Shown in pieces: positions 1 through 64,000 of a DNA stretch of 64,000 nt (its first letter is position 1; every line of letters begins with the position of its first letter). Location: positions 868,001 to 932,000 of the forward strand of contig NZ_FQVU01000002.1 of the NCBI RefSeq assembly GCF_900129455.1. The letters run 5' to 3'. The translations under genes were made by a program, and so were the position numbers. This DNA comes from Jatrophihabitans endophyticus (GTDB lineage Bacteria > Actinomycetota > Actinomycetes > Mycobacteriales > Jatrophihabitantaceae). Under the pieces are notes generated by a model. The model was given only the letters and a program-made list of their open reading frames with translations. It was not told the origin of the DNA and ran no database searches.

Positions 1-75
1 ACGGCGCTCCCGACCACGGCGCTCCCGACCACGGCGCTCCCGACCACGGCGCTGCCGACCACGGCGCTGCCGACC
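1..75 (+). repeat. 15-nt tandem repeat inside fliK (TALPT units)
   Basis: Five head-to-tail copies of a 15-nt unit, ACGGCGCTCCCGACC or the same with CTG for CTC, each encoding Thr-Ala-Leu-Pro-Thr. The array is in frame and may continue left of the window. Similar Thr/Pro wording goes on in degenerate form to about base 250. Copy-number change would lengthen or shorten the FliK linker without a frameshift. Confidence 0.9.
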
Positions 76-900
76 ACGGCCCCCGCGACCACCGCGCCGA
101 CCGCCGTCCCCGCGGCCACCCCGGCTGCCACGGCCACGCCGGGCGCCCCGGCGGAGCCGACCACCGCGGTGGACCCGGTGCCGACCCCGGTCGCCGGCGG
201 GACCGCGACCGTGCTGCCGACGACGACGACGCTGCCGACCGCCCCGCCGAGCGAGCGCAAGCTCCGCGGCACGGGCGTCGACGCATCCACCGCCGCGGAC
301 GCCACCACGGCGACCACGACGCTCGCCACCGCGCCCGCGATGCCGGCCGCGCACCTCGCGGCGCTGGCCACCGTCACCGTCACGGCCGGCCCGACCCTCG
401 CCACCACCGCGCCGGCCGCGCCCACCGCCACCGTGACCCCGGTCGCGACCCCGGCGTTCGGCGCCGACGAGCAGCCCCAGCCCGGCCTCGCCGCCGCGCT
501 CGCCGAGCTGCGCCGCGGCCCGGACGGCGTCCGCGAGCTCGACGTCGCCCTGCACCCGGCCGATCTCGGCGCGGTGCGCCTCAAGGTCACGCTGCGCGCC
601 GGCACCCTGGACGTCACCGTCGCGTGCGCGCACGACTCGGCCCGCGAGGCCGTCACGGCGGCGCTCCCCGCCCTGCACCGCGAGCTGCGCGACCTCGGCA
701 CCGTCGACGTCGTCGCCGCCCGCCCCGAGGGCCGGCCGATGGACGCGTCGTCCGAGCAGTCCCGCCACGGCGCGCACGCCGACGGCACCGACCCCGGCGA
801 GACCGACGCCGAACAGGGCCGCCGCCGCTACCCACCGGACCCCGACGAGACCGACAGCACGGTCCTGCCGACCGCCTTCCCCACCTGGAGCACGAGATGA
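1..900 (+). CDS. fliK: FliK, flagellar hook-length control protein (5' end outside window)
   Basis: The open frame is uninterrupted from base 1, so the gene begins to the left. The visible part is about 155 residues of Ala/Thr/Pro low-complexity sequence, then a C-terminal domain from about base 480 to 735 with the FliK pattern: L-HPADLGAVRLKV, a short beta hairpin, then an amphipathic helix with ARE and LRDLG. In known FliK proteins this domain contacts FlhB and switches export from hook to filament proteins. The last ~55 residues are charged and Asp/Glu-rich. The stop overlaps the flgD start (ATGA). Identification rests on the C-terminal domain and on flgD and flgE following. Confidence 0.85.
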   Translation, partial: TALPTTALPTTALPTTALPTTALPTTAPATTAPTAVPAATPAATATPGAPAEPTTAVDPVPTPVAGGTATVLPTTTTLPTAPPSERKLRGTGVDASTAADATTATTTLATAPAMPAAHLAALATVTVTAGPTLATTAPAAPTATVTPVATPAFGADEQPQPGLAAALAELRRGPDGVRELDVALHPADLGAVRLKVTLRAGTLDVTVACAHDSAREAVTAALPALHRELRDLGTVDVVAARPEGRPMDASSEQSRHGAHADGTDPGETDAEQGRRRYPPDPDETDSTVLPTAFPTWSTR

Positions 901-1418
901 CCGATCCCATCGCCGGCGTCGCCGCCACCACGTCCACGCCGGTCTACCGGACCGCGGCCGTCACCGGGACGACGGGCAGCACGTCGGGAACGACGGGCAC
1001 GTCGTCCTCGTCCTCGACCGGCACGAGCACGACCGGATCGTCGTCCTCCTCGTCGAGCAACAGCCTGCTCGACCCGCAGGCCTTCCTGCAGCTGCTCGTC
1101 GCGCAGCTGAAGTACCAGGACCCGACCAACCCGACCGACACGTCGTCGTTCATGAACCAGACGGCGATGCTGAGCCAGGTGCAGACGATGGGCACGATGT
1201 CGACCACGCTGAGCTCGCTCAACTCCGCGCAGCAGGTGCAGTCGGCGACCAGCATGATCGGCAAGCAGGTCACCTACACCGACGCCACCGGCGCCAAGGT
1301 CAGCGGTATCGCGCAATCGGCCAACTTCGCCAGCACCGGCGCCACCCTGCAGGTCGGCGGCGTGACCGTCGCCATGTCGAGCATCGTCTCGGTCGCCTCG
1401 CCCACCACCACGAGCTGA
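897..1418 (+). CDS. flgD: FlgD, hook-capping / hook assembly scaffold protein
   Basis: 173 residues. FlgD sits at the tip of the growing hook and is needed for FlgE polymerisation. After a Ser/Thr/Gly-rich N-terminal stretch (about residues 20-60) comes the FlgD signature: LLDPQAFLQLLVAQLKYQDP, then NPTD, then FMNQTAMLSQVQTM. The C-terminal part is short (about 70 residues, one beta-rich segment), so it is smaller than enterobacterial FlgD (about 230). ATG overlaps the fliK stop by 4 nt, implying coupled translation. Flanked by fliK and flgE as in other hook operons. Confidence 0.9.
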   Translation: MTDPIAGVAATTSTPVYRTAAVTGTTGSTSGTTGTSSSSSTGTSTTGSSSSSSSNSLLDPQAFLQLLVAQLKYQDPTNPTDTSSFMNQTAMLSQVQTMGTMSTTLSSLNSAQQVQSATSMIGKQVTYTDATGAKVSGIAQSANFASTGATLQVGGVTVAMSSIVSVASPTTTS

Positions 1419-1470
1419 ACCACCCCACCCCCACACCAGAACGCTCCACCCACCCCCAGGAGGAACCCCC

Positions 1471-2250
1471 ATGTTGCGTGCTCTCTACACCGGCATCAGC
1501 GGTCTGAACGCCCACCAGCAGATGCTCGACGTCACGGCGAACAACATCGCCAACGTCAACACCGTCGGCTTCAAGTCGTCCACCACCGTGTTCGAGGACG
1601 CGCTGAGCCAGACCCTGTCGGCCAGCGGCGCGAACTCCAACCAGGTCGGCCTCGGCGTCACCGTGACCGGCACGAACCTGAACTTCACCCAGGGCTCGCA
1701 GCAGGCCACCGGCGTGGCCAGCAACATGATGATCCGCGGCGACGGCTTCTTCATGCTGCAGTCGCCCAGCGGGCAGCAGACCTACACTCGCAACGGGGCC
1801 TTCACCCTCGACCAGAGCGGTCACCTCGTGACCGCCGACGGCTCGCAGGTCGAGGGCGCCGACGGCACGGTGCTGGACCTCTCCGCCCTGCAGAACGGCA
1901 CCTACAAGTCGTACACGATCGACGCGACCGGCACGGTCTACGGCGTGAACGCCAGCGGCAACACCGCGCTCGGCCAGGTCGGCCTCGCCACCTTCGCCAA
2001 CCCGAACGGCCTCACCAAGATCGGCGACAGCCAGTACGCCGAGTCCAACAAGTCCGGCGCCGCGTCGACCGGCGTCCCCGGCGCCGGCCAGTTCGGCGAC
2101 ATCGCGTCCGGCTACGTCGAGATGTCGAACGTCGACCTCTCCAAGGAGCTCACCGGCCTGATCGTCGCCCAGCGCGGCTTCCAGGCGAACTCCAAGGTCA
2201 TCACGACCTCCGACGAGGTCCTGCAGACCCTCGTCAACCTGAAGAACTGA
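1471..2250 (+). CDS. flgE: FlgE-type flagellar hook protein (short form)
   Basis: 259 residues. N-terminal rod/hook signature MLRALYTGISGLNAHQQMLD followed by TANNIANVNTVGFKS. The C-terminal helix has GYVEMSNVDLSKELTGLI and QRGFQANSKVITTSDE. Both ends form the coiled-coil core shared by FlgE, FlgF and FlgG. At this length it lacks the extra outer domains of enterobacterial FlgE (about 400 residues) and resembles FlgG in size. Placement directly after flgD and before flbD argues for the hook protein. A clear AGGAGG lies 7 nt before the ATG. FlgG is the alternative name. Confidence 0.85.
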   Translation: MLRALYTGISGLNAHQQMLDVTANNIANVNTVGFKSSTTVFEDALSQTLSASGANSNQVGLGVTVTGTNLNFTQGSQQATGVASNMMIRGDGFFMLQSPSGQQTYTRNGAFTLDQSGHLVTADGSQVEGADGTVLDLSALQNGTYKSYTIDATGTVYGVNASGNTALGQVGLATFANPNGLTKIGDSQYAESNKSGAASTGVPGAGQFGDIASGYVEMSNVDLSKELTGLIVAQRGFQANSKVITTSDEVLQTLVNLKN

Positions 2251-2291
2251 TCCGGGCCGAGGCGGCGCCGTCGTCGGCGCCGCCTCCCCGG

Positions 2292-2318
2292 TCAAGTTCC
2301 CCGCATTTTGGCCGACTG
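2292..2318 (+). promoter_or_regulatory. Sigma-28-type promoter for flbD-motAB
   Basis: TCAA, 15 nt, GCCGACTG. This fits the FliA/WhiG pattern TAAA-N15-GCCGATAA, with the same spacing as the sites at 4933, 16166, 28510 and 38911. It lies in the only gap between flgE and flbD, about 50 nt before the flbD start. Confidence 0.55.
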
Positions 2319-2370
2319 TAGGGACGAGAAGCCATGGACGGCCTCTCGCAGCAATCCAAGGACGGATACC

Positions 2371-2682
2371 GTGTTGCAACTGACCAGGCTCACCGGGCAG
2401 AGCTTCGCTCTGAACCCCGACCTCATCGAGCGAGCCGAAGCCACCCCTGACACCGTCGTGACGTTGGTCAACGGCAGCAAGTACGTCGTGCAGGAGACGT
2501 TGGACGAGCTCATCGAGCTGGTGCGTGCCTACCGCGCCGACATCGTCCACGCGTCCCGCGCCGGGGTGCCGCCGGTCGCCCCGCACCGCCCGCGTGTCCC
2601 TGCGCGGGACGGCTCCTCGCCGCGTCACACCGCCGACAACGGCACCGTCGTCATGCTGCGCGCAGAGCAGGGAGACGTGTGA
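2371..2682 (+). CDS. flbD: FlbD family protein
   Basis: About 103 residues. The first ~60 show the FlbD pattern: L-LTRLTGQSFALNPDLIER, ATPDTVVTLVNGSKYVV, ETLDELIELV. FlbD-like proteins occur between hook and motor genes in many Gram-positive flagellar operons; their molecular role is not well settled. The remaining ~40 residues are Pro/Arg-rich and poorly conserved in appearance. GTG at 2371 is chosen because AAGGA precedes it and the family begins at this point; the frame is open further upstream. The stop overlaps the motA start by one base (TGATG). Confidence 0.8.
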   Translation: MLQLTRLTGQSFALNPDLIERAEATPDTVVTLVNGSKYVVQETLDELIELVRAYRADIVHASRAGVPPVAPHRPRVPARDGSSPRHTADNGTVVMLRAEQGDV

Positions 2683-3452
2683 TGGACCCGGCAAGCATCA
2701 TCGGCATCGGTCTCGCCCTCGCCGCGATCGTCGGTTCGACGATCATGGAGGGTGGCGACATCGGTGCGATGTTCCTGATCCCCCCGATGATCCTGGTGTT
2801 CGGCGGCACGATCGGCGCCGCCGTCGCCGGTGGTCTGATGGCCGACGCCAAGGCGCTGCCCAAGTCGATCATCCGGGCGATGACCGCCAAGCTGCCCAAG
2901 CCCAATGACGGTGTCGAGACCATCGTCAAGCTGGCCGACAAGGCCCGCCGGGAAGGGCTGCTGGCCCTCGAGGCCGAGGTCGCCGACGTCGAGGACCCGT
3001 TCCTGAAGCGGGCGCTCGAGATGGCGGTCGACGGCACCGATGCCGACGAGGTGGCCGAGATCCTCGGTTCCGAGGTCGACGCCAAGCGGGCGCAGGACGC
3101 CGCGGCCGCGAAGATCTTCCAGGACATGGGCGGTTTCGCGCCGACCATCGGCATCATCGGCACCGTCCTCGGTCTCGTGCACGTGCTCGGTGACCTCGGT
3201 GATCCCTCGACCCTGGGAGAGAAGATCGCCTCGGCGTTCGTCGCGACGCTGTGGGGCGTCATGACGGCGAACGTCTTCTGGTTCCCGATCGCCAACCGCA
3301 TCAAGCGGCTCAGCGAGGCCGAGTGCGAGCAGATGGAGGTCGCGATCGAGGGCGTGCTGGCGATCCAGGCCGGCAACAACCCGCGCGTGATCGAGCGCAA
3401 GCTCACCGCGATGATGACCATCACGGACGCCCCGCAGAAGGACGCAGCCTGA
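2682..3452 (+). CDS. motA: MotA, flagellar stator proton-channel subunit
   Basis: 256 residues with four membrane segments: two near the N-terminus (about 5-50), a cytoplasmic loop of ~100 residues carrying charged residues that contact FliG, then two more (about 148-200). Typical MotA wording is present: FGGTIGAAVAGG in TM2, FQDMGGFAPTIGIIGTVLGL in TM3 and LWGVMTANVFWFPIANR in TM4. With MotB it forms the ion-driven stator. GTG at 2679 is an alternative start in the same frame; ATG 2682 has GGGAGA upstream. Overlaps motB by one base. Confidence 0.95.
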   Translation: MDPASIIGIGLALAAIVGSTIMEGGDIGAMFLIPPMILVFGGTIGAAVAGGLMADAKALPKSIIRAMTAKLPKPNDGVETIVKLADKARREGLLALEAEVADVEDPFLKRALEMAVDGTDADEVAEILGSEVDAKRAQDAAAAKIFQDMGGFAPTIGIIGTVLGLVHVLGDLGDPSTLGEKIASAFVATLWGVMTANVFWFPIANRIKRLSEAECEQMEVAIEGVLAIQAGNNPRVIERKLTAMMTITDAPQKDAA

Positions 3453-4369
3453 TGCCCGCCGCGAACGGGCACGCCTCCGGCTCCGCCCGGACGCGGCGCA
3501 AGCGCGCCCACGCCGGCGGCCACGAGGAGGGCGGTTCGGAGCGCTGGCTGGTGACCTACGCCGACATGCTCACGCTGCTGCTGGTGCTGTTCATCGTGCT
3601 GTTCTCGATCTCGGTCGTGAACACGTCCAAGTTCATCTCGCTCAAGACCTCGCTCGCCGCGGTCTTCGGGGACGGCCGCCCCGGCATCATGAGCGGCGGC
3701 ACCGGCCTGCTGGAGAACGAGGCGAACGGCACCGGTCAGCAGCTCGTCATGCCGGGCATGCCCGTCGCGGCGCAGGCCGGCGCGAACCAGAACAGCACCA
3801 GCTCGGGCAACAGCACCACGACCTCGGCGAAGGACCCGCAGCTCGCCGCGATGGCCGCCAAGGCCGCCGCCGCGAACGAGAAGTCCGACTTCAAGAGCAT
3901 CCAGGCCGCGCTGCACAGGGCGCTCGAGAAGGCCGGGCTGCAGAAGGCGGTGCGCTTCTCGGTCGATCACCGCGGTCTCGTCATCACCGTCGTCACCGAC
4001 GATCTGGTCTTCGGCGGCAACAGCGCGACGCTCCTGGGCAAGGGTCAGCGCATCGTGCAGATCGTCGCGCCGCAGCTGGCCAAGGAGAAGCGCTCGATCG
4101 AGGTCGACGGCTACACCAACCAGCAGAAGGTCAGCACCGGCCCCTACCCCAGTGGCTGGGAGCTGTCCTCGGCACGGGCGTCCTCGGTGGTGCGGTACCT
4201 GGCCTCGCACGGCGTCGCCGAGGACCGGCTCACCGCCGTCGGCTACTCCGACCAGCGACCGCTGTACCCGGCGAGCGACCCGCGCTCGGTGACGCTGAAC
4301 CGCCGCGTCGAGATCGTCGTCCTGTCCACGAATCCGTCGAGCAACGACTCGACCACCGGCTCCAACTGA
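3452..4369 (+). CDS. motB: MotB, flagellar stator peptidoglycan anchor
   Basis: 305 residues. A basic N-terminus is followed by one membrane helix containing the essential aspartate in WLVTYADMLTLLL (Asp38). Then a Gly/Ser/Asn-rich plug/linker region (about 80-140) and an OmpA-like peptidoglycan-binding domain (about 180-295) with DGYTNQQ, WELSSARASSVVRYL, DRLTAVGYSDQRP and NRRVEIVV. The short Asn/Ser/Thr-rich tail is dispensable-looking. It pairs with the adjacent motA and clamps the stator to the cell wall. Confidence 0.95.
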   Translation: MPAANGHASGSARTRRKRAHAGGHEEGGSERWLVTYADMLTLLLVLFIVLFSISVVNTSKFISLKTSLAAVFGDGRPGIMSGGTGLLENEANGTGQQLVMPGMPVAAQAGANQNSTSSGNSTTTSAKDPQLAAMAAKAAAANEKSDFKSIQAALHRALEKAGLQKAVRFSVDHRGLVITVVTDDLVFGGNSATLLGKGQRIVQIVAPQLAKEKRSIEVDGYTNQQKVSTGPYPSGWELSSARASSVVRYLASHGVAEDRLTAVGYSDQRPLYPASDPRSVTLNRRVEIVVLSTNPSSNDSTTGSN

Positions 4370-4394
4370 CCCGGCGAGACCCCCGGAGACTCCC

Positions 4395-4844
4395 ATGGCA
4401 ACCGCAACCAAAGACAAGGCCGACGACGCCGAGAAGAAGGAAGAGAAGAAGAGCTTCCTCAAGTCCAAGAAGGCGATCATCGGGCTCGTGGCCCTGCTCG
4501 CCGTCGGTGGCGGTGCCTACAAGTTCATGGCGCCGGCCAAGGCCACCCCGGTCACCGGCGGCGACATCGTCGCCCTCGACGCGACCACCCTCAACCTCAA
4601 GGGCGGCCACTACCTGAAGCTGGCCGTCGCGATCCAGGTCGTGCAGGGCAAGGCCACCGCCGACGACTTCAAGACCAGCGAGGCGCAGGAGCTCGTCATC
4701 GACGAGTTCAGCGACCGCACCGTCGCCTCGCTGTCCTCGAGCGAGGACCGCAAGAAGCTCGTCGAGGACCTCGAGAAGAAGATCAAGAAGGCGTACGAGG
4801 GCGAGGTGTTCGACGTCTTCCTGACGCAGTTCGTCACCCAGTAG
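4395..4844 (+). CDS. fliL: FliL, flagellar basal-body-associated protein
   Basis: 149 residues. Lys/Glu-rich cytoplasmic N-terminus, one membrane helix (about 30-50), then a periplasmic domain with NLKGGHYLKLAVAIQV, SDRTVASLSS and the FliL-like ending FDVFLTQFVTQ. FliL surrounds the stator and affects its output and mechanosensing in several bacteria. It lies after motB and before fliM, the usual order. CCCGGAGA lies 6 nt before the ATG. Confidence 0.9.
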   Translation: MATATKDKADDAEKKEEKKSFLKSKKAIIGLVALLAVGGGAYKFMAPAKATPVTGGDIVALDATTLNLKGGHYLKLAVAIQVVQGKATADDFKTSEAQELVIDEFSDRTVASLSSSEDRKKLVEDLEKKIKKAYEGEVFDVFLTQFVTQ

Positions 4845-4880
4845 GGGACGCGAGAGAGGGCGGCGCCGCCGGCGCCGCCG

Positions 4881-4902
4881 ATCGGGACGGAGCCGTCCCG
4901 AT
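4881..4902. terminator. Perfect 10-bp hairpin between fliL and fliM
   Basis: ATCGGGACGG, two bases, CCGTCCCGAT: a perfect 10-bp inverted repeat 36 nt after the fliL stop, with no T-run. It could terminate or attenuate transcription from motAB-fliL before the new promoter at 4933. A second perfect 10-bp arm pair (GGCCGATCGC at 4906-4915, GCGATCGGCC at 4945-4954) follows and covers that promoter. Confidence 0.5.
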
Positions 4903-4932
4903 GGTGGCCGATCGCACCGGTGGCACCGCCGC

Positions 4933-4959
4933 TCAGGTTGGCGCGCGATCGGCCGATAG
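4933..4959 (+). promoter_or_regulatory. Sigma-28-type promoter for fliM
   Basis: TCAG, 15 nt, GCCGATAG. The -10 differs by one base from GCCGATAA. The end of the -10 is 8 nt before GTG 4968, so transcription would start on or next to the start codon. The -10 overlaps the right arm of the inverted repeat 4906-4954, a possible operator or alternative RNA structure. Confidence 0.55.
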
Positions 4960-4967
4960 AACCTGGC

Positions 4968-5963
4968 GTGACGCCTCCTTCGGTGATCGAGCTGCCCAAC
5001 CGGCAGCCGAACGACCCCACGGACGGCGCGCGACCGGAATCCGGGGCGCGCACCGACGACAACGGCGTGGTGGCGTACGACTTCCGACGTCCGGTCAAGG
5101 TCTCGCGCGAGCACGTCCGCGTGCTGCAGATGGCCTTCGACACGATGGCGCGACGTCTCACGACGCTGCTGACGAGCGGGCTGCGCGAGGTCTGCCAGGT
5201 GCAGATCGACGAGGTCACCCAGCAGAGCTACGACGACTACGCCGCCGCCCTCGCCAGCCCGTCGGTGACGGTGCCCCTGGGCCTCGCGCCGCTCGGCGGC
5301 ACCGGCACGGTCCACTTCTCGCTGCCGGTGTCGCTGGCCGCGATCGACCACATGCTCGGCGGCCCCGGCGGGGCCCAGCCGACCCGCACCCTCACCGACA
5401 TCGAGCTCCCGCTGCTGCAGGGGCTGCTCGAGCAGATCGTCGGCGTCCTGCGCTACGCGCTGGAGCCCATCGTCGCGCTCGAGTGCACGATCGGCTCGGT
5501 CGAGTACAACCCGCAGTTCCTGCAGGCCGCCGGACCCGCCGACGCCGTCATCGTCGGCGTGTTCACGCTGCAGATCGGTGCGGTCACCAGCCCGCTGCTC
5601 GTCTCGCTGCCGATGGCCCCGATGCTGCCGCTGCTCGACGCCCAGGGCCCGACCGAGACCGTCATCGACCCCGCCGCGCAGGCGGGCATCGCCGCGCGGC
5701 TCAGCGAGCGGGTCAACGACGTCGCCCTCGACGTCAGCATCGAGTTCGCGCCCGTGCCGCTCACCGCCGACCGGATCCTGACCATGGCCGTCGGGGACGT
5801 CGTCACCCTGCCCCAGCGCGTCGGCACCCCGCTGACCGTGTACGCGGGCGGCGTCGACTACGCCCGCGCCGTCGCCGGCCGCGCCGGCTCCCGGCTGGCC
5901 GCCCTCGTCGTCGAAGTCCCCGGCGCCGCCGGGACCGCCCAGCAGAAGGAGTCCCTCCGTTGA
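4968..5963 (+). CDS. fliM: FliM, flagellar motor switch protein
   Basis: 331 residues. FliM forms the C-ring with FliN and FliG and sets rotation direction. Recognisable wording: YDFRRPVKVSREHVRVLQMA near residue 33, LLTSGLREVCQVQI, the CheC-like middle domain with DHMLGGPGG, and a C-terminal SpoA-like domain (about 255-320) with VGDVVTLPQRVG. I do not see the N-terminal CheY-binding helix (EIDALL type) of enteric FliM. GTG 4968 is preferred over GTG 4920 because a sigma-28-type promoter lies between them. The stop overlaps fliN by 4 nt. Confidence 0.9.
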   Translation: MTPPSVIELPNRQPNDPTDGARPESGARTDDNGVVAYDFRRPVKVSREHVRVLQMAFDTMARRLTTLLTSGLREVCQVQIDEVTQQSYDDYAAALASPSVTVPLGLAPLGGTGTVHFSLPVSLAAIDHMLGGPGGAQPTRTLTDIELPLLQGLLEQIVGVLRYALEPIVALECTIGSVEYNPQFLQAAGPADAVIVGVFTLQIGAVTSPLLVSLPMAPMLPLLDAQGPTETVIDPAAQAGIAARLSERVNDVALDVSIEFAPVPLTADRILTMAVGDVVTLPQRVGTPLTVYAGGVDYARAVAGRAGSRLAALVVEVPGAAGTAQQKESLR

Positions 5964-6691
5964 TCACCCAGACCGCCAACGCGGCCGCGCAGATCGCGAC
6001 CGACGTGGCCGCGGCGGCCGCCCCGGCGCTGGCGCCGGGCTCCGCGCTGAACGTCGGCGAGGCCCAGACCGTCCCCGTCGAGCTCAACCTCGAGTACGCC
6101 GTGCTGTGCGAGCTCGGCGGCAACGTCGCCGGTGAGCTCGCGCTCTTCGTCGAGGACAGCTTCGCCCGGGCCCTGACGCAGGCCGAGGTCGGCGAGCTCG
6201 ACCTCGCCGACGCCCTCGCGCCCGCGCTGTCGAGCATCGCCGCCGCCCTCGGTTCGATCATCGTCGGGGAGCCGACGAGCGTCGACGCCCGGCTGGCCCA
6301 GAGCCGCATCGACGCCCGCGAGGACATGGCCGTCGTCGGCCTGGACGACGGCAGCGCGATCCGCGCCGCGGTCGCGGTCGGGCTCGAGTCCGTCACCGCC
6401 GCGCCGGCGCCGCAGCCCGTGCGCGCGGCGGCCGGCGGCCAGTCCGAGCGCCTCGACCTGCTGCGCAACGTCGAGATGGCGGCGACCGTCGAGCTCGGCC
6501 GGACGCGCATGACCATCAACGACCTGCTCTCGCTGCGCGACGGTGCCGTCATCGAGCTCGACCGGGCCGCCGGTGACGCCGCCGACCTGTTCGTCAACGG
6601 CCGGCTCATCGCCCGCGGCGAGATCGTGGTCATCGGCGAGAACTACGGCCTGCGCGTCACCCAGATCGTCACCGACGAGCCGGGGCGCTGA
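5960..6691 (+). CDS. fliN: FliN/FliY-type flagellar motor switch protein
   Basis: 243 residues, longer than enteric FliN (137). The last ~85 residues are a clear SpoA domain: LLRNVEMAATVELGRTRM, NDLLSLRDGAVIELDR, FVNGRLIARGEIVVI. The first ~150 look like a degenerate CheC/FliY domain (LNLEYAVLCELGGNVAGELAL; DALAPALSSIAAALGS), so a FliY-like arrangement is likely. In Bacillus FliY this domain dephosphorylates CheY; the catalytic E-N pair is not obvious here. The TTG start (TTGA) overlaps the fliM stop, implying translational coupling. Confidence 0.85.
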   Translation: MITQTANAAAQIATDVAAAAAPALAPGSALNVGEAQTVPVELNLEYAVLCELGGNVAGELALFVEDSFARALTQAEVGELDLADALAPALSSIAAALGSIIVGEPTSVDARLAQSRIDAREDMAVVGLDDGSAIRAAVAVGLESVTAAPAPQPVRAAAGGQSERLDLLRNVEMAATVELGRTRMTINDLLSLRDGAVIELDRAAGDAADLFVNGRLIARGEIVVIGENYGLRVTQIVTDEPGR

Positions 6692-6694
6692 GCC

Positions 6695-7252
6695 GTGAAC
6701 ACCGTCGAGATGGTCGGCCGGCTGCTCGTCTCGCTCGCCGTGGTGCTGGGCGTGATGTGGCTGATCGCCCGCCGTGCCCGCAAGGGCGTGCGGGGCCGCA
6801 ACGCGCGGGTCATCGAGGTCCTCGACCGTGCCTCGCTCAGCCGCGGCTCGTCGGTGGCCGTCGTGCGCGTCAACGATCGCGCGTTCGTCCTGGGCATCGC
6901 GGAGTCGCAGGTGTCGATCCTCGGCGAGACCGACCTCGCCGCCGCCCAGGCGGCGCACGAGGAGGCCGCGCCCGCCCGGGGTCGCCGCCGCGCCGGCACC
7001 GACCGGCCGGTCGCCACGGCAGCTCCCGCCGCTGCTCCCACCACCGCGGCGCCCACCGCGGTCCGCACCGCGGTCCGCACCGCCCCCCGCGCCGTCGCGC
7101 CCACCGCGCGCATCACCGTGCCCGCCCCGGCGGCGCCGGCGCGCGCGGCGGAGGCCACCCGGTCCACCGGGCCCCTCGCCGGTTCGGCGCTGTCGCCGCA
7201 GACCTGGAAGCAGACCATCGAGTCGCTGCGTGACCTGACGGCGCGGCCCTGA
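6695..7252 (+). CDS. fliO: FliO, flagellar export gate assembly protein
   Basis: 185 residues. One membrane helix (about 7-26) followed by a small basic domain: RNARVIEVLDRASLSRGSSV, VVRVNDRAFVLGIAESQVSIL, the typical FliO pattern. The second half is an Ala/Thr/Pro linker with repeated RTAVRTA wording. FliO helps assemble the FliP5Q4R1 export gate and is the least conserved member, so the position between fliN and fliP carries weight. GTG start 3 nt after fliN. Confidence 0.85.
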   Translation: MNTVEMVGRLLVSLAVVLGVMWLIARRARKGVRGRNARVIEVLDRASLSRGSSVAVVRVNDRAFVLGIAESQVSILGETDLAAAQAAHEEAAPARGRRRAGTDRPVATAAPAAAPTTAAPTAVRTAVRTAPRAVAPTARITVPAPAAPARAAEATRSTGPLAGSALSPQTWKQTIESLRDLTARP

Positions 7253-7253
7253 C

Positions 7254-8159
7254 GTGACCACCCTGCGTCGCGTCGCGCTGAGGGCGGCGATCCTGCTGAT
7301 GCTCGCGACAGCAGTCGTCGGCATCGGCACGCTCGCCACCTCGGCCGCGACCGCGGCGCCGGTCACCTCGGCCGCGGCGGTCGCGCCGCACGCCGCCGCC
7401 ACCACGTTCCTCGCCGCGCCGACCGCGCCGACCGCGCCGACCGCACCCACCGCCCCCAGCACGCCTGCCGCACCGAAGTCCGACGGGTCCGACGGCGGCA
7501 GCGTCAGCGTCGACGTCGACGGCAAGAAGCCGAGCCAGTCGGTCTCGATCCTGCTGCTGGTCACCGTCCTCGGCGTCGCCCCGTCGCTGCTGCTGCTCGT
7601 CACCAGCTTCACCAAGATCTTCGTGGTCCTGTCCCTCACCCGGAACGCGCTCGGGCTGCAGACCGTCCCGCCGAACCAGGTGCTCGCCGGCCTGTCGCTG
7701 TTCCTCAGCCTGTTCGTGATGCAGCCGGTGCTGAAGAAGGTCAACGACCTCGGCATCCAGCCCTACATCCACGGCACGAAGTCGCGCAGCGCCGCCTGGA
7801 CCGACGGCGTCCGCCCGCTGCGCGACTTCATGATGGAACACACCCGGCCGCAGGAGATCGCGCTCATGCTGCGCGCGGGCAACCTGCCCAACCCGCCCAA
7901 CAAGGCCGACCTCGAGCTGACGACGATCATCCCGGCGTTCGTGCTCTCCGAGCTGCGCTCGGCGATGATCATCGGCTTCGTCGTCTTCATCCCGTTCGTG
8001 ATCATCGACCTGGTCGTGTCGTCGTCGCTCATGTCGCTCGGCATGATGATGCTGCCGCCGGTGTCGGTGTCCCTCCCCTTCAAGCTCCTGCTCTTCGTCC
8101 TCGTGGACGGCTGGGGGCTCATCGTCACGTCGCTCGTGCAGAGCTACCGAGGTGGTTAG
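7254..8159 (+). CDS. fliP: FliP, flagellar type III export gate protein
   Basis: 301 residues. It starts with a cleavable-looking signal sequence (about 1-36), then an Ala/Thr/Pro spacer with four APT repeats, then the FliP core. The core shows LLLLVTSFTKIFVVLSLTRN, PPNQVLAGLSLFLSLFVMQP, TIIPAFVLSELRSAMIIGFV and FIPFVIIDLVVSSSLMSLGM. FliP is the main pore subunit of the export gate. The start is one base after the fliO stop. Confidence 0.95.
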   Translation: MTTLRRVALRAAILLMLATAVVGIGTLATSAATAAPVTSAAAVAPHAAATTFLAAPTAPTAPTAPTAPSTPAAPKSDGSDGGSVSVDVDGKKPSQSVSILLLVTVLGVAPSLLLLVTSFTKIFVVLSLTRNALGLQTVPPNQVLAGLSLFLSLFVMQPVLKKVNDLGIQPYIHGTKSRSAAWTDGVRPLRDFMMEHTRPQEIALMLRAGNLPNPPNKADLELTTIIPAFVLSELRSAMIIGFVVFIPFVIIDLVVSSSLMSLGMMMLPPVSVSLPFKLLLFVLVDGWGLIVTSLVQSYRGG

Positions 8160-8165
8160 GACCCC

Positions 8166-8441
8166 ATGACCGACACCGATGTCGTGCATCTCGCCATGCA
8201 GGTGCTGCTCGTCGCGGGCAAGCTCGCGGCGCCCGTGCTCGTGACCTCGCTGGTCATCGGCTTCACCGTCTCGCTGTTCCAGTCGGCGACGCAGATCCAG
8301 GAGTTCACGCTCGCGTTCGTCCCGAAGGCCGTCGGCTGCGGCGTCGCGCTGCTGGTCAGCGGTCACTGGATGCTGACCACGATGGTCACCTTCACCACCG
8401 AGCTCTTCCACGGCATCCCCGCCATGCTGGCGAACGGCTGA
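8166..8441 (+). CDS. fliQ: FliQ, flagellar type III export gate protein
   Basis: 91 residues, two membrane hairpin helices. FliQ wording: LAAPVLVTSLVIGFTVSLFQ followed by SATQIQEFTLAFVPK. It wraps around the FliP-FliR gate. Length and position between fliP and fliR are canonical. Confidence 0.95.
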   Translation: MTDTDVVHLAMQVLLVAGKLAAPVLVTSLVIGFTVSLFQSATQIQEFTLAFVPKAVGCGVALLVSGHWMLTTMVTFTTELFHGIPAMLANG

Positions 8442-8443
8442 CC

Positions 8444-9205
8444 GTGCGCGTCGAGGTCGACGGTTCGTGGCTGCTCGCGCTGGTCCTGGCGAGCACCCGG
8501 ATCATCGCGTGGGCGCTGGTCGCGCCGCCGCTCGCGACGGGCGGTCTGCCCAGGACGGTCAAGGCGATGGTCAGCGTCGCCCTCGCGGTCGCGGTGCTCC
8601 CGGTGGTCCGGCACCACCTGCCGGCGCAGGAGGCGGCTCCGATCGTGTCGGCCCTGGTCATCCAGATCGCGCTCGGGGCGGGGCTGGGCTTCCTGACCCG
8701 GCTCGTGTTCACCGCGGTCGAGGCCGCCGGCGGCCTGCTCGACGTGTTTGGCGGCTTCTCGCTGTCGGCCGCGTACGACCCGCTCAGCACGACGATGAAC
8801 TCGGTCTTCGGCCGCTTCTACGCGTTGCTGTGCACGACGCTGATCTTCGCCACCAACGTCCATCTCGTCATCTTCCGTGGCTTCCTGCAGACCTTCACCA
8901 CGGTGCCGCTCGACTCCGGGTTCTCGATGGACGAGATGGCCAAGCACATCACCGGCGGCGTCACCGACCTGTTCGTGTCGGCGCTGCAGATCGCCGGGCC
9001 GCTCATCGTCGTGCTCTTCATCGCCGACGTCGCACTGGGCGTGCTCAACCGGATCGCCCCGCAGCTCAACGCCTTCTCGATGAGCTTCCCGGTCAAGATC
9101 GGGCTGACCCTGCTGCTCGTCGGGCTGACGTTCACGCTGCTGCCCCAGACCGTCACCGAGCTCGCGACCCGTTCGACCCAGCTCGTGGCCGCGGTGACCT
9201 CGTGA
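8444..9205 (+). CDS. fliR: FliR, flagellar type III export gate protein
   Basis: 253 residues, about six membrane helices. Typical segments: STRIIAWALVAPPLATGGLP near the N-terminus, GLGFLTRLVFTAVEAAGGLL in the middle, and VALGVLNRIAPQLNAFSMSF with FPVKIGLTLLLVGL near the end. One FliR caps the FliP ring. GTG start 2 nt after fliQ. Confidence 0.95.
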   Translation: MRVEVDGSWLLALVLASTRIIAWALVAPPLATGGLPRTVKAMVSVALAVAVLPVVRHHLPAQEAAPIVSALVIQIALGAGLGFLTRLVFTAVEAAGGLLDVFGGFSLSAAYDPLSTTMNSVFGRFYALLCTTLIFATNVHLVIFRGFLQTFTTVPLDSGFSMDEMAKHITGGVTDLFVSALQIAGPLIVVLFIADVALGVLNRIAPQLNAFSMSFPVKIGLTLLLVGLTFTLLPQTVTELATRSTQLVAAVTS

Positions 9206-9233
9206 CCGCCCCGGCGTGGGGGAGTGATCCGCA

Positions 9234-10334
9234 GTGAGCGGCGGCTCCGGGGGTGAGAAGAGCGAGAAGGCCACCCCGAAACGGCGCAAGAAGGCGCGGC
9301 ACGACGGGCAGATCGGCAACACTCCCGAGCTGGGTGCGTGGCTGGGCATGCTGGCCGCGTCCTTCGTCATTCCGCACGTCGCGAAGTCGCTCATGGACAC
9401 CTCGACCCGCGGCGTGGTGATGATCGGCAGCGTCATCCGCGCACCCGACGCGGGGCGTGCCATGGCGATCGCGTCCGACGCCTTCCACGACGGGTTCATG
9501 AACGCGTTGCCGATGGCACTGCTCGCGGCCGCGGTGGGCGTCGCTTCGGTGGCGGGGCAGGGCGCGTTGTGGTTCGCGCCGGGCCTGCTCAAGCCCAAGT
9601 TCAAGCGGCTCAACCCGCTCTCGGGCATCAAGCGCATGTTCGGCAAGCACGGTGCGTGGACGCTCGTGAAGTCGCTGCTGAAGACGGCGGCGCTCGCCGT
9701 GGTCGTCTACGCCTCGATCCGCAACCTCGTCCCCACGCTGCTCGGGTCGGGGTCACTGCCGTTGAGCGAGCTGGTCTCGATCTGCATCGACAGCGTGATG
9801 ACGATGCTGCGCTGGGCGGCCGTCGCCGGCCTGCTCATGGCCCTCGCCGACTTCGTGGTGGTGCGCAAGCGCAACGACAAGCAGCTCAAGATGACGATGC
9901 AGGAGGTCAAGGACGAGTTCAAGAGCAGCGAGGGCGACCCGCACGTGCGCGGTCAGCGCCGCGCCGCGCAGATGGCGATGCGCCGCAACCGGATGATGGC
10001 CGACGTCCCCACCGCCGACGTCGTCGTCGTGAACCCCACCCACGTCGCCGTCGCGCTGCGCTACGACCCGCAGAAGGGCGCGCCGCGCGTGGTGGCCAAG
10101 GGGGGCGACCACGTCGCCGCGCGCATCCGCGCCGTCGCCGAGGAGCACCGCGTGCCGATGGTCGCCGACATCCCGCTCGCCCGCGCCCTGCACGCGGCAT
10201 GCGCCGTCGGCGAGGAGATCCCGCCGGACCTCTACCGGGCGGTCGCGACCGTCATCGCCTTCATCATGACGTTGCGTCGCCGCGGCTCGACCGCCGGCGT
10301 CCACACGGTGCGGACTCTCGCTCCCACCGGCTGA
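9234..10334 (+). CDS. flhB: FlhB, flagellar export substrate-specificity switch
   Basis: 366 residues. The N-terminus has the family motif EKSEKATPKRRKKARHDGQI, then four membrane helices to about residue 215. The cytoplasmic domain contains the autocleavage site NPTH (Asn267-His270) in VVVNPTHVAVALRYD, followed by AKGGDHVAARIRAVAEEH and VPMVADIPLARALHA. Cleavage between Asn and Pro is the known event behind the hook-to-filament switch together with FliK. Last gene of the first flagellar block; flhA lies 18 kb downstream. Confidence 0.95.
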   Translation: MSGGSGGEKSEKATPKRRKKARHDGQIGNTPELGAWLGMLAASFVIPHVAKSLMDTSTRGVVMIGSVIRAPDAGRAMAIASDAFHDGFMNALPMALLAAAVGVASVAGQGALWFAPGLLKPKFKRLNPLSGIKRMFGKHGAWTLVKSLLKTAALAVVVYASIRNLVPTLLGSGSLPLSELVSICIDSVMTMLRWAAVAGLLMALADFVVVRKRNDKQLKMTMQEVKDEFKSSEGDPHVRGQRRAAQMAMRRNRMMADVPTADVVVVNPTHVAVALRYDPQKGAPRVVAKGGDHVAARIRAVAEEHRVPMVADIPLARALHAACAVGEEIPPDLYRAVATVIAFIMTLRRRGSTAGVHTVRTLAPTG

Positions 10335-10348
10335 CGAGCTGACCGGCG

Positions 10349-10377
10349 TTGACAAAGTTGTGAGTGGTCACTAACTT
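10349..10377 (+). promoter_or_regulatory. tetR promoter with overlapping operator
   Basis: TTGACA, 17 nt, TAACTT: a near-consensus housekeeping promoter. The -10 ends 7 nt before ATG 10385, so the mRNA is probably leaderless. An operator-like sequence, AGTTGTGAGTGGTCACTA (10356-10373), fills the spacer. Its reverse complement matches 17 of 18 bases of the site at 11036-11053 in front of the efflux gene. Confidence 0.7.
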
Positions 10378-10384
10378 ACTGCGC

Positions 10385-10993
10385 ATGGCACCACGCGGAG
10401 TCCGGGGCAGCGCCGAGGAGCGGCGCGAGGACGTGCTGAACGCGGCGATGGTCGAGTTCGCCAAGGGCGGGCTGGACGGCACCTCCACCGAGGCGATCGC
10501 CACCCGTGCCGGCATCAGCCAGCCCTACCTGTTCCGCCTGTACCCCTCGAAGCGCGCCCTGTTCATCGCCGCGGTCGAGCGCACCTTCACCGAGGTCGTC
10601 CGCGTCTTCGAAGAGGCCGCCGCCGGGCTGTCCGGCCTCGAGGCCAAGCACGCCATGGGCGAGGCCTACGACACCCTGCTGCGCGAGGACCGCACCTTCC
10701 TCGGCATGCAGCTGCAGGCCTACGCCGCCTGCTGCGGTGACGACGAGGTCCGTGCGGTCACCCGTCGCCACCTCGGCCGGCTGTGGGAGCGCGTCGTGAC
10801 CGACGGCGGCATGTCCGAGCAGCTCGCGCAGGCCTTCGTCGCCCACGGCATGCTCTGCAACCTCACCGCCGCCCTCGGCGTCGACGAGAGCCAGGCCGCC
10901 GACGACGCCCTCGCCCGTCGCATGACCGCCAAGCCGGTGGTCCTGGACCTGATGACCGCCGACCCGATCTCCGCGGGCTCCCCACTCACCTGA
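10385..10993 (+). CDS. TetR/AcrR family transcriptional repressor
   Basis: 202 residues. The N-terminal helix-turn-helix (about 33-55) has STEAIATRAGISQPYLFRLY followed by PSKRALFIAAVE, the classic TetR pattern. The C-terminal helical domain should bind an unknown ligand. ATG 10385 is chosen because the promoter -10 ends 7 nt upstream; an in-frame GTG at 10364 lies inside the promoter. It probably represses itself and the adjacent efflux gene, since both carry the same operator. Loss of repression on ligand binding is inferred from the family. Confidence 0.85.
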   Translation: MAPRGVRGSAEERREDVLNAAMVEFAKGGLDGTSTEAIATRAGISQPYLFRLYPSKRALFIAAVERTFTEVVRVFEEAAAGLSGLEAKHAMGEAYDTLLREDRTFLGMQLQAYAACCGDDEVRAVTRRHLGRLWERVVTDGGMSEQLAQAFVAHGMLCNLTAALGVDESQAADDALARRMTAKPVVLDLMTADPISAGSPLT

Positions 10994-11014
10994 CCCGGCC
11001 CGAGTCGGGCCGGG
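10994..11014 (+). terminator. Hairpin after tetR
   Basis: CCCGGCCCGA, one base, TCGGGCCGGG: perfect 10-base arms starting right after the tetR stop codon. No T-run follows. It would separate tetR from the efflux gene, which has its own operator at 11036. Confidence 0.55.
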
Positions 11015-11035
11015 GCCGATGCCGTCCGCAGTTGC

Positions 11036-11053
11036 TAGTGACCAATCACAACT
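11036..11053 (+). promoter_or_regulatory. TetR-type operator upstream of the efflux gene
   Basis: TAGTGACCAATCACAACT, an imperfect palindrome (TAGT-GA / TCACAACT). It matches the reverse complement of the tetR promoter site (10356-10373) at 17 of 18 positions. It ends 16 nt before the efflux gene start, with GAAGGGA as ribosome-binding site in between. Confidence 0.65.
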
Positions 11054-11069
11054 ATCGAAGGGAACGCCG

Positions 11070-12479
11070 ATGACCCGCAACCGTTCCGTGGGTTGGACCT
11101 TCCTCGTGACGGCGCTCGCCGCCTTCATGGTCGCCCTGGACAACCTGGTGGTGACGATGGCGCTGCCGTCCATCCGCGCCGACCTGAACGCCACGATCGA
11201 CCAGCTCGAATGGACGGTCAACGCCTACACGCTCACCTTCGCGGTGTTCCTGCTGCCCGCCGCCGTCCTGGGCGATCGGCTCGGCCGCCGCCGCGTGTTC
11301 GTCGGCGGCCTGGGCCTGTTCACCCTCGCGAGCGCCGCCGCTGCGCTGGCACCGAACATCGACCTGCTGGTCGCGGCCCGCGCCCTGCAGGGCCTCGGGG
11401 GCGCCGCGGTGCTGCCGTTGTCGCTGACCCTGCTCACCAGCGCGGTCGCCCCGGAACGGCGCGGTGCGGCGCTGGGCATCTGGGGCGCCAGCAGCGGCCT
11501 CGCCGTCGCGCTCGGCCCGCTGCTCGGCGGCGCGATCACCCAGGGCGGCTCGTGGCAGTACATCTTCTGGCTCAACGTGCCGATCGGGGTCGCCCTGGTC
11601 CCCCTCGCGGTGCGCCGTCTCGGCGAGTCCCACGGCCCGGCCAAGCGGCTGGACCCGATCGGCCTCGGCCTGATCAGCCTCGGTCTGTTCGCGCTCGTTC
11701 TCGGGCTGGTCCGCGGCAACGCCCACGGCTGGACGAGCACGAGCGAGCTGGTCGCGCTCGTCGGCGGCGGCGTCCTCGTGCTGGCCTTCGTGGCCTGGGA
11801 GAGTCGGGCCGCGAACCCGATGCTGCCGCTGCGGCTGTTCGGCTCCCGCGGCTTCTCGGCGGTGAACACGGCGTCGTTGGTGATGAGCTTCGGGATGTTC
11901 GGCTCGATCTTCCTGCTCGCGCAGTTCCTGCAGAACGTGCAGGGGTACGACCCGCTCGCCGCCGGCCTGCGCACGCTGCCCTGGACGGCGATGCCCGTCC
12001 TCGTCGCGCCGCTCGCCGGCCCGCTGTCCGACCGCATCGGCGGCCGGCCGCTGCTCGTGCTCGGCCTGATCCTGCAGGGCGTCGGCCTCGGCTGGCTGGG
12101 CCTGGAGATCACCACGGACATGAGCTACGGCGCGATGCTGCTGCCGTTCATCCTCTCCGGCGTCGGCATGGGACTGTTCTTCGTCCCCGTCGCCTCGGTG
12201 GTCATGGGGAGCGTCCCCGCCGAGATGCAGGGCGTCGCCAGTGGGGCCAACAACGGCATCCGGGAACTGGGCGGCGTGCTCGGCATCGCGGTCCTCGGCG
12301 CGATCTTCACCGCCCGGGGTGGCTTCACCAGCGGTCAGGCGTTCGTCGACGGGCTGCGTCCGGCGATGGCCGTCGGCGGGATCGCGGTGCTCGCGGGCGC
12401 GGCCGCGGCCGTGCTCATCCCGCGCCGGCAGCGCACCGTCGTCGACCCGGTCGCCGCACCGGTACCGGTCGCCGTCTGA
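11070..12479 (+). CDS. DHA2-type (EmrB/QacA) multidrug MFS transporter
   Basis: 469 residues, about 14 membrane helices, the size of the DHA2 drug:H+ antiporters. Signatures: FMVALDNLVVTMALPSIRAD (motif D1), LGDRLGRRRVFVGGLGLFT (motif A) and GGAAVLPLSLTLLTSAV. Likely exports a hydrophobic toxic compound across the inner membrane. ATG 11070 is chosen for GAAGGGA 7 nt upstream; the frame is open further back to 11019 through the operator. Regulated by the adjacent TetR protein through the shared operator. Confidence 0.9.
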   Translation: MTRNRSVGWTFLVTALAAFMVALDNLVVTMALPSIRADLNATIDQLEWTVNAYTLTFAVFLLPAAVLGDRLGRRRVFVGGLGLFTLASAAAALAPNIDLLVAARALQGLGGAAVLPLSLTLLTSAVAPERRGAALGIWGASSGLAVALGPLLGGAITQGGSWQYIFWLNVPIGVALVPLAVRRLGESHGPAKRLDPIGLGLISLGLFALVLGLVRGNAHGWTSTSELVALVGGGVLVLAFVAWESRAANPMLPLRLFGSRGFSAVNTASLVMSFGMFGSIFLLAQFLQNVQGYDPLAAGLRTLPWTAMPVLVAPLAGPLSDRIGGRPLLVLGLILQGVGLGWLGLEITTDMSYGAMLLPFILSGVGMGLFFVPVASVVMGSVPAEMQGVASGANNGIRELGGVLGIAVLGAIFTARGGFTSGQAFVDGLRPAMAVGGIAVLAGAAAAVLIPRRQRTVVDPVAAPVPVAV

Positions 12480-12492
12480 CCCCCAAAATCCC

Positions 12493-12540
12493 CGGTTTTG
12501 GCGGCTGAGCGCAGCATGCTGCGCTCAGCCGCCAAAACCG
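12493..12540. terminator. 48-nt perfect palindrome
   Basis: Two arms of 24 bases with no mismatch, centred between 12516 and 12517 (GCAGCA/TGCTGC). The outer ends read CGGTTTTGGCGG and CCGCCAAAACCG. It sits 13 nt after the efflux gene stop and 28 nt before the methyltransferase start. As RNA it forms a ~22-bp stem with A/T-rich base, which would work as a terminator; perfection over the whole length is unusual and also fits a mobile or repeated palindromic element. Confidence 0.75.
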
Positions 12541-12568
12541 TGTGCCGGGAGGCGTGTCAGACTCGGCC

Positions 12569-13453
12569 ATGAACACGACGAGACTCGACCCTGAGGTCCG
12601 AGCCCTGCAGGCACTGACCGAGGGCGACCCCGACGCCGCCCTGCACAGCACCGCATCCTCGTCGAGCGTGCTGGGCACCGCGCTGCACCGCTACCTTGCC
12701 GCCGGGCCGACGCTGGACGGGTCGGTCTACACCGATCCCCGAGCCTTCCAAGCCTTCATCACCGGCGGCGGCAACGTGGGTCTCTACGCCGCGGCCTCCG
12801 CCGCGCTGGCCGCGCGCTACCTCGACACCGCCCCGACCGCCGTGCTCGACATCGGGTGTGGCGACGGGATGGCGCTCGTCCCCGCCCTCGAACAGGCCGG
12901 CCGGACCGTCTCCCGCGCCGACCTCGTCGAGCTGTCACCCGCCCTGCTGCGCACCGCGGTGCAGCGCGTCGAGGAGCTGGCACTGCCGTCGACCGCCTTC
13001 GCAGGATCGGCGCAGGACTTCGTCCGCCAGCTCGATCCGCAGGCGCGGTGGGACGTCGCGCAATCGACGTTCGCGCTCCACGCGCTGCCCGAGGAGGACC
13101 GTGACGACGTGTTGCGCGCCCTGCGAACCCGGGTGCAGCGACTCGTCGTCGTCGAGTTCGACGTCCGGACGGCCGACGCCGACCGTGCCGAGCATCTGCG
13201 CTTCCTCGCCAGCAGCTACGAGCAGGGGCTCTCGGAGTACGAGGGCGAGGCCCGAGCCCTGGTGGCAGCCGGCTTCCTCATGCCCGTGCTGGTGGGACAG
13301 CTGCTGCCCGGCGCGTCGCGCATGACCTACGAGCAGACCGCCGACCAGTGGTCCGAGCAGCTGCGCCGGTGCGGTTACCAGCACGTCGAGCGCACCGAGC
13401 TCTACCCGTACTGGTCGTCGCCGGCGTTCCTCGTCACCGGGACCGGTTCGTAG
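12569..13453 (+). CDS. Class I SAM-dependent methyltransferase, substrate unknown
   Basis: 294 residues. SAM-binding motif I AVLDIGCGDGMAL is at about residues 91-103, followed by an acidic residue in ADLVELSP at the end of beta 2, and FALHALPEEDRDDVLRALR downstream, the usual Rossmann-type order. No zinc or PCMT motif is seen. ATG 12569 is chosen; GGGAGG lies 16 nt upstream, rather far, and in-frame GTG codons exist at 12542 and 12554. Small-molecule methylation next to two drug pumps would fit self-protection or product tailoring, but nothing fixes the substrate. Confidence 0.7.
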   Translation: MNTTRLDPEVRALQALTEGDPDAALHSTASSSSVLGTALHRYLAAGPTLDGSVYTDPRAFQAFITGGGNVGLYAAASAALAARYLDTAPTAVLDIGCGDGMALVPALEQAGRTVSRADLVELSPALLRTAVQRVEELALPSTAFAGSAQDFVRQLDPQARWDVAQSTFALHALPEEDRDDVLRALRTRVQRLVVVEFDVRTADADRAEHLRFLASSYEQGLSEYEGEARALVAAGFLMPVLVGQLLPGASRMTYEQTADQWSEQLRRCGYQHVERTELYPYWSSPAFLVTGTGS

Positions 13454-13720
13454 CGACAGCCGCTGCGGCGTACGCACCGCCGCAGCCGTCATCGGTGTGC
13501 AGACGGGTGCCGGCAGCGCGCACGCGGGGTGCAGTGCTGCGACGTGGGTTGCAGTCCGAGCCGTGCGTGCGCTGTCGGGGTTAGCCTCTTGGCGAACCGG
13601 CCTTGCCTTCTCCGACTGACGTCGGCCCACCGGTTGGTCTACACGCTGGGGCTAGAGCGCGACCTCCACACCATCGCCACGGGCTGTCGTGCCCGTCGAC
13701 CGGGAGGAGGGCGTTCGCCC
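13454..13720. other. 267-nt intergenic stretch before the second MFS gene
   Basis: No convincing gene. Holds mixed-composition sequence with several TTG/CTAG clusters (for example around 13636-13660), an AGGAGG ribosome-binding site at 13705-13710, and a small hairpin GGGCGTTCGCCC (13709-13720) directly before the TTG start. Confidence 0.5.
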
Positions 13721-15205
13721 TTGTCTGACCAGACCCACACCTCGCACGACACGGCCCAGGATCCGCACCGCTGGCTGATCCTCGCCGTCGTGGGCGTCGC
13801 GCAGCTGATGGTGGTGCTGGATGCCACCATCGTGAACATCGCCCTGCCTTCGGCGCAGCGGGACCTCGGGTTCTCGATCGACGACCGGCAGTGGGTGGTC
13901 AGCTCGTACGCGATCGCGTTCGGTGCGCTGCTGCTGTTGGGCGGCCGCCTCGGTGACCTGTTCGGGCGTCGCCGGCTGCTCGTCCTCGGGTTGATCGGCT
14001 TCGCCGGCGCCTCGGCGGTCGGCGGCGCGGCCGGCAACTTCGAGACCCTGATCGCCGCGCGTATCGCGCAGGGGGTGTTCGGTGCGTTGCTGGCTCCGGC
14101 GGCGCTGGCCACGGTCGCGACCAGCTTCACCAACCCCGCGGAGCGGGGCAAGGCATTCGGAATCTTCAGCGCCATCGCCGGTGTCGGCGCCGGGGCCGGC
14201 CTGCTGCTCGGCGGAGTCCTCACCGACCTGCTGTCCTGGCGTTGGTGCCTCTACGTCAACATCGTGTTCGCACTCGTCGCCGTCGTCGGCACCCGTGTCA
14301 TGAAGGGCGACGACAGCGGTGTGAGCCGACACCGAGTGCTCGACCTGCCCGGCGCCGTCACCGCCACCGGAGGACTCTTCCTGCTCGTGTTCGGGGTGTC
14401 CCGCGCCGAGACCAGCGGCTGGGGCTCGGCCTCGACGATCGCGTTCCTGGTCGCCGGCGCCGCGCTGCTCGTGGTCTTCGCACTCGTCGAACGGCGAAGC
14501 TCGCATCCGCTGCTGCCGCCGCGCGTCGTCGCCGACCCGGCCCGCACCGGCTCGTACTTCGCGATCGCCATGCTCGGCGTCACCATCTTCGGCGTCTTCC
14601 TGTTCCTCACCTTCTACCTGCAGCAGAACCTCGACTACTCGCCGCTCAAGAGCGGGCTGGCGTTCATGCCGCTGAACCTGACCATCCTCGCCGTCTCGGG
14701 CGTGACCGCCACCCAACTCCTGCCCAAGGTCGGGCCGCGGATCCTCATCTCCGCCGGCCTGATGTTCGCCGCCGTGGCCGCCGTCCTGCTGGCGCAGCTG
14801 GACACGTCCTCGGGCTACGTCGGCGGCGTGCTGCCCGCCCTGTTCGCCGCCGGCATCGGCGCCGGGTTCCTCTTCCCGACCACGTTCGCGGCGGGCACCG
14901 CCGGCGTCGACCGGCACGACGCCGGCGTGGCGTCGGCGATGGTCAACACCGCGCAACAGGTCGGCGGGTCGGTCGGCATCGCGTTCCTGTCGACCATCTT
15001 CGCCGACAGCCTCAAGGACACGTTCGCCGAGAACCCGCGCACCAACCCCGCGGGCGCGGCCATCGACGGCTACACCACCGTGTTCTGGTGGGCCGCCGCG
15101 ATCAGCGCAGCCGCCGCCGTCATCGCGTTCGTCCTGGTGCGCAACAGCCCGGCCGCCGACGGCTCCAGCGACGCGGAGCCGGCTTCCCCGGCCGCCATGC
15201 ACTGA
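13721..15205 (+). CDS. DHA2-type (EmrB/QacA) MFS transporter
   Basis: 494 residues, about 14 membrane helices. Motifs: LMVVLDATIVNIALPSAQRD (D1), GGRLGDLFGRRRLLVLGLIG (motif A), GVFGALLAPAALATVATSF, and the 14-TM family ending GGSVGIAFLSTIFADSL. TTG 13721 is chosen because AGGAGG lies 10 nt upstream and the protein then starts with a short hydrophilic leader; the frame is open back to 13529 but that part is not protein-like. Related to the pump at 11070 but clearly divergent, and without the TetR operator. Confidence 0.88.
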   Translation: MSDQTHTSHDTAQDPHRWLILAVVGVAQLMVVLDATIVNIALPSAQRDLGFSIDDRQWVVSSYAIAFGALLLLGGRLGDLFGRRRLLVLGLIGFAGASAVGGAAGNFETLIAARIAQGVFGALLAPAALATVATSFTNPAERGKAFGIFSAIAGVGAGAGLLLGGVLTDLLSWRWCLYVNIVFALVAVVGTRVMKGDDSGVSRHRVLDLPGAVTATGGLFLLVFGVSRAETSGWGSASTIAFLVAGAALLVVFALVERRSSHPLLPPRVVADPARTGSYFAIAMLGVTIFGVFLFLTFYLQQNLDYSPLKSGLAFMPLNLTILAVSGVTATQLLPKVGPRILISAGLMFAAVAAVLLAQLDTSSGYVGGVLPALFAAGIGAGFLFPTTFAAGTAGVDRHDAGVASAMVNTAQQVGGSVGIAFLSTIFADSLKDTFAENPRTNPAGAAIDGYTTVFWWAAAISAAAAVIAFVLVRNSPAADGSSDAEPASPAAMH

Positions 15206-15389
15206 CCGCGCGGCTGTTCGCAGCCCCCGCCCCACTCAGCCCACGCGGACGAGGTCGGCGGGCCTCCGGGCGACCCGGGAGGCCTGCCGACCGTCGGAAT
15301 CGGGACACTGAACGCGTGACGAGTCGGGAACCGCGCCTCAGGTCGCCGCACGGCCGTTGTCGACCGACGTGCCGAGGGGGACCCAGAGC

Positions 15390-16103
15390 GTGACGGACGT
15401 GCGTGACGTGCTGGCACCGAGAAGGGTGTTGCGCGCCTCGATCAATCTCGGCAACCCGGTGCTGGCGCAGGGCGATGCCGAGCAGCCGCGTGGGGTCACC
15501 GTCGACCTGGCTCGCGCGATCGCCGATGCGCTGGGGGTGCCGCTCGAGCTGGTCTGCTTCGACGCGGCTCGACACTCGTTCGAGGCACTCACGAGCGGCC
15601 GCGTCGACGTCGCCTTCCTGGCCGTGGAACCGGCCCGGGCCGAGCAGGTGGCGTTCACGCCGCCCTACGTGGTGATCGACGGCGTGTACGTCGTGCCCGA
15701 AGCATCGTCGATCACGTCGGCGTCCGACGTCGACCGCCCAGGCCTGCGTATCGGCGTCAAACGCGGTTCCGCCTACGACCTCTTCCTCACTCGCACGCTC
15801 GAGCATGCCGAACTGGTCCGCGGAGACGAAGGCGTCGACGTGTACCTCGCCGACGGACTCGACGTCGGCGCCGGGATCCGGCAGCCCGTCCAGCGCTTCG
15901 TAGCGCAGCATTCCGGCCAGCGGGTCGTGACCGAACGGTTCATGCAGATCCGGCAGGCCGTCGCACTGCCACGGTCCTGTCCGCCCGACGCAGTCGGCTA
16001 CGTCGCCGACCTCGTCGAACGCCGCAGAGCAGACGGGTCGATAGCCAGCTGGTTGCGCGCGTCCGGGCAGCCCGACGCCGAGGTCGCACCGCCGGCCGCG
16101 TGA
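15390..16103 (+). CDS. Solute-binding protein-like (SBP family 3) without signal peptide
   Basis: 237 residues. Family-3 amino-acid-binding wording: GVTVDLARAIADALGVPLEL, SFEALTSGRVDVAFLAVEP, ARAEQVAFTPPYVVIDGVYV, LRIGVKRGSAYDLFL. The sequence begins at the first beta strand with no signal peptide or lipobox, so it should stay in the cytoplasm, and no ABC permease or ATPase gene is near. GTG 15390 is chosen for GAGGGGGAC upstream; TTG 15357 is an alternative and also gives no signal peptide. Role unknown; cytosolic ligand sensing or an enzyme derived from the fold are possible. Confidence 0.7.
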   Translation: MTDVRDVLAPRRVLRASINLGNPVLAQGDAEQPRGVTVDLARAIADALGVPLELVCFDAARHSFEALTSGRVDVAFLAVEPARAEQVAFTPPYVVIDGVYVVPEASSITSASDVDRPGLRIGVKRGSAYDLFLTRTLEHAELVRGDEGVDVYLADGLDVGAGIRQPVQRFVAQHSGQRVVTERFMQIRQAVALPRSCPPDAVGYVADLVERRRADGSIASWLRASGQPDAEVAPPAA

Positions 16104-16165
16104 GCGCAGGCGGCCGCGCCCCGCGCAGCCCGCGCAGGACTTTCGTCCCAATCGCCACCGCCTCC

Positions 16166-16192
16166 TCACGGTCGCAGCCCGGCTGCCGATGG
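16166..16192 (+). promoter_or_regulatory. Sigma-28-type promoter for cheA
   Basis: TCAC, 15 nt, GCCGATGG, ending 55 nt before the cheA start. Same architecture as the other flagellar sites in this window. The stretch 16104-16247 has no other gene. Confidence 0.5.
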
Positions 16193-16247
16193 ACTCCCTA
16201 AGACCACGGCGAACGGCTCCGTGATCCGGGAGAAGGTGAGATGCCCC

Positions 16248-18584
16248 GTGGACGGCATGGATGAGATCGTCGCCGAGTTCCTCGTCGAGAGTCACGAGAA
16301 CCTCGACCAGCTGGACCGCGACCTCGTCGCGCTCGAGCAGGCGCCCGACTCGCGTGACCTGCTCGCGAGCATCTTCCGCACCATTCACACGCTGAAGGGG
16401 ACGAGCGGCTTCCTCGCGTTCTCGCGCCTCGAGGAGCTCACGCACGTGGGCGAGAACCTGCTCGCCCGGCTGCGCGACGGTGTCATGCGCATGAGCCCCG
16501 CCACCACCGACGTGCTCCTGGCGATGGTGGACTCGGTGCGCGAGCTGCTCGCCGCGATCGAGTCGACCGGGTCGGACGCCGAGGTCGATGTCGCCGACGC
16601 CGTCGAGGCCGTCCGCGCCGTGCTCGAGGCCGGTGACGCACCGGCCGCGCCGGCCGCGCCCGCCCCCACCCCTGCCCCCGCCGAGGCTCCCGCGGTCGCC
16701 GCCGAGCCCACCCCTGCTCCCGCGGCCGCGGTGCCCGCCACCCCCGCGGCCGCGGCGAATCCTCCCGCGGCCCAGCCGAGCGCCGCGCCAGCCGCGAAGC
16801 CCGCGCCGGCGCCCGCCGCCAAGCCCGCCGCCAAGCCCGCGCCCGCCCCCGCGGCATCGGCCGCCGGTGACGAGGGCGGCGCCCGCCGCGCCATCGCCGA
16901 CTCCTCGATCCGCGTCGACGTCGAGCTGCTCGACTCGCTGATGCGCCTCGTCGGCGAGCTCGTGCTGACCCGCAACCAGGTGCTGCGGCGCGCGTCGCAG
17001 TCGACCGACACCGACCTCGTCCGGGCCACCCAGCGGCTCAACATCATCGCCACCGAGCTGCAGGAAGAGGTCATGAAGACCCGCATGCAGCCGATGGAGC
17101 ACCTCTGGTCGAAGCTGCCGCGCGTCGTGCGCGACCTCGGCACGCAGTGCGGCAAGACCGTCTCCCTGGAGATGGTCGGCAAGGAGACCGAGCTCGACCG
17201 CACGCTGCTCGAGGCGGTCAAGGACCCGCTGACCCACCTCGTGCGCAACGCCGTGGACCACGGCATCGAGGAGCCCGCGGCCCGCGAGGCCGTCGGCAAG
17301 TCGCGGCAGGGCACGCTGACGCTCCGCGCGTTCCACGAGGGCGGCCAGGTCGTCGTCGAGGTGGGCGACGACGGCGCCGGCATCGACCCCGAGAAGATCG
17401 GCGAGAGCGCGGTCCGCAAGGGCCTCGTCACCGCCGACCAGGCCGCGGCCATGTCCCCGACCGACGTCCTGCAGCTCATCTTCAAGCCCGGCTTCTCCAC
17501 GGCCGCCGCCGTCACCAACGTCTCCGGCCGCGGCGTCGGCATGGACGTCGTCAAGACCAACATCGAGAACATCGGCGGCACCATCGAGGTCGAGTCGCAG
17601 CCCGGCCTCGGCACCACCTGCCGGCTGCGCATCCCGCTGACGCTCGCGATCGTGCCGGCGCTCACCGTCGACTGCGCGGGCGACACCTTCGCGGTGCCGC
17701 AGGTCAACCTGCTCGAGCTCGTCGCGCTGGACTCCGCGACCGCGAAGGACCGCGACGCCATCGAGCACGTCGGCGGCGCCGAGGTCTACCGGCTGCGCGG
17801 TCAGCTGCTTCCGCTCGTCCGCCTCGACGCGCTGCTGCACCGCGAGCGCAGCGGCGAGGAGGGCCGCTCGGGCGTCATCGCCGTCCTGCAGTCCGAGGGA
17901 CGTCGTTTCGGCCTGGTCGTCGACCGTGTCGTCAACACCGAGGACATCGTCGTCAAGCCGCTGAGCCGGCTGCTCAAGAGCATCGGCATCTACTCCGGCG
18001 CCACCATCCTCGGCGACGGTCGCGTCTCGCTCATCCTCGACGTCCAGTGCATCGCCCGGACGGCGCTGCGGGCCGAGGCCATGGAACGCGTCGACCACGC
18101 GGGCAAGGGCGACGGCCTGCTCAGCACCGACCAGGAGCGCATGCTCGTCGTCGGCCTGGGCGAGGACCGCCGCGTCGCGATCCCGCTGGCGAGCGTCACG
18201 CGCCTCGAGGAGGTGCGGATCGCCGAGATCGAGCACGTCGGTCACCGCGAGGTCATCCGCCGCCAGGACGGCATCCTGCCGCTCATCCGGCTCGAGCAGC
18301 TGCTCGGCGGCTACGGCGACCCGGAGCGCGAGACGCTGCCGATCGTCGTCTACGCGAGCGAGGGACGCAGCGTCGCGATGGGCGTCGACAGCATCCTCGA
18401 CATCGTCGACGCCTCCGCCGCCGCGCGCAGCGACATCGACGACAGCGGGCTGCTCGGCTCGCTCATCGTGAAGGAACGCGTGACCGAACTGCTCGACGTC
18501 CGCTCCGCGATCCTCGCGGCGGACCCCCGCTTCTACCAGTCGGCCGACTTCGCCGACGAGTTCGCCATCGAGGTGCCGGCATGA
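16248..18584 (+). CDS. cheA: CheA, chemotaxis sensor histidine kinase with two CheW-like domains
   Basis: 778 residues. Domains: HPt (1-105) with the phosphorylated His47 in FRTIHTLKGTSGF; an Ala/Pro linker (about 115-205) where the CheY/CheB-binding P2 domain would be; dimerisation helices (215-290); HATPase with HLVRNAVDHGIEEP (N box), VEVGDDGAGID (G1) and GRGVGMDVVKTNI (G2); then two CheW-like domains (about 465-600 and 625-765) instead of one. GTG 16248 follows GGTGAG by 7 nt; GTG 16221 and ATG 16257 are alternatives. Overlaps cheW by 4 nt. Acts at the receptor array and phosphorylates CheY and CheB. Confidence 0.95.
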   Translation: MDGMDEIVAEFLVESHENLDQLDRDLVALEQAPDSRDLLASIFRTIHTLKGTSGFLAFSRLEELTHVGENLLARLRDGVMRMSPATTDVLLAMVDSVRELLAAIESTGSDAEVDVADAVEAVRAVLEAGDAPAAPAAPAPTPAPAEAPAVAAEPTPAPAAAVPATPAAAANPPAAQPSAAPAAKPAPAPAAKPAAKPAPAPAASAAGDEGGARRAIADSSIRVDVELLDSLMRLVGELVLTRNQVLRRASQSTDTDLVRATQRLNIIATELQEEVMKTRMQPMEHLWSKLPRVVRDLGTQCGKTVSLEMVGKETELDRTLLEAVKDPLTHLVRNAVDHGIEEPAAREAVGKSRQGTLTLRAFHEGGQVVVEVGDDGAGIDPEKIGESAVRKGLVTADQAAAMSPTDVLQLIFKPGFSTAAAVTNVSGRGVGMDVVKTNIENIGGTIEVESQPGLGTTCRLRIPLTLAIVPALTVDCAGDTFAVPQVNLLELVALDSATAKDRDAIEHVGGAEVYRLRGQLLPLVRLDALLHRERSGEEGRSGVIAVLQSEGRRFGLVVDRVVNTEDIVVKPLSRLLKSIGIYSGATILGDGRVSLILDVQCIARTALRAEAMERVDHAGKGDGLLSTDQERMLVVGLGEDRRVAIPLASVTRLEEVRIAEIEHVGHREVIRRQDGILPLIRLEQLLGGYGDPERETLPIVVYASEGRSVAMGVDSILDIVDASAAARSDIDDSGLLGSLIVKERVTELLDVRSAILAADPRFYQSADFADEFAIEVPA

Positions 18585-19006
18585 CCCACCAGCTCGCCAC
18601 GTTCACGCTCTGCAACGACCTCTACGGCGTGCCCGTCGACCGGGTGCAGGAGGTCCTGCAGGACCAGCGCTCCACCGGCGTGCCGCTCGCCCCCGGCGCG
18701 GTGTCGGGCCTGATGAACCTGCGCGGCGAGGTCGTGCTCGTCCTCGACCTGCGGCGCCGGCTGGCGCTGGCCGACCGCACCGCGGAGGAGACGCCGACGA
18801 GCGTCGTCATCCGCATCGACGGCGAGGTCATCAGCCTGCTCGTCGACCGCATCGGCGACGTCGTGGACGTCGACCCCGCCATCTTCGAGTCGCCCCCGGA
18901 GACCCTCGGGGGCGTCGCCCGCGAGCTCATCGAGGGCGCCTACAAGCTCGACGACCGCCTGCTGCTGGCGCTCGACGTCGACCGCGCCGTCACCGTCGCG
19001 GCCTGA
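18581..19006 (+). CDS. cheW: CheW, chemotaxis coupling protein
   Basis: 141 residues, a single CheW domain: FTLCNDLYGVPVDRVQEVLQ, GLMNLRGEVVLVLDLRRRL, SVVIRIDGEVISLLVDRIGD and a C-terminal LLLALDVDR. It links receptors to CheA. ATG overlaps the cheA stop by 4 nt. No ribosome-binding site of its own is needed for coupled translation. Confidence 0.92.
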   Translation: MTHQLATFTLCNDLYGVPVDRVQEVLQDQRSTGVPLAPGAVSGLMNLRGEVVLVLDLRRRLALADRTAEETPTSVVIRIDGEVISLLVDRIGDVVDVDPAIFESPPETLGGVARELIEGAYKLDDRLLLALDVDRAVTVAA

Positions 19007-19042
19007 CACCTCCCACCACCAGACCTCACCCAGGAACCGGAC

Positions 19043-20665
19043 ATGAATGAAGCCACCGTTCAGCGTTCGCCCCTCGCGCTGATGCGCAACGCGGGCGTCG
19101 CCAAGAAGATCTACGGCCTCGCCGCGCTGCTCGCGATCGGCATCGTCGCCGTCGTCGGCGTCTCGTGGAACAGCCTCAGCGGCATCTCCGACACGTCGCA
19201 GCAGGTGCGCGACGCGGTCAACACGAACATCGCGCCGCTGTCGATCGTGCACCAGGACGAGCTCAAGGCCCGGATGCTGATCGCACAGGTGGCGGCGTCG
19301 ACGACCGCGGCGCAGAAGAAGGAGTGGCAGGGCAAGATCGCCGACAACGACAAGGAACTGTCCGACGCGGCCGCGCAGTACGAGAAGGGCACCTCGACCC
19401 CCGCCGCGTGGACGACGTTCCGGAACGTGTGGAGCCAGTGGGTCGACCTGCGCGACAAGCAGATGCTGCCGGCCGCGCTGAAGGTCGGCGACGCGTCCGC
19501 CGCCGCCACGTACGGCGGCCTCGCCGCCGGTGCCGGACAGGACCTCGTGAGCAAGGCCGCCGACGCGCTCGACGCCACCGAGGCGGCCGAGCGTGGCAGC
19601 CTCAACGCCAACCTGCAGTCCGTCCACGACGACGGCAACAGCGCGGTCGTCATGCTGCTCGTCGCGGCGGCCGTCGTGCTGCTGCTCGCCGCCCTGGTCG
19701 CGCGCTGGATCGCGAACCTCATCGTCCGTCCGGTGCGCGAGGTGGAGAGCAGCCTGGAGGCCATGGCCCGCGGCGACCTCACCCGTACGCCGCAGGTCGA
19801 CACCGGTGACGAGGTGGGCAGCATGGCCCACTCGCTCACCCGGGCGCAGGACTCGCTGCGCGAGATGCTGCGCCACGTCGGCCAGTCGACGACGGTGCTG
19901 AGCTCGGCCGCGGACCAGCTCTCGCAGTCCTCCGGCGTCATCAGCGCCTCGGCCGAGGAGACCTCGGTGCAGTCGCAGGTGGTGTCCGCCGCCGCCGAGC
20001 AGGTCTCGCGCAACGTGCAGACCGTCGCCGCCGGCTCGGAGGAGATGGGGGCCTCGATCCGCGAGATCGCCCAGAACGCGTCCGAGGCCGCCCGCGTCGC
20101 GGCGTCCGCCGTGGACGCGGCCGCCAACACCAACGCCACCGTCTCCCGCCTCGGCGAGTCGTCGGCCGAGATCGGTTCGGTCGTCAAGGTGATCACCTCG
20201 ATCGCCGAGCAGACCAACCTGCTCGCCCTCAACGCCACCATCGAGGCGGCCCGGGCGGGCGAGGCGGGCAAGGGCTTCGCGGTCGTCGCCGGCGAGGTGA
20301 AGGAGCTCGCGCAGGAGACCGCTCGCGCCACCGAGGACATCGCCCGCCGGGTCGAGACGATCCAGGGCGACACCGACGCCGCCGTGTCCGCGATCGGCGA
20401 GATCTCGACGATCATCGCGCAGATCAACGACTTCCAGGTCTCGATCGCCTCCGCGGTCGAGGAGCAGACCGCGACCACCAACGAGATGGCGCGCTCGGTC
20501 ACCGAGGCGGCCGCCGGCTCCGGCGAGATCGCGTCCAACATCGTCTCGGTCTCGCAGGCCGCATCCGCGACCTCCGAGGGTTTGAGCACCAGCCAGTCCG
20601 CCGTCAGTTCGGTGCAGACGACCTCGACCCAACTCCGGGCGCAGGTCGCGAAGTTCACCGTCTGA
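19043..20665 (+). CDS. Methyl-accepting chemotaxis protein, transmembrane (4-helix-bundle sensor, HAMP)
   Basis: 540 residues. First membrane helix about 28-48, a periplasmic helical sensor (about 50-195) with [18 protein letters not shown] wording typical of 4HB_MCP, second helix about 200-222, then HAMP ([18 protein letters not shown]) and the long signalling coiled coil. The hairpin tip reads [20 protein letters not shown] followed by [17 protein letters not shown]. The ligand cannot be told. AGGAACC lies about 10 nt upstream of the ATG. Same transcription unit as cheA-cheW. Confidence 0.93.
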
Positions 20666-20696
20666 CGCGGAACCACCTACGACAACATCTTCGGGG

Positions 20697-22250
20697 GTGT
20701 TGGAGTTGTTCCAGCGAAAGGCAGGCGCGGCCGACCAGGACGCGCGACTCGACGAGGCCAGGGCCGACGTCGCGACGATCGCACGCATCGTCGCGGCGCT
20801 GGCCACGGCCACCAGCTCCGACGGGGCCGCGCGTATCGCGCTCGACACCGTCCGCGACCAGTTCGGCTGGGCCTACGGGTCCTACTGGACGGTGGACGAG
20901 CAGCGCGAACTGCGCTTCGCCGCCGAGTCCGGCACCGTCGACACGGAGTTCGCCCGCATCACGGCGACGGCGAGCTTCGCCGAGGGCGTGGGCCTGAACG
21001 GTCGCGCGTGGAAGCAGCGCGAGCTCGTCTTCGTCGCCGACCTCGGCGAGGTGACCGACTGCGTACGCCGCCCCGCCGCCCAGCGGGCCGGGGTGCGTAG
21101 CGGCATCTGCTTCCCGCTCTTCGACGCCGGCGAGGTCGTCGGCACGATGGACTTCTTCACCACCGAGACCCTGAACCCGTCGCCCGAGCGGCTCGACGTG
21201 CTGCGCAGCGTGGGCGTCCTGGTCTCCCAGGCGATGGAGCGCATCGGCGACGCCGAGCGGCAGCGCAAGGCCGCGCAGGACACCGAGGCGGTCAACGCCG
21301 TGCTGCGCAAGCTCAGCGACGCCCGCGACAAGGGGTCGGCGCTCTCGGCGGCGCTGCAGACGATCCGCAGCGAGTTCGACTGGCAGTACGGCTCGTACTG
21401 GCAGCTCGACGAGGCTGCCGGCGTGCTCCGCTTCGAGATCGAGTCCGGCGACGCGGGGCAGGAGTTCCGCGACGTCACGATGTCGGCCTCGTTCGCCAAG
21501 GGCGTCGGGCTGTCGGGTCGGACGTGGGAACGTCGCGACCTGTACTTCGTCGAGGACCTCGCCGAGATGACCGACTGCGTGCGCGCACCGGTCGCGCAGC
21601 GGGCCGGCGTCAAGTCCGGCGTCTGCCTGCCCGTCCTCGTCGACGGCGCGGTCGTCGGAACGATGGACTTCTTCGCCACCCGCAAGCTGATCATCTCCGA
21701 CAGTCGGGCCGCCGCGTTGCGCAACACCGCGTTCCTGCTCGGCGACACCCTCGAACGCCTCGCCGCGGCGGACCGGCTGCAGACGGCGGGCGTCGAACTC
21801 GCCCAGTCGATCGAGGAGGTCGAGCGCAACGTCGTGTCCGCCACCTCGGTGGCCGAGGACGGGCGTCGGCTGGCCGACGAGGCCGACGACCAGATGGCGA
21901 CCCTCGGGCACGCGAGCCAGGAGATCAGCAACGTCGTGCACGTGATCCAGGGCATCGCGGCGCAGACCAACCTGCTCGCGCTCAACGCGACGATCGAGGC
22001 CGCCCGGGCCGGCGAGGCCGGCAAGGGCTTCGCCGTCGTCGCCGGCGAGGTCAAGGAGCTCGCGACCGAGACCGCCCGGGCGACGACCGACGTCGACGCC
22101 AAGGTCTCGGCCATCCAGAGGCAGGTCGAGCTGGTCACGGTGTCCCTGCGCGACATCAAGGAATCGGTCGAGCGGATCAACGAGACCCAGGTGTTGATCA
22201 GCGGTGTGCTCACCGAGCAGGCCGCGGTCACCAGGGCCATCCTGGACTGA
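20697..22250 (+). CDS. Soluble chemoreceptor with two tandem GAF domains
   Basis: 517 residues, no membrane helix. Two GAF domains (about 25-185 and 200-360) are clear duplicates of each other: both have GSYW, SFA-GVGL-GR-W, TDCVR-P-AQRAGV-SG and VVGTMDFF. The C-terminal ~155 residues carry the receptor tip [20 protein letters not shown] plus [17 protein letters not shown], but the coiled coil is short. It probably reports a cytoplasmic small molecule or redox state to CheA. GTG 20697; TTG 20700 directly behind it is equally possible. Confidence 0.88.
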
Positions 22251-22258
22251 CCGACACC

Positions 22259-22304
22259 GACGCGAGGAGCCACCCGGACAGGACGCCGGGTGACTCCTCG
22301 CGTC
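22259..22304 (+). terminator. Strong hairpin ending the cheA operon
   Basis: Arms of 19 bases with one mismatch: GACGCGAGGAGCCACCCGG and CCGGGTGACTCCTCGCGTC, 8-nt loop, starting 9 nt after the receptor stop codon. No T-run, as is common in high-GC actinobacteria. Confidence 0.75.
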
Positions 22305-22386
22305 GTCGCCCCTCCACGCCGACGAGCCGGACGCGCTACCGTGTTCGGATACGACTGCGGTCGTTGGTCAAAGGGAAGGGGGACCG

Positions 22387-23268
22387 ATGACCTATTCGCT
22401 CGTGAACATGCCGGTGTTGGGTTTCGATCTGTGCCGGTTGTCCGGGGGGACGGCTCTGGCGGAGATCCTGCTGCGCGCGCTCGAGCTCGACGAGCGCGCC
22501 CTGCACGAGCTCGCCACGGCGCCACGACCGCCACGGCGGCGGCCCGGCCAGGCGCCGGCGCTGGCGGGAGCATTGCGCGAACTGCGTGCGTGGCAGGACG
22601 ACCCGGGTTCGCCGGTCGCCTCGACCCGCACCGTCCACATGCTCGAACGCAGCATGATCGGCGACTTCGACGGCCTGGTGCGCCTCGTCCGCGACGACAT
22701 CCTGTCCTGGACCTGGAGCGAGGCCGGCTCGGTGCGCTGGCAGCTGCCGGACGCGGTCGGTGCCGTCGACGTGCTCGCCGACGCCATGGCTCGCGTCTAC
22801 GGCCAGGCCGAGCGCGACGGCGCCACCGCGGTGGCGCCGTACGACCCGCGCTCGTACCCGCCGCCGGCGGTGCTCACCCGCCCGCTCACCGCCGACGACG
22901 TCGAGCTCGGCCCGTGCGGGCCGGCGGTGCGTGCGCTGCTCGCCCGCATCGCCGGGATGAGCCGCCGGCAGGCCGATGCGCTGCGCGCCGCCAGCGGGGG
23001 CAACGGCTCCCGCACGCACTGGGCGGCGGCCGTGCACGACGCGAGCTGGGCGGTGTACCTCACCGACCGGCTCCGTCCCGCCGCGGCCGCGCAGCTGCTC
23101 GCCGTCCGGGCGTTCGCGGCCGCCGGCTTCACCCCGCGCGACGGCGCGTACGGGGTGTGGAACGCGGTCAGCGGCGCGGTGCAGGCCACCGTCGTCGGGG
23201 ATCTCGTGTCGAGCGAGACCGCGGAGCTCCTGGGCGACAGCTGCGACAAGGCCTTCGCCGCGGCCTGA
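22387..23268 (+). CDS. Protein of unknown function in the chemotaxis locus
   Basis: 293 residues, soluble, no signal peptide or membrane helix. I recognise no family. Features seen: a helical N-terminal half with Arg/Pro-rich loop near residue 50, a Trp pair in ILSWTWSEAGSVRWQL around residue 105, and a C-terminal half with SGGNGSRTHWAAAVHDASWA and GVWNAVSGAVQATVVGDLV. It follows the terminator at 22259, so it has its own promoter, and ends 6 nt from the convergent HDOD gene. ATG 22387 has AAGGGAAGGGGG upstream. Confidence 0.7.
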   Translation: MTYSLVNMPVLGFDLCRLSGGTALAEILLRALELDERALHELATAPRPPRRRPGQAPALAGALRELRAWQDDPGSPVASTRTVHMLERSMIGDFDGLVRLVRDDILSWTWSEAGSVRWQLPDAVGAVDVLADAMARVYGQAERDGATAVAPYDPRSYPPPAVLTRPLTADDVELGPCGPAVRALLARIAGMSRRQADALRAASGGNGSRTHWAAAVHDASWAVYLTDRLRPAAAAQLLAVRAFAAAGFTPRDGAYGVWNAVSGAVQATVVGDLVSSETAELLGDSCDKAFAAA

Positions 23269-23274
23269 CGACCG

Positions 23275-24480
23275 TCAGCGCACGGCGGCGTCGGCGCAGT
23301 CGAACGCCCAGGGGAACGCGGACGCGAACGCGTCCTCGACCTGGTCGCGCGGCAGGTGCCCGGTGTCGGCGCCGGTGAGCTGGTAGGCGGTGACGCCGCG
23401 GACGATGTCCGAGAGCTCGCCGCCGCCGCCGAACGCGGCGTCGTGCAGCTCGGGCGTCAGCTCGAGGGTGGCCGCGATCTCGTCGAGGGGCGTCTCGAGC
23501 AGGATGTCGAGGCCGGACAGCATGCCGGCCGCGAAGGCCATCCCGGCCGAGCCGGGGGAGCGCGACTGCGTGATCTGCTCGCAGGCGCGGGCCCGCAGCA
23601 GCACGGTGACGAGCTGGTCGTAGCACTCGGTCTCGCGGCCGCTCGGCCGGGCCAGCAGCACGGCGAGCCAGTTCTTGACGCGCCGCACCCCGGCGCGCAC
23701 CAGCGCGGTCCGGATCGAGTCGACCGCCACCCGCGTCTCGCCGGGGCGGCCGAGCGAGGCCAGCTGCATCACGTGGTAGGCCAGCGCCGGGTCCCGCCGG
23801 AGCAGCGCCTCGAGCTCCTCGAAGTCGACGTCGCTGCCCATGAGACCGGCGAGCGCGCTGAGGTTGCGCACCGACCCCGGGCTCACCGCCTTGCCCGCCA
23901 CGACCGTCGGCCGGTCGAGCGCAAAGCCCTGGAACAGCTCGAAGCCGGCGTCGGCGAGCAGCGGCAGATCGGTGCGGTTCGCGACGCGGTCGGCCAGCAG
24001 CGTGACCTTGTGCTCCTCGTACGCGGACACCGCGTCGGTCACCGCGCTGGAGGACGCCAAGGCCGTGTCGACGCGCACGATGTCGGCCAGCTCGAGCAGC
24101 TCGGGCGCGTCGGCCGCGGGGCTGTCGTGGCTCACCGCGAGGGTGAAACCGCGCCGGACCAGTTCCCGGCAGCCGGCCACGACCTCGTCGTCGACGCGGG
24201 CGCCGCCCGCGACCGAGAGCACGGTGCGCTCGGGCGGCAGCAGCATCGGGACCTCGCCGGTGAGGACCGCGCGGTCGGCGGCGCAGAAGATGCCGTGGTC
24301 GGACACCAGACGTTCGAGGCCGATCGACACGGCGGCGACCATGACCGCGGCGGTGCGCTGGTCGGCCGTCGGAGCCTGACCGCTCGCCGTCACGTTGCTG
24401 CGGAACAGCAGCTCGTACCCGGCGAGGCCGCTCGTACGGTGGACTCCTTGCCTGCCGACGATCACGTCGCTGAAACCCAC
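23275..24480 (-). CDS. EAL-like/HDOD signalling protein (YuxH-like)
   Basis: 401 residues. The N-terminal ~200 residues match the YuxH-type EAL fold (MGFSDVIVGRQGVHR, GYELLFRSN, ADIVRVDT, LFQGFALDRP) but the catalytic EAL triplet is replaced by YELLF and the metal-binding acids are mostly gone, so c-di-GMP hydrolysis is unlikely. The C-terminal ~190 residues are HDOD (LEALLRRDPALAYHVMQLAS; GVRRVKNWLAVLLA). GTG 24480 is chosen because GAAAGAGG precedes it. Transcribed divergently from cheB. Such proteins affect motility or biofilm in other bacteria. Confidence 0.85.
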   Translation of the reverse strand: MGFSDVIVGRQGVHRTSGLAGYELLFRSNVTASGQAPTADQRTAAVMVAAVSIGLERLVSDHGIFCAADRAVLTGEVPMLLPPERTVLSVAGGARVDDEVVAGCRELVRRGFTLAVSHDSPAADAPELLELADIVRVDTALASSSAVTDAVSAYEEHKVTLLADRVANRTDLPLLADAGFELFQGFALDRPTVVAGKAVSPGSVRNLSALAGLMGSDVDFEELEALLRRDPALAYHVMQLASLGRPGETRVAVDSIRTALVRAGVRRVKNWLAVLLARPSGRETECYDQLVTVLLRARACEQITQSRSPGSAGMAFAAGMLSGLDILLETPLDEIAATLELTPELHDAAFGGGGELSDIVRGVTAYQLTGADTGHLPRDQVEDAFASAFPWAFDCADAAVR

Positions 24481-24716
24481 GTCGGGCCTCTTTCGTCCTG
24501 GTGCGCGGGCGGGCGGCCAGGTGCAGCCGTCCGCGAGACGCCCGCCGCGGCCGAGGGTTACGGCGCGGCGGGCACCCCTAGGATCGGCCGGTGCGGCCCG
24601 ATCCGTAGCTCGGGGACGGTGCGCGATCGGCCCGCCGCCCGCGCTCAAGTACGCCACCCGGCGTCCGATGGTGACGGCGTGACCCCCACCCCCGCCGCCG
24701 ACGTAGCGAGTACGTC
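24481..24716. other. Divergent intergenic region between HDOD gene and cheB
   Basis: 236 nt without a gene. Holds a sigma-28-like site on the minus strand (24581-24607) and an inverted repeat GGATCGG (24581-24587) / CCGATCC (24598-24604) around it. In front of cheB there is GCCGACGT at 24697 but no matching -35 at 15 nt, so the cheB promoter is not assigned. Confidence 0.4.
24581..24607 (-). promoter_or_regulatory. Possible sigma-28-type promoter for the HDOD gene
   Basis: Read on the minus strand: TACG, 15 nt, GCCGATCC, about 100 nt before the HDOD start. The -35 is weaker than at the other sites. The -10 overlaps an inverted repeat. Confidence 0.35.
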
Positions 24717-25895
24717 GTGACCGCGAGCCGCCGCATCCGCGTCCTCGTCGTCGACGACTCCATCGTGGTGCGCAAGATCGTCACCGACGTGCTCTCCCAG
24801 GACCCGCACATCGACGTCGTCGGCACCGCCGTCAACGGCCGTGTCGGCCTCACCAAGATCGCCCAGCTCGAGCCCGACCTCGTCACCCTCGACGTCGAGA
24901 TGCCCGAGATGGACGGACTGTCCGCCCTGAAGGCGATCCGTGAGAAGTGGGCCAGGCTGCCGGTCATCATGTTCAGCACGCTCACCGAGCCCGGCGCTGC
25001 CGTCGCGCTCGAGGCGCTCTCGCTGGGTGCGAGCGACTACGTGACGAAGCCGGCGAACGTCGGCAGCGTCAGCGAGTCGATGGCGAGCGTGCGCGACCAG
25101 CTCATCCCGCGCGTCCACGCCCTCGCCGGCCGGGCCGCCGGCATCACCCGGGGAACGACCCCGCCGCCCCCGCCGCGCGGCGTCGCCCCCCGCCCCGCCA
25201 CCGGCTCCCCGGTCGCGAGCGCGCCCCGGACGATCGGCCGGCAGGTCGGCCACGTCGCGGCCGCGCCCCGCAGCGGGCCCCGCGCGACCAGCGCGCCCAA
25301 GATCCTCGCCATCGGCTGCTCGACGGGCGGCCCGCAGGCGTTGACCGGAGTCCTGCAGGCCCTGCCCGGCAGCTTCCCGCTGCCGATCGTGGTCGTGCAG
25401 CACATGCCGCCGGTCTTCACCGCGCAGTTCGCCGCCCGGCTCGACCGCACCTGCCAGCTCACCGTCGTCGAGGCGAAGGGCGGCGAGTCCCTGCGCCCGG
25501 GCACCGTCTACATCGCGCCCGGTGACTACCACATGGAGCTGGCGGCGGCCGGGGCGAAGGCGCCGCCGGTCACCACGCTCAACCAGGGCCCGCCGGTGTG
25601 CTTCTGCCGGCCGGCCGTGGACGTGCTCTTCCAGAGCGTCGCCGCGCAGTACGGCGCCGGCACGCTCGCCGTGGTCCTGACCGGTATGGGGCACGACGGC
25701 CGTACCGGTGCCGGTCGCATCCGCGACGTCGGCGGCAGCGTCCTCGTGCAGGACGAGCAGTCCTCCGTCGTGTGGGGCATGCCGGGGGCCATCGCGGCCG
25801 CCGGTCTCGCCGACGAGATCCTCCCGCTGGACTCGATCGCCGGTGCCATCCGCACCCGCGTGTCCGCCAGCCCGACCCTGGCAGGCGCCCGATGA
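24717..25895 (+). CDS. cheB: CheB, receptor methylesterase/deamidase with receiver domain
   Basis: 392 residues. Receiver domain (1-125) with Asp13-Asp14, phosphoacceptor Asp59 in TLDVEMPEMDG and Lys111 in TKP. A Pro/Arg-rich linker (about 140-193). Methylesterase domain with catalytic Ser202 (GCSTGG), His229 (VVQHMPP) and Asp327 (LTGMGHDGRTG). It removes methyl groups from receptors for adaptation. GTG start; no ribosome-binding site is visible. The stop overlaps cheR by 4 nt. Confidence 0.95.
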   Translation: MTASRRIRVLVVDDSIVVRKIVTDVLSQDPHIDVVGTAVNGRVGLTKIAQLEPDLVTLDVEMPEMDGLSALKAIREKWARLPVIMFSTLTEPGAAVALEALSLGASDYVTKPANVGSVSESMASVRDQLIPRVHALAGRAAGITRGTTPPPPPRGVAPRPATGSPVASAPRTIGRQVGHVAAAPRSGPRATSAPKILAIGCSTGGPQALTGVLQALPGSFPLPIVVVQHMPPVFTAQFAARLDRTCQLTVVEAKGGESLRPGTVYIAPGDYHMELAAAGAKAPPVTTLNQGPPVCFCRPAVDVLFQSVAAQYGAGTLAVVLTGMGHDGRTGAGRIRDVGGSVLVQDEQSSVVWGMPGAIAAAGLADEILPLDSIAGAIRTRVSASPTLAGAR

Positions 25896-26716
25896 CGCTG
25901 ACCACGGAGAACTTCGACTACGTCCGGGAGATGGTGCATCGCGACAGCGCGATCGTGCTCGCCCCGGGCAAGGAGTACCTCGTCGAGGCAAGGCTCACGC
26001 CGCTCGCGCGGTCCTCCGGCGCGACGACGGTCGACGACTTCGTCGCCCGGATCCGCGTGGCCCGCGACCTCGCGATGCGCGCGAAGGTCATCGACGCGCT
26101 GACCACGAACGAGACGTCGTGGTACCGCGACGGCGACCCGTTCACCGCGCTGCGCAACACGGTGCTGCCCGAGATCGTCGGCCGGCCCGGTTTCGACGGC
26201 ACGGTGCGCATCTGGTCGGCGGCCTGCTCGAGCGGTCAGGAGCCGTACACGATCGCAATGGAGATCGCCGACATGGCGTCCGGGCGGCCGCTGAACGCGA
26301 GCATCCTCGCCACCGACCTGTCGCCGACGATGGTCGAGCGCACCAAGGCCGGCCGCTACAGCCAGCTCGAGGTCAACCGCGGCATGCCGGCGACCCGGCT
26401 CGTCCAGCACTTCACCCGCGAGGGCACCGAATGGGTCGTGTCGTCCCGGCTGCGTTCGATGGTGCGGACGCAGACGATGAACCTGGCCTCGCCGTTCGGG
26501 GCGATCGGCAAGTTCGACGTGGTGTTCCTGCGCAACGTGCTCATCTACTTCGACGTGCCGACCAAGCGGCAGATCCTGCAGCGTGTTCGTGCCGTGATGC
26601 GTCCGAACGCTTATCTCTTCCTCGGATCGGCCGAGGTAACCATCGGTGTGGACGACGGCTGGCGCCGTTCGGCCGCCGGCCGCAGTTCCTTCTACCAGCC
26701 CGCGACAGGAGCCTGA
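25892..26716 (+). CDS. cheR: CheR, receptor methyltransferase
   Basis: 274 residues. Small N-terminal helical domain, then a SAM-binding domain: DALTTNETSWYRDGDPF, RIWSAACSSGQEPYTIAM, ILATDLSPTMVERTKAGRYS and FDVVFLRNVLIYFD. These are the standard CheR motifs for glutamate O-methylation of receptors. No C-terminal VTR/TPR extension. ATG overlaps cheB (ATGA). Confidence 0.95.
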   Translation: MTLTTENFDYVREMVHRDSAIVLAPGKEYLVEARLTPLARSSGATTVDDFVARIRVARDLAMRAKVIDALTTNETSWYRDGDPFTALRNTVLPEIVGRPGFDGTVRIWSAACSSGQEPYTIAMEIADMASGRPLNASILATDLSPTMVERTKAGRYSQLEVNRGMPATRLVQHFTREGTEWVVSSRLRSMVRTQTMNLASPFGAIGKFDVVFLRNVLIYFDVPTKRQILQRVRAVMRPNAYLFLGSAEVTIGVDDGWRRSAAGRSSFYQPATGA

Positions 26717-26717
26717 C

Positions 26718-27098
26718 GTGCTAGCACTCGTCATCGACGATTCCCGCGCCATGCGCCGGATCGTCTCCTCGATCCTCGTCGGCGCCGGTTTCGAGACGCT
26801 GGAGGCCGAACACGGCCAGCACGCGCTCGACCTCCTCGCCGAGGGGGCCAGGCCCGAGCTCGCGTGCATCGACTGGAACATGCCGGTCCTGAACGGTCTC
26901 GAGTTCGTGACCGCCGTGCGCGCCCAGCCCGAGCACCGCGCCATGACCCTGATGATGGTCACCACCGAGAGCGAGCACGGTCAGATCGTGCGCGCCCTCG
27001 CCGCCGGCGCCCACGAGTACCTCATCAAGCCGTTCACCGCCGACGCGATGCTCGACAAGCTGAGCCTGCTCGGCCTCCTGCCGGCCGGTGTGTCATGA
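26718..27098 (+). CDS. cheY: CheY-like single-domain response regulator (first copy)
   Basis: 126 residues, receiver domain only: Asp7-Asp8, phosphoacceptor Asp52 in CIDWNMPVLNG, Thr in MMVTTESEHG and Lys in YLIKPF. GTG 26718 has AGGAG 6 nt upstream and is one base after the cheR stop; the frame is open further back but that part is cheR coding sequence. Its stop overlaps the following CheX-like gene (ATGA). A second, different CheY lies at 27605; which of them binds the motor cannot be told. Confidence 0.92.
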   Translation: MLALVIDDSRAMRRIVSSILVGAGFETLEAEHGQHALDLLAEGARPELACIDWNMPVLNGLEFVTAVRAQPEHRAMTLMMVTTESEHGQIVRALAAGAHEYLIKPFTADAMLDKLSLLGLLPAGVS

Positions 27099-27556
27099 CG
27101 GCCGCGATCGAGGTCGACGTCGACTCGCTCGGCTCGATCACGACCGATGTGTGGACGAGCTTCGTGGCCGAGGACGCCGTCGTGCTCCCGCTCGACGACG
27201 TCCCGCTGCACGCCCTGACCGACGTCTCCAGCCGGGTCGTCATCGAGGGCGACGCCAGTGGCTGCGTCGTGGTGCGCTGCGACCCCAGCTCGGCCGCCGC
27301 GCTCGCCCGGCGCCTGTTCCGCCTCGGTGACAGCGTCGAGCCCGACGACGAGGACGTCGCCGACGCCCTCGGCGAGATGGCCAACATCGTCGGCGGCAAC
27401 GTGAAGTCGCTGGGTCTCGGTGACTCGCGGCTGACGCTGCCCGCGGTCGGCGCCTCCGGCGAGGTCGAGAACGGCGACCGGCTCGTGTGCGCCGCCGATG
27501 TCATCTGGGAGGACGGCCGCGCCATCCTCTTCGTCGGTCTGCCCTACCAACCCTGA
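27095..27556 (+). CDS. cheX: CheX-like protein (probable CheY phosphatase family)
   Basis: 153 residues. The signature helix reads LGEMANIVGGNVKSL, fitting the E-x-x-N motif by which CheX and CheC dephosphorylate CheY-P (Glu and Asn four apart). Followed by LTLPAVGASGEVENGDRLVC, the usual strand that precedes the second half of the fold. Overlaps the first cheY by 4 nt, which supports a partnership with it. Confidence 0.8.
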   Translation: MTAAIEVDVDSLGSITTDVWTSFVAEDAVVLPLDDVPLHALTDVSSRVVIEGDASGCVVVRCDPSSAAALARRLFRLGDSVEPDDEDVADALGEMANIVGGNVKSLGLGDSRLTLPAVGASGEVENGDRLVCAADVIWEDGRAILFVGLPYQP

Positions 27557-27604
27557 TCCCCTGACGCCCCCGTCGCCCCCCACGCAAGAAGCGGAGAAGA
27601 AGCC

Positions 27605-27967
27605 ATGAAGGTCATCGTCGCCGACGACAGTCGCGTCATGCGACAGATCGTCATCCGGACCCTGCGCCAGTCCGGCTACAAGGACTGGGACGTCGTCGAG
27701 GCCGAGGACGGCGCCGACGCGCTGGCCAAGGTCCAGGCGGAGAACCCCGATCTCGTGCTGTCGGACTGGAACATGCCGAACATGACCGGCATCCAGTTCC
27801 TGCGCGCCCTGCGCGCGGCGGGCAACAACGTGCCGTTCGCGTTCGTGACCTCGGAGGGCTCCGAGGACATGCGCGGTCAGGCCGCGTCCGCGGGCGCCCT
27901 CGGCCTGATCGCGAAGCCGTTCACGCCCGAGACGTTCAGCGACGTCCTCGACACGGCGAACGTCTGA
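27605..27967 (+). CDS. cheY: CheY-like single-domain response regulator (second copy)
   Basis: 120 residues. Asp7-Asp8, phosphoacceptor Asp54 in LSDWNMPNMTG, Thr-Ser in AFVTSEGSED and Lys in LIAKPFTPE. The wording DWNMPNMTGIQFLRALR is closest to classical CheY. GCGGAG and GAAGAAGCC lie before the ATG. The stop overlaps the next gene by one base (TGATG). About half identical to the first copy by eye. Confidence 0.93.
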   Translation: MKVIVADDSRVMRQIVIRTLRQSGYKDWDVVEAEDGADALAKVQAENPDLVLSDWNMPNMTGIQFLRALRAAGNNVPFAFVTSEGSEDMRGQAASAGALGLIAKPFTPETFSDVLDTANV

Positions 27968-28443
27968 TGCCGACCACGACCCTGCCCGACCCGAAGGCGA
28001 TCAAGGACCTGCTGGAGGGGATGCTCGGGCGTGACGTCGACGTCGCCATCGGCAACCCGGTCGCGCCCACGGACTGTGCCGCGATGGGCATCTTCCACAC
28101 CGACCTCGGCCAGCTCTCCGCCGTCGTCATGACCGACCTGCCGCTCGGGGCCTTCCTCGGCGCGTCCATCGCGCTCATCCCGGTCGGCGGTGCCGAGGCC
28201 TCGGTCGAGGACGGCGTCCTGGCGCAGAACCTGTTCGACAACGTCGCCGAGGTGTTCAACGTGTTCGCGAGCGTGCTCAACGAGCACTCCGACGAGCACC
28301 AGCGCCTCGTCGGCACGTCTCCCGGAGTCGTCGGCGCCCCGGGTGACGCCGCCGAGCTCGCCGGCCATCCGGCGAACCGGCTCGACCTGACCGTCTCGGT
28401 CGCCAAGTACGGCACCGGGCACTGGTCGGTCGTCCTCGTCTGA
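27967..28443 (+). CDS. Divergent CheX/CheC-like protein of unknown function
   Basis: 158 residues, soluble. Overlaps the second cheY by one base, mirroring the cheY-cheX pair just upstream. The middle helix NLFDNVAEVFNVFASVLNEH contains E-x-x-N in the right place, but the Gly following in CheX (N-x-x-G) is absent. Beta-rich segments CAAMGIFHTDLGQLSAVVMT and RLDLTVSVAKYGTGHWSVVL flank it. I infer a CheY partner or distant phosphatase. It ends before a hairpin at 28468. Confidence 0.6.
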   Translation: MPTTTLPDPKAIKDLLEGMLGRDVDVAIGNPVAPTDCAAMGIFHTDLGQLSAVVMTDLPLGAFLGASIALIPVGGAEASVEDGVLAQNLFDNVAEVFNVFASVLNEHSDEHQRLVGTSPGVVGAPGDAAELAGHPANRLDLTVSVAKYGTGHWSVVLV

Positions 28444-28467
28444 CCCGCTCCGCTCCCTCCCCGGTCC

Positions 28468-28492
28468 GCCGGTCACGCCACCCGTGACCGGC
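28468..28492 (+). terminator. Hairpin after the chemotaxis genes
   Basis: GCCGGTCACG, 5-nt loop, CGTGACCGGC: perfect 10-bp stem 25 nt after the stop codon, upstream of the flhA promoter. Confidence 0.6.
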
Positions 28493-28509
28493 CGGCCGGG
28501 GAAAGGCGT

Positions 28510-28536
28510 TTAAGTGCGGCTGCGGGCTGCCGATAG
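28510..28536 (+). promoter_or_regulatory. Sigma-28-type promoter for flhA
   Basis: TTAA, 15 nt, GCCGATAG. The cleanest match in the window to TAAA-N15-GCCGATAA, inside a locally A/T-richer patch. It would give a leader of about 60 nt before flhA. Confidence 0.65.
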
Positions 28537-28603
28537 CCAAGATGCCAGGACGGCGACCCCACGGCTCGGATGCCGCAGCACGATCGCGCCCGAGTGAGGT
28601 CCC

Positions 28604-30658
28604 GTGAAGCCGAGCAGGCTCAGCCAGCTGGCAGTGCCGATCGGCGTCGTGTCGATCGTCGTCATGCTCGTCGTGCCGATGCCGGCGACCCTGCTCGACA
28701 TCCTCATCGCCGGCAACATGACCGGGGCGGTGCTGGTGGTCCTGACGTCGATGTACGTCAAGCGGCCGCTGGAGTTCTCGAGCTTCCCCTCGCTGCTGCT
28801 GATCGCCACCCTGCTGCGGCTCGCGCTCAACATCAGCGCGACCCGACTCGTCCTCACCGACGGGTTCGCCGGCAACGTCATCAACGCCTTCGGCCACTTC
28901 GTCATCGGTGGCTCGCTGGTCATCGGCCTGGTGATCTTCGCGATCCTGTTGGTCATCCAGTTCGTCGTCATCACCAACGGCGCCGGCCGCGTCGCCGAGG
29001 TCGGCGCCCGCTTCACCCTCGACGCCATGCCCGGCAAGCAGATGGCCATCGACGCCGACCTCAACGCCGGGCTGATCGACGAGCAGACCGCGCGCACCCG
29101 CCGCGCCGAGATCGCCTCCGAGGCCGACTTCTACGGCGCGATGGACGGCGCGACGCGCTTCGTCAAGGGTGACGCCATCGCCGCCATCCTCATCACCTTC
29201 ATCAACCTCATCGGCGGCTTCGCGATCGGGGTCCTGGAACACGGCATCCCGGTGTCCGAGGCGCTGTCGAAGTACAGCCTGCTCTCCATCGGCGACGGTC
29301 TGGTCAGTCAGATCCCGGCGCTGCTGCTGAGCGTGTCCACCGGCCTGATCGTCACCCGTTCCAGCGACTCCGACGACATGGGAACGGTCGTCTCCCGCCA
29401 GCTCGGCAACAACCGCAAGGCGTTGCAGATCGCCGGCGCCGGCGCCCTCGGGCTCTGCCTGGTGCCCGGGCTGCCCAAGCTGCCGTTCCTGCTGGTCGGC
29501 GGGGCCCTGCTGTTCATGGCGAGCAAGCGCAAGGCGGCCGAGGCCGTGGAGGCCGCCGAGGCCGAGACGGCGGCGACCGGCGCGCAGGCCGCTCCGGCGC
29601 AGTCCGACGAGGACGCGCTGCGGGCCGAGCTCGCCGTCGACCCGCTCGAACTGGTGCTCTCGCCCGACCTCGTGTCGCTGGTCAGCGGTGCCGGCGCCGA
29701 CCTGCTCGACCGGGTCAAGCTGCTGCGCCGCAGCCTCGCCACCGAGCTCGGCGTCGTCATGCCGCCGGTGCGCACCCGCGACAACGTCTCGCTGCCGCAG
29801 TCGACCTACGCGATCAACATCAACGGTGTCGAGGTGGCCCGCGGGCTCGCCCCGGCGGGCACCGCGCTCGCGATCGGCGACGGCATCGACGGCCTGCCCG
29901 GCCGCGAGGCGCGCGAGCCGGTGTTCGGTGTGGACGGCAAGTGGATCCCGGTCGAGATGCGCGGTCAGGCCGAGCTGCTCGGCGCCACCGTCGTCGACCG
30001 GTCGTCGCTCATCATCACGCACCTGTCCGAGGCCGTGCGGCAGCACGCGAGCCGGCTGCTCGGCCGCGAGGACGTCGCCGCCGCCACGAAGGCGCTCAAG
30101 CGCACCCACCCCGTTGTCGTCGAGGACCTCACGCCGGCGCTGCTCAGCCTGGGCGAGATCCAGCGCGTGCTGCACGCCCTGCTCGACGAGAGCGTGTCGA
30201 TCCGCGACCTCGTCCGCATCTTCGAGGCGCTGTCGGTGGCGGCCAAGGGCGGCACCGATCCGGACCGGCTCGTCGAGGCCGCCCGCGCCGCCCTCGCCCC
30301 GGCCCTCGTCGCCGGGCAGGCGACGGCGGGGACCCTCGACGTGCTCACCATCGAACCGCGGCTGCAGCAGACCCTGCTCGAGTCGGTGCGCCCCAGCGAG
30401 GGTGGCGCGCAGCTCGTCATCGAACCCGGCCTGGCCGAGCTGCTCATGAGCGGCATCGCCGAGCAGTTCACCACCCACTCGGCGCAGGGCAGCAAGCCCG
30501 TCCTCGTCTGCGCCGCCCAGATCCGTATGCCGCTGCGGCGGCTGCTGCGCCTGTCCCTGCCCGGGATGGCCGTCCTGTCCTACCCCGAGCTGGCCGCCAG
30601 CTCGGTGTCCGTCAACGCGCTAGGGGTCATCGATGACGTCCGCAACCTTGTACCGTGA
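28604..30658 (+). CDS. flhA: FlhA, flagellar type III export apparatus protein
   Basis: 684 residues. Eight membrane helices in the first ~310 residues, including the FHIPEP region: SFPSLLLIATLLRLALNISA, TRLVLTDGFAGNVINAFGHF, GRVAEVGARFTLDAMPGKQM (conserved cytoplasmic loop). The cytoplasmic domain (about 330-684) forms the ring that docks chaperone-substrate complexes; AININGVEVARG and the ending AQIRMPLRRLLRLSLPGMAV are typical. GTG start. Its 3' end overlaps the flhF-like gene by 26 nt. Confidence 0.95.
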   Translation: MKPSRLSQLAVPIGVVSIVVMLVVPMPATLLDILIAGNMTGAVLVVLTSMYVKRPLEFSSFPSLLLIATLLRLALNISATRLVLTDGFAGNVINAFGHFVIGGSLVIGLVIFAILLVIQFVVITNGAGRVAEVGARFTLDAMPGKQMAIDADLNAGLIDEQTARTRRAEIASEADFYGAMDGATRFVKGDAIAAILITFINLIGGFAIGVLEHGIPVSEALSKYSLLSIGDGLVSQIPALLLSVSTGLIVTRSSDSDDMGTVVSRQLGNNRKALQIAGAGALGLCLVPGLPKLPFLLVGGALLFMASKRKAAEAVEAAEAETAATGAQAAPAQSDEDALRAELAVDPLELVLSPDLVSLVSGAGADLLDRVKLLRRSLATELGVVMPPVRTRDNVSLPQSTYAININGVEVARGLAPAGTALAIGDGIDGLPGREAREPVFGVDGKWIPVEMRGQAELLGATVVDRSSLIITHLSEAVRQHASRLLGREDVAAATKALKRTHPVVVEDLTPALLSLGEIQRVLHALLDESVSIRDLVRIFEALSVAAKGGTDPDRLVEAARAALAPALVAGQATAGTLDVLTIEPRLQQTLLESVRPSEGGAQLVIEPGLAELLMSGIAEQFTTHSAQGSKPVLVCAAQIRMPLRRLLRLSLPGMAVLSYPELAASSVSVNALGVIDDVRNLVP

Positions 30659-32171
30659 GGGCCCCGATCTCGAGGAGCTCCTCGCCGAGATCGACGCCGA
30701 GCACGACGGCCGGGTCCGGGTCGTCGACGTCAACTACGGCCGCGACGGCGGCGTCATGGGCTTCTTCGCCCGCCGCACCATCGGCGTCCACTACGTGGTG
30801 ACCGACGACGACGTCCCGGGCGTCGACATCACCGACACCGTCGTGTTCGACGACGACCTCACCGCCATCGCCGACATCACGAGCGCCGCGGACGCCGGCG
30901 ACGGGTTCGTGGCGTCGTTCGTGCCGGTGTCCGTGCCGGTGTCCGTGCCGGTGTCGCCGCCGGTGTCGCCGGCGGCCGTGGCCGAGATGGTGGAGTCCGG
31001 GCGCGTGCCCGAGGGTGGCGACGTGGCGGGGGCCGACAACGTGGAGTTCGCGCGCATGCTGCTCGACCTGGCCGCGCAGAAGGCGGCCGAGCGGCAGGCG
31101 ACACTTCCCGCCGAGCCGCCGGTGCCCGCGCCGGTGGCACTGCCGGTGGCATCGCCGGTCGCCGCACCCGTCCCGGTCGCCGCACCCGTCCCCGCGGTGG
31201 CGCCGGTGACGGCCGCGTCGTTCGTGGGCGCGGACCCGATCGGTGCCGCGGAGCTCGTGTCCGCGCCCGCGGTGAGCCCGGTCGAGCTGCCGGCCCCGGT
31301 GGCGGAGACGCGCGACGAGCTGCTCGCCCGGGTACGGACCCGCCCGGTCGGCGCCCACCGTGCCGCCGACTACGTCGAGCCGGTCGCGGTCGAGCCGGTC
31401 GCGGTCGCGCCGGTTCCCCCGGCCCCCGCCCCGGCCCCGGCCCCGGCCCCCGCCCCGGCCCCCGTTCCCGCCGCCGTCGTCGAGCCGGTGGCCGCCGCTC
31501 CGGTCGCGACGCCGTCGCGCACGCCGTTGACGCTGCGGCGGCAACTGGCCGAGATCGGCGTCCCGTTGACCTGGATCGTCGAGGGCACCGCCAGCGCCTA
31601 CGAGGCGGTCGAGCAGCTGGTGCGGCGCATCCCGCAGCCCGGCCGGGCCGACCTCGGCCCCGGCCAGCTCCTCGTCGTCGCCGGGCCGGCGGCGCAGGCC
31701 CAGGCCGAGGCCGTCCGCATCTGCGGCCGGCTGCGCCTGGACCCGTCGGCGATCCGGACCGCCGGGTGCGGTCCGGAGTCCATCCGGCACCGCCGGCAGG
31801 CCGCGGCGCTCGAGCTCGAGGTGCGCGGCAGCCGTGGCGAGCCGTGCGTCGTGGTGGTGGCGACCGACTCCTCCGGCGACGCCGGCGGCAGCGCCGACCT
31901 CGCCTGGGCGGCCGACATCGTCGCCGCCCTCGAGCCCGACCAGCTGCACCTCGTCGTCGACGCGACGTGCCGGGTGACCGACGTCCGCCGCACCATCACC
32001 GCGTTCGGGCCGGTGACCGCGCTCGCCGTCGTGTCGGCCGCTCGCTCCGCCAGCCCGGCCGCGCTGTGGGAGCTCGGCCTGCCGGTCGGGACGCTCGACG
32101 GCGCCCCCGCCACCCGCGGTCGCTGGGCCGCCCTGCTCATCGACCGGCTCGCCGACCTGGACGACTGCTGA
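30633..32171 (+). CDS. FlhF-like protein lacking a P-loop (probable pseudo-GTPase)
   Basis: 512 residues. Position behind flhA, the N-terminal domain (LEELLAEIDAEHDGRVRVVD, GGVMGFFARR) and the C-terminal third resemble FlhF, the SRP-type GTPase that places flagella. Where FlhF has [10 protein letters not shown] this protein has AGPAAQAQAE (350-359): no Gly-Lys-Thr. The G3 region reads VVVVATDSSGD instead of DTAGR. Later segments still fit (HLVVDATCRVTDVRRT; WELGLPVGTL). Residues 95-310 are Val/Pro/Ala low complexity. GTP binding is unlikely; a scaffold role is inferred. Confidence 0.7.
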   Translation: MTSATLYREGPDLEELLAEIDAEHDGRVRVVDVNYGRDGGVMGFFARRTIGVHYVVTDDDVPGVDITDTVVFDDDLTAIADITSAADAGDGFVASFVPVSVPVSVPVSPPVSPAAVAEMVESGRVPEGGDVAGADNVEFARMLLDLAAQKAAERQATLPAEPPVPAPVALPVASPVAAPVPVAAPVPAVAPVTAASFVGADPIGAAELVSAPAVSPVELPAPVAETRDELLARVRTRPVGAHRAADYVEPVAVEPVAVAPVPPAPAPAPAPAPAPAPVPAAVVEPVAAAPVATPSRTPLTLRRQLAEIGVPLTWIVEGTASAYEAVEQLVRRIPQPGRADLGPGQLLVVAGPAAQAQAEAVRICGRLRLDPSAIRTAGCGPESIRHRRQAAALELEVRGSRGEPCVVVVATDSSGDAGGSADLAWAADIVAALEPDQLHLVVDATCRVTDVRRTITAFGPVTALAVVSAARSASPAALWELGLPVGTLDGAPATRGRWAALLIDRLADLDDC

Positions 32172-32359
32172 TGTTGCGCTGGTCGGTTCTCGCGCTCTCG
32201 GTGCTCGTCAACCTGCCCGTCTTCTACGGCGGCCTCGTCGAGCAGAACGTGCCGGTCGAGGAGGTGCTGACGCGCTTCCTCATCACCGTGCCGATCATCG
32301 CGATCCTGCTCGCGGCCGTGCGCGCCGCGTCCCGTCGCTCCAGCGACCCTCGCGGCTGA
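32171..32359 (+). CDS. Small two-helix membrane protein
   Basis: 62 residues. ATG overlaps the flhF-like stop (TGATG), so it is the last gene of the flhA operon. Two hydrophobic segments (about 5-25 and 37-55) with EQNVPVEEVLTRFL between and a basic tail RAASRRSSDPRG. No family recognised. The location suggests a flagellar or membrane-anchoring accessory role. Confidence 0.6.
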   Translation: MLRWSVLALSVLVNLPVFYGGLVEQNVPVEEVLTRFLITVPIIAILLAAVRAASRRSSDPRG

Positions 32360-32565
32360 CGCGACTGTCACACAGCGCGTATACGGGCCGTACACGCGCT
32401 GCACACGCGCCGCACACGGGCCGTGTGGCATCTCGCGGGACCGCATCGGCGCCTACCTCGCCGTTCGTGTCCTCGTGACGGCACGCGCCCCGCTGACCGG
32501 CCGCATCGACGACGCACACCGGACGGACAGGGGACGGACAGGGGACGTCCGTAGACTCCGACCAC
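32360..32565. other. Repeat-rich intergenic region before the DedA gene
   Basis: 206 nt without a gene. The first part (about 32370-32435) is a run of short CACACG/GTACACG/GGGCCGT repeats in both orientations. Near the end GGACGGACAGG occurs twice in tandem (32521-32542). A -10-like TAGACT at 32552-32557 ends 8 nt before the DedA start codon. Confidence 0.6.
32552..32557 (+). promoter_or_regulatory. -10 box TAGACT, leaderless start for the DedA gene
   Basis: TAGACT with 8 nt to GTG 32566. No good -35 at 17-18 nt; the GGACGGACAGG repeats occupy that place. No ribosome-binding site precedes the GTG. Confidence 0.4.
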
Positions 32566-33189
32566 GTGCTGCTGGCGAACCCGATCAGTCCTGACAACCT
32601 GCTCTCGGGCAGCGCCGCCCTGCTGATCCTCGCCATCGTGCTGTTCGCCGAGTGCGGCCTGCTCGTCGGCTTCTTCCTCCCGGGCGACACCCTGCTCTTC
32701 GCCGCCGGGATCTACCTGTCCGTCGGCGACATCGACACCCCGCTGGCCGCGTTCCTCGTCATCGCGCCGATCGCGGCCTTCCTGGGCAACATCGTCGGCT
32801 ACTGGATCGGCTACCGCGCCGGGCCGGTGGTCTTCGACCGACCGAACTCACGGCTGTTCCGGCCCGAGTACGTCACGCGCGCGCACGACTTCTTCGAGCG
32901 GTTCGGGTCGTGGACGATCGTGGTGGGCCGCTTCGTGCCCGTCGTGCGGACGGTCGCGACGGTGATGGCGGGCGTCGGCCGCATGCGCTTCGCCCTGTAC
33001 GCGCTGTACTCGGCGGTGGGCGGCCTGCTCTGGACCGACGGCATCCTGCTGCTCGGCCACGCGCTCGGCAAGATCGACTTCGTCCGCCGGAACAAGGGCT
33101 ACATCGACTACGTCGTCCTCGCGGTGGTGGTCATCGGGCTGCTGCCGGTGCTCGTCCACCTGTGGCAGGGGCGCCGCCGCCGAACCTGA
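32566..33189 (+). CDS. DedA family membrane protein
   Basis: 207 residues, about five membrane helices. DedA/SNARE-associated signatures: FAECGLLVGFFLPGDTLLF (E and G/P-G-D residues in a re-entrant loop), GNIVGYWIGYRAG, and FFERFGSWTIVVGRFVPVVR with the conserved arginines. Some DedA proteins flip undecaprenyl phosphate or phospholipid; that role here is an inference from the family. GTG start, likely leaderless. Confidence 0.88.
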   Translation: MLLANPISPDNLLSGSAALLILAIVLFAECGLLVGFFLPGDTLLFAAGIYLSVGDIDTPLAAFLVIAPIAAFLGNIVGYWIGYRAGPVVFDRPNSRLFRPEYVTRAHDFFERFGSWTIVVGRFVPVVRTVATVMAGVGRMRFALYALYSAVGGLLWTDGILLLGHALGKIDFVRRNKGYIDYVVLAVVVIGLLPVLVHLWQGRRRRT

Positions 33190-33190
33190 T

Positions 33191-33466
33191 TCAGTTGCGG
33201 CACCGCGCCAGGTCCGGTGGGTCCACGTGGATGCCGAAATAGGTCGTGTCCACCCGGCAGGCGTGCTCGGCGACCTCGTCCTCGACATGGCTGCGCTGCT
33301 GCCACACCACGATCGCGAGCACCACGACGACGAGGGCGATGACCACCCGCGCGACGAGCCTCGCGATGAGCAGGGCCAGCAGCGCCCCCAGCACGACCAG
33401 CACGACGACGACGGCAACGCTCACCCCCGTGACGCTGCCGGAATCGATCGCCTCCACGCCCCTCAC
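33191..33466 (-). CDS. Small membrane protein with C-terminal cysteine pair
   Basis: 91 residues, converging on the DedA gene (1-nt gap) and divergent from ribonuclease J. Very hydrophobic residues 12-58, probably two short helices split by RLVAR, then an extracellular or cytoplasmic tail of ~33 residues with two cysteines, CRVDTTYFGIHVDPPDLARC. No family recognised. Coding potential rests on the hydrophobic pattern and the well-formed tail. Confidence 0.6.
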   Translation of the reverse strand: MRGVEAIDSGSVTGVSVAVVVVLVVLGALLALLIARLVARVVIALVVVVLAIVVWQQRSHVEDEVAEHACRVDTTYFGIHVDPPDLARCRN

Positions 33467-33477
33467 CGGCCGAACGA

Positions 33478-33483
33478 TAGCCT
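33478..33483 (+). promoter_or_regulatory. Possible -10 box TAGCCT before ribonuclease J
   Basis: TAGCCT ends 6 nt before ATG 33490, and no Shine-Dalgarno sequence is present. Two CGAACGAT repeats (33471-33478, 33484-33491) flank it. No -35 match. Confidence 0.3.
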
Positions 33484-33489
33484 CGAACG

Positions 33490-35181
33490 ATGAGCAAGGG
33501 CGGCACCTCGGGCCTCGGCGATCCCCCGGCGCTTCCGGCGGGCGGGCTGCGGCTCGTCGCGCTCGGCGGCATCAAGGAGATCGGCCGCAACATGACCGTC
33601 TTCGAATTCGACGGCCGACTGCTGGTCGTCGACTGCGGGATGCTGCTCGGCAAGACCAACTCGCCCGGTGTGGACATCACGCTGCCGGACTGGTCCCACT
33701 TCGCCGATCGGCTCGACGACATCGACGCCGTGGTGCTCACCCACGGGCACGAGGACCACATCGGCGCGCTGCCCTACCTGCTGCGCGACCGGCCCGACAT
33801 CCCGGTCGTCGGCTCCCGCCTCACGCTCGCGCTGGTCTCGGCGAAGCTCGAACAGCGGCAGCTGAAGGTGGAGCGGCAGCTCGTCGCCGAGGGGGATTCG
33901 CTGCAGGTCGGGCCGTGGGGGCTGCGCTTCTTCGCCGTGAACCACTCCATCCCCGACGCGCTCGCCGTCGCGATCCGGGCGGGTGGGCAGACGGTGTTGC
34001 ACACCGGCGACTTCAAGATGGACCAGACGCCGTTGGACAACCGGCTCACCGACCTGCCCGGCTTCTCGCGTCTCGGCGACGAGGGCGTCGACCTGCTGCT
34101 GTCGGACTCCACGAACGCCGAGGTGCCGGGGTTCATCCCCTCCGAGCGCGAGGTCGGCAAGGTCGTCACCGACGTCATCCACAAGGCGCAGGGCCGGATC
34201 ATCGTCGCCTGTTTCGCCTCGCACGTGCACCGCGTCCAGCAGGTGCTCGACGCCGCCCACGCGAGCGATCGCCAGGTCGCCTTCGTCGGACGCTCGATGG
34301 TGCGCAACATGGGGATCGCCCGCGACCTGGGCCTGCTGCGCATCCCCGACGGCCTGGTCGTCGACCTCAAGCTGGCCGAGGAGCTGCCGTCGCGGCGCAT
34401 CCTGCTCATCTCGACCGGTTCGCAGGGCGAGCCGCTGTCGGCGCTGTCGCGGATGGCCAACCGCGACCACCAGACGGTCACGATCTCGAGCGACGACACG
34501 ATCCTGCTCGCCTCGTCGCTCATCCCGGGCAACGAGACGTCGGTCGGGCAGGTCATCAACGGCCTGTCCCGGCTCGGCGCGACCGTCGTCCACAAGTCGA
34601 CGGCGCTCGTCCACGTGTCCGGTCACGCGCCGGCGGGCGAGCTGCGCTACCTCATCGCGGCGGTCCGGCCGACGAACCTCATGCCGGTGCACGGCGAGTG
34701 GCGCCACCTGCGCGCCCACGCCGCGATCGGCCGGTCCATGGGGCTGCCCGACGAGCGGATCATGCTCGCCGAGGACGGCACCGTGGTCGATCTCGTCGAC
34801 GGCCGCGCGAGCATCACCGGCAAGATCCCGGTCGGCTACGTGTACGTCGACGGCCTCGAGGTGGGCGACATCGGCGACTCGACGCTCAAGGACCGTCGGA
34901 TCCTCGGCGAGGACGGCTTCCTGTCGATCCTCGTCGCCGTCGACCTCGACGCCGGCAAGGTGGTGTTCGGCCCGGAGATCACCGCGCGCGGGTTCAGCGA
35001 CGACCCCGCCGCCCTCGACCCCATCACCGCCGAGCTCGTCGAGGTCGTCGAGAAGGCCCTCGCCGACGGCACCCGCGACGCCGACGCGTTGCAGCACCTG
35101 ATCCGGCGGACGGTCGGCCGGTGGGTCGATCGGCAGTACCGGCGGCGGCCGATGCTGATGCCGCAGGTCGTCGAGGTGTGA
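33490..35181 (+). CDS. rnj: Ribonuclease J
   Basis: 563 residues. Metallo-beta-lactamase/beta-CASP nuclease: VVLTHGHEDHIGALPYL supplies the HxHxDH zinc site, then VNHSIPDALAV, LLLSDSTNAEVPG, GRSMVRNMGIARDLG, the beta-CASP LISTGSQGEPLSALSRMA and VSGHAPAGELRYLIAAVRPT with the last metal ligand MPVHGEWRH. The C-terminal dimerisation domain ends near RRRPMLMPQVVEV. Actinobacterial RNase J has 5'-exo and endonuclease activity in mRNA and rRNA processing. Confidence 0.95.
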   Translation: MSKGGTSGLGDPPALPAGGLRLVALGGIKEIGRNMTVFEFDGRLLVVDCGMLLGKTNSPGVDITLPDWSHFADRLDDIDAVVLTHGHEDHIGALPYLLRDRPDIPVVGSRLTLALVSAKLEQRQLKVERQLVAEGDSLQVGPWGLRFFAVNHSIPDALAVAIRAGGQTVLHTGDFKMDQTPLDNRLTDLPGFSRLGDEGVDLLLSDSTNAEVPGFIPSEREVGKVVTDVIHKAQGRIIVACFASHVHRVQQVLDAAHASDRQVAFVGRSMVRNMGIARDLGLLRIPDGLVVDLKLAEELPSRRILLISTGSQGEPLSALSRMANRDHQTVTISSDDTILLASSLIPGNETSVGQVINGLSRLGATVVHKSTALVHVSGHAPAGELRYLIAAVRPTNLMPVHGEWRHLRAHAAIGRSMGLPDERIMLAEDGTVVDLVDGRASITGKIPVGYVYVDGLEVGDIGDSTLKDRRILGEDGFLSILVAVDLDAGKVVFGPEITARGFSDDPAALDPITAELVEVVEKALADGTRDADALQHLIRRTVGRWVDRQYRRRPMLMPQVVEV

Positions 35182-35257
35182 GCGGAACGAGTCGGACGTC
35201 CCTGGCATAACAGGTAGCTAACGGCGATACTTCATCGACCCGTCAGGGAGGGAAGCG

Positions 35258-36388
35258 ATGAAGCGCGTCGTCACGGCGATCGCCTGGGCACTGCTGGTCG
35301 TCGCGGGGACGATGCCGAGCGCGGCCGCCGCCCCGCGACCCGGCGGAACGTCGCCGACGGCCACTGCCGCCGCGAGGAAGGCGTCCTGCACGGCGAGCAG
35401 GGCCGCCTTCCCGTTCCCGTTCGCCAAGACCGCCCGCGGGCTGCGACAGGTGGACTTCGCCCAGCTCACCGTGAACCGGGGCAGCTCGTGGGCGGGCACC
35501 GCCTACCGCTACCAGGACAGCCGGATCTACCTGATCACCTGGCGCGCGGGTCACCGGGCGTCGGTGATCGCCAGCTATCGCTACGTCGACGTGCCCTTCG
35601 ACCCGCAGTACTCGGTGACTCCCGTCGGTGTCACGCCGTCCGGGGCGATCGTCGCCGCGGTCGAGGACCCGCAGCCGCGCGACGCCGACCTGGGGGTGGT
35701 GCCGGTGAAGGGCCTGTACTGGGCCCACGGTCGTAAGCAGCATCTCGCCCACCGCCACTCCTGGCGGTCCTACGTGCCGACCGCGGTGACGAGTGCCGGA
35801 GCAGTGGTCGGTTACGCGATCACCGGAAGCACGACGAAGCCGCACTACTGGGCGGTGCGATGGGCCCGTGCCAACTCGGCCAAGCCGCACGTCTTCGCCG
35901 ACCTCGGACGCGTCCCCGCGACCGTCACCGCCACGGCCGAGGGTGATGTCGTCTGGACCCGATCCGACGGATACGCCTACGCCCGGCTCCGTGACGGAAC
36001 CGTGCACCAGTTGCGTCTCGGGACGGCCGCCTCCGCCGACTACGTGTCGCGTTACCTCTACCCACGGCTCGCCGGCAGCGGGGCGGTGTTCTCGTCCGAG
36101 CAGGACGGCGTCCACCGGTGGACGTTGAGCGGGGCCGGCGCGGGACCGATCTACGGCACGGTCGTGACGAGGTATCCCGGGTTCCCGTCGGCGGTCGGCC
36201 CGCGGGGAGACCTCGTGCTCGCCTCGGGTCGGGGCGGTCGGCTGATCACGTCGCGCGGTGCGCTCGCCCGGCTGCCGCAGCAGTACCTCCGCGACGTCGG
36301 GCTGCCCTCCCGGGCGGTCGACGCGCACGGAACCGTCGCCTACACGTCGCGCACGGACCGGCACGTCCACCTCCTGCGCTGCCGGTGA
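35258..36388 (+). CDS. Secreted protein of unknown function
   Basis: 376 residues. Signal peptide about 1-25 (KRVVTAIAWALLVVAG, then AAA-AP). The mature part is rich in aromatic residues and short strands with repeating patterns such as G-YWA-GR, SAGAVVGYAI, YWAVRWA, GDVVWTRSDGYAYARL and HRWTLSG. That spacing (about 45-50 residues) suggests a beta-propeller or HAF-type repeat protein. AGGGAGGGAAG precedes the ATG. No catalytic motif seen; the neighbours (rnj, map) do not help. Confidence 0.65.
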   Translation: MKRVVTAIAWALLVVAGTMPSAAAAPRPGGTSPTATAAARKASCTASRAAFPFPFAKTARGLRQVDFAQLTVNRGSSWAGTAYRYQDSRIYLITWRAGHRASVIASYRYVDVPFDPQYSVTPVGVTPSGAIVAAVEDPQPRDADLGVVPVKGLYWAHGRKQHLAHRHSWRSYVPTAVTSAGAVVGYAITGSTTKPHYWAVRWARANSAKPHVFADLGRVPATVTATAEGDVVWTRSDGYAYARLRDGTVHQLRLGTAASADYVSRYLYPRLAGSGAVFSSEQDGVHRWTLSGAGAGPIYGTVVTRYPGFPSAVGPRGDLVLASGRGGRLITSRGALARLPQQYLRDVGLPSRAVDAHGTVAYTSRTDRHVHLLRCR

Positions 36389-36392
36389 TCGC

Positions 36393-36419
36393 TCAGGTCG
36401 GCGGCCGTCCTGCCGATGG
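36393..36419 (+). promoter_or_regulatory. Sigma-28-like site upstream of map
   Basis: TCAG, 15 nt, GCCGATGG, matching the flagellar sites in both boxes and spacing. It starts 5 nt after the stop of the secreted-protein gene. Six nt after the -10 a GTG (36426) opens a frame whose first ~27 residues are hydrophobic, but this frame runs into map. The target, if any, is unclear. Confidence 0.35.
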
Positions 36420-36576
36420 ACACCCGTGGGCCTGTGGCTGATCCCGATCTGCTGGGTCGGCGGCAGCGTGCCGCTAGCGCTGGTCGTCGGCGCGGCCGTC
36501 GGGGCCGGACGACGGCCGTCGCCGCCGCGGGCGGCCGGTCGGGTCACGTGCGCCCCCGGCGCGGCACAATGGAGCC

Positions 36577-37446
36577 ATGACCGTCAGCACCCCGCTCGAG
36601 CAGGGCACCGTGTCGCCGCGGCGCGAGGTGCCGGGTTCCATCGTCCGACCGCACTACGTCGGGACGTGGCCGAAGACCCGTGCCGACTTCGACGACCCGA
36701 TGGTCAAGGACGCCGACACCATCGCGCGGATGCGTGTCGCGGGCCGCATCGCGGCGGACGCGCTGGTCGAGGTCGGCCGGCACGTGGCCCCGGGCGTCAC
36801 CACTGACGAGCTCGACCGCATCGGGCACGAGTACCTGATCGCGCACGGCGCCTACCCCTCGACGCTGGGTTACAAGGACTATCCGAAGTCGCTGTGCACC
36901 AGCGTCAACGAGGTCATCTGCCACGGCATCCCCGACGACCGGCCGCTCGGCGACGGCGACGTCGTGAAGGTCGACATCACCGCCTACATCGACGGCGTCC
37001 ACGGCGACAACTGCGCCACCTTCTACGCCGGCGACGTCAGCGACGAGGTCCGTGACCTCGGCGAACGCACCCGCGAGGCCATGCTGCGCGGCATCAGGGC
37101 GGTGCGGCCCGGCCGTCCGATCAGCGTCATCGGCCGCGTCATCGAGTCCTACGCGAAGCGGTTCGGCTACGGCGTCGTGCGCGACTACACCGGGCACGGC
37201 GTCGGCCCCAGCTTCCACACTCGGCCGACGATCCTGCACTACGACGAGCCCCGCTCGGACACCGTGCTGGAGACGGGCATGACCTTCACCGTCGAGCCCA
37301 TGCTCACCCTGGGCGGCTACGCCTGGTACATGTGGGACGACGACTGGACCGTGCTCACCGAGGACGGCTCCTGGGCCGCGCAGTGGGAGCACACCGTGGT
37401 CGTGACCGACGACGGGGTCGAGATCCTCACCAGCCCGTCCGACTGA
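36577..37446 (+). CDS. map: Methionine aminopeptidase, type I
   Basis: 289 residues, including an N-terminal extension of about 35 residues ([20 protein letters not shown]) typical of one actinobacterial MAP subtype. Metal ligands are in [19 protein letters not shown] (two Asp), [12 protein letters not shown] (His), FTVEPMLT (Glu) and [11 protein letters not shown] (Glu). It removes the initiator methionine from new proteins. CACAAT, -10-like, ends 6 nt before the ATG; GGAG also precedes it. Confidence 0.93.
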
Positions 37447-37565
37447 CGCCGGCAGACGCCCGGGCCGGCCGTGCGGCGAGGTGGCCGACGGCGTGTCCGG
37501 TACGCGTTACGCCGCGTTGACCGCCGGGCTGGCACCATGCCGCGGAACCCCCGAAAGGACCGCGC

Positions 37566-38822
37566 ATGCGCAACCGGCCCGGCGCGATCGTCGCCACCCT
37601 CGTCCTGCTCGCCGTGACGGCGATCGCCGCCGGAGCCATCGCCTCGCCGCGTCCGGCGGCCGCCGCGGCCGGCAGCGCACCGTTCGTCGCGACCCTGGCC
37701 ACCCACGTCGACACCGCCGACCAGGAGTCGGCGGCGGGCCTCAAGGTCGGCATGCTCGAAGTGCACTGGAACCGGTTCGAGCCGCAGCGGGGCGTCGTCG
37801 ACACCGACTACGCGACGGGCATCAAGGCGCAGTTCGACAAGCTGCGCAAGGCCGGCATGCAGGTCACCCTCGGGCTCGGGCTGCACTTCACCCCGTCGTG
37901 GATCCTGAGCTACAAGTCCAACCACCTGGTCGACAACCACGGCACGTACTCGACGCAGGCCGACTTCGTCTTCAACCGTGCGGTGCGCGCCCGGGGCAAC
38001 TGGTACCTCGCGCAGCTCGACCGCTGGCTCGGGCTGGAGAACATGTGGGCGGTGCGCGTGACCTCCGGCGGGTCGAGCGAGCTGCTGTACCCGTCGTCGA
38101 CGTTCTGGGCGTACTCGCCCGGCGCGCAGACCGCGACGAACCGGCCGAAGACCTTGGCGGCGAATCCGATGCCGGGCTGGCGGCCGGGGGACAGGTCGAC
38201 CCGCGACCAGCGCAACGCGTGGGCGCACTGGTACGTCGGCGCGCTCGCCGACGTCGCCGACTGGCAGATGGCGACGGTGACGAACCTGGGGTTCCGCGGC
38301 TATTTCCAGCCGGTCACACCGGGGCAGGGCATCCGCCCCGGGCAGTGGAACGCGCAGATGGCGGCCGGGCTCGCCGAGGGCACACTCGGCCGCGGCGCCG
38401 CCTGGTACGTGCTCTACGCCTCGCTGCGGGAACGCACCCACGTCACCGCCTACCTCTCCTCGCTGGCCGACGGCACCGCGGACGACGACCTGTGCACGGC
38501 GGCGGACGCGGCCAAGCCGCTGCAGGGCACGGACTTCTCCCGCTGGTCCGGTGCCCGCTGGCTGGCCTGGGTGGCCCACTACAACCACTTCACGATCGCC
38601 GGTGAGCCACCCGGGCGACCCGCGACCGCCGGTGCCGCGCTCACGCACTACCGCGACGGCTCCGCCGCGGGCCTGCTCGCGACCGCGATGAGACAGGCGA
38701 CGTCGTGCGGTTTCCTCGGCGTGTACTGGGCGCACGACGACCAGGTGTGGGACGGCACGATGCCGCTGCGGACGCTGGCGGCCTACACCTCACCCTCGGC
38801 GACGGCACCAGCGGCGGCATGA
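37566..38822 (+). CDS. Secreted glycoside-hydrolase-like protein, paralogue 1
   Basis: 418 residues. Signal peptide (about 1-32, RNRPGAIVATLVLLAVTA, cut near AAA-AG). The remainder looks like a TIM-barrel glycosidase: GLKVGMLEVHWNRFEPQRG early, GMQVTLGLGLHFTPSWI, WAVRVTSGGSSELLYP with a glutamate at a barrel-strand end, and CGFLGVYWAHDDQVWDGT near the end. GH42/GH5-like folds have this order, but I cannot place the family. Close relatives at 38969 and 47276. AAAGGACC lies before the ATG. Probably acts on extracellular polysaccharide made by this locus (inference). Confidence 0.7.
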   Translation: MRNRPGAIVATLVLLAVTAIAAGAIASPRPAAAAAGSAPFVATLATHVDTADQESAAGLKVGMLEVHWNRFEPQRGVVDTDYATGIKAQFDKLRKAGMQVTLGLGLHFTPSWILSYKSNHLVDNHGTYSTQADFVFNRAVRARGNWYLAQLDRWLGLENMWAVRVTSGGSSELLYPSSTFWAYSPGAQTATNRPKTLAANPMPGWRPGDRSTRDQRNAWAHWYVGALADVADWQMATVTNLGFRGYFQPVTPGQGIRPGQWNAQMAAGLAEGTLGRGAAWYVLYASLRERTHVTAYLSSLADGTADDDLCTAADAAKPLQGTDFSRWSGARWLAWVAHYNHFTIAGEPPGRPATAGAALTHYRDGSAAGLLATAMRQATSCGFLGVYWAHDDQVWDGTMPLRTLAAYTSPSATAPAAA

Positions 38823-38910
38823 GCGGGCGCGCCCTGAGTGCGACCTGGGTGCGACACGGGTGCGACACGCGGGTCGAGCGCGAGTCCCGGCGGGACCATT
38901 GTCCCTTGCG

Positions 38911-38937
38911 TTAGATCTGTGTTAGCTTAGCCGACAA
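38911..38937 (+). promoter_or_regulatory. Sigma-28-type promoter for glycosidase-like paralogue 2
   Basis: TTAG, 15 nt, GCCGACAA, in an A/T-rich patch 31 nt before ATG 38969. A housekeeping alternative overlaps it: TTGTCC (38900-38905), 17 nt, TTAGCT (38923-38928). Either way this is the clearest promoter region in the polysaccharide locus. Confidence 0.5.
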
Positions 38938-38968
38938 GGCGGGGGTCGCCTCGACGAAGGACCCGCCC

Positions 38969-40441
38969 ATGCACCGCACCCGCCGCCGGATCCCCCACCC
39001 GCTGCTCGGTGTACTCGCCGTCGGCGTGACCGGCACGCTCGTGGCCGGTGCCGTGACCAGCGGTGCCGACGCCAAGGGCCGCGGCTACGCCATCGGTCAG
39101 GGCGTCTCGACCTCGCTGCCGAGCCCGCGTGCCGCGAGCACCACCGCGGCGCCGGCGCGCCCCACCACCGCCACCAGCCCGACGGCCACCGCCACCAGCC
39201 CGACCGCCACCAGCCCGACCGCCACCCCCAGCGCCTCCGCGGCCGCCGCCTCGACTCCGTCGGCCACCGCCACCGCGGCGGCGACGGTCGGCAAGCCCTT
39301 CCTCGGCACGCTGGTCACGCACTCGGGCACCGCCGGGCAGGAGTCCCAGGCAGGGCTGAAGATGGCGATGCTCGAGGTGAGTTGGCGCAGCCTGCTGCCC
39401 AGGCAGGGGCAGGTCGACAGCGGCTACGCCACCGGCCTGGTCAAGCAGCTCAAGGCCTTCCAGGCCGCCGGCATGCGCGTCACCCTCGGCCTCGGCCTGC
39501 ACTACACGCCGGCCTGGGTGCTGGCGCTGGCCGGCAGCCGGCTGGTCGACCAGACCGGCACCGTGTCCGCCCAGGCCGACCTGGTCTTCAACCAGACCGT
39601 GCGCGACCTCGCCGTCGACTACCTGCGCGCGCTCGACAAGATCGTCCCGTTCGAGAACTTCTGGGCCGTCCGGGTGACCTCCGGCAGCGGGGCCGAGATG
39701 CTCTACCCGGCCTCCGGGACGTACTGGGCCTACTCCGCCGGCGCGCAGAACGGCCCCACCCGGCCGGTCACCATGGCCGCGAACCCGCTGCCCGGCTGGC
39801 GCCCCGGCGACTCGGCGAGCGAGGCCCAGCGGCGTGCCTGGGCCGACTGGTACCTCGCCGCGCTCGACGACGTCGCCGACTGGCAGATGGACGTCGCCAC
39901 CTCGCTCGGCTTCACCGGCTACTTCCAGATCGTCACCCCCGGGCAGGGGCTGCGGCCCACGCAGTACACGAAGCTGGTCGCCGCCGGGCTGAGCAACGGC
40001 CTGCTCGGCCGCGGCGCGGTGTGGAGCGTCGTCTACGCCGGGCTGCGCCACCGCACCCACGTCACCGCCTACGTCAGCTCCGTCGCGGACGGGTCGGCCG
40101 GCAACGACGTCTGCCAGGCCTCGGACGCGACGGTCGCGCTGGACTCCGGGACCGCCTACTACTTCTCCGCCACCCGCTACCTCGCCCGCGTCGCGGCGGT
40201 CAACGGCTTCACCGTCGCCGGCGAGACGCCCGGCTATCCCGCCTCGGCGTCGGGCCGGGCGGCGTACGCCGACGCGTCGGACAGCGGGCTGCTCGCCACG
40301 GCCTACCGCCAGGCCAGCGGCTGCCGCTTCCTCGGGTTGTACTGGGCGCACGACGACCAGGTGTGGGACGGCACAGTCCCGCTCTCCCGGCTCGCCCAGT
40401 ACTCCTCGACGAGCGCGGCGCTGCCGGCCCTCGCGAGCTGA
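38969..40441 (+). CDS. Secreted glycoside-hydrolase-like protein, paralogue 2
   Basis: 490 residues. Signal peptide (about 1-33), then a Thr/Ser/Pro/Ala linker (about 45-105) with repeated TSPTAT, a likely wall-spanning or glycosylated stalk. The catalytic-like domain matches paralogue 1 block for block: GLKMAMLEVSW, GMRVTLGLGLHYTPAWVLAL, WAVRVTSGSGAEMLYP, NPLPGWRPGD, DDVADWQMDV, VTPGQGLRP, RTHVTAYVSSVADG, CRFLGLYWAHDDQVWDGT. Preceded by a sigma-28-type promoter and terminated by the hairpin at 40440. Substrate unknown. Confidence 0.72.
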   Translation: MHRTRRRIPHPLLGVLAVGVTGTLVAGAVTSGADAKGRGYAIGQGVSTSLPSPRAASTTAAPARPTTATSPTATATSPTATSPTATPSASAAAASTPSATATAAATVGKPFLGTLVTHSGTAGQESQAGLKMAMLEVSWRSLLPRQGQVDSGYATGLVKQLKAFQAAGMRVTLGLGLHYTPAWVLALAGSRLVDQTGTVSAQADLVFNQTVRDLAVDYLRALDKIVPFENFWAVRVTSGSGAEMLYPASGTYWAYSAGAQNGPTRPVTMAANPLPGWRPGDSASEAQRRAWADWYLAALDDVADWQMDVATSLGFTGYFQIVTPGQGLRPTQYTKLVAAGLSNGLLGRGAVWSVVYAGLRHRTHVTAYVSSVADGSAGNDVCQASDATVALDSGTAYYFSATRYLARVAAVNGFTVAGETPGYPASASGRAAYADASDSGLLATAYRQASGCRFLGLYWAHDDQVWDGTVPLSRLAQYSSTSAALPALAS

Positions 40442-40482
40442 GCCGGGCGGCGTCACCGGATGGGGGTGACGCCGTCCGGCTC
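40440..40482. terminator. Bidirectional hairpin between two convergent genes
   Basis: Arms of 18 bases with one mismatch: GAGCCGGGCGGCGTCACC and GGTGACGCCGTCCGGCTC, 7-nt loop. It covers the stop codons of both the glycosidase-like gene (plus) and the flippase gene (minus), so it can serve both directions. Confidence 0.7.
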
Positions 40483-42168
40483 GACCATCGGGGCCGCGGC
40501 CGGCGGCTGGTCGGCGCCGGAGTGCGCGTGCCGCGAGACGTAGGCGTTGTAGGTGTGGCGCCGCGGGGCGACCCGGGAGCGCAGCGCGCGGTAGAGCCCG
40601 CGCAGCTCGCGGTACGCGGGCGGCCCGGTCACCCGCAGCGACGCGACGTACACGCCGAGGCCCAGCACCGCCTCGACGGCGAGGAACAGCACGACCGCGG
40701 CGACCGAGCGTCCGGGATCCCAGCTGCGGCCGACGCCCCAGCACACGCCGAACGTGACGACACCGGCGAGCATCGGCCCCGACCAGTGCCCGAGGTAGGT
40801 GCGGATCGAGATGCCGACGTGGCGGCGCAGCGTGCGCAGCCGCAGCGGCCACGCCGCGTACTGCCGCAGCACCACCGCGAACGACACCACGATGACGCCG
40901 AACGGGACGGCGGCGGCGACGGCGCCGAGCCCGATGACGCACTGGACGATCGTGATGACCAGCGCGGCCCGGGCGGCACCGACCGCGATGAGCGCGTTCC
41001 GGTCGAAGACGATGACCGCGTTCAGGCACCCCATCAGGCACAGGATCTGCATGACCGGCGCCGCGGGTTCCCACTGCGGTCCGAACACGAACGGCAGCGA
41101 GACGTCGGCGGTCGCGGCGATGATTGCGAACGTCGCGATCGCGGTGGCGGCGCCCATGCTGGTGAGGCCGTAGAAGGCGTCGCGCAGCCGCTCCCGCGTC
41201 GACTGCAGCTTGGACAGCGTGGTCAGTGACACCGCGTCGATCACCGACGTCTGGACGTCGGTCAGCATCGTCACGATGCGCGTGCCGACGAAGTAGTAGC
41301 CGAGCGGGACCGGCCCCAGCGCGGCGCCGACGATCAGCTTGTCGCCCTGCGCGTTGGCGAGGCCGATCAGCTGGATGCCGAGGACGCTCACCCCCGTGTC
41401 GCGCAGCTCGCGCGCCGAGCGCCGACTCACCCGCAGGCCGGGACGCCACTTGGTGACGGTCCACAGGAACACGACGGCGACGAACGACGTCACCACCGAC
41501 TGCACCACGATGCTCCACACGCCGCCGCCGAGGAAGGCGACCACGACGCCCGCGACGCCGCCGATCACCGAGCCGTAGAGCGTGCGCATCGTCAGCGAGC
41601 GGAACTGGAAGTCCCGCTCCAGCAGGGCCTGCGGCGTCCCGGCCAGCGCGGTGAACAGCACCATCGGCGACATCCCGACGAGCACGGCGCCGAGCTGCGG
41701 TTGGTCGAAGGCCGAGGAGGCGAGGGGCGCGAGCGCGGCGACCAGCGCCATCAGGACCAGCGCCGAGCCGACCGAGATCCAGAATGCGGTGTTCCGGTCG
41801 GCGTCGTCGACGTGCTTCTTCTGGATCAGCGCGGTCGAGAACCCCTGGTCCGAGAGCACCTGGAACAGCGTGACGAAGACGGTCGCCAGCGCGGCCAGGC
41901 CGAGCTCGGACGGCGCGAGCAGCCGGCCGAGCAGGGTGAAGACGACGAGCGTCGCGAGCTGGTTGCCCCACTTGCCCAGGGCCACCCACAGCGCGGAGCG
42001 GATCGCGGTGCCACGCAGATCACCGTGCGGATCGGGCGGCGGAGAGATCGGCGCACCGGGCTGCGCAGCGGGTGACGGGGCGGGTGACGGGGCGGCGGTG
42101 GGGACCGGCGACGGACGTCGCGGTGCGGGAACCGGGGAGGGCCGGCTCCGGATGGGGGACGCGGACAT
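40453..42168 (-). CDS. Wzx/RfbX-type oligosaccharide flippase
   Basis: 571 residues. A Pro/Ala/Ser-rich cytoplasmic N-terminus (1-48), then about 12-14 membrane helices. Family wording: LGKWGNQLATLVVFTLLGRL, LAPSELGLAALATVFVTLFQ, SDQGFSTALIQKKHVDDADR, GTPQALLERDFQFRSL. This is the MATE-like polysaccharide transport superfamily that moves lipid-linked repeat units across the membrane. The C-terminal ~60 residues are basic, then Ala/Pro-rich. It converges with paralogue 2 and is followed upstream by the pyruvyltransferase on the same strand. Confidence 0.87.
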   Translation of the reverse strand: MSASPIRSRPSPVPAPRRPSPVPTAAPSPAPSPAAQPGAPISPPPDPHGDLRGTAIRSALWVALGKWGNQLATLVVFTLLGRLLAPSELGLAALATVFVTLFQVLSDQGFSTALIQKKHVDDADRNTAFWISVGSALVLMALVAALAPLASSAFDQPQLGAVLVGMSPMVLFTALAGTPQALLERDFQFRSLTMRTLYGSVIGGVAGVVVAFLGGGVWSIVVQSVVTSFVAVVFLWTVTKWRPGLRVSRRSARELRDTGVSVLGIQLIGLANAQGDKLIVGAALGPVPLGYYFVGTRIVTMLTDVQTSVIDAVSLTTLSKLQSTRERLRDAFYGLTSMGAATAIATFAIIAATADVSLPFVFGPQWEPAAPVMQILCLMGCLNAVIVFDRNALIAVGAARAALVITIVQCVIGLGAVAAAVPFGVIVVSFAVVLRQYAAWPLRLRTLRRHVGISIRTYLGHWSGPMLAGVVTFGVCWGVGRSWDPGRSVAAVVLFLAVEAVLGLGVYVASLRVTGPPAYRELRGLYRALRSRVAPRRHTYNAYVSRHAHSGADQPPAAAPMVEPDGVTPIR

Positions 42169-42292
42169 GGCTCAGCCGTGCTGACGCCGTCGGATGCCCT
42201 TCGTCCCCATGACCCGCGATTCTATCGGCCCCGACGGATCACCGCGGGGGTCTCGCTTGGGGTTCTGTCATGCGCGTCGCGGCCCGCGACGG

Positions 42293-43087
42293 TCAGCGCC
42301 AGAGGTCCTCGGGGAACGCGTCGAGCAGCGGCTGCGGATCCCACTGCGGCGGTCGGACGCCGCCCTGCTCGATCGCCTCCTCCGCCGACGTGGCGAACTC
42401 GACGTCCGAGCGGCCCGTCCCGGCGTAGTAGTCGACGTACTTCAACGGCGGCTCGGCACCGGCACGGACGAGCCGGGCGGGAATGCCCAGCGACTCGGCG
42501 ACGACCGCCCCGTGCAGCGAGGAACCGACCACCAGCTCGCTGCGGGCGATGCGTTCGAGGCACTCGTGCACCGGCGTGCGCGGGTCGAGCACGCGGTCGT
42601 CGGTGGTGTCGGTCGCGGCGGCGTCGTGCAGGTTCGGCACGATCGTCACCGCGTGGCGCTTGTCGGCCGCGTAGTCGCGCAGCTCCGGGAGCACGACCGG
42701 GGCGAGCAGCCCGGGATCGCCGTAGACGTCCGGCACGGCGATGCCGCGCTCGCGCAGCCAGGCCGCGGTGCGGGGGCCGCGGACGGCACGGACGTCGAGC
42801 TGCCGGAAGCGGTACTCCCGCGGACGCACCTTGAGGTTCACGCCGCTGCCCCACACCGTGTCGCCCTCGCGCGCCTTGTGCAGGATCGACCCGACGCTGA
42901 GCAGCCGTCGCTGCGCGGGCGCGGTGCGTGGGTCGATGCCACGCTGCCGCAGCAGGCCGGCCACCACGATGGGGCCGAGCAGGTCGCCGAAGTTGCCGAC
43001 CCGCGGCCCGACCGGCAGCAGCTCGCCCAGCAGCCCGAGACGTGCGATACGTCTCGGGTTCCAGTGCACGACGGTCACGCCCGGCAT
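42293..43087 (-). CDS. Polysaccharide pyruvyl transferase family protein
   Basis: 264 residues. Motifs of the PS_pyruv_trans family: VGNFGDLLGPIVVAGLL, LLSVGSILH, TVWGSGVNLK, VRGPRTAAWLRERGIAVPD, VYGDPGLLAPVVLPEL, VVGSSLHGAVVAESLGIPAR. Adds pyruvate ketals from phosphoenolpyruvate to sugar residues in exopolysaccharides, giving a negative charge. ATG 43087 is chosen because the domain begins a few residues later; the frame is open to 43192. Divergent from the transferase at 43140 with a 52-nt gap. Confidence 0.87.
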   Translation of the reverse strand: MPGVTVVHWNPRRIARLGLLGELLPVGPRVGNFGDLLGPIVVAGLLRQRGIDPRTAPAQRRLLSVGSILHKAREGDTVWGSGVNLKVRPREYRFRQLDVRAVRGPRTAAWLRERGIAVPDVYGDPGLLAPVVLPELRDYAADKRHAVTIVPNLHDAAATDTTDDRVLDPRTPVHECLERIARSELVVGSSLHGAVVAESLGIPARLVRAGAEPPLKYVDYYAGTGRSDVEFATSAEEAIEQGGVRPPQWDPQPLLDAFPEDLWR

Positions 43088-43139
43088 GTCAGCATCGTTG
43101 CACGGACCCGACCACCCGCCCCGAGCCGAGGAGCGACTC

Positions 43140-43988
43140 ATGGCCGACACCGTGTTGACCTTCGTCACGTCCCTGCGCCATCCCGACACCACCGACGACT
43201 ACGCGGGGGTCGAGCACCTGCTCGGGCAGACGCTGCGCTCGCTCGACGCCCAGCTGGACCGTCGTTTCGAGGTCGTCGTCGTCGCCAACCGGCCGTACTC
43301 GCCGCCGCCCGGCCTGGGTTTCGCCGTGACGACGGCGACGGTCGGCTTCGCCGCGCCGCCGCGCGAGTTCGCCACCAAGGACGACAAGCACGCGGCGATC
43401 AAGCTCGACAAGGGGCTGAAGCTGGCCGTCGCGATGACTCGCAGCCGGGCGACGCACGCCATGTGCCTGGACTCCGACGACTTCGTCAGCCGACGGCTGG
43501 TGGGCTTCGTCGCCGACCACGGCGGGGACGCGCCCGGGTGGTTCGTGGACCGCGGTGTCCGCTACGACGTCGTCACCGGGCTGTTCCGCCCGCAGCGGCA
43601 CTTCAACGACGTGTGCGGGACGTCGCTGGTGTGGCGGCGCGACCTGATGCCCGACGCCGACCTCGGCCCGGACCCCGCGGCGGACGACGTGCTCGCCGCC
43701 TTCGGCCACGACCGGGTGGTCGAGGAGCTCGGCTCGCACCGCACGCTGCGGCGGCGCTACGGCTTCGCGGCCGTGCCCTTCCCGGCCGCGGTGTACGCGG
43801 TCAACCACGGGCAGAACCACTCCGGCAGCGGCGCACCGATGCTGGGGGTGCCGCTCGGCCGGCGGCGCGCGGCCGAGTTCGGCATCGACGTCCCCGACCC
43901 GGCGGCGACGCGTCGCGCGGCCGTCGCCCAGCTGCGTCCCGCTCACCTGCGCCGCGTCGTTGCCACCGTCACACGGCGGGCGGGCTGA
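43140..43988 (+). CDS. Glycosyltransferase, GT2-like
   Basis: 282 residues. Begins with LTFVTSLRHPDTTDDYAGVE followed by LLGQTLRSLDAQ, reminiscent of rhamnosyl/galactosyl transferases of the GT2 type, and contains the metal/nucleotide motif MCLDSDDFVS (D-S-D-D) about residue 110. Lys-rich KDDKHAAIKLDKGLKLA precedes it. No membrane helix. GAGGAG lies 7 nt before ATG 43140; the open frame runs further back across the divergent gene. Likely adds one sugar of the repeat unit. Confidence 0.72.
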   Translation: MADTVLTFVTSLRHPDTTDDYAGVEHLLGQTLRSLDAQLDRRFEVVVVANRPYSPPPGLGFAVTTATVGFAAPPREFATKDDKHAAIKLDKGLKLAVAMTRSRATHAMCLDSDDFVSRRLVGFVADHGGDAPGWFVDRGVRYDVVTGLFRPQRHFNDVCGTSLVWRRDLMPDADLGPDPAADDVLAAFGHDRVVEELGSHRTLRRRYGFAAVPFPAAVYAVNHGQNHSGSGAPMLGVPLGRRRAAEFGIDVPDPAATRRAAVAQLRPAHLRRVVATVTRRAG

Positions 43989-44015
43989 GCGGCGGGTGCG
44001 TTGACGAAACCTCGG

Positions 44016-44021
44016 TAGCAT
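44016..44021 (+). promoter_or_regulatory. -10 box TAGCAT, leaderless start for the GT4 gene
   Basis: TAGCAT ends 7 nt before ATG 44029; it sits in the loop of a 5-bp hairpin (CCTCG/CGAGG). TTGACG at 44001 is too close to be its -35. Confidence 0.35.
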
Positions 44022-44028
44022 CGAGGCA

Positions 44029-45141
44029 ATGGTGCGTATCGGCGTCGACGGCCGGGTCCTGGTCGACCGCTACCACGGCATCGGACGGGTGACCTTCGAG
44101 CTGTTGTCGATCCTCGTCGACGACCCGCAGCTCGAGTTCGTGATCTTCGTGGACCCCGGTGAGCCCGCACACCGCTTCGACGTCTCGTCGCTGCGCCGGC
44201 CGAACGTGCGCTTCGTTGACTTCCCGGTGCCGCTGCCCTCACCGGTGCAGTTCGCGCGCTGGCCGCTCGTGCTGCGTCGTGAGCCGGTCGACCTCATGCT
44301 CTTCCCGTACCAGCTGGGTGCATGTCCGGTCGGCGGCCCGCGGCAGCTGACGATCGTGCACGACTGCCTGTTCGAGCAGAACCAGACGTACGCGCCGACC
44401 CACCGGGTGGCCGCACTGCACCGCCGGCTCACCGGCCTGCTGCTGCGCCGTGCCGCGGTGGTCGTGCCCAGCCGAGCGACCGCTGCGGACGTCGAGCGCT
44501 TCTACGGCGTGCGGGTCCCGGCGGACCACGTCGTGGAGTGGGGCGTGTCGCCCCGGTTCGCGGCCGCGCCCACCGACCCGACGGCCCGGCCGCCGGTGAC
44601 GGGGCCCTACCTGCTGCACGTCGGCGCCCGTCGGCCGCACAAGCGGGTGCCCTTCCTCGTCCGCGTGCTCGCCCGCCTCGACCCGTCGATGCAGCTCGCG
44701 CTCGTCGGCAGCGCGGACGACCGCTGGCCGGACCACACCATGAAGGTGGCGGCCGAGCTCGGGGTGGCGGACCGCGTGCACGACCTGTCCGAGGTCACCG
44801 ACACCGAGCTGCTGACGCTCTACCGGCACGCGCACGCCTTCGCCTACCCGTCGGTCACCGAGGGCTTCGGGCTGCCGCTGCTCGAGGCGATGGCTGCCGG
44901 CGCGCCGGTCGTCGCGAGCGACGTCCCGGTGTTCCGCGAGATCGGTGCCGACGCCGCGGAGTTCGCGCCCCTGCGCGACGCGGGCAGGTGGGCGGCGGCG
45001 ATCGAGCGCGTCGGCGACCCGGCCCACCGGGCCCGTCTCGTCGAGCGCGGCGCGGCGCTGGCCCGGGAGGCGACGTGGACGCGGGCCGCCGGACAGCTCG
45101 GGGCGTTGCTGCGCGGTGTCCCGGCCGGCGGCGACACGTGA
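44029..45141 (+). CDS. Glycosyltransferase family 4
   Basis: 370 residues, two Rossmann-like halves. Acceptor half: IGVDGRVLVDRYHGIGRVTF and FPYQLG. Donor half: YLLHVGARRPHKRVPFLVRV, LALVGSADDR and the nucleotide-sugar motif YPSVTEGFGLPLLEAMAAGA with E-x7-E. Typical of retaining mannosyl/rhamnosyl-type transferases using GDP or TDP sugars. First of four plus-strand genes with overlaps (4 nt, 8 nt) or a 1-nt gap. Confidence 0.88.
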   Translation: MVRIGVDGRVLVDRYHGIGRVTFELLSILVDDPQLEFVIFVDPGEPAHRFDVSSLRRPNVRFVDFPVPLPSPVQFARWPLVLRREPVDLMLFPYQLGACPVGGPRQLTIVHDCLFEQNQTYAPTHRVAALHRRLTGLLLRRAAVVVPSRATAADVERFYGVRVPADHVVEWGVSPRFAAAPTDPTARPPVTGPYLLHVGARRPHKRVPFLVRVLARLDPSMQLALVGSADDRWPDHTMKVAAELGVADRVHDLSEVTDTELLTLYRHAHAFAYPSVTEGFGLPLLEAMAAGAPVVASDVPVFREIGADAAEFAPLRDAGRWAAAIERVGDPAHRARLVERGAALAREATWTRAAGQLGALLRGVPAGGDT

Positions 45142-46157
45142 GCGCCCCACCGCTGCGGGTGCTGCAGTCGTTCACCCCCGACCGGGGCGACGTCAGCGTC
45201 AACCCGTACACCAGCCTGCTCGAACGCTCGTTACGTCCGCGCTGCGAGGTGCACCGCTTCACCTGGCCGCGGGCGCTGGCCGGCCGTTACGACGTCCTGC
45301 ACTGCCACTGGCCCGAGCACCTCATCGGCAACCGGCAGTGGCTGCGCCGCACCGTCGCGCAGGTGCTGTTCGCGCTGCTGCTGGTCGTCGTCCGCGTGCG
45401 ACGGATCGCCGTCGTGCAGACGATCCACAACGTCGAACCGCACGCGGTGCCGAGCCGGATCAGCGCCGCGCTCCTGCGTCGCCTCGACACGATCGTGGGG
45501 GATCGCATCTATCTGCACGACACCCGCGACACCGACCCGCGCTCGCGCGCTCACGTCTTCCCGCACGGCGACTACGACGACTGGTACGCCGAGCGCCCCC
45601 GGGTACCGGCGCAACCCGGCCGGCTCGTCCACTTCGGCCGCGTGCACCGGTACAAGAACGTCGACGGCCTGCTCCGCGCGGTCGCGGAGTCACCCGACGC
45701 GGCGCTGCGGCTCGTGGTCGCCGGCAGCGTCGTGGACGGCGAGCTCGAACGCGAGCTCCGCGCCCTCGCCGCCGCGGACCCCCGCGTCGACCTGCGGCTC
45801 GAGCCGGTGCCCGACGACGAGCTGAGCCGCATCGTCACCTCGGCGGAGGCGGTCGTGCTGCCGTACGAGTACCTGTACAACTCCGGCTCGCTGCTGCTCG
45901 CGCTCACCTTGGGGCGCCCGGTGGTCGTGCCGCGCTCCGAGCTCGGCGACGGCCTGGCCGACGAGGTCGGGCACGACTGGGTCGCGACCTACGATCCGCC
46001 GCTCGACGGGCAAACGCTGCGCGCGGCACTGAACAACTTGCGCGCAGCGGCGCAAAAGCGTGGGGACCGGCCCGATTTCGTCGACCGGGACTGGGACGCC
46101 CAGGCCGAGCGGTTGGTCTCGGTGTACCGCGATGCCGTGGCGGCGCGTCGTGGCTGA
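45138..46157 (+). CDS. Glycosyltransferase (GT-B fold)
   Basis: 339 residues. N-terminal LRVLQSFTPDRGDVSVNPYT, DVLHCHWPEHLIGNRQWLRR and a hydrophobic patch VLFALLLVVVRVRRIAVV that may touch the membrane. The C-terminal half has LVHFGRVHRYKNVDGLL, LRLVVAGSVVD and VVLPYEYLYNSGSLLLALTL, the donor site with S in place of the classical E-G-F-G. Related wording occurs in glucuronosyl/beta-mannosyl exopolysaccharide transferases. GTG overlaps the previous stop (GTGA). Confidence 0.78.
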   Translation: MSAPPLRVLQSFTPDRGDVSVNPYTSLLERSLRPRCEVHRFTWPRALAGRYDVLHCHWPEHLIGNRQWLRRTVAQVLFALLLVVVRVRRIAVVQTIHNVEPHAVPSRISAALLRRLDTIVGDRIYLHDTRDTDPRSRAHVFPHGDYDDWYAERPRVPAQPGRLVHFGRVHRYKNVDGLLRAVAESPDAALRLVVAGSVVDGELERELRALAAADPRVDLRLEPVPDDELSRIVTSAEAVVLPYEYLYNSGSLLLALTLGRPVVVPRSELGDGLADEVGHDWVATYDPPLDGQTLRAALNNLRAAAQKRGDRPDFVDRDWDAQAERLVSVYRDAVAARRG

Positions 46158-47274
46158 CCCCCTCCTCGTACTGGTCGACGACGGGTTGGTCGACGGCGGC
46201 GGCCAGCTCGGCCTCGGCCGCTACCTGCGGCAGCCGAGCGGTCGACGCCGGCAGCTGCTCCTGCTCGCCCCCAACCGCGTCGCCGACGCCGCGGCCGACG
46301 GCGACGTGCCGGCCGTCGTCCTGCAACCCGGCCGCACCCGCCGTCACCTGCCGCTCGCGTGGCTCGGTCTGGTCCGGCGCCACCTGCGCCGCGCCGACGA
46401 CGTGGTCGTCGCCAACAGCCTGCTGGCCGCGATTGTGCTCGCCGCGACGCCCAAGCGGGGCCGGCGCTTCGTCTACTACATGCGCGAGGACTTCGCCGAC
46501 GGGTGGATCACCGGGGTGCGGCACTGGATCGTCCGCCGGCTCACCTTCCCGCGCTTCGACGGCTATCTCGCCAACAGCGCGTGGACGGGTTCGACGCTGC
46601 CGCCGGGCCGCCGCGGCCGGCGGCACGTCGAGGTCGCCCACCCGCTGTGCGGCATCGACGCCGCGGAGCCGCCGTCGCGTGTCGAACCCGCCGACGGGTC
46701 CGCTGCCGCGCCCGCGGGCGAACTGCGGGTGCTCTCGCTCAGCCGCATCGCGCGGTGGAAGGGCATCGACCTCGTCGTCGACGCGGCCGTGGAGGTGGCG
46801 ACGCGGGGCACGGCTGTCCGCCTCACCGTCGCCGGGTCGGTCGCGGCGGGCGACGACGACTACGCGGCCGACCTCCGGCGCCACGCGAACCCGCCCGGGC
46901 TGCGCGTCGACTTCGTCGGTCACGTCGCCGACGTCGACGCGCTGCTCGCCGAGCACGACGTGCTGGTCGTCGCGTCGCGTCATCCCGAGCCGTTCGGTCA
47001 GGTCGTCATCCAGGCGCTCGCGGCCGGTCTCGCCGTCGTCGCCAGCGACCAGGGCGGTCCCGTGGACGTACTCGCCGGCGAACCGCTCGGTCGGCTGGTG
47101 ACCCCCGACGACGCGCACGCGATCGCCGACGCGCTCGACCGGCTCGCGGCCGAACCCCCCACCCCGGACGTCCGGCAGGAGACGGCGCTGCGCACCAGGC
47201 GCGACCACCGCGACAGCGTGCTCGCCCGGCGTTTCGAGCAGGCTGTCACCGCGAGCCTGCGCCCCGGTACGTGA
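46150..47274 (+). CDS. Glycosyltransferase family 4
   Basis: 374 residues with GTG 46150. N-terminal VLVDDGLVDGGGQLGLGRYL, then VVVANSLLAAIVLAATPKRG and YYMREDFADGW. The donor domain has RVLSLSRIARWKGIDLVVDA, TVAGSVAAGDDDY and VVASRHPEPFGQVVIQALAAGL (E-P-F-G-x-V-x-x-Q/E). ATG 46132 in the same frame is an alternative; with GTG 46150 the overlap with the upstream gene is 8 nt. Confidence 0.83.
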   Translation: MADPLLVLVDDGLVDGGGQLGLGRYLRQPSGRRRQLLLLAPNRVADAAADGDVPAVVLQPGRTRRHLPLAWLGLVRRHLRRADDVVVANSLLAAIVLAATPKRGRRFVYYMREDFADGWITGVRHWIVRRLTFPRFDGYLANSAWTGSTLPPGRRGRRHVEVAHPLCGIDAAEPPSRVEPADGSAAAPAGELRVLSLSRIARWKGIDLVVDAAVEVATRGTAVRLTVAGSVAAGDDDYAADLRRHANPPGLRVDFVGHVADVDALLAEHDVLVVASRHPEPFGQVVIQALAAGLAVVASDQGGPVDVLAGEPLGRLVTPDDAHAIADALDRLAAEPPTPDVRQETALRTRRDHRDSVLARRFEQAVTASLRPGT

Positions 47275-47275
47275 G

Positions 47276-48598
47276 GTGGCCCGGCGTGCCCGGTCCCGCG
47301 TGCTGCTCGGCCTGCTCGCAGCCGTGGCGGTGGCGGTCGCGCTCGTGGTGGTGCTGGTGACGCGCGACGGTGGCTCCGACGCCTGTGCCGACCTGCCGGC
47401 CGGGCAGGGAATCTCCCGCGTCGGCACCCCCTCGGCGGCACCGTTCGTCGGCACGTTGGGCACCCACCCCGAGACGGCGGATGACGAGTCGCGTGCCGGC
47501 ATCAAGGTGGCCATGGTCGAGCTCGCGTGGCGCGACTTCGAGCCGGCCAAGGGTCGGTTCGACGCGGCCTACGCCGACCGTGTCTGCGCACGGATCCGCA
47601 CCTACGAGCAGGCCGGTATGCAGGTCACCCTGGGGCTGGGGCTGCACTACGCGCCGGCGTGGCTGCTCGCCATCCCGGGCAGCCGCTTCGTCGACCAGGA
47701 CGGCCATCGCTCCGACGAGCCGGATCTCGTCTTCAACCGTGACCTGCGGCGGCTGGCCGACCGCTACCTCGCGAAGATCGACGAGCTGATCGGCCTCCAG
47801 CACTTCTGGGCCGTCCGCGTCACGGCCGGCGGCAATGCCGAGCTGCTCTACCCGCGGGGCAACCGGTACTGGGCGTTCAGCGACGGCGCGCAGGGCGGTC
47901 CGCAGCGTCCGGCCTCCATGGCCCCCAACCCGCTGCCCGGGTGGCGCCCCGGAACCGGCGACACCTCGCCCGCCCTGGCGCAGCGCGAGGCGTGGGCCAG
48001 GTGGTACGTCGCAGGCCTGACCGACGTCGCGAACTGGCAGCTGGGCGAGCTGCGCCGACTCGGCTTCACCGGCTACCTGCAGCTGCTCACGCCCGGCCAG
48101 GGCATCCGTCCCGCACAGGTCGCCCCGCGGGTCGCAGCGGGCCTGCCGAACGGGTTGTTCGGCCGCGGTGCCGTGTGGTCGTGGGTCTACGCCGGGCTGA
48201 CCGTGCGCGACGGCGTCACCGCCTACGTGTCGTCGGTGGCCGACGGCTCGGGCGACGACGACGCGTGCGGCCCCGACGACGAGGCGGTGCGGCTCGAGTC
48301 CCGCACGGTGCTGGACTGGTCCGCGGCGCGCTGGATCAGCCGGCTGGCCCGCCACAACGGCTTCAGCGTGGCGGGCGAGGTCCCCAGCCTGCGTGACTCG
48401 GCGAAGCGCCGCGCCTACTACCGCGACCCGTCCGACGACGGTCTGGCGGCGCGCGCCTACGCGCAGGCGAAGGGCTGCGGCTTCCTCGGGCTGTACTGGG
48501 CCCACGACGACCAGGTGCGCGACGGCACCGTGAGCGTCGACGTCCTCGGCCGGCTCGCCGGGCCCGACGCGCTACCCCCGGCGCCGGCCGGGGGCTGA
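47276..48598 (+). CDS. Membrane-anchored glycoside-hydrolase-like protein, paralogue 3
   Basis: 440 residues. N-terminal basic stretch and hydrophobic helix (about 9-29), then Asp/Gly and no clear cleavage site, so it is likely an anchor. The domain matches paralogues 1 and 2: GIKVAMVELAWRDFEPAKG, GMQVTLGLGLHYAPAWLL, WAVRVTAGGNAELLYP, NPLPGWRPG, LTPGQGIRPAQ, GVTAYVSSVADG, CGFLGLYWAHDDQVRDGT. GTG start one base after the GT4 gene, so it belongs to the glycosyltransferase operon. That co-transcription is the best evidence that the family acts on this polysaccharide. Confidence 0.72.
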   Translation: MARRARSRVLLGLLAAVAVAVALVVVLVTRDGGSDACADLPAGQGISRVGTPSAAPFVGTLGTHPETADDESRAGIKVAMVELAWRDFEPAKGRFDAAYADRVCARIRTYEQAGMQVTLGLGLHYAPAWLLAIPGSRFVDQDGHRSDEPDLVFNRDLRRLADRYLAKIDELIGLQHFWAVRVTAGGNAELLYPRGNRYWAFSDGAQGGPQRPASMAPNPLPGWRPGTGDTSPALAQREAWARWYVAGLTDVANWQLGELRRLGFTGYLQLLTPGQGIRPAQVAPRVAAGLPNGLFGRGAVWSWVYAGLTVRDGVTAYVSSVADGSGDDDACGPDDEAVRLESRTVLDWSAARWISRLARHNGFSVAGEVPSLRDSAKRRAYYRDPSDDGLAARAYAQAKGCGFLGLYWAHDDQVRDGTVSVDVLGRLAGPDALPPAPAGG

Positions 48599-50308
48599 CG
48601 ACCGGCGCGCGGTGACGACGCCCACCCCGCCGACCACGACGAGCGCGCCGGCGAGGATCGAGTAGTAGACGAGGGCCGACGCCGCGGTGTGGGTGATGCG
48701 CGTCGCGCGGGCGGCGGCCGCGGTGCGGCAGACCGCGGGGTCGGCGCGCACCGCACTCGCCGCACCGACCCGGTAGAGCGAGATGGTCCCGTAGCTGCGG
48801 CTGTCGACCGAGTGCACGAGCGTGCCGTACCGCTTGGCCCACACCGCGAACTGCGGACTCATGTTGCCGTAGGCGTGCGAGGCGTCCTTGCTGGACACGA
48901 CGAACAGCCGGGTTCCCCGCGCCACGGCGCGGCGGCCGTCGTCGTACCCCGTGACGTTCGCGTCGGGCAGCACCGCGCGCCAGCGCTCGGAGTTGCCGCT
49001 CGCGTTGATCGCCACGCACCCTGGTGTCGTCCGGCTGACGTAGGAGGCCATCCGGGCGGTGCCGTCGTCGTCGTGCGCGACGTAGTAATAGCCCCACGTG
49101 CCGGCCCCGACGACGATGCCGGCGAGGGCCACGAGGGCGAGCACCGGGCGCATCACGCCGGCGAACCCGCGTCGCCGCTCGGCGCCGCCGACCACGACCA
49201 CGGCGTAGACGGTCGCGATCGCCGCGGGCGGCGCGCTGTACATGATCAGCTGTTCGTTGCCCTGGCCGAAGGCGAAGGAGAACGCGACGAACGCGTAGTC
49301 GAGGACGCCGAAGCAGAGGACCAGGTGATGTGCGAACGGCAGCCGGTCCGTACGTGCGAACAGCCGCCTGCGGGCGACGAGCACGAGCAGGGCCAGCGCT
49401 CCCGCGGCGAACACGAGGTAACCCGCCAGGTACTGCACGTACGTCGCCTTGATGTCGTCGAGCGGGCCGGCCGTCCCGGCGGGGCGGTTGGGCTTGTTGA
49501 CCCCACTGGTGTGCAGGACGCCGAACAGCCGGCGCAGCGACACCGACTCCTGGTCGAGGAAGTCGCGGCCGTGCCCCTGCGTCACCGACCAGACGAAGAA
49601 CGAGCTCCAGACCAGCCCCCCGACCGCGACGGCCCCGAGCTGGGTCGCCGCGGCGCGCCACTCGCGGCGCACCAGTGATGCGAGCAGGGGAGCGGCGCCG
49701 GCGAAGATGACGGTCTGCTTGACGAGGCAGCCGACGCCGATGAGCGCGCCGAGCGCGCAGATCTGCACCAGCGCCGGTCGCGTGCGCACGCGCAGGGCGA
49801 CCAGCACCACCAGGCCGCTGGCGAGCACCGCGCCGGTCTCGAGCAGCACCGCGCGGCCGAAGGAGAGGACGAAGCTGCTGAACGCAAAGATCGCCATGGC
49901 GAGCGTCGGCATCCACGTCCGGACACGCACCCCGGCGGAGCGGATCGCGGCCGTGGTGACGAGACCGACCACCCACGCCGCCACGGCGACGAGCACGGCC
50001 TGCAGGTAGCGCAGCGAGCGCAGCGCCGCGAGCGTGTCCGAGTCGCGGTGGCCGGTGACGAGGTCCCACAGCCCGGCGAGCAGGAAGTAGAAGGGTGGAT
50101 GGACGAGGAACGGCCGCGACGCGGTGGCGATGGCGTTGTCGCCGATGACGCGCTGGCTCACCGTCGTGTACGTGATTTCGTCGAGGCTGAAGTCGTAGGA
50201 CTTCTGCAGATTGACGACGTAGACGATCAGGACGATCGCGGCGGGCAGCAGGGTGACGATGCCCGGCCGCCGCCACCAGCGTGCGGTCGTTTCCCCGTGA
50301 TCAGACAT
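48572..50308 (-). CDS. Membrane glycosyltransferase, GT39/ArnT-like
   Basis: 578 residues, about 10-12 membrane helices. The first extracytoplasmic loop has SYDFSLDEITYTTVSQ; the DE pair is where GT39/GT83-type (PMT/ArnT-like) enzymes carry their catalytic acid. Next, FLVHPPFYFLLAGLWDLV resembles the HPP motif of that fold. These enzymes transfer sugars from polyprenyl-phosphate donors outside the membrane. Its 3' end overlaps paralogue 3 tail-to-tail by 27 nt, with hairpin 48575-48594 shared. Last gene of a three-gene minus-strand operon. Confidence 0.75.
   Translation of the reverse strand: MSDHGETTARWWRRPGIVTLLPAAIVLIVYVVNLQKSYDFSLDEITYTTVSQRVIGDNAIATASRPFLVHPPFYFLLAGLWDLVTGHRDSDTLAALRSLRYLQAVLVAVAAWVVGLVTTAAIRSAGVRVRTWMPTLAMAIFAFSSFVLSFGRAVLLETGAVLASGLVVLVALRVRTRPALVQICALGALIGVGCLVKQTVIFAGAAPLLASLVRREWRAAATQLGAVAVGGLVWSSFFVWSVTQGHGRDFLDQESVSLRRLFGVLHTSGVNKPNRPAGTAGPLDDIKATYVQYLAGYLVFAAGALALLVLVARRRLFARTDRLPFAHHLVLCFGVLDYAFVAFSFAFGQGNEQLIMYSAPPAAIATVYAVVVVGGAERRRGFAGVMRPVLALVALAGIVVGAGTWGYYYVAHDDDGTARMASYVSRTTPGCVAINASGNSERWRAVLPDANVTGYDDGRRAVARGTRLFVVSSKDASHAYGNMSPQFAVWAKRYGTLVHSVDSRSYGTISLYRVGAASAVRADPAVCRTAAAARATRITHTAASALVYYSILAGALVVVGGVGVVTARRSSAPGRRRG
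48575..48594. terminator. Hairpin in the overlap of two convergent genes
   Basis: CCCCCGGC, GCCG loop, GCCGGGGG: perfect 8-bp G+C stem inside the region coding for the C-terminal residues of both convergent genes. Confidence 0.45.
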
Positions 50309-50364
50309 AAGTGGACGACGCTACCGAAGTCGTGTGGGCGACCCGGGCGGGTCGCGACGACTTC

Positions 50365-52620
50365 TCAGGCCGCGAAACGCTCCTTCGGAAGTCCGCGCAG
50401 GACGGCCATGGCCCGGTCGAGGTCGGCGTCGCCGAGCCGGCGAGCGTCGTCGCTGCTCGAGACGCCGATGACCGAGACCGTGCCACGGTTCTTGCGCATG
50501 GGGATGAAGATGGCCGACGTCGCACCCTGCTCGTCGAGCAGGATCTTGGCGCCGGCGTCCAGCCCGCCGGCCGAGGCGACGACCTCGGGCTCGCTCAGGT
50601 CGAAGGCGTACCGCGCCGCGTCGTAGTCGCTCGTCGCGATCTGCTCGCCGCCGCACCAGACGCGGATCGAGGACTGCCGCGACGTCCGGGTGACCAGCGC
50701 GACGCTGACCTTCGCGTCGGGCAGCGCGTTCTCCAGCGCGTGGACGACCTCCTGGGGGCCGCTCCACCGCTCGGGGACGGCCAGCCGACCACGTTCCTGC
50801 GAGCGGGTGCGGACGCCGTCGCTGAAGACCGCCTCGTAGCTGGAGGCCATCCCGTCCACCGTGAGCGAGCGGGCCCGCTCCACCGAGGCGCGGCTGAGCC
50901 GGTCCAGCTTGCCGCGGTCGTGCTGCAGCTCGGCCAGCGAGTCGCGCAGCGAGTCCACCGAACCGGGTTCGACGACGACACCGGTGGGCGAGGCGACCTC
51001 GGCCACGCCGGGCAGGTCGGACGCGATGGGCACGCAGCCGGCGGCCATGCCCTCGGCGAGCACCATGCCGTACGCCTCCGCGCGGGTCAGGCTCGGCAGC
51101 GTGATGACGTCGTGGTTGCCGTAGGACTGCCAGAGCTCGTCGTCGGACAGTCGTCCGGCCATGGTGATGTTGGCGGCGCCGTGGCTGCGGATGCGCGTCG
51201 ACAGCTCGTCGCGCAGCGGGCCGTCACCGACGATGGTGAGGTCGATCTCGGGCAGCTGGGCGACGGCGTCGATGAGCACGTGCAGGCCCTTGTAGCTGCG
51301 CAGCTGCCCGACGAACAGCACGCGCATACGCGGGGACGCCGCCCGCACCGGTGCCTTGGCCGGTGCCTCGACCGCCCACGGGATGACCTCGACCGCCTTG
51401 CCGTCGGTGCGCCCGATCTTGGACTGGTACGCGCTCGAGCTCACCACCACCGCGTCCGCGGAGTGCGCGAGCGCCTTCGCGAGGCGGTTGTAGATGCCGC
51501 ACCACCGTTCGAGTCGCGGGATCGCGAGGTCACTGTGGTGCGTGTACACGACGGCGGGGCGCTCGGCCCGGCGCATCGTGCGGATCAGCAGCAGGAACGT
51601 CTCGCTGATCGTCGGCACCGGTCCGTGCAGGTTGACGACGTCGTACGTCGGCAGGTCCCGGGCGACCCGCGGCCAGAAGAAGGCGAAGGCCGACAGCCGG
51701 ATCTCGCGACGCATCAGCCGCGGGAAGTCCTGCCGGCTGGTGATGTCGACCTCGTGCCCTCGCTCGCGCAGCCCACGCTGCAGCATCTCCACGGTCTTGG
51801 CGATGCCGCTCACGACCGGCGGCGCCTCGGAGGTCAGGATGAGCACCCGCAGCCCGTCCGGCGACTCGCCGCGGACGCGTCGGGCGGCGTCGCCGCTACG
51901 GCCGCGGGACCGGCGCCGCAGCGCGAACGTGTGACGGACGAAGCGCAGGCCCTCTCGCACGTCGGACTTCGAGTCGCCGGAGTGCCGGTCGGAGAAGGTG
52001 TACGGCACGTCGACCAGGCTGTCCCAGCTGCCGCGCGCGAGGATCTCCATCAGGATCTTGTAACCGTCCGGGCGCAGGCTCGCGCCGGCGATCACGCCGC
52101 GGCGCACCGCGAAGAACCCCGAGAGGGGGTCGGTGGTGTGGCGGATGCGCGGCAGCAGCCGGCGCGCCAGCGTCTTGGACAGCCGTGACACGCCCTGGCG
52201 GTAGCGGCCGTCGAGACCGGCGGTGGAGCCGTCGCCCACGTAGCGGCTCGCGACCGCGACGTCGGCACCCTCCAGCAGGGCGGCGTGCAGCTCCGGGACG
52301 ACCGCCGGCGGGTGCTGCAGGTCGGCGTCCATGACGACGACGGCGTCGCCCGTGCTCAGCGCGAATCCGCGCGTGACCGCACCGCCGAGGCCGCCGGTCC
52401 GGCTCTCGCCGCTGCGGTGGCACAGCTTGACCCGGCTGTCGCGGCGGCAGAGGGCCTCGATGACCTGCGGGGTCTCGTCGTCGGAGTCGTCGACGAAGAG
52501 CAGTTCCCAGGTGACGTCGTCACCGAGGGCAGCGGCGACGCGCCGGTGGCACTCGTCGATGTTGGTCGCCTCGTGGCGGGTCGGGACGACCACGCTGAGG
52601 TCGTAGGTCGTGGGGCTCAT
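50365..52620 (-). CDS. GT2-GT4 bifunctional glycosyltransferase with C-terminal GAF-like domain
   Basis: 751 residues. Residues 1-240: GT2 of the polyprenyl-phosphate mannosyl/glucosyl synthase type (YDLSVVVPTRHEATNIDE, LFVDDSDDET, VVVMDADLQHPP with D98-x-D100, GSWDSLVDVPYTFSDR). Residues 255-600: GT4 (RVLILTSEAPPVVSGIAKTV, RVLFVGQLRSYKGLHVLIDA, TRAEAYGMVLAEGMAAGCVP). Residues 610-751: a beta-alpha domain with SVALVTRTSRQSSIRVWCGG and TSAIFIPMRKNRGTVSVIGV that looks like GAF. GAAGGA precedes ATG 52620. It may make a lipid-linked sugar for the GT39-like enzyme encoded next. Confidence 0.75.
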   Translation of the reverse strand: MSPTTYDLSVVVPTRHEATNIDECHRRVAAALGDDVTWELLFVDDSDDETPQVIEALCRRDSRVKLCHRSGESRTGGLGGAVTRGFALSTGDAVVVMDADLQHPPAVVPELHAALLEGADVAVASRYVGDGSTAGLDGRYRQGVSRLSKTLARRLLPRIRHTTDPLSGFFAVRRGVIAGASLRPDGYKILMEILARGSWDSLVDVPYTFSDRHSGDSKSDVREGLRFVRHTFALRRRSRGRSGDAARRVRGESPDGLRVLILTSEAPPVVSGIAKTVEMLQRGLRERGHEVDITSRQDFPRLMRREIRLSAFAFFWPRVARDLPTYDVVNLHGPVPTISETFLLLIRTMRRAERPAVVYTHHSDLAIPRLERWCGIYNRLAKALAHSADAVVVSSSAYQSKIGRTDGKAVEVIPWAVEAPAKAPVRAASPRMRVLFVGQLRSYKGLHVLIDAVAQLPEIDLTIVGDGPLRDELSTRIRSHGAANITMAGRLSDDELWQSYGNHDVITLPSLTRAEAYGMVLAEGMAAGCVPIASDLPGVAEVASPTGVVVEPGSVDSLRDSLAELQHDRGKLDRLSRASVERARSLTVDGMASSYEAVFSDGVRTRSQERGRLAVPERWSGPQEVVHALENALPDAKVSVALVTRTSRQSSIRVWCGGEQIATSDYDAARYAFDLSEPEVVASAGGLDAGAKILLDEQGATSAIFIPMRKNRGTVSVIGVSSSDDARRLGDADLDRAMAVLRGLPKERFAA

Positions 52621-52723
52621 GGCAGATCCTTCGGTGTTCGCGGACGCACGCGGCCGCGGTACGGGCACGGGGGAGCGACTCGCGAACCGCATCGGCGACG
52701 GTTCGCGGGTGGGGTCGGACGGG

Positions 52724-54061
52724 TTACGCGGCCGGTCGCCGCGTCGTCGGCAGGGCCACGTCCGCCCGGGCGGCCATGGCGTGGATGCGGGTGAACAGGG
52801 GGTCGGGACAGCGATGGAACATCGCGTCGGCCACCTGCTTCGCCGCCCGGGCGAGCTCGGCCGAGGCGTCGAGCGGGTCGCCGACGGCACACGCGTGGTC
52901 GATCGCGTCCACGAGCGCGTCGACGTCGCCCCCGCTCGGCGGCAGCGCGATCTCGAAGCGGTCGACGTTGTCGGCCGCGTCGTGCGGGACCGCGGTCGCG
53001 GCCTCGATGGCGTTGACGAGCGGCGACAGCTCCGTCGCGTTCTCCGGGTCGTAGAGCCCGGGCGGATTGCCGCGCTCGTAGCCCTTGTCGTAGCCGGACA
53101 GGTAGATCGCGGCCTCGTCGCCGCGTGGGCTCGCCTTGATCTTGCCGACCACGACGTCGAGCAGGCGGGCCGGCTCGCCCAGTGATCGGATCGCGAGTCC
53201 GTGCGGACGGTCGGTCGCGGCGTCCAGACCGGCGAGCAGCAGCAACTGGGCCGACTCGCGGGCCGACTGCGCGTAGAACTCGAGATCCGGGTCGTGCACC
53301 CGGATCACGCCGTCGGGTCGCGCCAGGGCGTTCTCGACGTTCTCCAGCACCACGGCGTTGTCGACGACGTGGGTGAAGCGCGCCATTCCGGTCGCGCGGC
53401 CCTCGGCGCCGTAGTCGGCGACGAGCCACTCGGCGACCTTCTTGCTCGCGGCGTACACGTCGGTCGTGTAGTACCGCATCGCCTTGCCGGTGCTGGCGTG
53501 CACGAAGCGCCGGACGTCGACGTCGCGAGCCGCCCGCAGCACGTTGCGCGTACCGACGACGTTGGCCTGCAGCGTCCGCGCGACCTCCCGCTCGGCGAGG
53601 CCCGGCGAACGCTGGGCGGCGCAGTGGAAGACCACGTCGGGGCGCATCCGGCCGACGACGTCGCGCACCGCCGCCTCGTCACGAATGTCGACGTCGACGT
53701 AGACGACGCCGGGCACCGGCACGAAGTCGTCGTGCGTCGTGTAGATGCAGAAGACCTCGGCCGGCTCGAAGGCCAGCAGCTCGCGGCTCAGCACCGACCC
53801 GATGCAGCCGGTGCCGCCGGTGACGAGGACGCGCTGTCCGCCGTAGGCGGCGACGAGCCGGTCGTGCACCGGCGCCGTGTCGAGCCCCCGGTCGGCGATG
53901 GCCAGGTAGCGCTCGTACTCCGCCTCGGCCGTGGCGTCGGCGTCGACGAGCAGGGTGGTGAGGCGGTGCAGGTGTTCGCGTGAGCGGTAGTCGAGCCGGG
54001 CTTGGCCCGGTGGCACGACCTCCGTCATCTCCTCGACGATCTTGCGGACGACAGCCGACAT
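52724..54061 (-). CDS. NAD-dependent sugar epimerase/dehydratase, CapD-like
   Basis: 445 residues. Rossmann motif VLVTGGTGCIGS at 79-88, unusually far from the N-terminus because of a ~70-residue helical extension. Then DVDIRDEAAVRDVVGRMRPD, VFHCAAQRSPGLAE, NVVGTRNVLRAA and the catalytic Tyr-x3-Lys in TDVYAASKKVAEWLV. It resembles the UDP-sugar 4,6-dehydratase/5-epimerase (polysaccharide biosynthesis protein CapD/FnlA) group. The C-terminal ~110 residues are extra helices. First gene of the minus-strand operon; GGGGGAG lies before the ATG. Confidence 0.82.
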   Translation of the reverse strand: MSAVVRKIVEEMTEVVPPGQARLDYRSREHLHRLTTLLVDADATAEAEYERYLAIADRGLDTAPVHDRLVAAYGGQRVLVTGGTGCIGSVLSRELLAFEPAEVFCIYTTHDDFVPVPGVVYVDVDIRDEAAVRDVVGRMRPDVVFHCAAQRSPGLAEREVARTLQANVVGTRNVLRAARDVDVRRFVHASTGKAMRYYTTDVYAASKKVAEWLVADYGAEGRATGMARFTHVVDNAVVLENVENALARPDGVIRVHDPDLEFYAQSARESAQLLLLAGLDAATDRPHGLAIRSLGEPARLLDVVVGKIKASPRGDEAAIYLSGYDKGYERGNPPGLYDPENATELSPLVNAIEAATAVPHDAADNVDRFEIALPPSGGDVDALVDAIDHACAVGDPLDASAELARAAKQVADAMFHRCPDPLFTRIHAMAARADVALPTTRRPAA

Positions 54062-54412
54062 GGATTACTCCCCCGGTGGGACGCGACCGTCCTGATATCG
54101 CGCCCATCGCATTGCACGGTCGTCGTCGCCGGGTGGCTCCAGCGCGGCCGACCATGGGTGGTCTCGCAGCCGTTGCGCCCCCGCTGGCTGCTCCGTTGTC
54201 TCGATTCGACCGTAACGGCCGAGCGTTACCGATGTGTATCCGTCAGCTGTCCACTGGGGGCCGAGAGGTATCCGTTGCGTGACGCAGGCCCGGAAACGCG
54301 GGGCTGCAAACGCTTCATGTCCTGGCTCACAGCGGACCGGGTACGGGAGGACCCGATCGGTGTGTATCGCGGGTTATCCGGATTTCGCTAGAAACCCCGA
54401 TACAGTCCGATC
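54062..54412. other. Divergent 351-nt intergenic region with TATCCG-type repeats
   Basis: No gene seen. The right half (54230-54395) is less GC-rich and has repeated short words: GTGTATCCG, GGTATCCGT, GTGTATCGCGG, TTATCCGG. It serves as promoter region for the epimerase operon (minus) and the ATPase gene (plus). The repeats could be binding sites for an unknown regulator. No terminator-like hairpin stands out. Confidence 0.5.
54401..54406 (+). promoter_or_regulatory. -10 box TACAGT, leaderless start for the ATPase gene
   Basis: TACAGT (preceded by CCCGA) ends 6 nt before GTG 54413; no Shine-Dalgarno sequence is present. The -35 is not clear. Confidence 0.4.
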
Positions 54413-55603
54413 GTGGATCCGGTTCGCAATCCGTACGCCCCCGGTGCCGGCCAGCGGCCCCCCGAGCTCGCCGGCCGCAACGCCGAGCTCGCAGGGTTCG
54501 AGGTGGTGCTCGAGCGGGTCGCCCGGCGGCGGCCGGAACGCTCGATGGTCCTGACCGGCCTGCGGGGCGTGGGCAAGACCGTCCTGCTCAACGCGTTGCG
54601 CTCCGCGGCGGTGCGTCGCGGGTGGGGCACCGGCAAGCTCGAGGCCCGCCCCGACCAGACCGTCCGGCGTCCGCTGGCCGCCGCGCTGCACCTCGCGATC
54701 CGCGAGCTCGCCGGTCGCAACGAGGACGAGTCGCGTCACGTCCTGGGGGTCCTCAAGTCCTTCGCCCAGCGCGACGTCGAGGGCAAGGGGCGGGCGGCCC
54801 GCCCCTGGCAGCCGGGAATCGACGTGCCCGCCGTGCCCGGCCGCGCCGACTCCGGCGACATCGAGATCGATCTCGTCGAGCTGTTCAGCGACGTCGCGGG
54901 GCTCGCCGCCGATGCCGGGCACGGCGTCGCGGTCTTCGTCGACGAGATGCAGGACCTCGGGCCGGACGACGTGTCGGCGATCTGCGCCGCCTGCCACGAG
55001 ATCTCGCAGCAGGGCCTGCCGCTGGTCCTGGTCGGCGCCGGCCTGCCGCACCTGCCCGCCGTGTTGTCGGCGTCGAAGTCCTACTCCGAGCGGCTCTTTC
55101 GCTACGCCCGGATCGACCGGCTCGAGCGGGCGGCGGCCGATCGTGCCCTGCGCGGACCCGCCCGTGACGAGGACGCCGACTTCGACGACGACGCCCTGGC
55201 CGCGATGTACGAGCTGACCGGTGGCTACCCGTACTTCGTCCAGGCCTACGGCAAGGTCGTCTGGGACGTCGCCCCCCGCTCGCCGGTCACCGCGGCCGAC
55301 GTCGCGGTGGCCGCACCCGAGGCCGAGGCCGAGCTCGCGGTCGGGTTCTTCGGCTCGCGCTACGAGCGGGCGACGCCGGCCGAGCGGGAGTACCTGCGGG
55401 CCATGGCCGACCTCGCGGGCGTGGCCGGTGACGGCGACACCGTGCCGACCGCGCTCGTGGCCAAGGTCCTCGGCCGCGCGCCGCAGTCGCTCTCCCCGGC
55501 GCGTGACGGGTTGTTGAAGAAGGGACTCGTCTACTCCGGTCAGCGCGGGCGCATCGCGTTCACCGTCCCGCACTTCGGCCGGTACCTGCTCGCGCAGGAC
55601 TGA
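54413..55603 (+). CDS. AAA ATPase (Orc1/Cdc6-like ATP-binding protein)
   Basis: 396 residues. Starts MDPVRNPYAPGAGQRPPELA then GRNAEL, the typical opening of actinobacterial Orc1-like AAA ATPases. Walker A GLRGVGKTVLL (about 50), Walker B VAVFVDEMQDL (about 178), sensor-like LVLVGAGLP, and a C-terminal winged-helix part (VLGRAPQSLSPARDGLLKKG; GRIAFTVPHFGRYL). Function unknown; such genes often stand alone. It ends 11 nt from the convergent methyltransferase gene. Confidence 0.82.
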   Translation: MDPVRNPYAPGAGQRPPELAGRNAELAGFEVVLERVARRRPERSMVLTGLRGVGKTVLLNALRSAAVRRGWGTGKLEARPDQTVRRPLAAALHLAIRELAGRNEDESRHVLGVLKSFAQRDVEGKGRAARPWQPGIDVPAVPGRADSGDIEIDLVELFSDVAGLAADAGHGVAVFVDEMQDLGPDDVSAICAACHEISQQGLPLVLVGAGLPHLPAVLSASKSYSERLFRYARIDRLERAAADRALRGPARDEDADFDDDALAAMYELTGGYPYFVQAYGKVVWDVAPRSPVTAADVAVAAPEAEAELAVGFFGSRYERATPAEREYLRAMADLAGVAGDGDTVPTALVAKVLGRAPQSLSPARDGLLKKGLVYSGQRGRIAFTVPHFGRYLLAQD

Positions 55604-55614
55604 TCGGTCGGCGG

Positions 55615-56295
55615 TCAGCCGGGCGGCGCCGCGTGGGTTCTGACCCAGGCGTGCATCGCGATGCCCGCGGCCACGCCGGCGTTGATCGAGCGGGTGGACC
55701 CGTACTGCGCGATCGAGTAGACGGCGCTCGCAGTCTTTCGCGCGGAATCGCTCAAACCCGTGCCCTCCTGGCCGAAGAGCAGCAGGGCGCGGCGGGGGAG
55801 CGTGCTCGACTCGAGCGGCTCGGCGCCGGGCAGGTTGTCGACGGCGACGATGTCGTATCCCGCACTGGCTGCGTAGGTCGCCAGCTCGTCGGTCGTCGCG
55901 ACGTGCCGGACGTGCTGGTACCGGTCGGTCACCATCGCACCACGCCGGTTCCAGCGGCGGTTGCCGACGATCACGACCTCGCGGGCGAGGAACGCGTTGG
56001 CGGTGCGCACCACCGTCCCGATGTTCAGGTCGTGGCGCCAGTTCTCGATCGCCACCGCGAAGTCGTGGCGGCGCGAGTCCAGCTCGGCCACGATCGCCTC
56101 GACCGTCCAGTACCGGTACCGGTCGGCGACGTTGCGGCGGTCGCCCTCGCGCAACAGGGTGGGGTCGTGACGCGGGTCGTCCGGCCACGGCTCGGGGTGC
56201 GGCCCGACGCCGACCTCGTCGGAGTGCGTCCGACCGTCGTCTCCGGCCGCCGGGTGGTCGTCCCGGCCCCCGGTGGTCACCGGAGTCGCGACCAC
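55615..56295 (-). CDS. TrmH/SpoU family RNA 2'-O-methyltransferase
   Basis: 226 residues. After a ~45-residue hydrophilic N-terminus comes the SPOUT knot fold: FAVAIENWRHDLNIGTVVRT (motif 1, N-x-G), ALLLFGQEGTGLSDSA (motif 2, G-x-E-x-x-G) and GSTRSINAGVAAGIAMHAW (motif 3, S-x-N). Methylates ribose in tRNA or rRNA; the exact site cannot be told. GTG 56295 follows the pyrE stop by 28 nt, so both are likely one operon. Confidence 0.87.
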   Translation of the reverse strand: MVATPVTTGGRDDHPAAGDDGRTHSDEVGVGPHPEPWPDDPRHDPTLLREGDRRNVADRYRYWTVEAIVAELDSRRHDFAVAIENWRHDLNIGTVVRTANAFLAREVVIVGNRRWNRRGAMVTDRYQHVRHVATTDELATYAASAGYDIVAVDNLPGAEPLESSTLPRRALLLFGQEGTGLSDSARKTASAVYSIAQYGSTRSINAGVAAGIAMHAWVRTHAAPPG

Positions 56296-56323
56296 TCGCC
56301 GCCGGGAGCGACCACTCGGCGAT

Positions 56324-56980
56324 TCACCGGGTCACGCCGTACCGCTCGCGGTAGGCGAGCATCGCGGCGAGGTGCTCGGCGTACCGGCCCGTCCCGCGCA
56401 GGTAGGTCACGAGGTCGCCGACGGTGACGATGGCGTGCACCGGGACTCCGCGCTCGCGCTCGAGCTCCTGGATCGCCGACAGCGTGCCGGTGCCGCGCTC
56501 CTGTCGGTCGACGGACACGACGACCCCGGCGAGCCGCGCGGGGGAGGCGTCGACGATCGTCATGACCTCGCGGATCGCCGCGCCGGAGGTGATGACGTCG
56601 TCGACGAGCAGGACGCGACCGGTCAGCGGCGTGCCGACGATCGTCCCGCCCTCGCCGTGGTCCTTGGCCTCCTTGCGGTTGAAGGCCCACGGGACGTCGC
56701 GGTCGTACTGCTCGGCCAGCTGGACGGCGGTGGCGGCCGCGATCGGGATGCCCTTGTAGGCCGGCCCGAGCAGCACGTCGAACTCGACGGTCGCCGCGTC
56801 GATGGCGGCGGCGTAGTAGCGCCCGAGGCCGGCGAGCCGCGCGCCGGTGTTGAACAGTCCGGCATTGAAGAAGTACGGCGACACCCGGCCCGATTTCAGC
56901 GTGAACTCGCCGAAGCGCAGCACGTCGTGCCCCAGCGCGAACTCGATGAACTCGCGCTTGTAGTCGGGCAGCTCGGTCAT
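56324..56980 (-). CDS. pyrE: Orotate phosphoribosyltransferase
   Basis: 218 residues. PRPP-binding motif [18 protein letters not shown], the flexible loop [15 protein letters not shown] with catalytic lysines, and [20 protein letters not shown] near the N-terminus, all typical of PyrE. Converts orotate and PRPP to OMP in pyrimidine synthesis. ATG 56980. It stands apart from other pyr genes. The dehydrogenase gene (57010-57771) lies 29 nt upstream on the same strand. Confidence 0.94.
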
Positions 56981-57009
56981 GGCGACGAGCCTAGAGACGC
57001 CGCCGCGGC

Positions 57010-57771
57010 TCAGTAGCCGCGGGCGCCCATGATGCGGCGCAGCAGCGGGCGCGGGATCGTGCGGGCCGCGGTGACGAGGACCTGGTAGCGCCGGGACGGG
57101 ACGCTCACCGGCTTGCCCGCGAACGCGTCGGCCAGCCCCTCGCGCACGACGTCGCGGGCGTCGAGCCACATCCGGGCGGGGACGTGACCCATGTCGGCCT
57201 GGGCTCGGTCGTGGAACTCGGTGTGGGTGAAGCCCGGGCAGACCGCCGTGACGCGCACGCCGGTGCCGGCCGTCTGCAGGGCCAGGGCCTCGCTGAACGT
57301 CGTGACCCAGGCCTTGCTCGCCGAGTACGTCGCGTTCCCGGGGCGGGGGACGAAACCCGCGACCGACGAGACGTTGACGACGCGACCCGACCCGCGCTCG
57401 GTCATCGCGCGGACCGCGGCGTGGGTCAACCGCAGCACCGCCCGCACGTTGAGATCGAGCTGCGCCTCCTCGCGCGCGAGGTCGGCCTCGCCGAAGGCGG
57501 CGTAGGTGCCCACCCCCGCGTTGTTGACCAGCACGTCGACGTCGCCACGGGCGAGACGCTGCGCTACCGCGTCGCAGCCGGCGTCGGTGACGAGGTCGGC
57601 CGCCAGCACCTCGACCGCGACGCCGTGCGCCGCCGACAGGGCGTGCTGCGCGGCGGCCAGCCGCCCGGCGTCGCGGGCGACGAGGACGAGATCGTGGCCC
57701 GCCGCGGCGAGCTGGTCGGCGAACTCTGCGCCGAGGCCCGCGGACGCGCCGGTGACGAGGGCCAGCGGCAC
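57010..57771 (-). CDS. Short-chain dehydrogenase/reductase
   Basis: 253 residues. Classical SDR: cofactor motif TGASAGLG near the start, NNAGVG, catalytic Ser in [10 protein letters not shown] and YSASK with the Tyr-Lys pair, then CPGFTHTEF. An Arg in LVARDAGRL suggests NADP(H) preference. The C-terminal basic helix [14 protein letters not shown] is seen in membrane-associated actinobacterial SDRs. GTG 57771 is 2 nt after the stop of the upstream membrane-protein gene, so the two are coupled. Substrate unknown. Confidence 0.87.
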
Positions 57772-57773
57772 GC

Positions 57774-58778
57774 TCAGACCCCGGTACGGCGCGACTTGCT
57801 GGCCTTCGCGCGGCGCCGCGCGAGGTCGGCGCCCTTGGCGACCGCCTCGGCGTTGCTGCGCTGCTTCGCGCGGGCGCGCTCCGTGCCCGCCGAGGTCTCG
57901 CGCTCGGGCACCGTCGGCTGCCGGGTGGCGGCGCGCGCACCCCCGCCGAACAGGCCGCCGCCCCCGCGGGGTCCGCTCGGGCGCGGGGCGGGCTGGAACA
58001 GGCCGCGGCGCTGCTGGCCGGCGGGACGCGCGGGACGGGTCAGGTTGAAGAACGCGACGCTGGGGCGGAGGTTGACGAGGACGACGGCCACGACCAGCCC
58101 CAGGCCGGCGACGAAGGCCGGCACCTTGAACAGCGCGGGGATGTCGGCGGCCACGGACATGACCGAGCCGAGCCCGGCGAGGGTGCCGGTGAACGTGGCC
58201 AGCACCCAGAGGCCCAGCACCGCCCAGCGCGTCCAGTACCGGCCTCGGTAGGCCGCCGACGCCGCGACCGCCAGCGCGACGAGCACGATGAGCGAGGAGA
58301 TGAGCGCGCCCTTCTGCTGCGCGGACACCTGCTTGGGCAACTTGTCGAGGTCGTCGAACTGCGTGCGCATGTCGCCGACGAGGCCCCGCTGCTTGCTGTT
58401 GGCACCGGTCTGCAGCGCGGTGACCGCCGGCTTGAGCTGGGCGATGCGGGGGGAGAGCTGGTCGCTCGGGACCTTCTTGAGGTCGCGGACCTGCGTGCGC
58501 AGCGTCGCGAGCTCGCTCGCCCGGTTGCCGGCGGTCGGCCCCGCCTTCTTGTAGTCGTCGAGCTTGTCGACGATCTTGTCGGCCTGCGAGTCGCGGGCGC
58601 CGTCGCGCACCCACGTCTTGACCGAGCCGGTGTACAGCGACGCCGAGGCCAGCACGGCACCGAGACCGGACAGGATCAGCGCCACCATGGCGTAGAGGAC
58701 CAGGCGGGGCGGGCGCGGGCGAGCGGGGTCCGTGGCAGGGGACTTGTGCAGGGACGGGCCGCCGGGCGTGTCGGTCAC
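57774..58778 (-). CDS. Membrane protein of unknown function
   Basis: 334 residues. Membrane helices about 27-47, 160-180, 185-208 and 214-236. Between the first two is an extracytoplasmic helical region (about 50-155) rich in Lys/Asp with coiled-coil character ([35 protein letters not shown]). The C-terminal ~95 residues are basic, Gly/Arg/Pro-rich and cytoplasmic. No family recognised. GTG start with TACACT 7 nt upstream. Confidence 0.68.
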
Positions 58779-58785
58779 GCGGGGG

Positions 58786-58791
58786 AGTGTA
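58786..58791 (-). promoter_or_regulatory. -10 box TACACT, leaderless start
   Basis: On the minus strand TACACT ends 7 nt before the GTG start of the membrane-protein gene. No ribosome-binding site is evident. Same layout as at 10372, 32552, 44016 and 54401. Confidence 0.4.
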
Positions 58792-58921
58792 CGTCGCGCA
58801 GCCGTGGACCCCGCCCGGTTCCCAGGAGGGACCCGGGTGCGCTCGCTACCCTCGACGGGCCGGCGCGATCATCGTGGCGATCCGTGGGCGGACCTCGGAC
58901 CACCGGCGGAGCGGAGTGCAG

Positions 58922-59692
58922 ATGACCACGTCCCCGGGCGACGACGAGCGGCCCGTGGAGCTCGGCAAGCGCGCGGCGGAGTCCGACGACGCCGCCGGCG
59001 CCGCGGAGGCGTCCGAGGTGCCGTTCGACCCGTACCGCTTCGGCAAGCCCGACTTCCCGGTCCCGCCGGAGTACGCGCCGCCGGGCTACGTGCCCGACCC
59101 GCCGGCCGCTCCGGTGCCGCCGACCCCGCCCGGCCGGCCGCCGGCCGGGCCGCCCGGCGCGTACCCGACCGGCGCACCGCCGTACGGCCAGTCCCCGTAC
59201 GGCCAGTCCCCGTACGGCCAGTCCCCGTACGGGCAGGCTCCGTACGGCCAACAGCCGTACGGGCAGTCCCCCTACGGCCAACAGCCGTACGGGCAGTCCC
59301 CCTACGGGCAAGCCCCCTACGCGCAGCGACCCACGCCACCCGGCGCCGCGTCGCAGGGCAACGGCAAGGCGATCACCTCGATGGTGCTGGGCATCGTCGC
59401 GGTCGTCCTGTGCTGGCTGTCGCTGCTCGACCTGCTGCTCATCGTGCCCGCCGTCGTGTTCGGCTCGCTCGGCATCGCCGAGGCCAGGTCGCGCGGTGGC
59501 GCCGGCCGCGCCCAGGCCATCGTCGGCCTCGTCTGTGCCGGCGTGGCCGTCGTCCTGGTCACCGTCCTGACGATCTTCGCGTTCCGCGCCTACGACCGCT
59601 GCGGCGGCGCGGCCGGCAGCGACGACCCCGGGTTCAACCAGTGCGTCCGCGACAACATCTTCGCCGCCGGACCGGGCGGCGACGTGCGCTAG
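58922..59692 (+). CDS. DUF4190-like membrane protein with PYGQ repeats
   Basis: 256 residues. Acidic N-terminus, a Pro-rich stretch, then about ten PYGQ(S/A/Q) repeats (roughly 85-135), then two membrane helices (about 155-180 and 197-222) with the DUF4190 wording [16 protein letters not shown] and [21 protein letters not shown] short outside tail has two cysteines ([13 protein letters not shown]). ATG 58922 is chosen over the longer frame since GGAG precedes it. Function of the family is unknown. Its stop overlaps the next convergent gene by 4 nt. Confidence 0.75.
59175..59330 (+). repeat. 12-15-nt repeats encoding PYGQ
   Basis: About ten in-frame units related to CCGTACGGCCAGTCC, with third-base variation between copies (GGCCAG, GGGCAG). 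They encode Pro-Tyr-Gly-Gln with a variable fifth residue. Confidence 0.85.
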
Positions 59693-59985
59693 GCGAAGAC
59701 GCTCGGATTGTCGAGGACCACGGCCACGAGGATCACGTAGCCGATGATGTCGACGATGCCGAGGACCACGCCGGCGATGGCCATGCCCTTGTACTTGGCA
59801 CCCCGGTTCGCCCTGGACCACCCGATGCCGCCGAAGATGATGGCGAGCGGCCCGAGGATGAACCAGAAGATCAGCAGGCCCACGATGCCGCACACCATGC
59901 CGGCGATGGCGAGGCCGTTGCCCGGTTGCTGCTGCGGCGTCGGATAGCCCTGGCCCTGGTCCTGCGGGTACGGCTGATAGCTCAC
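59689..59985 (-). CDS. Small DUF4190-like membrane protein
   Basis: 98 residues. Gln/Pro/Tyr-rich head ([14 protein letters not shown]), then [20 protein letters not shown] and [20 protein letters not shown], the DUF4190 two-helix pattern. GTG 59985 is chosen with AAAGGA upstream. Convergent with and overlapping the 58922 gene by 4 nt. Closely related to the gene at 60027. Confidence 0.75.
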
Positions 59986-60026
59986 GGTTGTTCCTTTCGT
60001 CCTGCCGGCACGGCCGGGTGGTGGGG

Positions 60027-60461
60027 TCAGGTGTTGACGGCGATGACGACGAGGACGACGTAGATCGCCAGCGAGACGATGCCCAGGACGATGCCGGCGA
60101 CGGCCATGCCCTTGTTCGGCGCACCGCGGTTCGCGCGCGCCAACCCGACGCCGCCGAACACGATGCCGAGGATGGCGAGGATCCACCCGATCACCGGCAG
60201 CCAGAACAGGACGAGACCGACGATGCCGCAGACGAGCGCGGCCGTCGCCATGCCGTTGCCCTGCTGGGTGGGGTATCCGGGCGTCGGGTAGCCCTGGCCG
60301 TAGTGCTGCTGCTGCGGGTAGGGCGCGCCGTAGGACTGCTGCGGGTAGGGCTGGCCGTGGCCTTGCTGCTGGCCGCTGCCCTGCTGCTGGCCGCTGCCCT
60401 GCTGCTGGCCGTACCCCTGTTGGCCGTACTCGGCGCCAGGGGGTTGCTGGTCGTAGCTCAT
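60027..60461 (-). CDS. Small DUF4190-like membrane protein
   Basis: 144 residues. Tyr/Gln/Gly-rich head (about 1-65) with GQQQGSGQQQG repeats, then the same two-helix domain as 59689: NGMATAALVCGIVGLVLFWL and GLARANRGAPNKGMAVAGIV. GGAGGGA precedes ATG 60461. Looks like a duplicate of the downstream gene with an expanded head. Confidence 0.75.
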   Translation of the reverse strand: MSYDQQPPGAEYGQQGYGQQQGSGQQQGSGQQQGHGQPYPQQSYGAPYPQQQHYGQGYPTPGYPTQQGNGMATAALVCGIVGLVLFWLPVIGWILAILGIVFGGVGLARANRGAPNKGMAVAGIVLGIVSLAIYVVLVVIAVNT

Positions 60462-60630
60462 GGCGGTCCCTCCGTCGGAATCGTTGCCCCGTCCGAGATC
60501 GCGCCTCGGCGTCACACGTGTGCGCGAACAGTGTGCCGAACGGCGGCCGATTCCGCCTCACGGACGACGACCCGGAGTGTCGATCACCGCTACTGTTGCC
60601 CGCAACCGCCGCCGCACGCTGGAGTACGCA

Positions 60631-61335
60631 ATGACGGAGCACGACAATTCCGACCCGTCCCGGGGGTCGTACGGCGGGCCGCCGCCCACCGAGCAGTTCC
60701 GGTCCCAGCCGCAGCAGCAGCCCTACCAGCAGCAGTCCTACCAGCAGCCGTACCAGCAGCAGCCCTACGATCCCCACGGCTACCCGCCGCAGTACCCGAC
60801 GCAGCAGCCGTACGGGTACCCGCAGCAGCCCTACGGCTGGGGACAGCAGCCTGGTTACCCGCCGGCGTACGGGGCGGGGTCGCAACCCGGTTCGCAGCGG
60901 CCCGGTCTGGTGCTCGCCGCGTCGATCCTCGCGTACGTCAACGCCGGCATGCTGATCCTCGCCGGCGCGCTGCTGCTGTTCGGCTCGGCGATCGTGTCCG
61001 ACATCGAGGACAACGCGGGCAGCGGAACGGACTACGGCACCGAGTTCGCCCTCGACGGCGTGGTCAACTTCATCGCCGCCGGTCTGCTCATCGCCGGCGC
61101 GGTCACCTTCACCGGCGGCAAGGCGAGCGGCCGGCTGCTGCTCTCGGTCGGCTGCGGGATCGTGCTGGCCACGGCGGTGTACTGGCTGGTGCGCTTCAAC
61201 GGCGACCGCTTCCACGACGCCGGTGACGGCTACATCGTGTGGGCCGTCATCTTCGCGGCGCTCGCGATCCTGTCACTCGCGTTCTCCTTCCCGAACCCGA
61301 TCAACAGGTGGTTGGCGACGAACAGCGGGCGCTGA
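60631..61335 (+). CDS. Membrane protein with Gln/Tyr/Pro-rich head
   Basis: 234 residues. Head (about 1-88) of QPYQQQ and PYG repeats; then four membrane helices (about 93-118, 143-165, 170-190, 203-224) with LAASILAYVNAGMLILAGAL and NFIAAGLLIAGAVTFTGGKA. Not the DUF4190 domain, but the same kind of low-complexity head as its neighbours. ATG 60631 is chosen with CTGGAG 7 nt upstream. Function unknown. Confidence 0.7.
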   Translation: MTEHDNSDPSRGSYGGPPPTEQFRSQPQQQPYQQQSYQQPYQQQPYDPHGYPPQYPTQQPYGYPQQPYGWGQQPGYPPAYGAGSQPGSQRPGLVLAASILAYVNAGMLILAGALLLFGSAIVSDIEDNAGSGTDYGTEFALDGVVNFIAAGLLIAGAVTFTGGKASGRLLLSVGCGIVLATAVYWLVRFNGDRFHDAGDGYIVWAVIFAALAILSLAFSFPNPINRWLATNSGR

Positions 61336-61355
61336 CGCGCAGTTCCGCCGGCGGC

Positions 61356-61734
61356 TCAGCCGATCCAGTGCGGGACGTCGAAGCTCGCCTGCACGGCGAT
61401 CCAGACGACGCCGTCGACCGCGGCGAGGACGAGCGCCAGGGCGGGCAGCTCCAGGCTGCGCCGGGCGTCCCGGGCGCGCTGCCCGGCCCAGGCCCCGAGG
61501 ATGCCGGCCACGAGGGCCAGCAGCAGCCCCAGGACGAGGATGCCGGCGAACCCCGCGGCCACCGCGGCGACGGCCACGGGGTCGCGAGGTTCGGCCGGCG
61601 CCGGCTCCTCGCCTACCCGCTCCGCGGCGTGCTCCTCGGTCGCGCGCGACGGGACGGCCGGGGTCTCGGCGAACCGCCGGGGGGCGACCGGCCGGTCGGC
61701 CGACTCGCCCCACAACGGCTCGGGCGAGCCGGGA

Positions 61735-61742
<8 letters not shown>
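61356..61742 (-). CDS. Small membrane protein downstream of clpB
   Basis: 128 residues. Pro/Glu/Arg-rich hydrophilic head (about 1-53), then two membrane helices (about 55-83 and 98-120) joined by [13 protein letters not shown]. No family recognised, though the layout recalls the DUF4190-like neighbours. ATG 61742 lies 8 nt inside the clpB coding end, so translation is probably coupled. Confidence 0.62.

Positions 61743-64000
<2,258 letters not shown>

Follow-up and report, generated by a model that had tools for sequence, protein, structure and literature searches.

What do three related glycosidase-like proteins do inside a single locus for surface polysaccharide? The window analyzed here, a stretch of 64,000 nucleotides from Jatrophihabitans endophyticus, raises this question, since a preliminary description had placed three such paralogues in it. 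The open reading frames bear them out: all three genes lie on the + strand, and P0002 and P0003 share 57% and 49% identity, respectively, with P0001.

37566..38822, + strand, paralogue 1 (P0001, 418 aa): N-terminal signal peptide (by eye) and predicted GH14-like barrel
38969..40441, + strand, paralogue 2 (P0002, 490 aa): signal peptide (by eye), Pro/Ser/Thr/Ala-rich linker and predicted GH14-like barrel
47276..48598, + strand, paralogue 3 (P0003, 440 aa): probable signal anchor and predicted GH14-like barrel

These three are the sole matches at E ≤ 1 in the source genome. They form one clade in the family tree with moderate support (94/86), a pattern more suggestive of lineage-specific duplication than of a conserved three-part set.

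The paralogues are predicted to be (beta/alpha)8 barrels; structure prediction returned the TIM barrel that the preliminary description had anticipated, and no non-barrel fold. The second and better model, that of P0003 (pLDDT 80.6, pTM 0.84), has eight barrel strands; its least certain region is the loop of the putative acid Glu (residues 131–136 with pLDDT < 50). In a Foldseek search with this model, beta-amylases fill ranks 1–23 (E 3.1e-12 to 8.8e-10), and GH42 comes next at 1.7e-8. By VIA-align, beta-amylases occupy ranks 1–9: Bacterial beta-amylases score Z 26.4–26.7 (26.7 for Bacillus cereus), and other families reach 24.0, with exo-glucosaminidase, beta-1,2-glucosyltransferase, and GH42 structures at Z 23–24. 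The plant beta-amylases extend from Z 24.9 down to 22.9 and overlap GH35-like and GH42 structures. The first model, of lower quality, had separated GH14, GH35-like, and GH42 structures only narrowly (Z 22.1, 21.9, and 20.6). A BFVD search also gave barrel matches (best E 4.2e-6), none of them named beta-amylase among the best 50 matches listed.

Sequence comparison gives a more divided picture. We aligned 24 family members and built the profile for PDB searches from 23 rows. Without its first 65 residues, the profile finds beta-amylases, though weakly, in 24 of 26 matches at E ≤ 10 (best 0.0043). At full length, it places GH42 (3.1e-6) and then GH5 endoglycoceramidase (9.5e-6) ahead, with both alignments limited to the N-terminal portion of the barrel. 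The GH5 assignment was rejected, its match being confined to that same short stretch. The only Pfam family of note is PF02449 (GH42), with hits at E ≤ 0.1 in 20 of the 24 members (the strongest at 6.1e-8). P0003 passes its cut-off (22.7 vs. 21 bits) over profile positions 21–93 of 376 only, and P0001 and P0002 fall below it. In clan GH-A enzymes an Asn directly precedes the acid/base Glu, and a single family member of 24 has Asn at that place. We therefore rejected GH42 as a full assignment: The match does not extend beyond the N-terminal part, and 23 of 24 members lack the Asn-Glu pair. The Pfam GH14 family (PF01373) is matched by none of the 24 members at E ≤ 0.1, and all three paralogues stay below every NCBIfam cut-off.

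Two Glu residues are invariant in all 24 family members, including the three window copies and a prophage copy described below.

P0001: putative acid Glu172 (codon 38079), putative base Glu347 (codon 38604)
P0002: putative acid Glu243 (codon 39695), putative base Glu419 (codon 40223)
P0003: putative acid Glu189 (codon 47840), putative base Glu368 (codon 48377)

One of the two is the Glu of the VTSG..E-LYP block, already singled out as the catalytic candidate in the preliminary description. By profile alignment, both are collinear with the acid and base of the Paenibacillus and B. cereus beta-amylases, the segments around the second Glu not being significant on their own. In both groups strand 4 is followed by an E-x-x-Y-P block that holds the acid Glu, and strand 7 ends in a GE(N/S/...) block that holds the base Glu; the catalytic pair of the soybean enzyme is given as Glu 186 and 380 (PMC8774843). 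The same source names an inner-loop Thr342 as a beta-amylase feature, and a column after strand 6 of our alignment, which judged by eye may be its equivalent, holds Ser or Thr in 20 of 24 members. The flexible loop reported for beta-amylases, HXCGGNVGD (PMC8449922), is found in none of the 24. With this lid loop absent throughout and Pfam GH14 not reached, the family is GH14-like and distinct from beta-amylase proper. Two statements of the preliminary description can thus be sharpened: The proteins do look like glycosidases, as the predicted eight-stranded barrel and the two invariant Glu residues support, and their family, which had seemed unassignable, is narrowed by profile and structure comparison to GH14-like, short of Pfam GH14 itself.

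The paralogues differ in their N-termini. Among the 24 family rows, P0003 is the most hydrophobic at its N-terminus (mean Kyte-Doolittle 3.13 across 17 residues), which makes a membrane anchor likely. P0002 carries a stalk.

39131..39286, + strand, low-complexity stalk of P0002: residues 55–106 (52 residues), 98% P/S/T/A

This stalk, noted previously, is real. The idea that it makes P0002 wall-spanning is not supported, because the preceding signal peptide closes with what looks like a plausible cleavage site motif and no other anchor is visible (by eye). The graded set once proposed (secreted, wall-spanning, and membrane-held) is partly supported: tethers differ, here and among the paralogues of other multi-copy genomes (by eye), but the single clade of the trio favors duplication over a conserved three-part set.

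Genes for polysaccharide synthesis and export surround the paralogues.

40453..42168, − strand, MOP-type polysaccharide flippase (PF13440, E 1.9e-69)
42293..43192, − strand, polysaccharide pyruvyl transferase (PF04230, E 7.9e-11)
43140..43988, + strand, possible glycosyltransferase (no Pfam match at E 0.01; assigned by eye, as was the start codon)
44029..45141, + strand, group-1 glycosyltransferase (GT4a)
45138..46157, + strand, group-1 glycosyltransferase (GT4b)
46150..47274, + strand, group-1 glycosyltransferase (GT4c)
48572..50308, − strand, GT-C-like membrane protein (PF09594, GT87, below its cut-off)
50365..52620, − strand, GT2-GT4 fusion glycosyltransferase (start by eye)
52724..54061, − strand, NAD-dependent sugar epimerase/dehydratase (PF02719, PF01370)

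The gene for P0003 is the fourth in a tightly packed run behind the three GT4 genes, in which the GTG codons at 45138 and 46150 overlap the preceding stops. It does not itself overlap the glycosyltransferase operon, as had been described: Its start (47276) comes 1 base after the GT4c stop (47274). Its 3′ end overlaps the convergent GT-C-like gene by 27 bp.

The family is rare and was found in actinobacteria only. Glycosyltransferase genes are present in 17 of the 18 family loci examined (a raw count), so the situation that was to count against a role in polysaccharide processing, orthologues never near polysaccharide genes, was not encountered. Close relatives of the paralogues occur in at least four of 200 genomes of the same order, and homologues of GT4a and of the GT-C-like gene (both at E ≤ 1e-60) occur in exactly those four; as few candidates were scored per genome in the large draws, such match counts are to be read as minima. 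The 18th family locus lies in the tail region of a prophage. Its protein (P0004) carries the domain and both Glu residues and has no hydrophobic N-terminus; used alone against the PDB it gave chance-level matches only. We found no match for P0003 in plasmid and phage sequences and none for P0004 in phage sequences, and scans of viral contigs with short peptide patterns confirmed no relative. Literature searches returned no description of such a family among the matches listed.

On balance, P0001–P0003 are probably extracellular GH14-like inverting hydrolases that cut an alpha-linked bond in the polysaccharide of their own locus and so trim or release the polymer. The computed basis comprises the barrel fold, its resemblance to beta-amylase, the invariant pair of Glu residues, the locus, and the co-occurrence with specific glycosyltransferases; from it we infer the activity, its inverting mechanism, the alpha linkage, the self-made substrate, and the trimming or release. 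The surrounding locus would make the polysaccharide and the flippase would export it. The paralogues would then cut an alpha-linked glycosidic bond by single displacement, with Glu172 as acid and Glu347 as base (P0001 numbering), and the polymer would be trimmed or released by one membrane-held copy and others that are secreted. The alpha linkage is suggested by the GT4 enzymes, since GT4 is a retaining glycosyltransferase family.

Were the proteins instead retaining beta-glycosidases of clan GH-A (GH42-, GH35-, or GH5-like), cleaving a beta linkage as PslG or endoglycoceramidase does, the PF02449 matches, the top ranks of GH42 and endoglycoceramidase in the full-profile search, and the structures at Z 23–24 would be expected. 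We consider this unlikely, given that those sequence matches are confined to the N-terminal part of the barrel, that Asn precedes the acid Glu in one member only, and that the Foldseek E values of beta-amylases are more than tenfold better. GH42 and GH35-related enzymes (1kwg; 7vl0, a beta-1,2-glucosyltransferase that we take to be GH35) share with the family the barrel and an N-terminal sequence resemblance, at a lower structural rank.

That beta-1,2-glucosyltransferase, a transferase with a glycosidase fold among the nearest structures, also lends some support to transglycosylases that would ligate or transfer the completed polymer to an acceptor, either wall or lipid, without hydrolysis, as do the membrane and secreted forms near a flippase and the fact that no ligase was noticed among the locus genes scanned. 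The beta-amylase-like arrangement of the two Glu residues, however, suggests inversion, a mechanism ill-suited to transglycosylation, and the copy in the prophage tail region is easier to reconcile with degradation than with transfer, which makes this quite improbable. Least probable of all, in our view, are noncatalytic pseudo-enzymes that bind polysaccharide and organize a matrix. The lid loop, essential in beta-amylases, is missing from the family as it is from plant BAM9, described as inactive; yet both Glu residues are kept in 24 of 24 members, whereas the inactive BAM4 and BAM9 are reported to have the second Glu substituted (PMC8774843).

Among known systems, the GH14 beta-amylases (B. 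cereus 1b90/1vep, Paenibacillus 3voc, and soybean 1bya) remain closest to the hydrolases proposed here in predicted fold. The family differs from them in lacking the lid loop, and most of its members, to all appearance secreted or tethered, come from polysaccharide loci. PelA-type hydrolases, too, are encoded beside synthesis genes of an exopolysaccharide, an analogy of role only, and here there are several differently tethered paralogues; in the Pel system, one account has the hydrolase generating a low-molecular-weight secreted polymer (PMC9894940). PssZ of Listeria is termed an exopolysaccharide-specific glycosidase (PMC7479077) and belongs to another family, GH126, which came up in none of our family or fold searches.

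More tentatively, we suggest a new beta-amylase-fold family acting on the cell's own surface polysaccharide, in which repeated duplication has given sets with different tethers (secreted, stalked, lipoprotein, membrane-held, and Lys/Ala-tailed), with a prophage tail-region depolymerase directed against a polysaccharide-making host. To our knowledge, GH14 has a single activity, that of beta-amylase acting on starch, the exo-hydrolysis of alpha-1,4-glucan to beta-maltose. Proteins that keep its catalytic pair, have lost the starch-gripping lid, and sit in polysaccharide-synthesis loci would, if the reading is correct, widen the role of the fold, give actinobacteria a counterpart of PelA and PslG, and link a depolymerase to a surface polymer that can be identified. 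With the co-occurring GT4 and GT-C genes and the prophage copy at hand, the proposed substrate is open to direct test.

True GH14 enzymes were also sought in these genomes. PF01373 has no match at E ≤ 10 in the source genome, and no protein exceeds its cut-off in the 24 family genomes (the control passed it in two of 14). A search of 396 genomes of the phylum at E ≤ 1e-6 gave no match, and neither did the control there, so absence is not implied. Sub-cut-off matches occur in seven of the 24 family genomes, all in proteins other than the family members: six cover profile positions 177–221 and one covers 24–86.

The three ORFs of the preliminary description are all present where they had been placed. 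Paralogues 1, 2 and 3 (P0001, 37566-38822; P0002, 38969-40441; P0003, 47276-48598; all +) encode products of 418, 490 and 440 residues, P0002 and P0003 being 57% and 49% identical to P0001 in the alignment, and they are the sole matches at E ≤ 1 in their own genome (4.48 Mb, 98.5% complete). The claimed overlap of the third gene with a glycosyltransferase operon does not hold: its start lies 1 base past the stop codon of the glycosyltransferase gene before it, and it is the last of a packed four-gene run. The other features of the locus are as follows:

40453-42168, -, flippase (Pfam)
42293-43192, -, polysaccharide pyruvyl transferase (Pfam)
43140-43988, possible glycosyltransferase (by eye; no Pfam match at E 0.01)
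44029-47274, +, three group-1 (GT4) glycosyltransferases (Pfam)
48572-50308, -, GT-C-like membrane protein (GT87 match below cut-off)
50365-52620, -, GT2-GT4 fusion (Pfam)
52724-54061, -, sugar epimerase/dehydratase (Pfam)

Among the called window genes outside the locus, none matches its glycosyltransferases or flippase (phmmer, E 1e-4). A probably secreted protein with only a sub-threshold DUF3459 match is encoded at 35258-36388, upstream of the methionine aminopeptidase-like gene that paralogue 1 follows.

Together with their relatives, the paralogues form a family, of which 24 sequences were aligned. One pattern scan of genome contigs confirmed five relatives, from a Frankiales MAG and four Streptomyces. 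Counting the window's own genome each time, matches occur in 4 of 24 genomes of the same taxonomic family, at least 8 of 200 of the order, at least 4 of 394 of the class and at least 1 of 346 of the phylum, the last three counts being lower bounds, as the scoring took in 8, 4 and 5 candidates per genome. Glu172 and Glu347 (P0001 numbering), the putative acid and base, are kept in all 24 sequences, and the other invariant positions are Arg164, Trp181, Trp205, Tyr223, Gly255 and Gly346. Over the full length of the domain, the members scanned match no Pfam, NCBIfam or PHROG family.

The barrel that a glycosidase reading predicts is seen in the predicted structure of P0003 (pLDDT 80.6, pTM 0.84), which shows all eight barrel strands; the first AlphaFold model, of P0001, scored lower (pLDDT 68.3, pTM 0.73), and the input alignments of both held only 8 sequences. 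For the P0001 model the top Foldseek match is a beta-amylase, with GH42 and GH35 interleaved, and VIA-align places GH14, GH35-like and GH42 close together (Z 22.1, 21.9 and 20.6). For the P0003 model Foldseek ranks 23 beta-amylase chains on top (E 3.1e-12 to 8.8e-10), followed by GH42 (1.7e-8). In VIA-align the Bacillus cereus beta-amylase reaches Z 26.7 (rmsd 3.2, 326 aligned), the best chain of another family 24.0 and GH42 23.3; plant beta-amylases (24.9 to 22.9) overlap non-GH14 families.

Against the PDB, the full 24-row profile gave GH42 (3.1e-6) and endoglycoceramidase (9.5e-6), both confined to about profile positions 29-135, and beta-amylases (0.037 to 0.79) that align over the catalytic part and are mixed with other glycosidases. 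With a 23-row profile lacking the first 65 mature residues, 24 of 26 matches are beta-amylases (best 0.0043, others 0.058 to 0.62), many of them soybean chains that hardly differ from one another, and the remaining two are N-acetyltransferases at about 0.9. In the printed alignments to Paenibacillus and B. cereus beta-amylases, GELRYP pairs with the family's sE-l-YP and GENA with GEnpG, the match of the second-Glu segments alone being not significant. A profile comparison with soybean beta-amylase (sequence checked against 1bya) spans 205 columns (probability 69%, E 4.4e-5), takes in the acid Glu and ends before the base Glu. In clan GH-A an Asn precedes the acid Glu; this Asn is found in 1 of 24 members, so that the sequences disfavour membership of that clan. 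According to two reports, beta-amylases depend on a flexible loop (HXCGGNVGD) and on Thr342 in addition to the two Glu (PMC8449922, PMC8774843). True GH14 membership was rejected: the loop motif is missing in 24 of 24 members and PF01373 matches none at E ≤ 0.1, and we therefore call the family GH14-like, not GH14. A literature search, with most subscription journals outside its reach, found no description of such a family; an earlier one may exist. In genomes of the window's taxonomic family, six ORFs (660-731 aa; L045-L050) match PF01373 only at profile positions 177-221, below cut-off.

Tethers were judged by eye on the N- and C-termini, without a predictor. On this basis the graded series claimed for the window copies stands in part: the first has a signal peptide that can be cleaved, the second a stalk besides its signal peptide, and the third probably a signal anchor. 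By the same inspection, one copy in genome G008 has a Lys/Ala-rich C-terminal tail and another a lipobox with SSGPVPG repeats, and the C-terminal tail of one G459 copy is rich in Ser and Thr. The tree groups the window trio in a single clade (support 94/86), and the G459, G464 and G008 copies are intermixed with moderate support, except for a firm G464 trio; multi-copy sets therefore probably have more than one origin, and the kind of tether probably changes readily. The long Ala/Lys-rich end of the relative at L011:10001-11740 (G008), unusual in a secreted hydrolase, may bind anionic polymer.

Proximity to polysaccharide genes was borne out. Of 18 loci (spanning about 13-40 kb each, genes called with a custom caller; two G008 loci at contig ends may be one), 17 contain one or more glycosyltransferase genes (phmmer or Pfam; raw count); the eighteenth is a prophage. 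Close homologues (E ≤ 1e-60, a threshold of our choosing) of GT4a, the group-1 glycosyltransferase at 44029-45141, occur among 200 order genomes in G000, G008, G459 and G464 only, and homologues of the GT-C gene in the same four. These are exactly the order genomes with family relatives better than 1e-100, the best in the other four with relatives being 7.3e-59; the four are not independent because they represent only three genera. Up to 10 (GT4a) and 6 (GT-C gene) candidates per genome were scored, and the three 200-genome draws were taken as identical, as is likely but not certain from the rows listed. A relative, GT4a and the GT-C gene are consecutive on one strand in G464. At L038:2857-10190 (G464 C3), two tandem family copies come after genes for a methionine aminopeptidase-like protein and a PIG-M-like mannosyltransferase. 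Beside the Streptomyces copies, L014:11893-16500 encodes a single-frame fusion of a PAS-GGDEF-EAL protein with a class I/II aminotransferase (domain scan of L014 only), and L012, L013, L015 and L023 hold ORFs of similar length.

The P0003 model places the acid Glu in a low-confidence loop, 7 residues past strand 4, and the base Glu at the end of strand 7; between strand 4 and the acid residue the alignment with soybean beta-amylase is gap-free. This placement suggests that hydrolysis would proceed by single displacement. GT4 is a retaining family, so the GT4 partners would leave alpha linkages in the locus polysaccharide, and an alpha-linked polymer would fit a hydrolase of the beta-amylase kind. 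The hydrolase of the PelA system generates released low-molecular-weight polymer (PMC9894940), and by analogy we propose that the family proteins trim or release the polysaccharide of their own locus.

Besides four cellular copies, G464 carries a divergent copy (E 1.1e-40; L041:7652-9484) in a prophage that also covers L057:1627-13698. With one of the cellular copies of G464 it shares 28% identity (BLASTP 2e-29). The phage and viral collections that were scanned yielded no relative. Some 12 kb upstream of the copy, on its strand, ends a tape measure gene that follows terminase, portal, head protease and major head protein genes, and a tail protein gene lies nearer to the copy. Its N-terminus is not hydrophobic (best 17-residue mean 1.0 in the first 200 residues, versus at least 1.69 in the other 23 rows). 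Both Glu are kept, and a tail-borne depolymerase is the natural reading of this copy.
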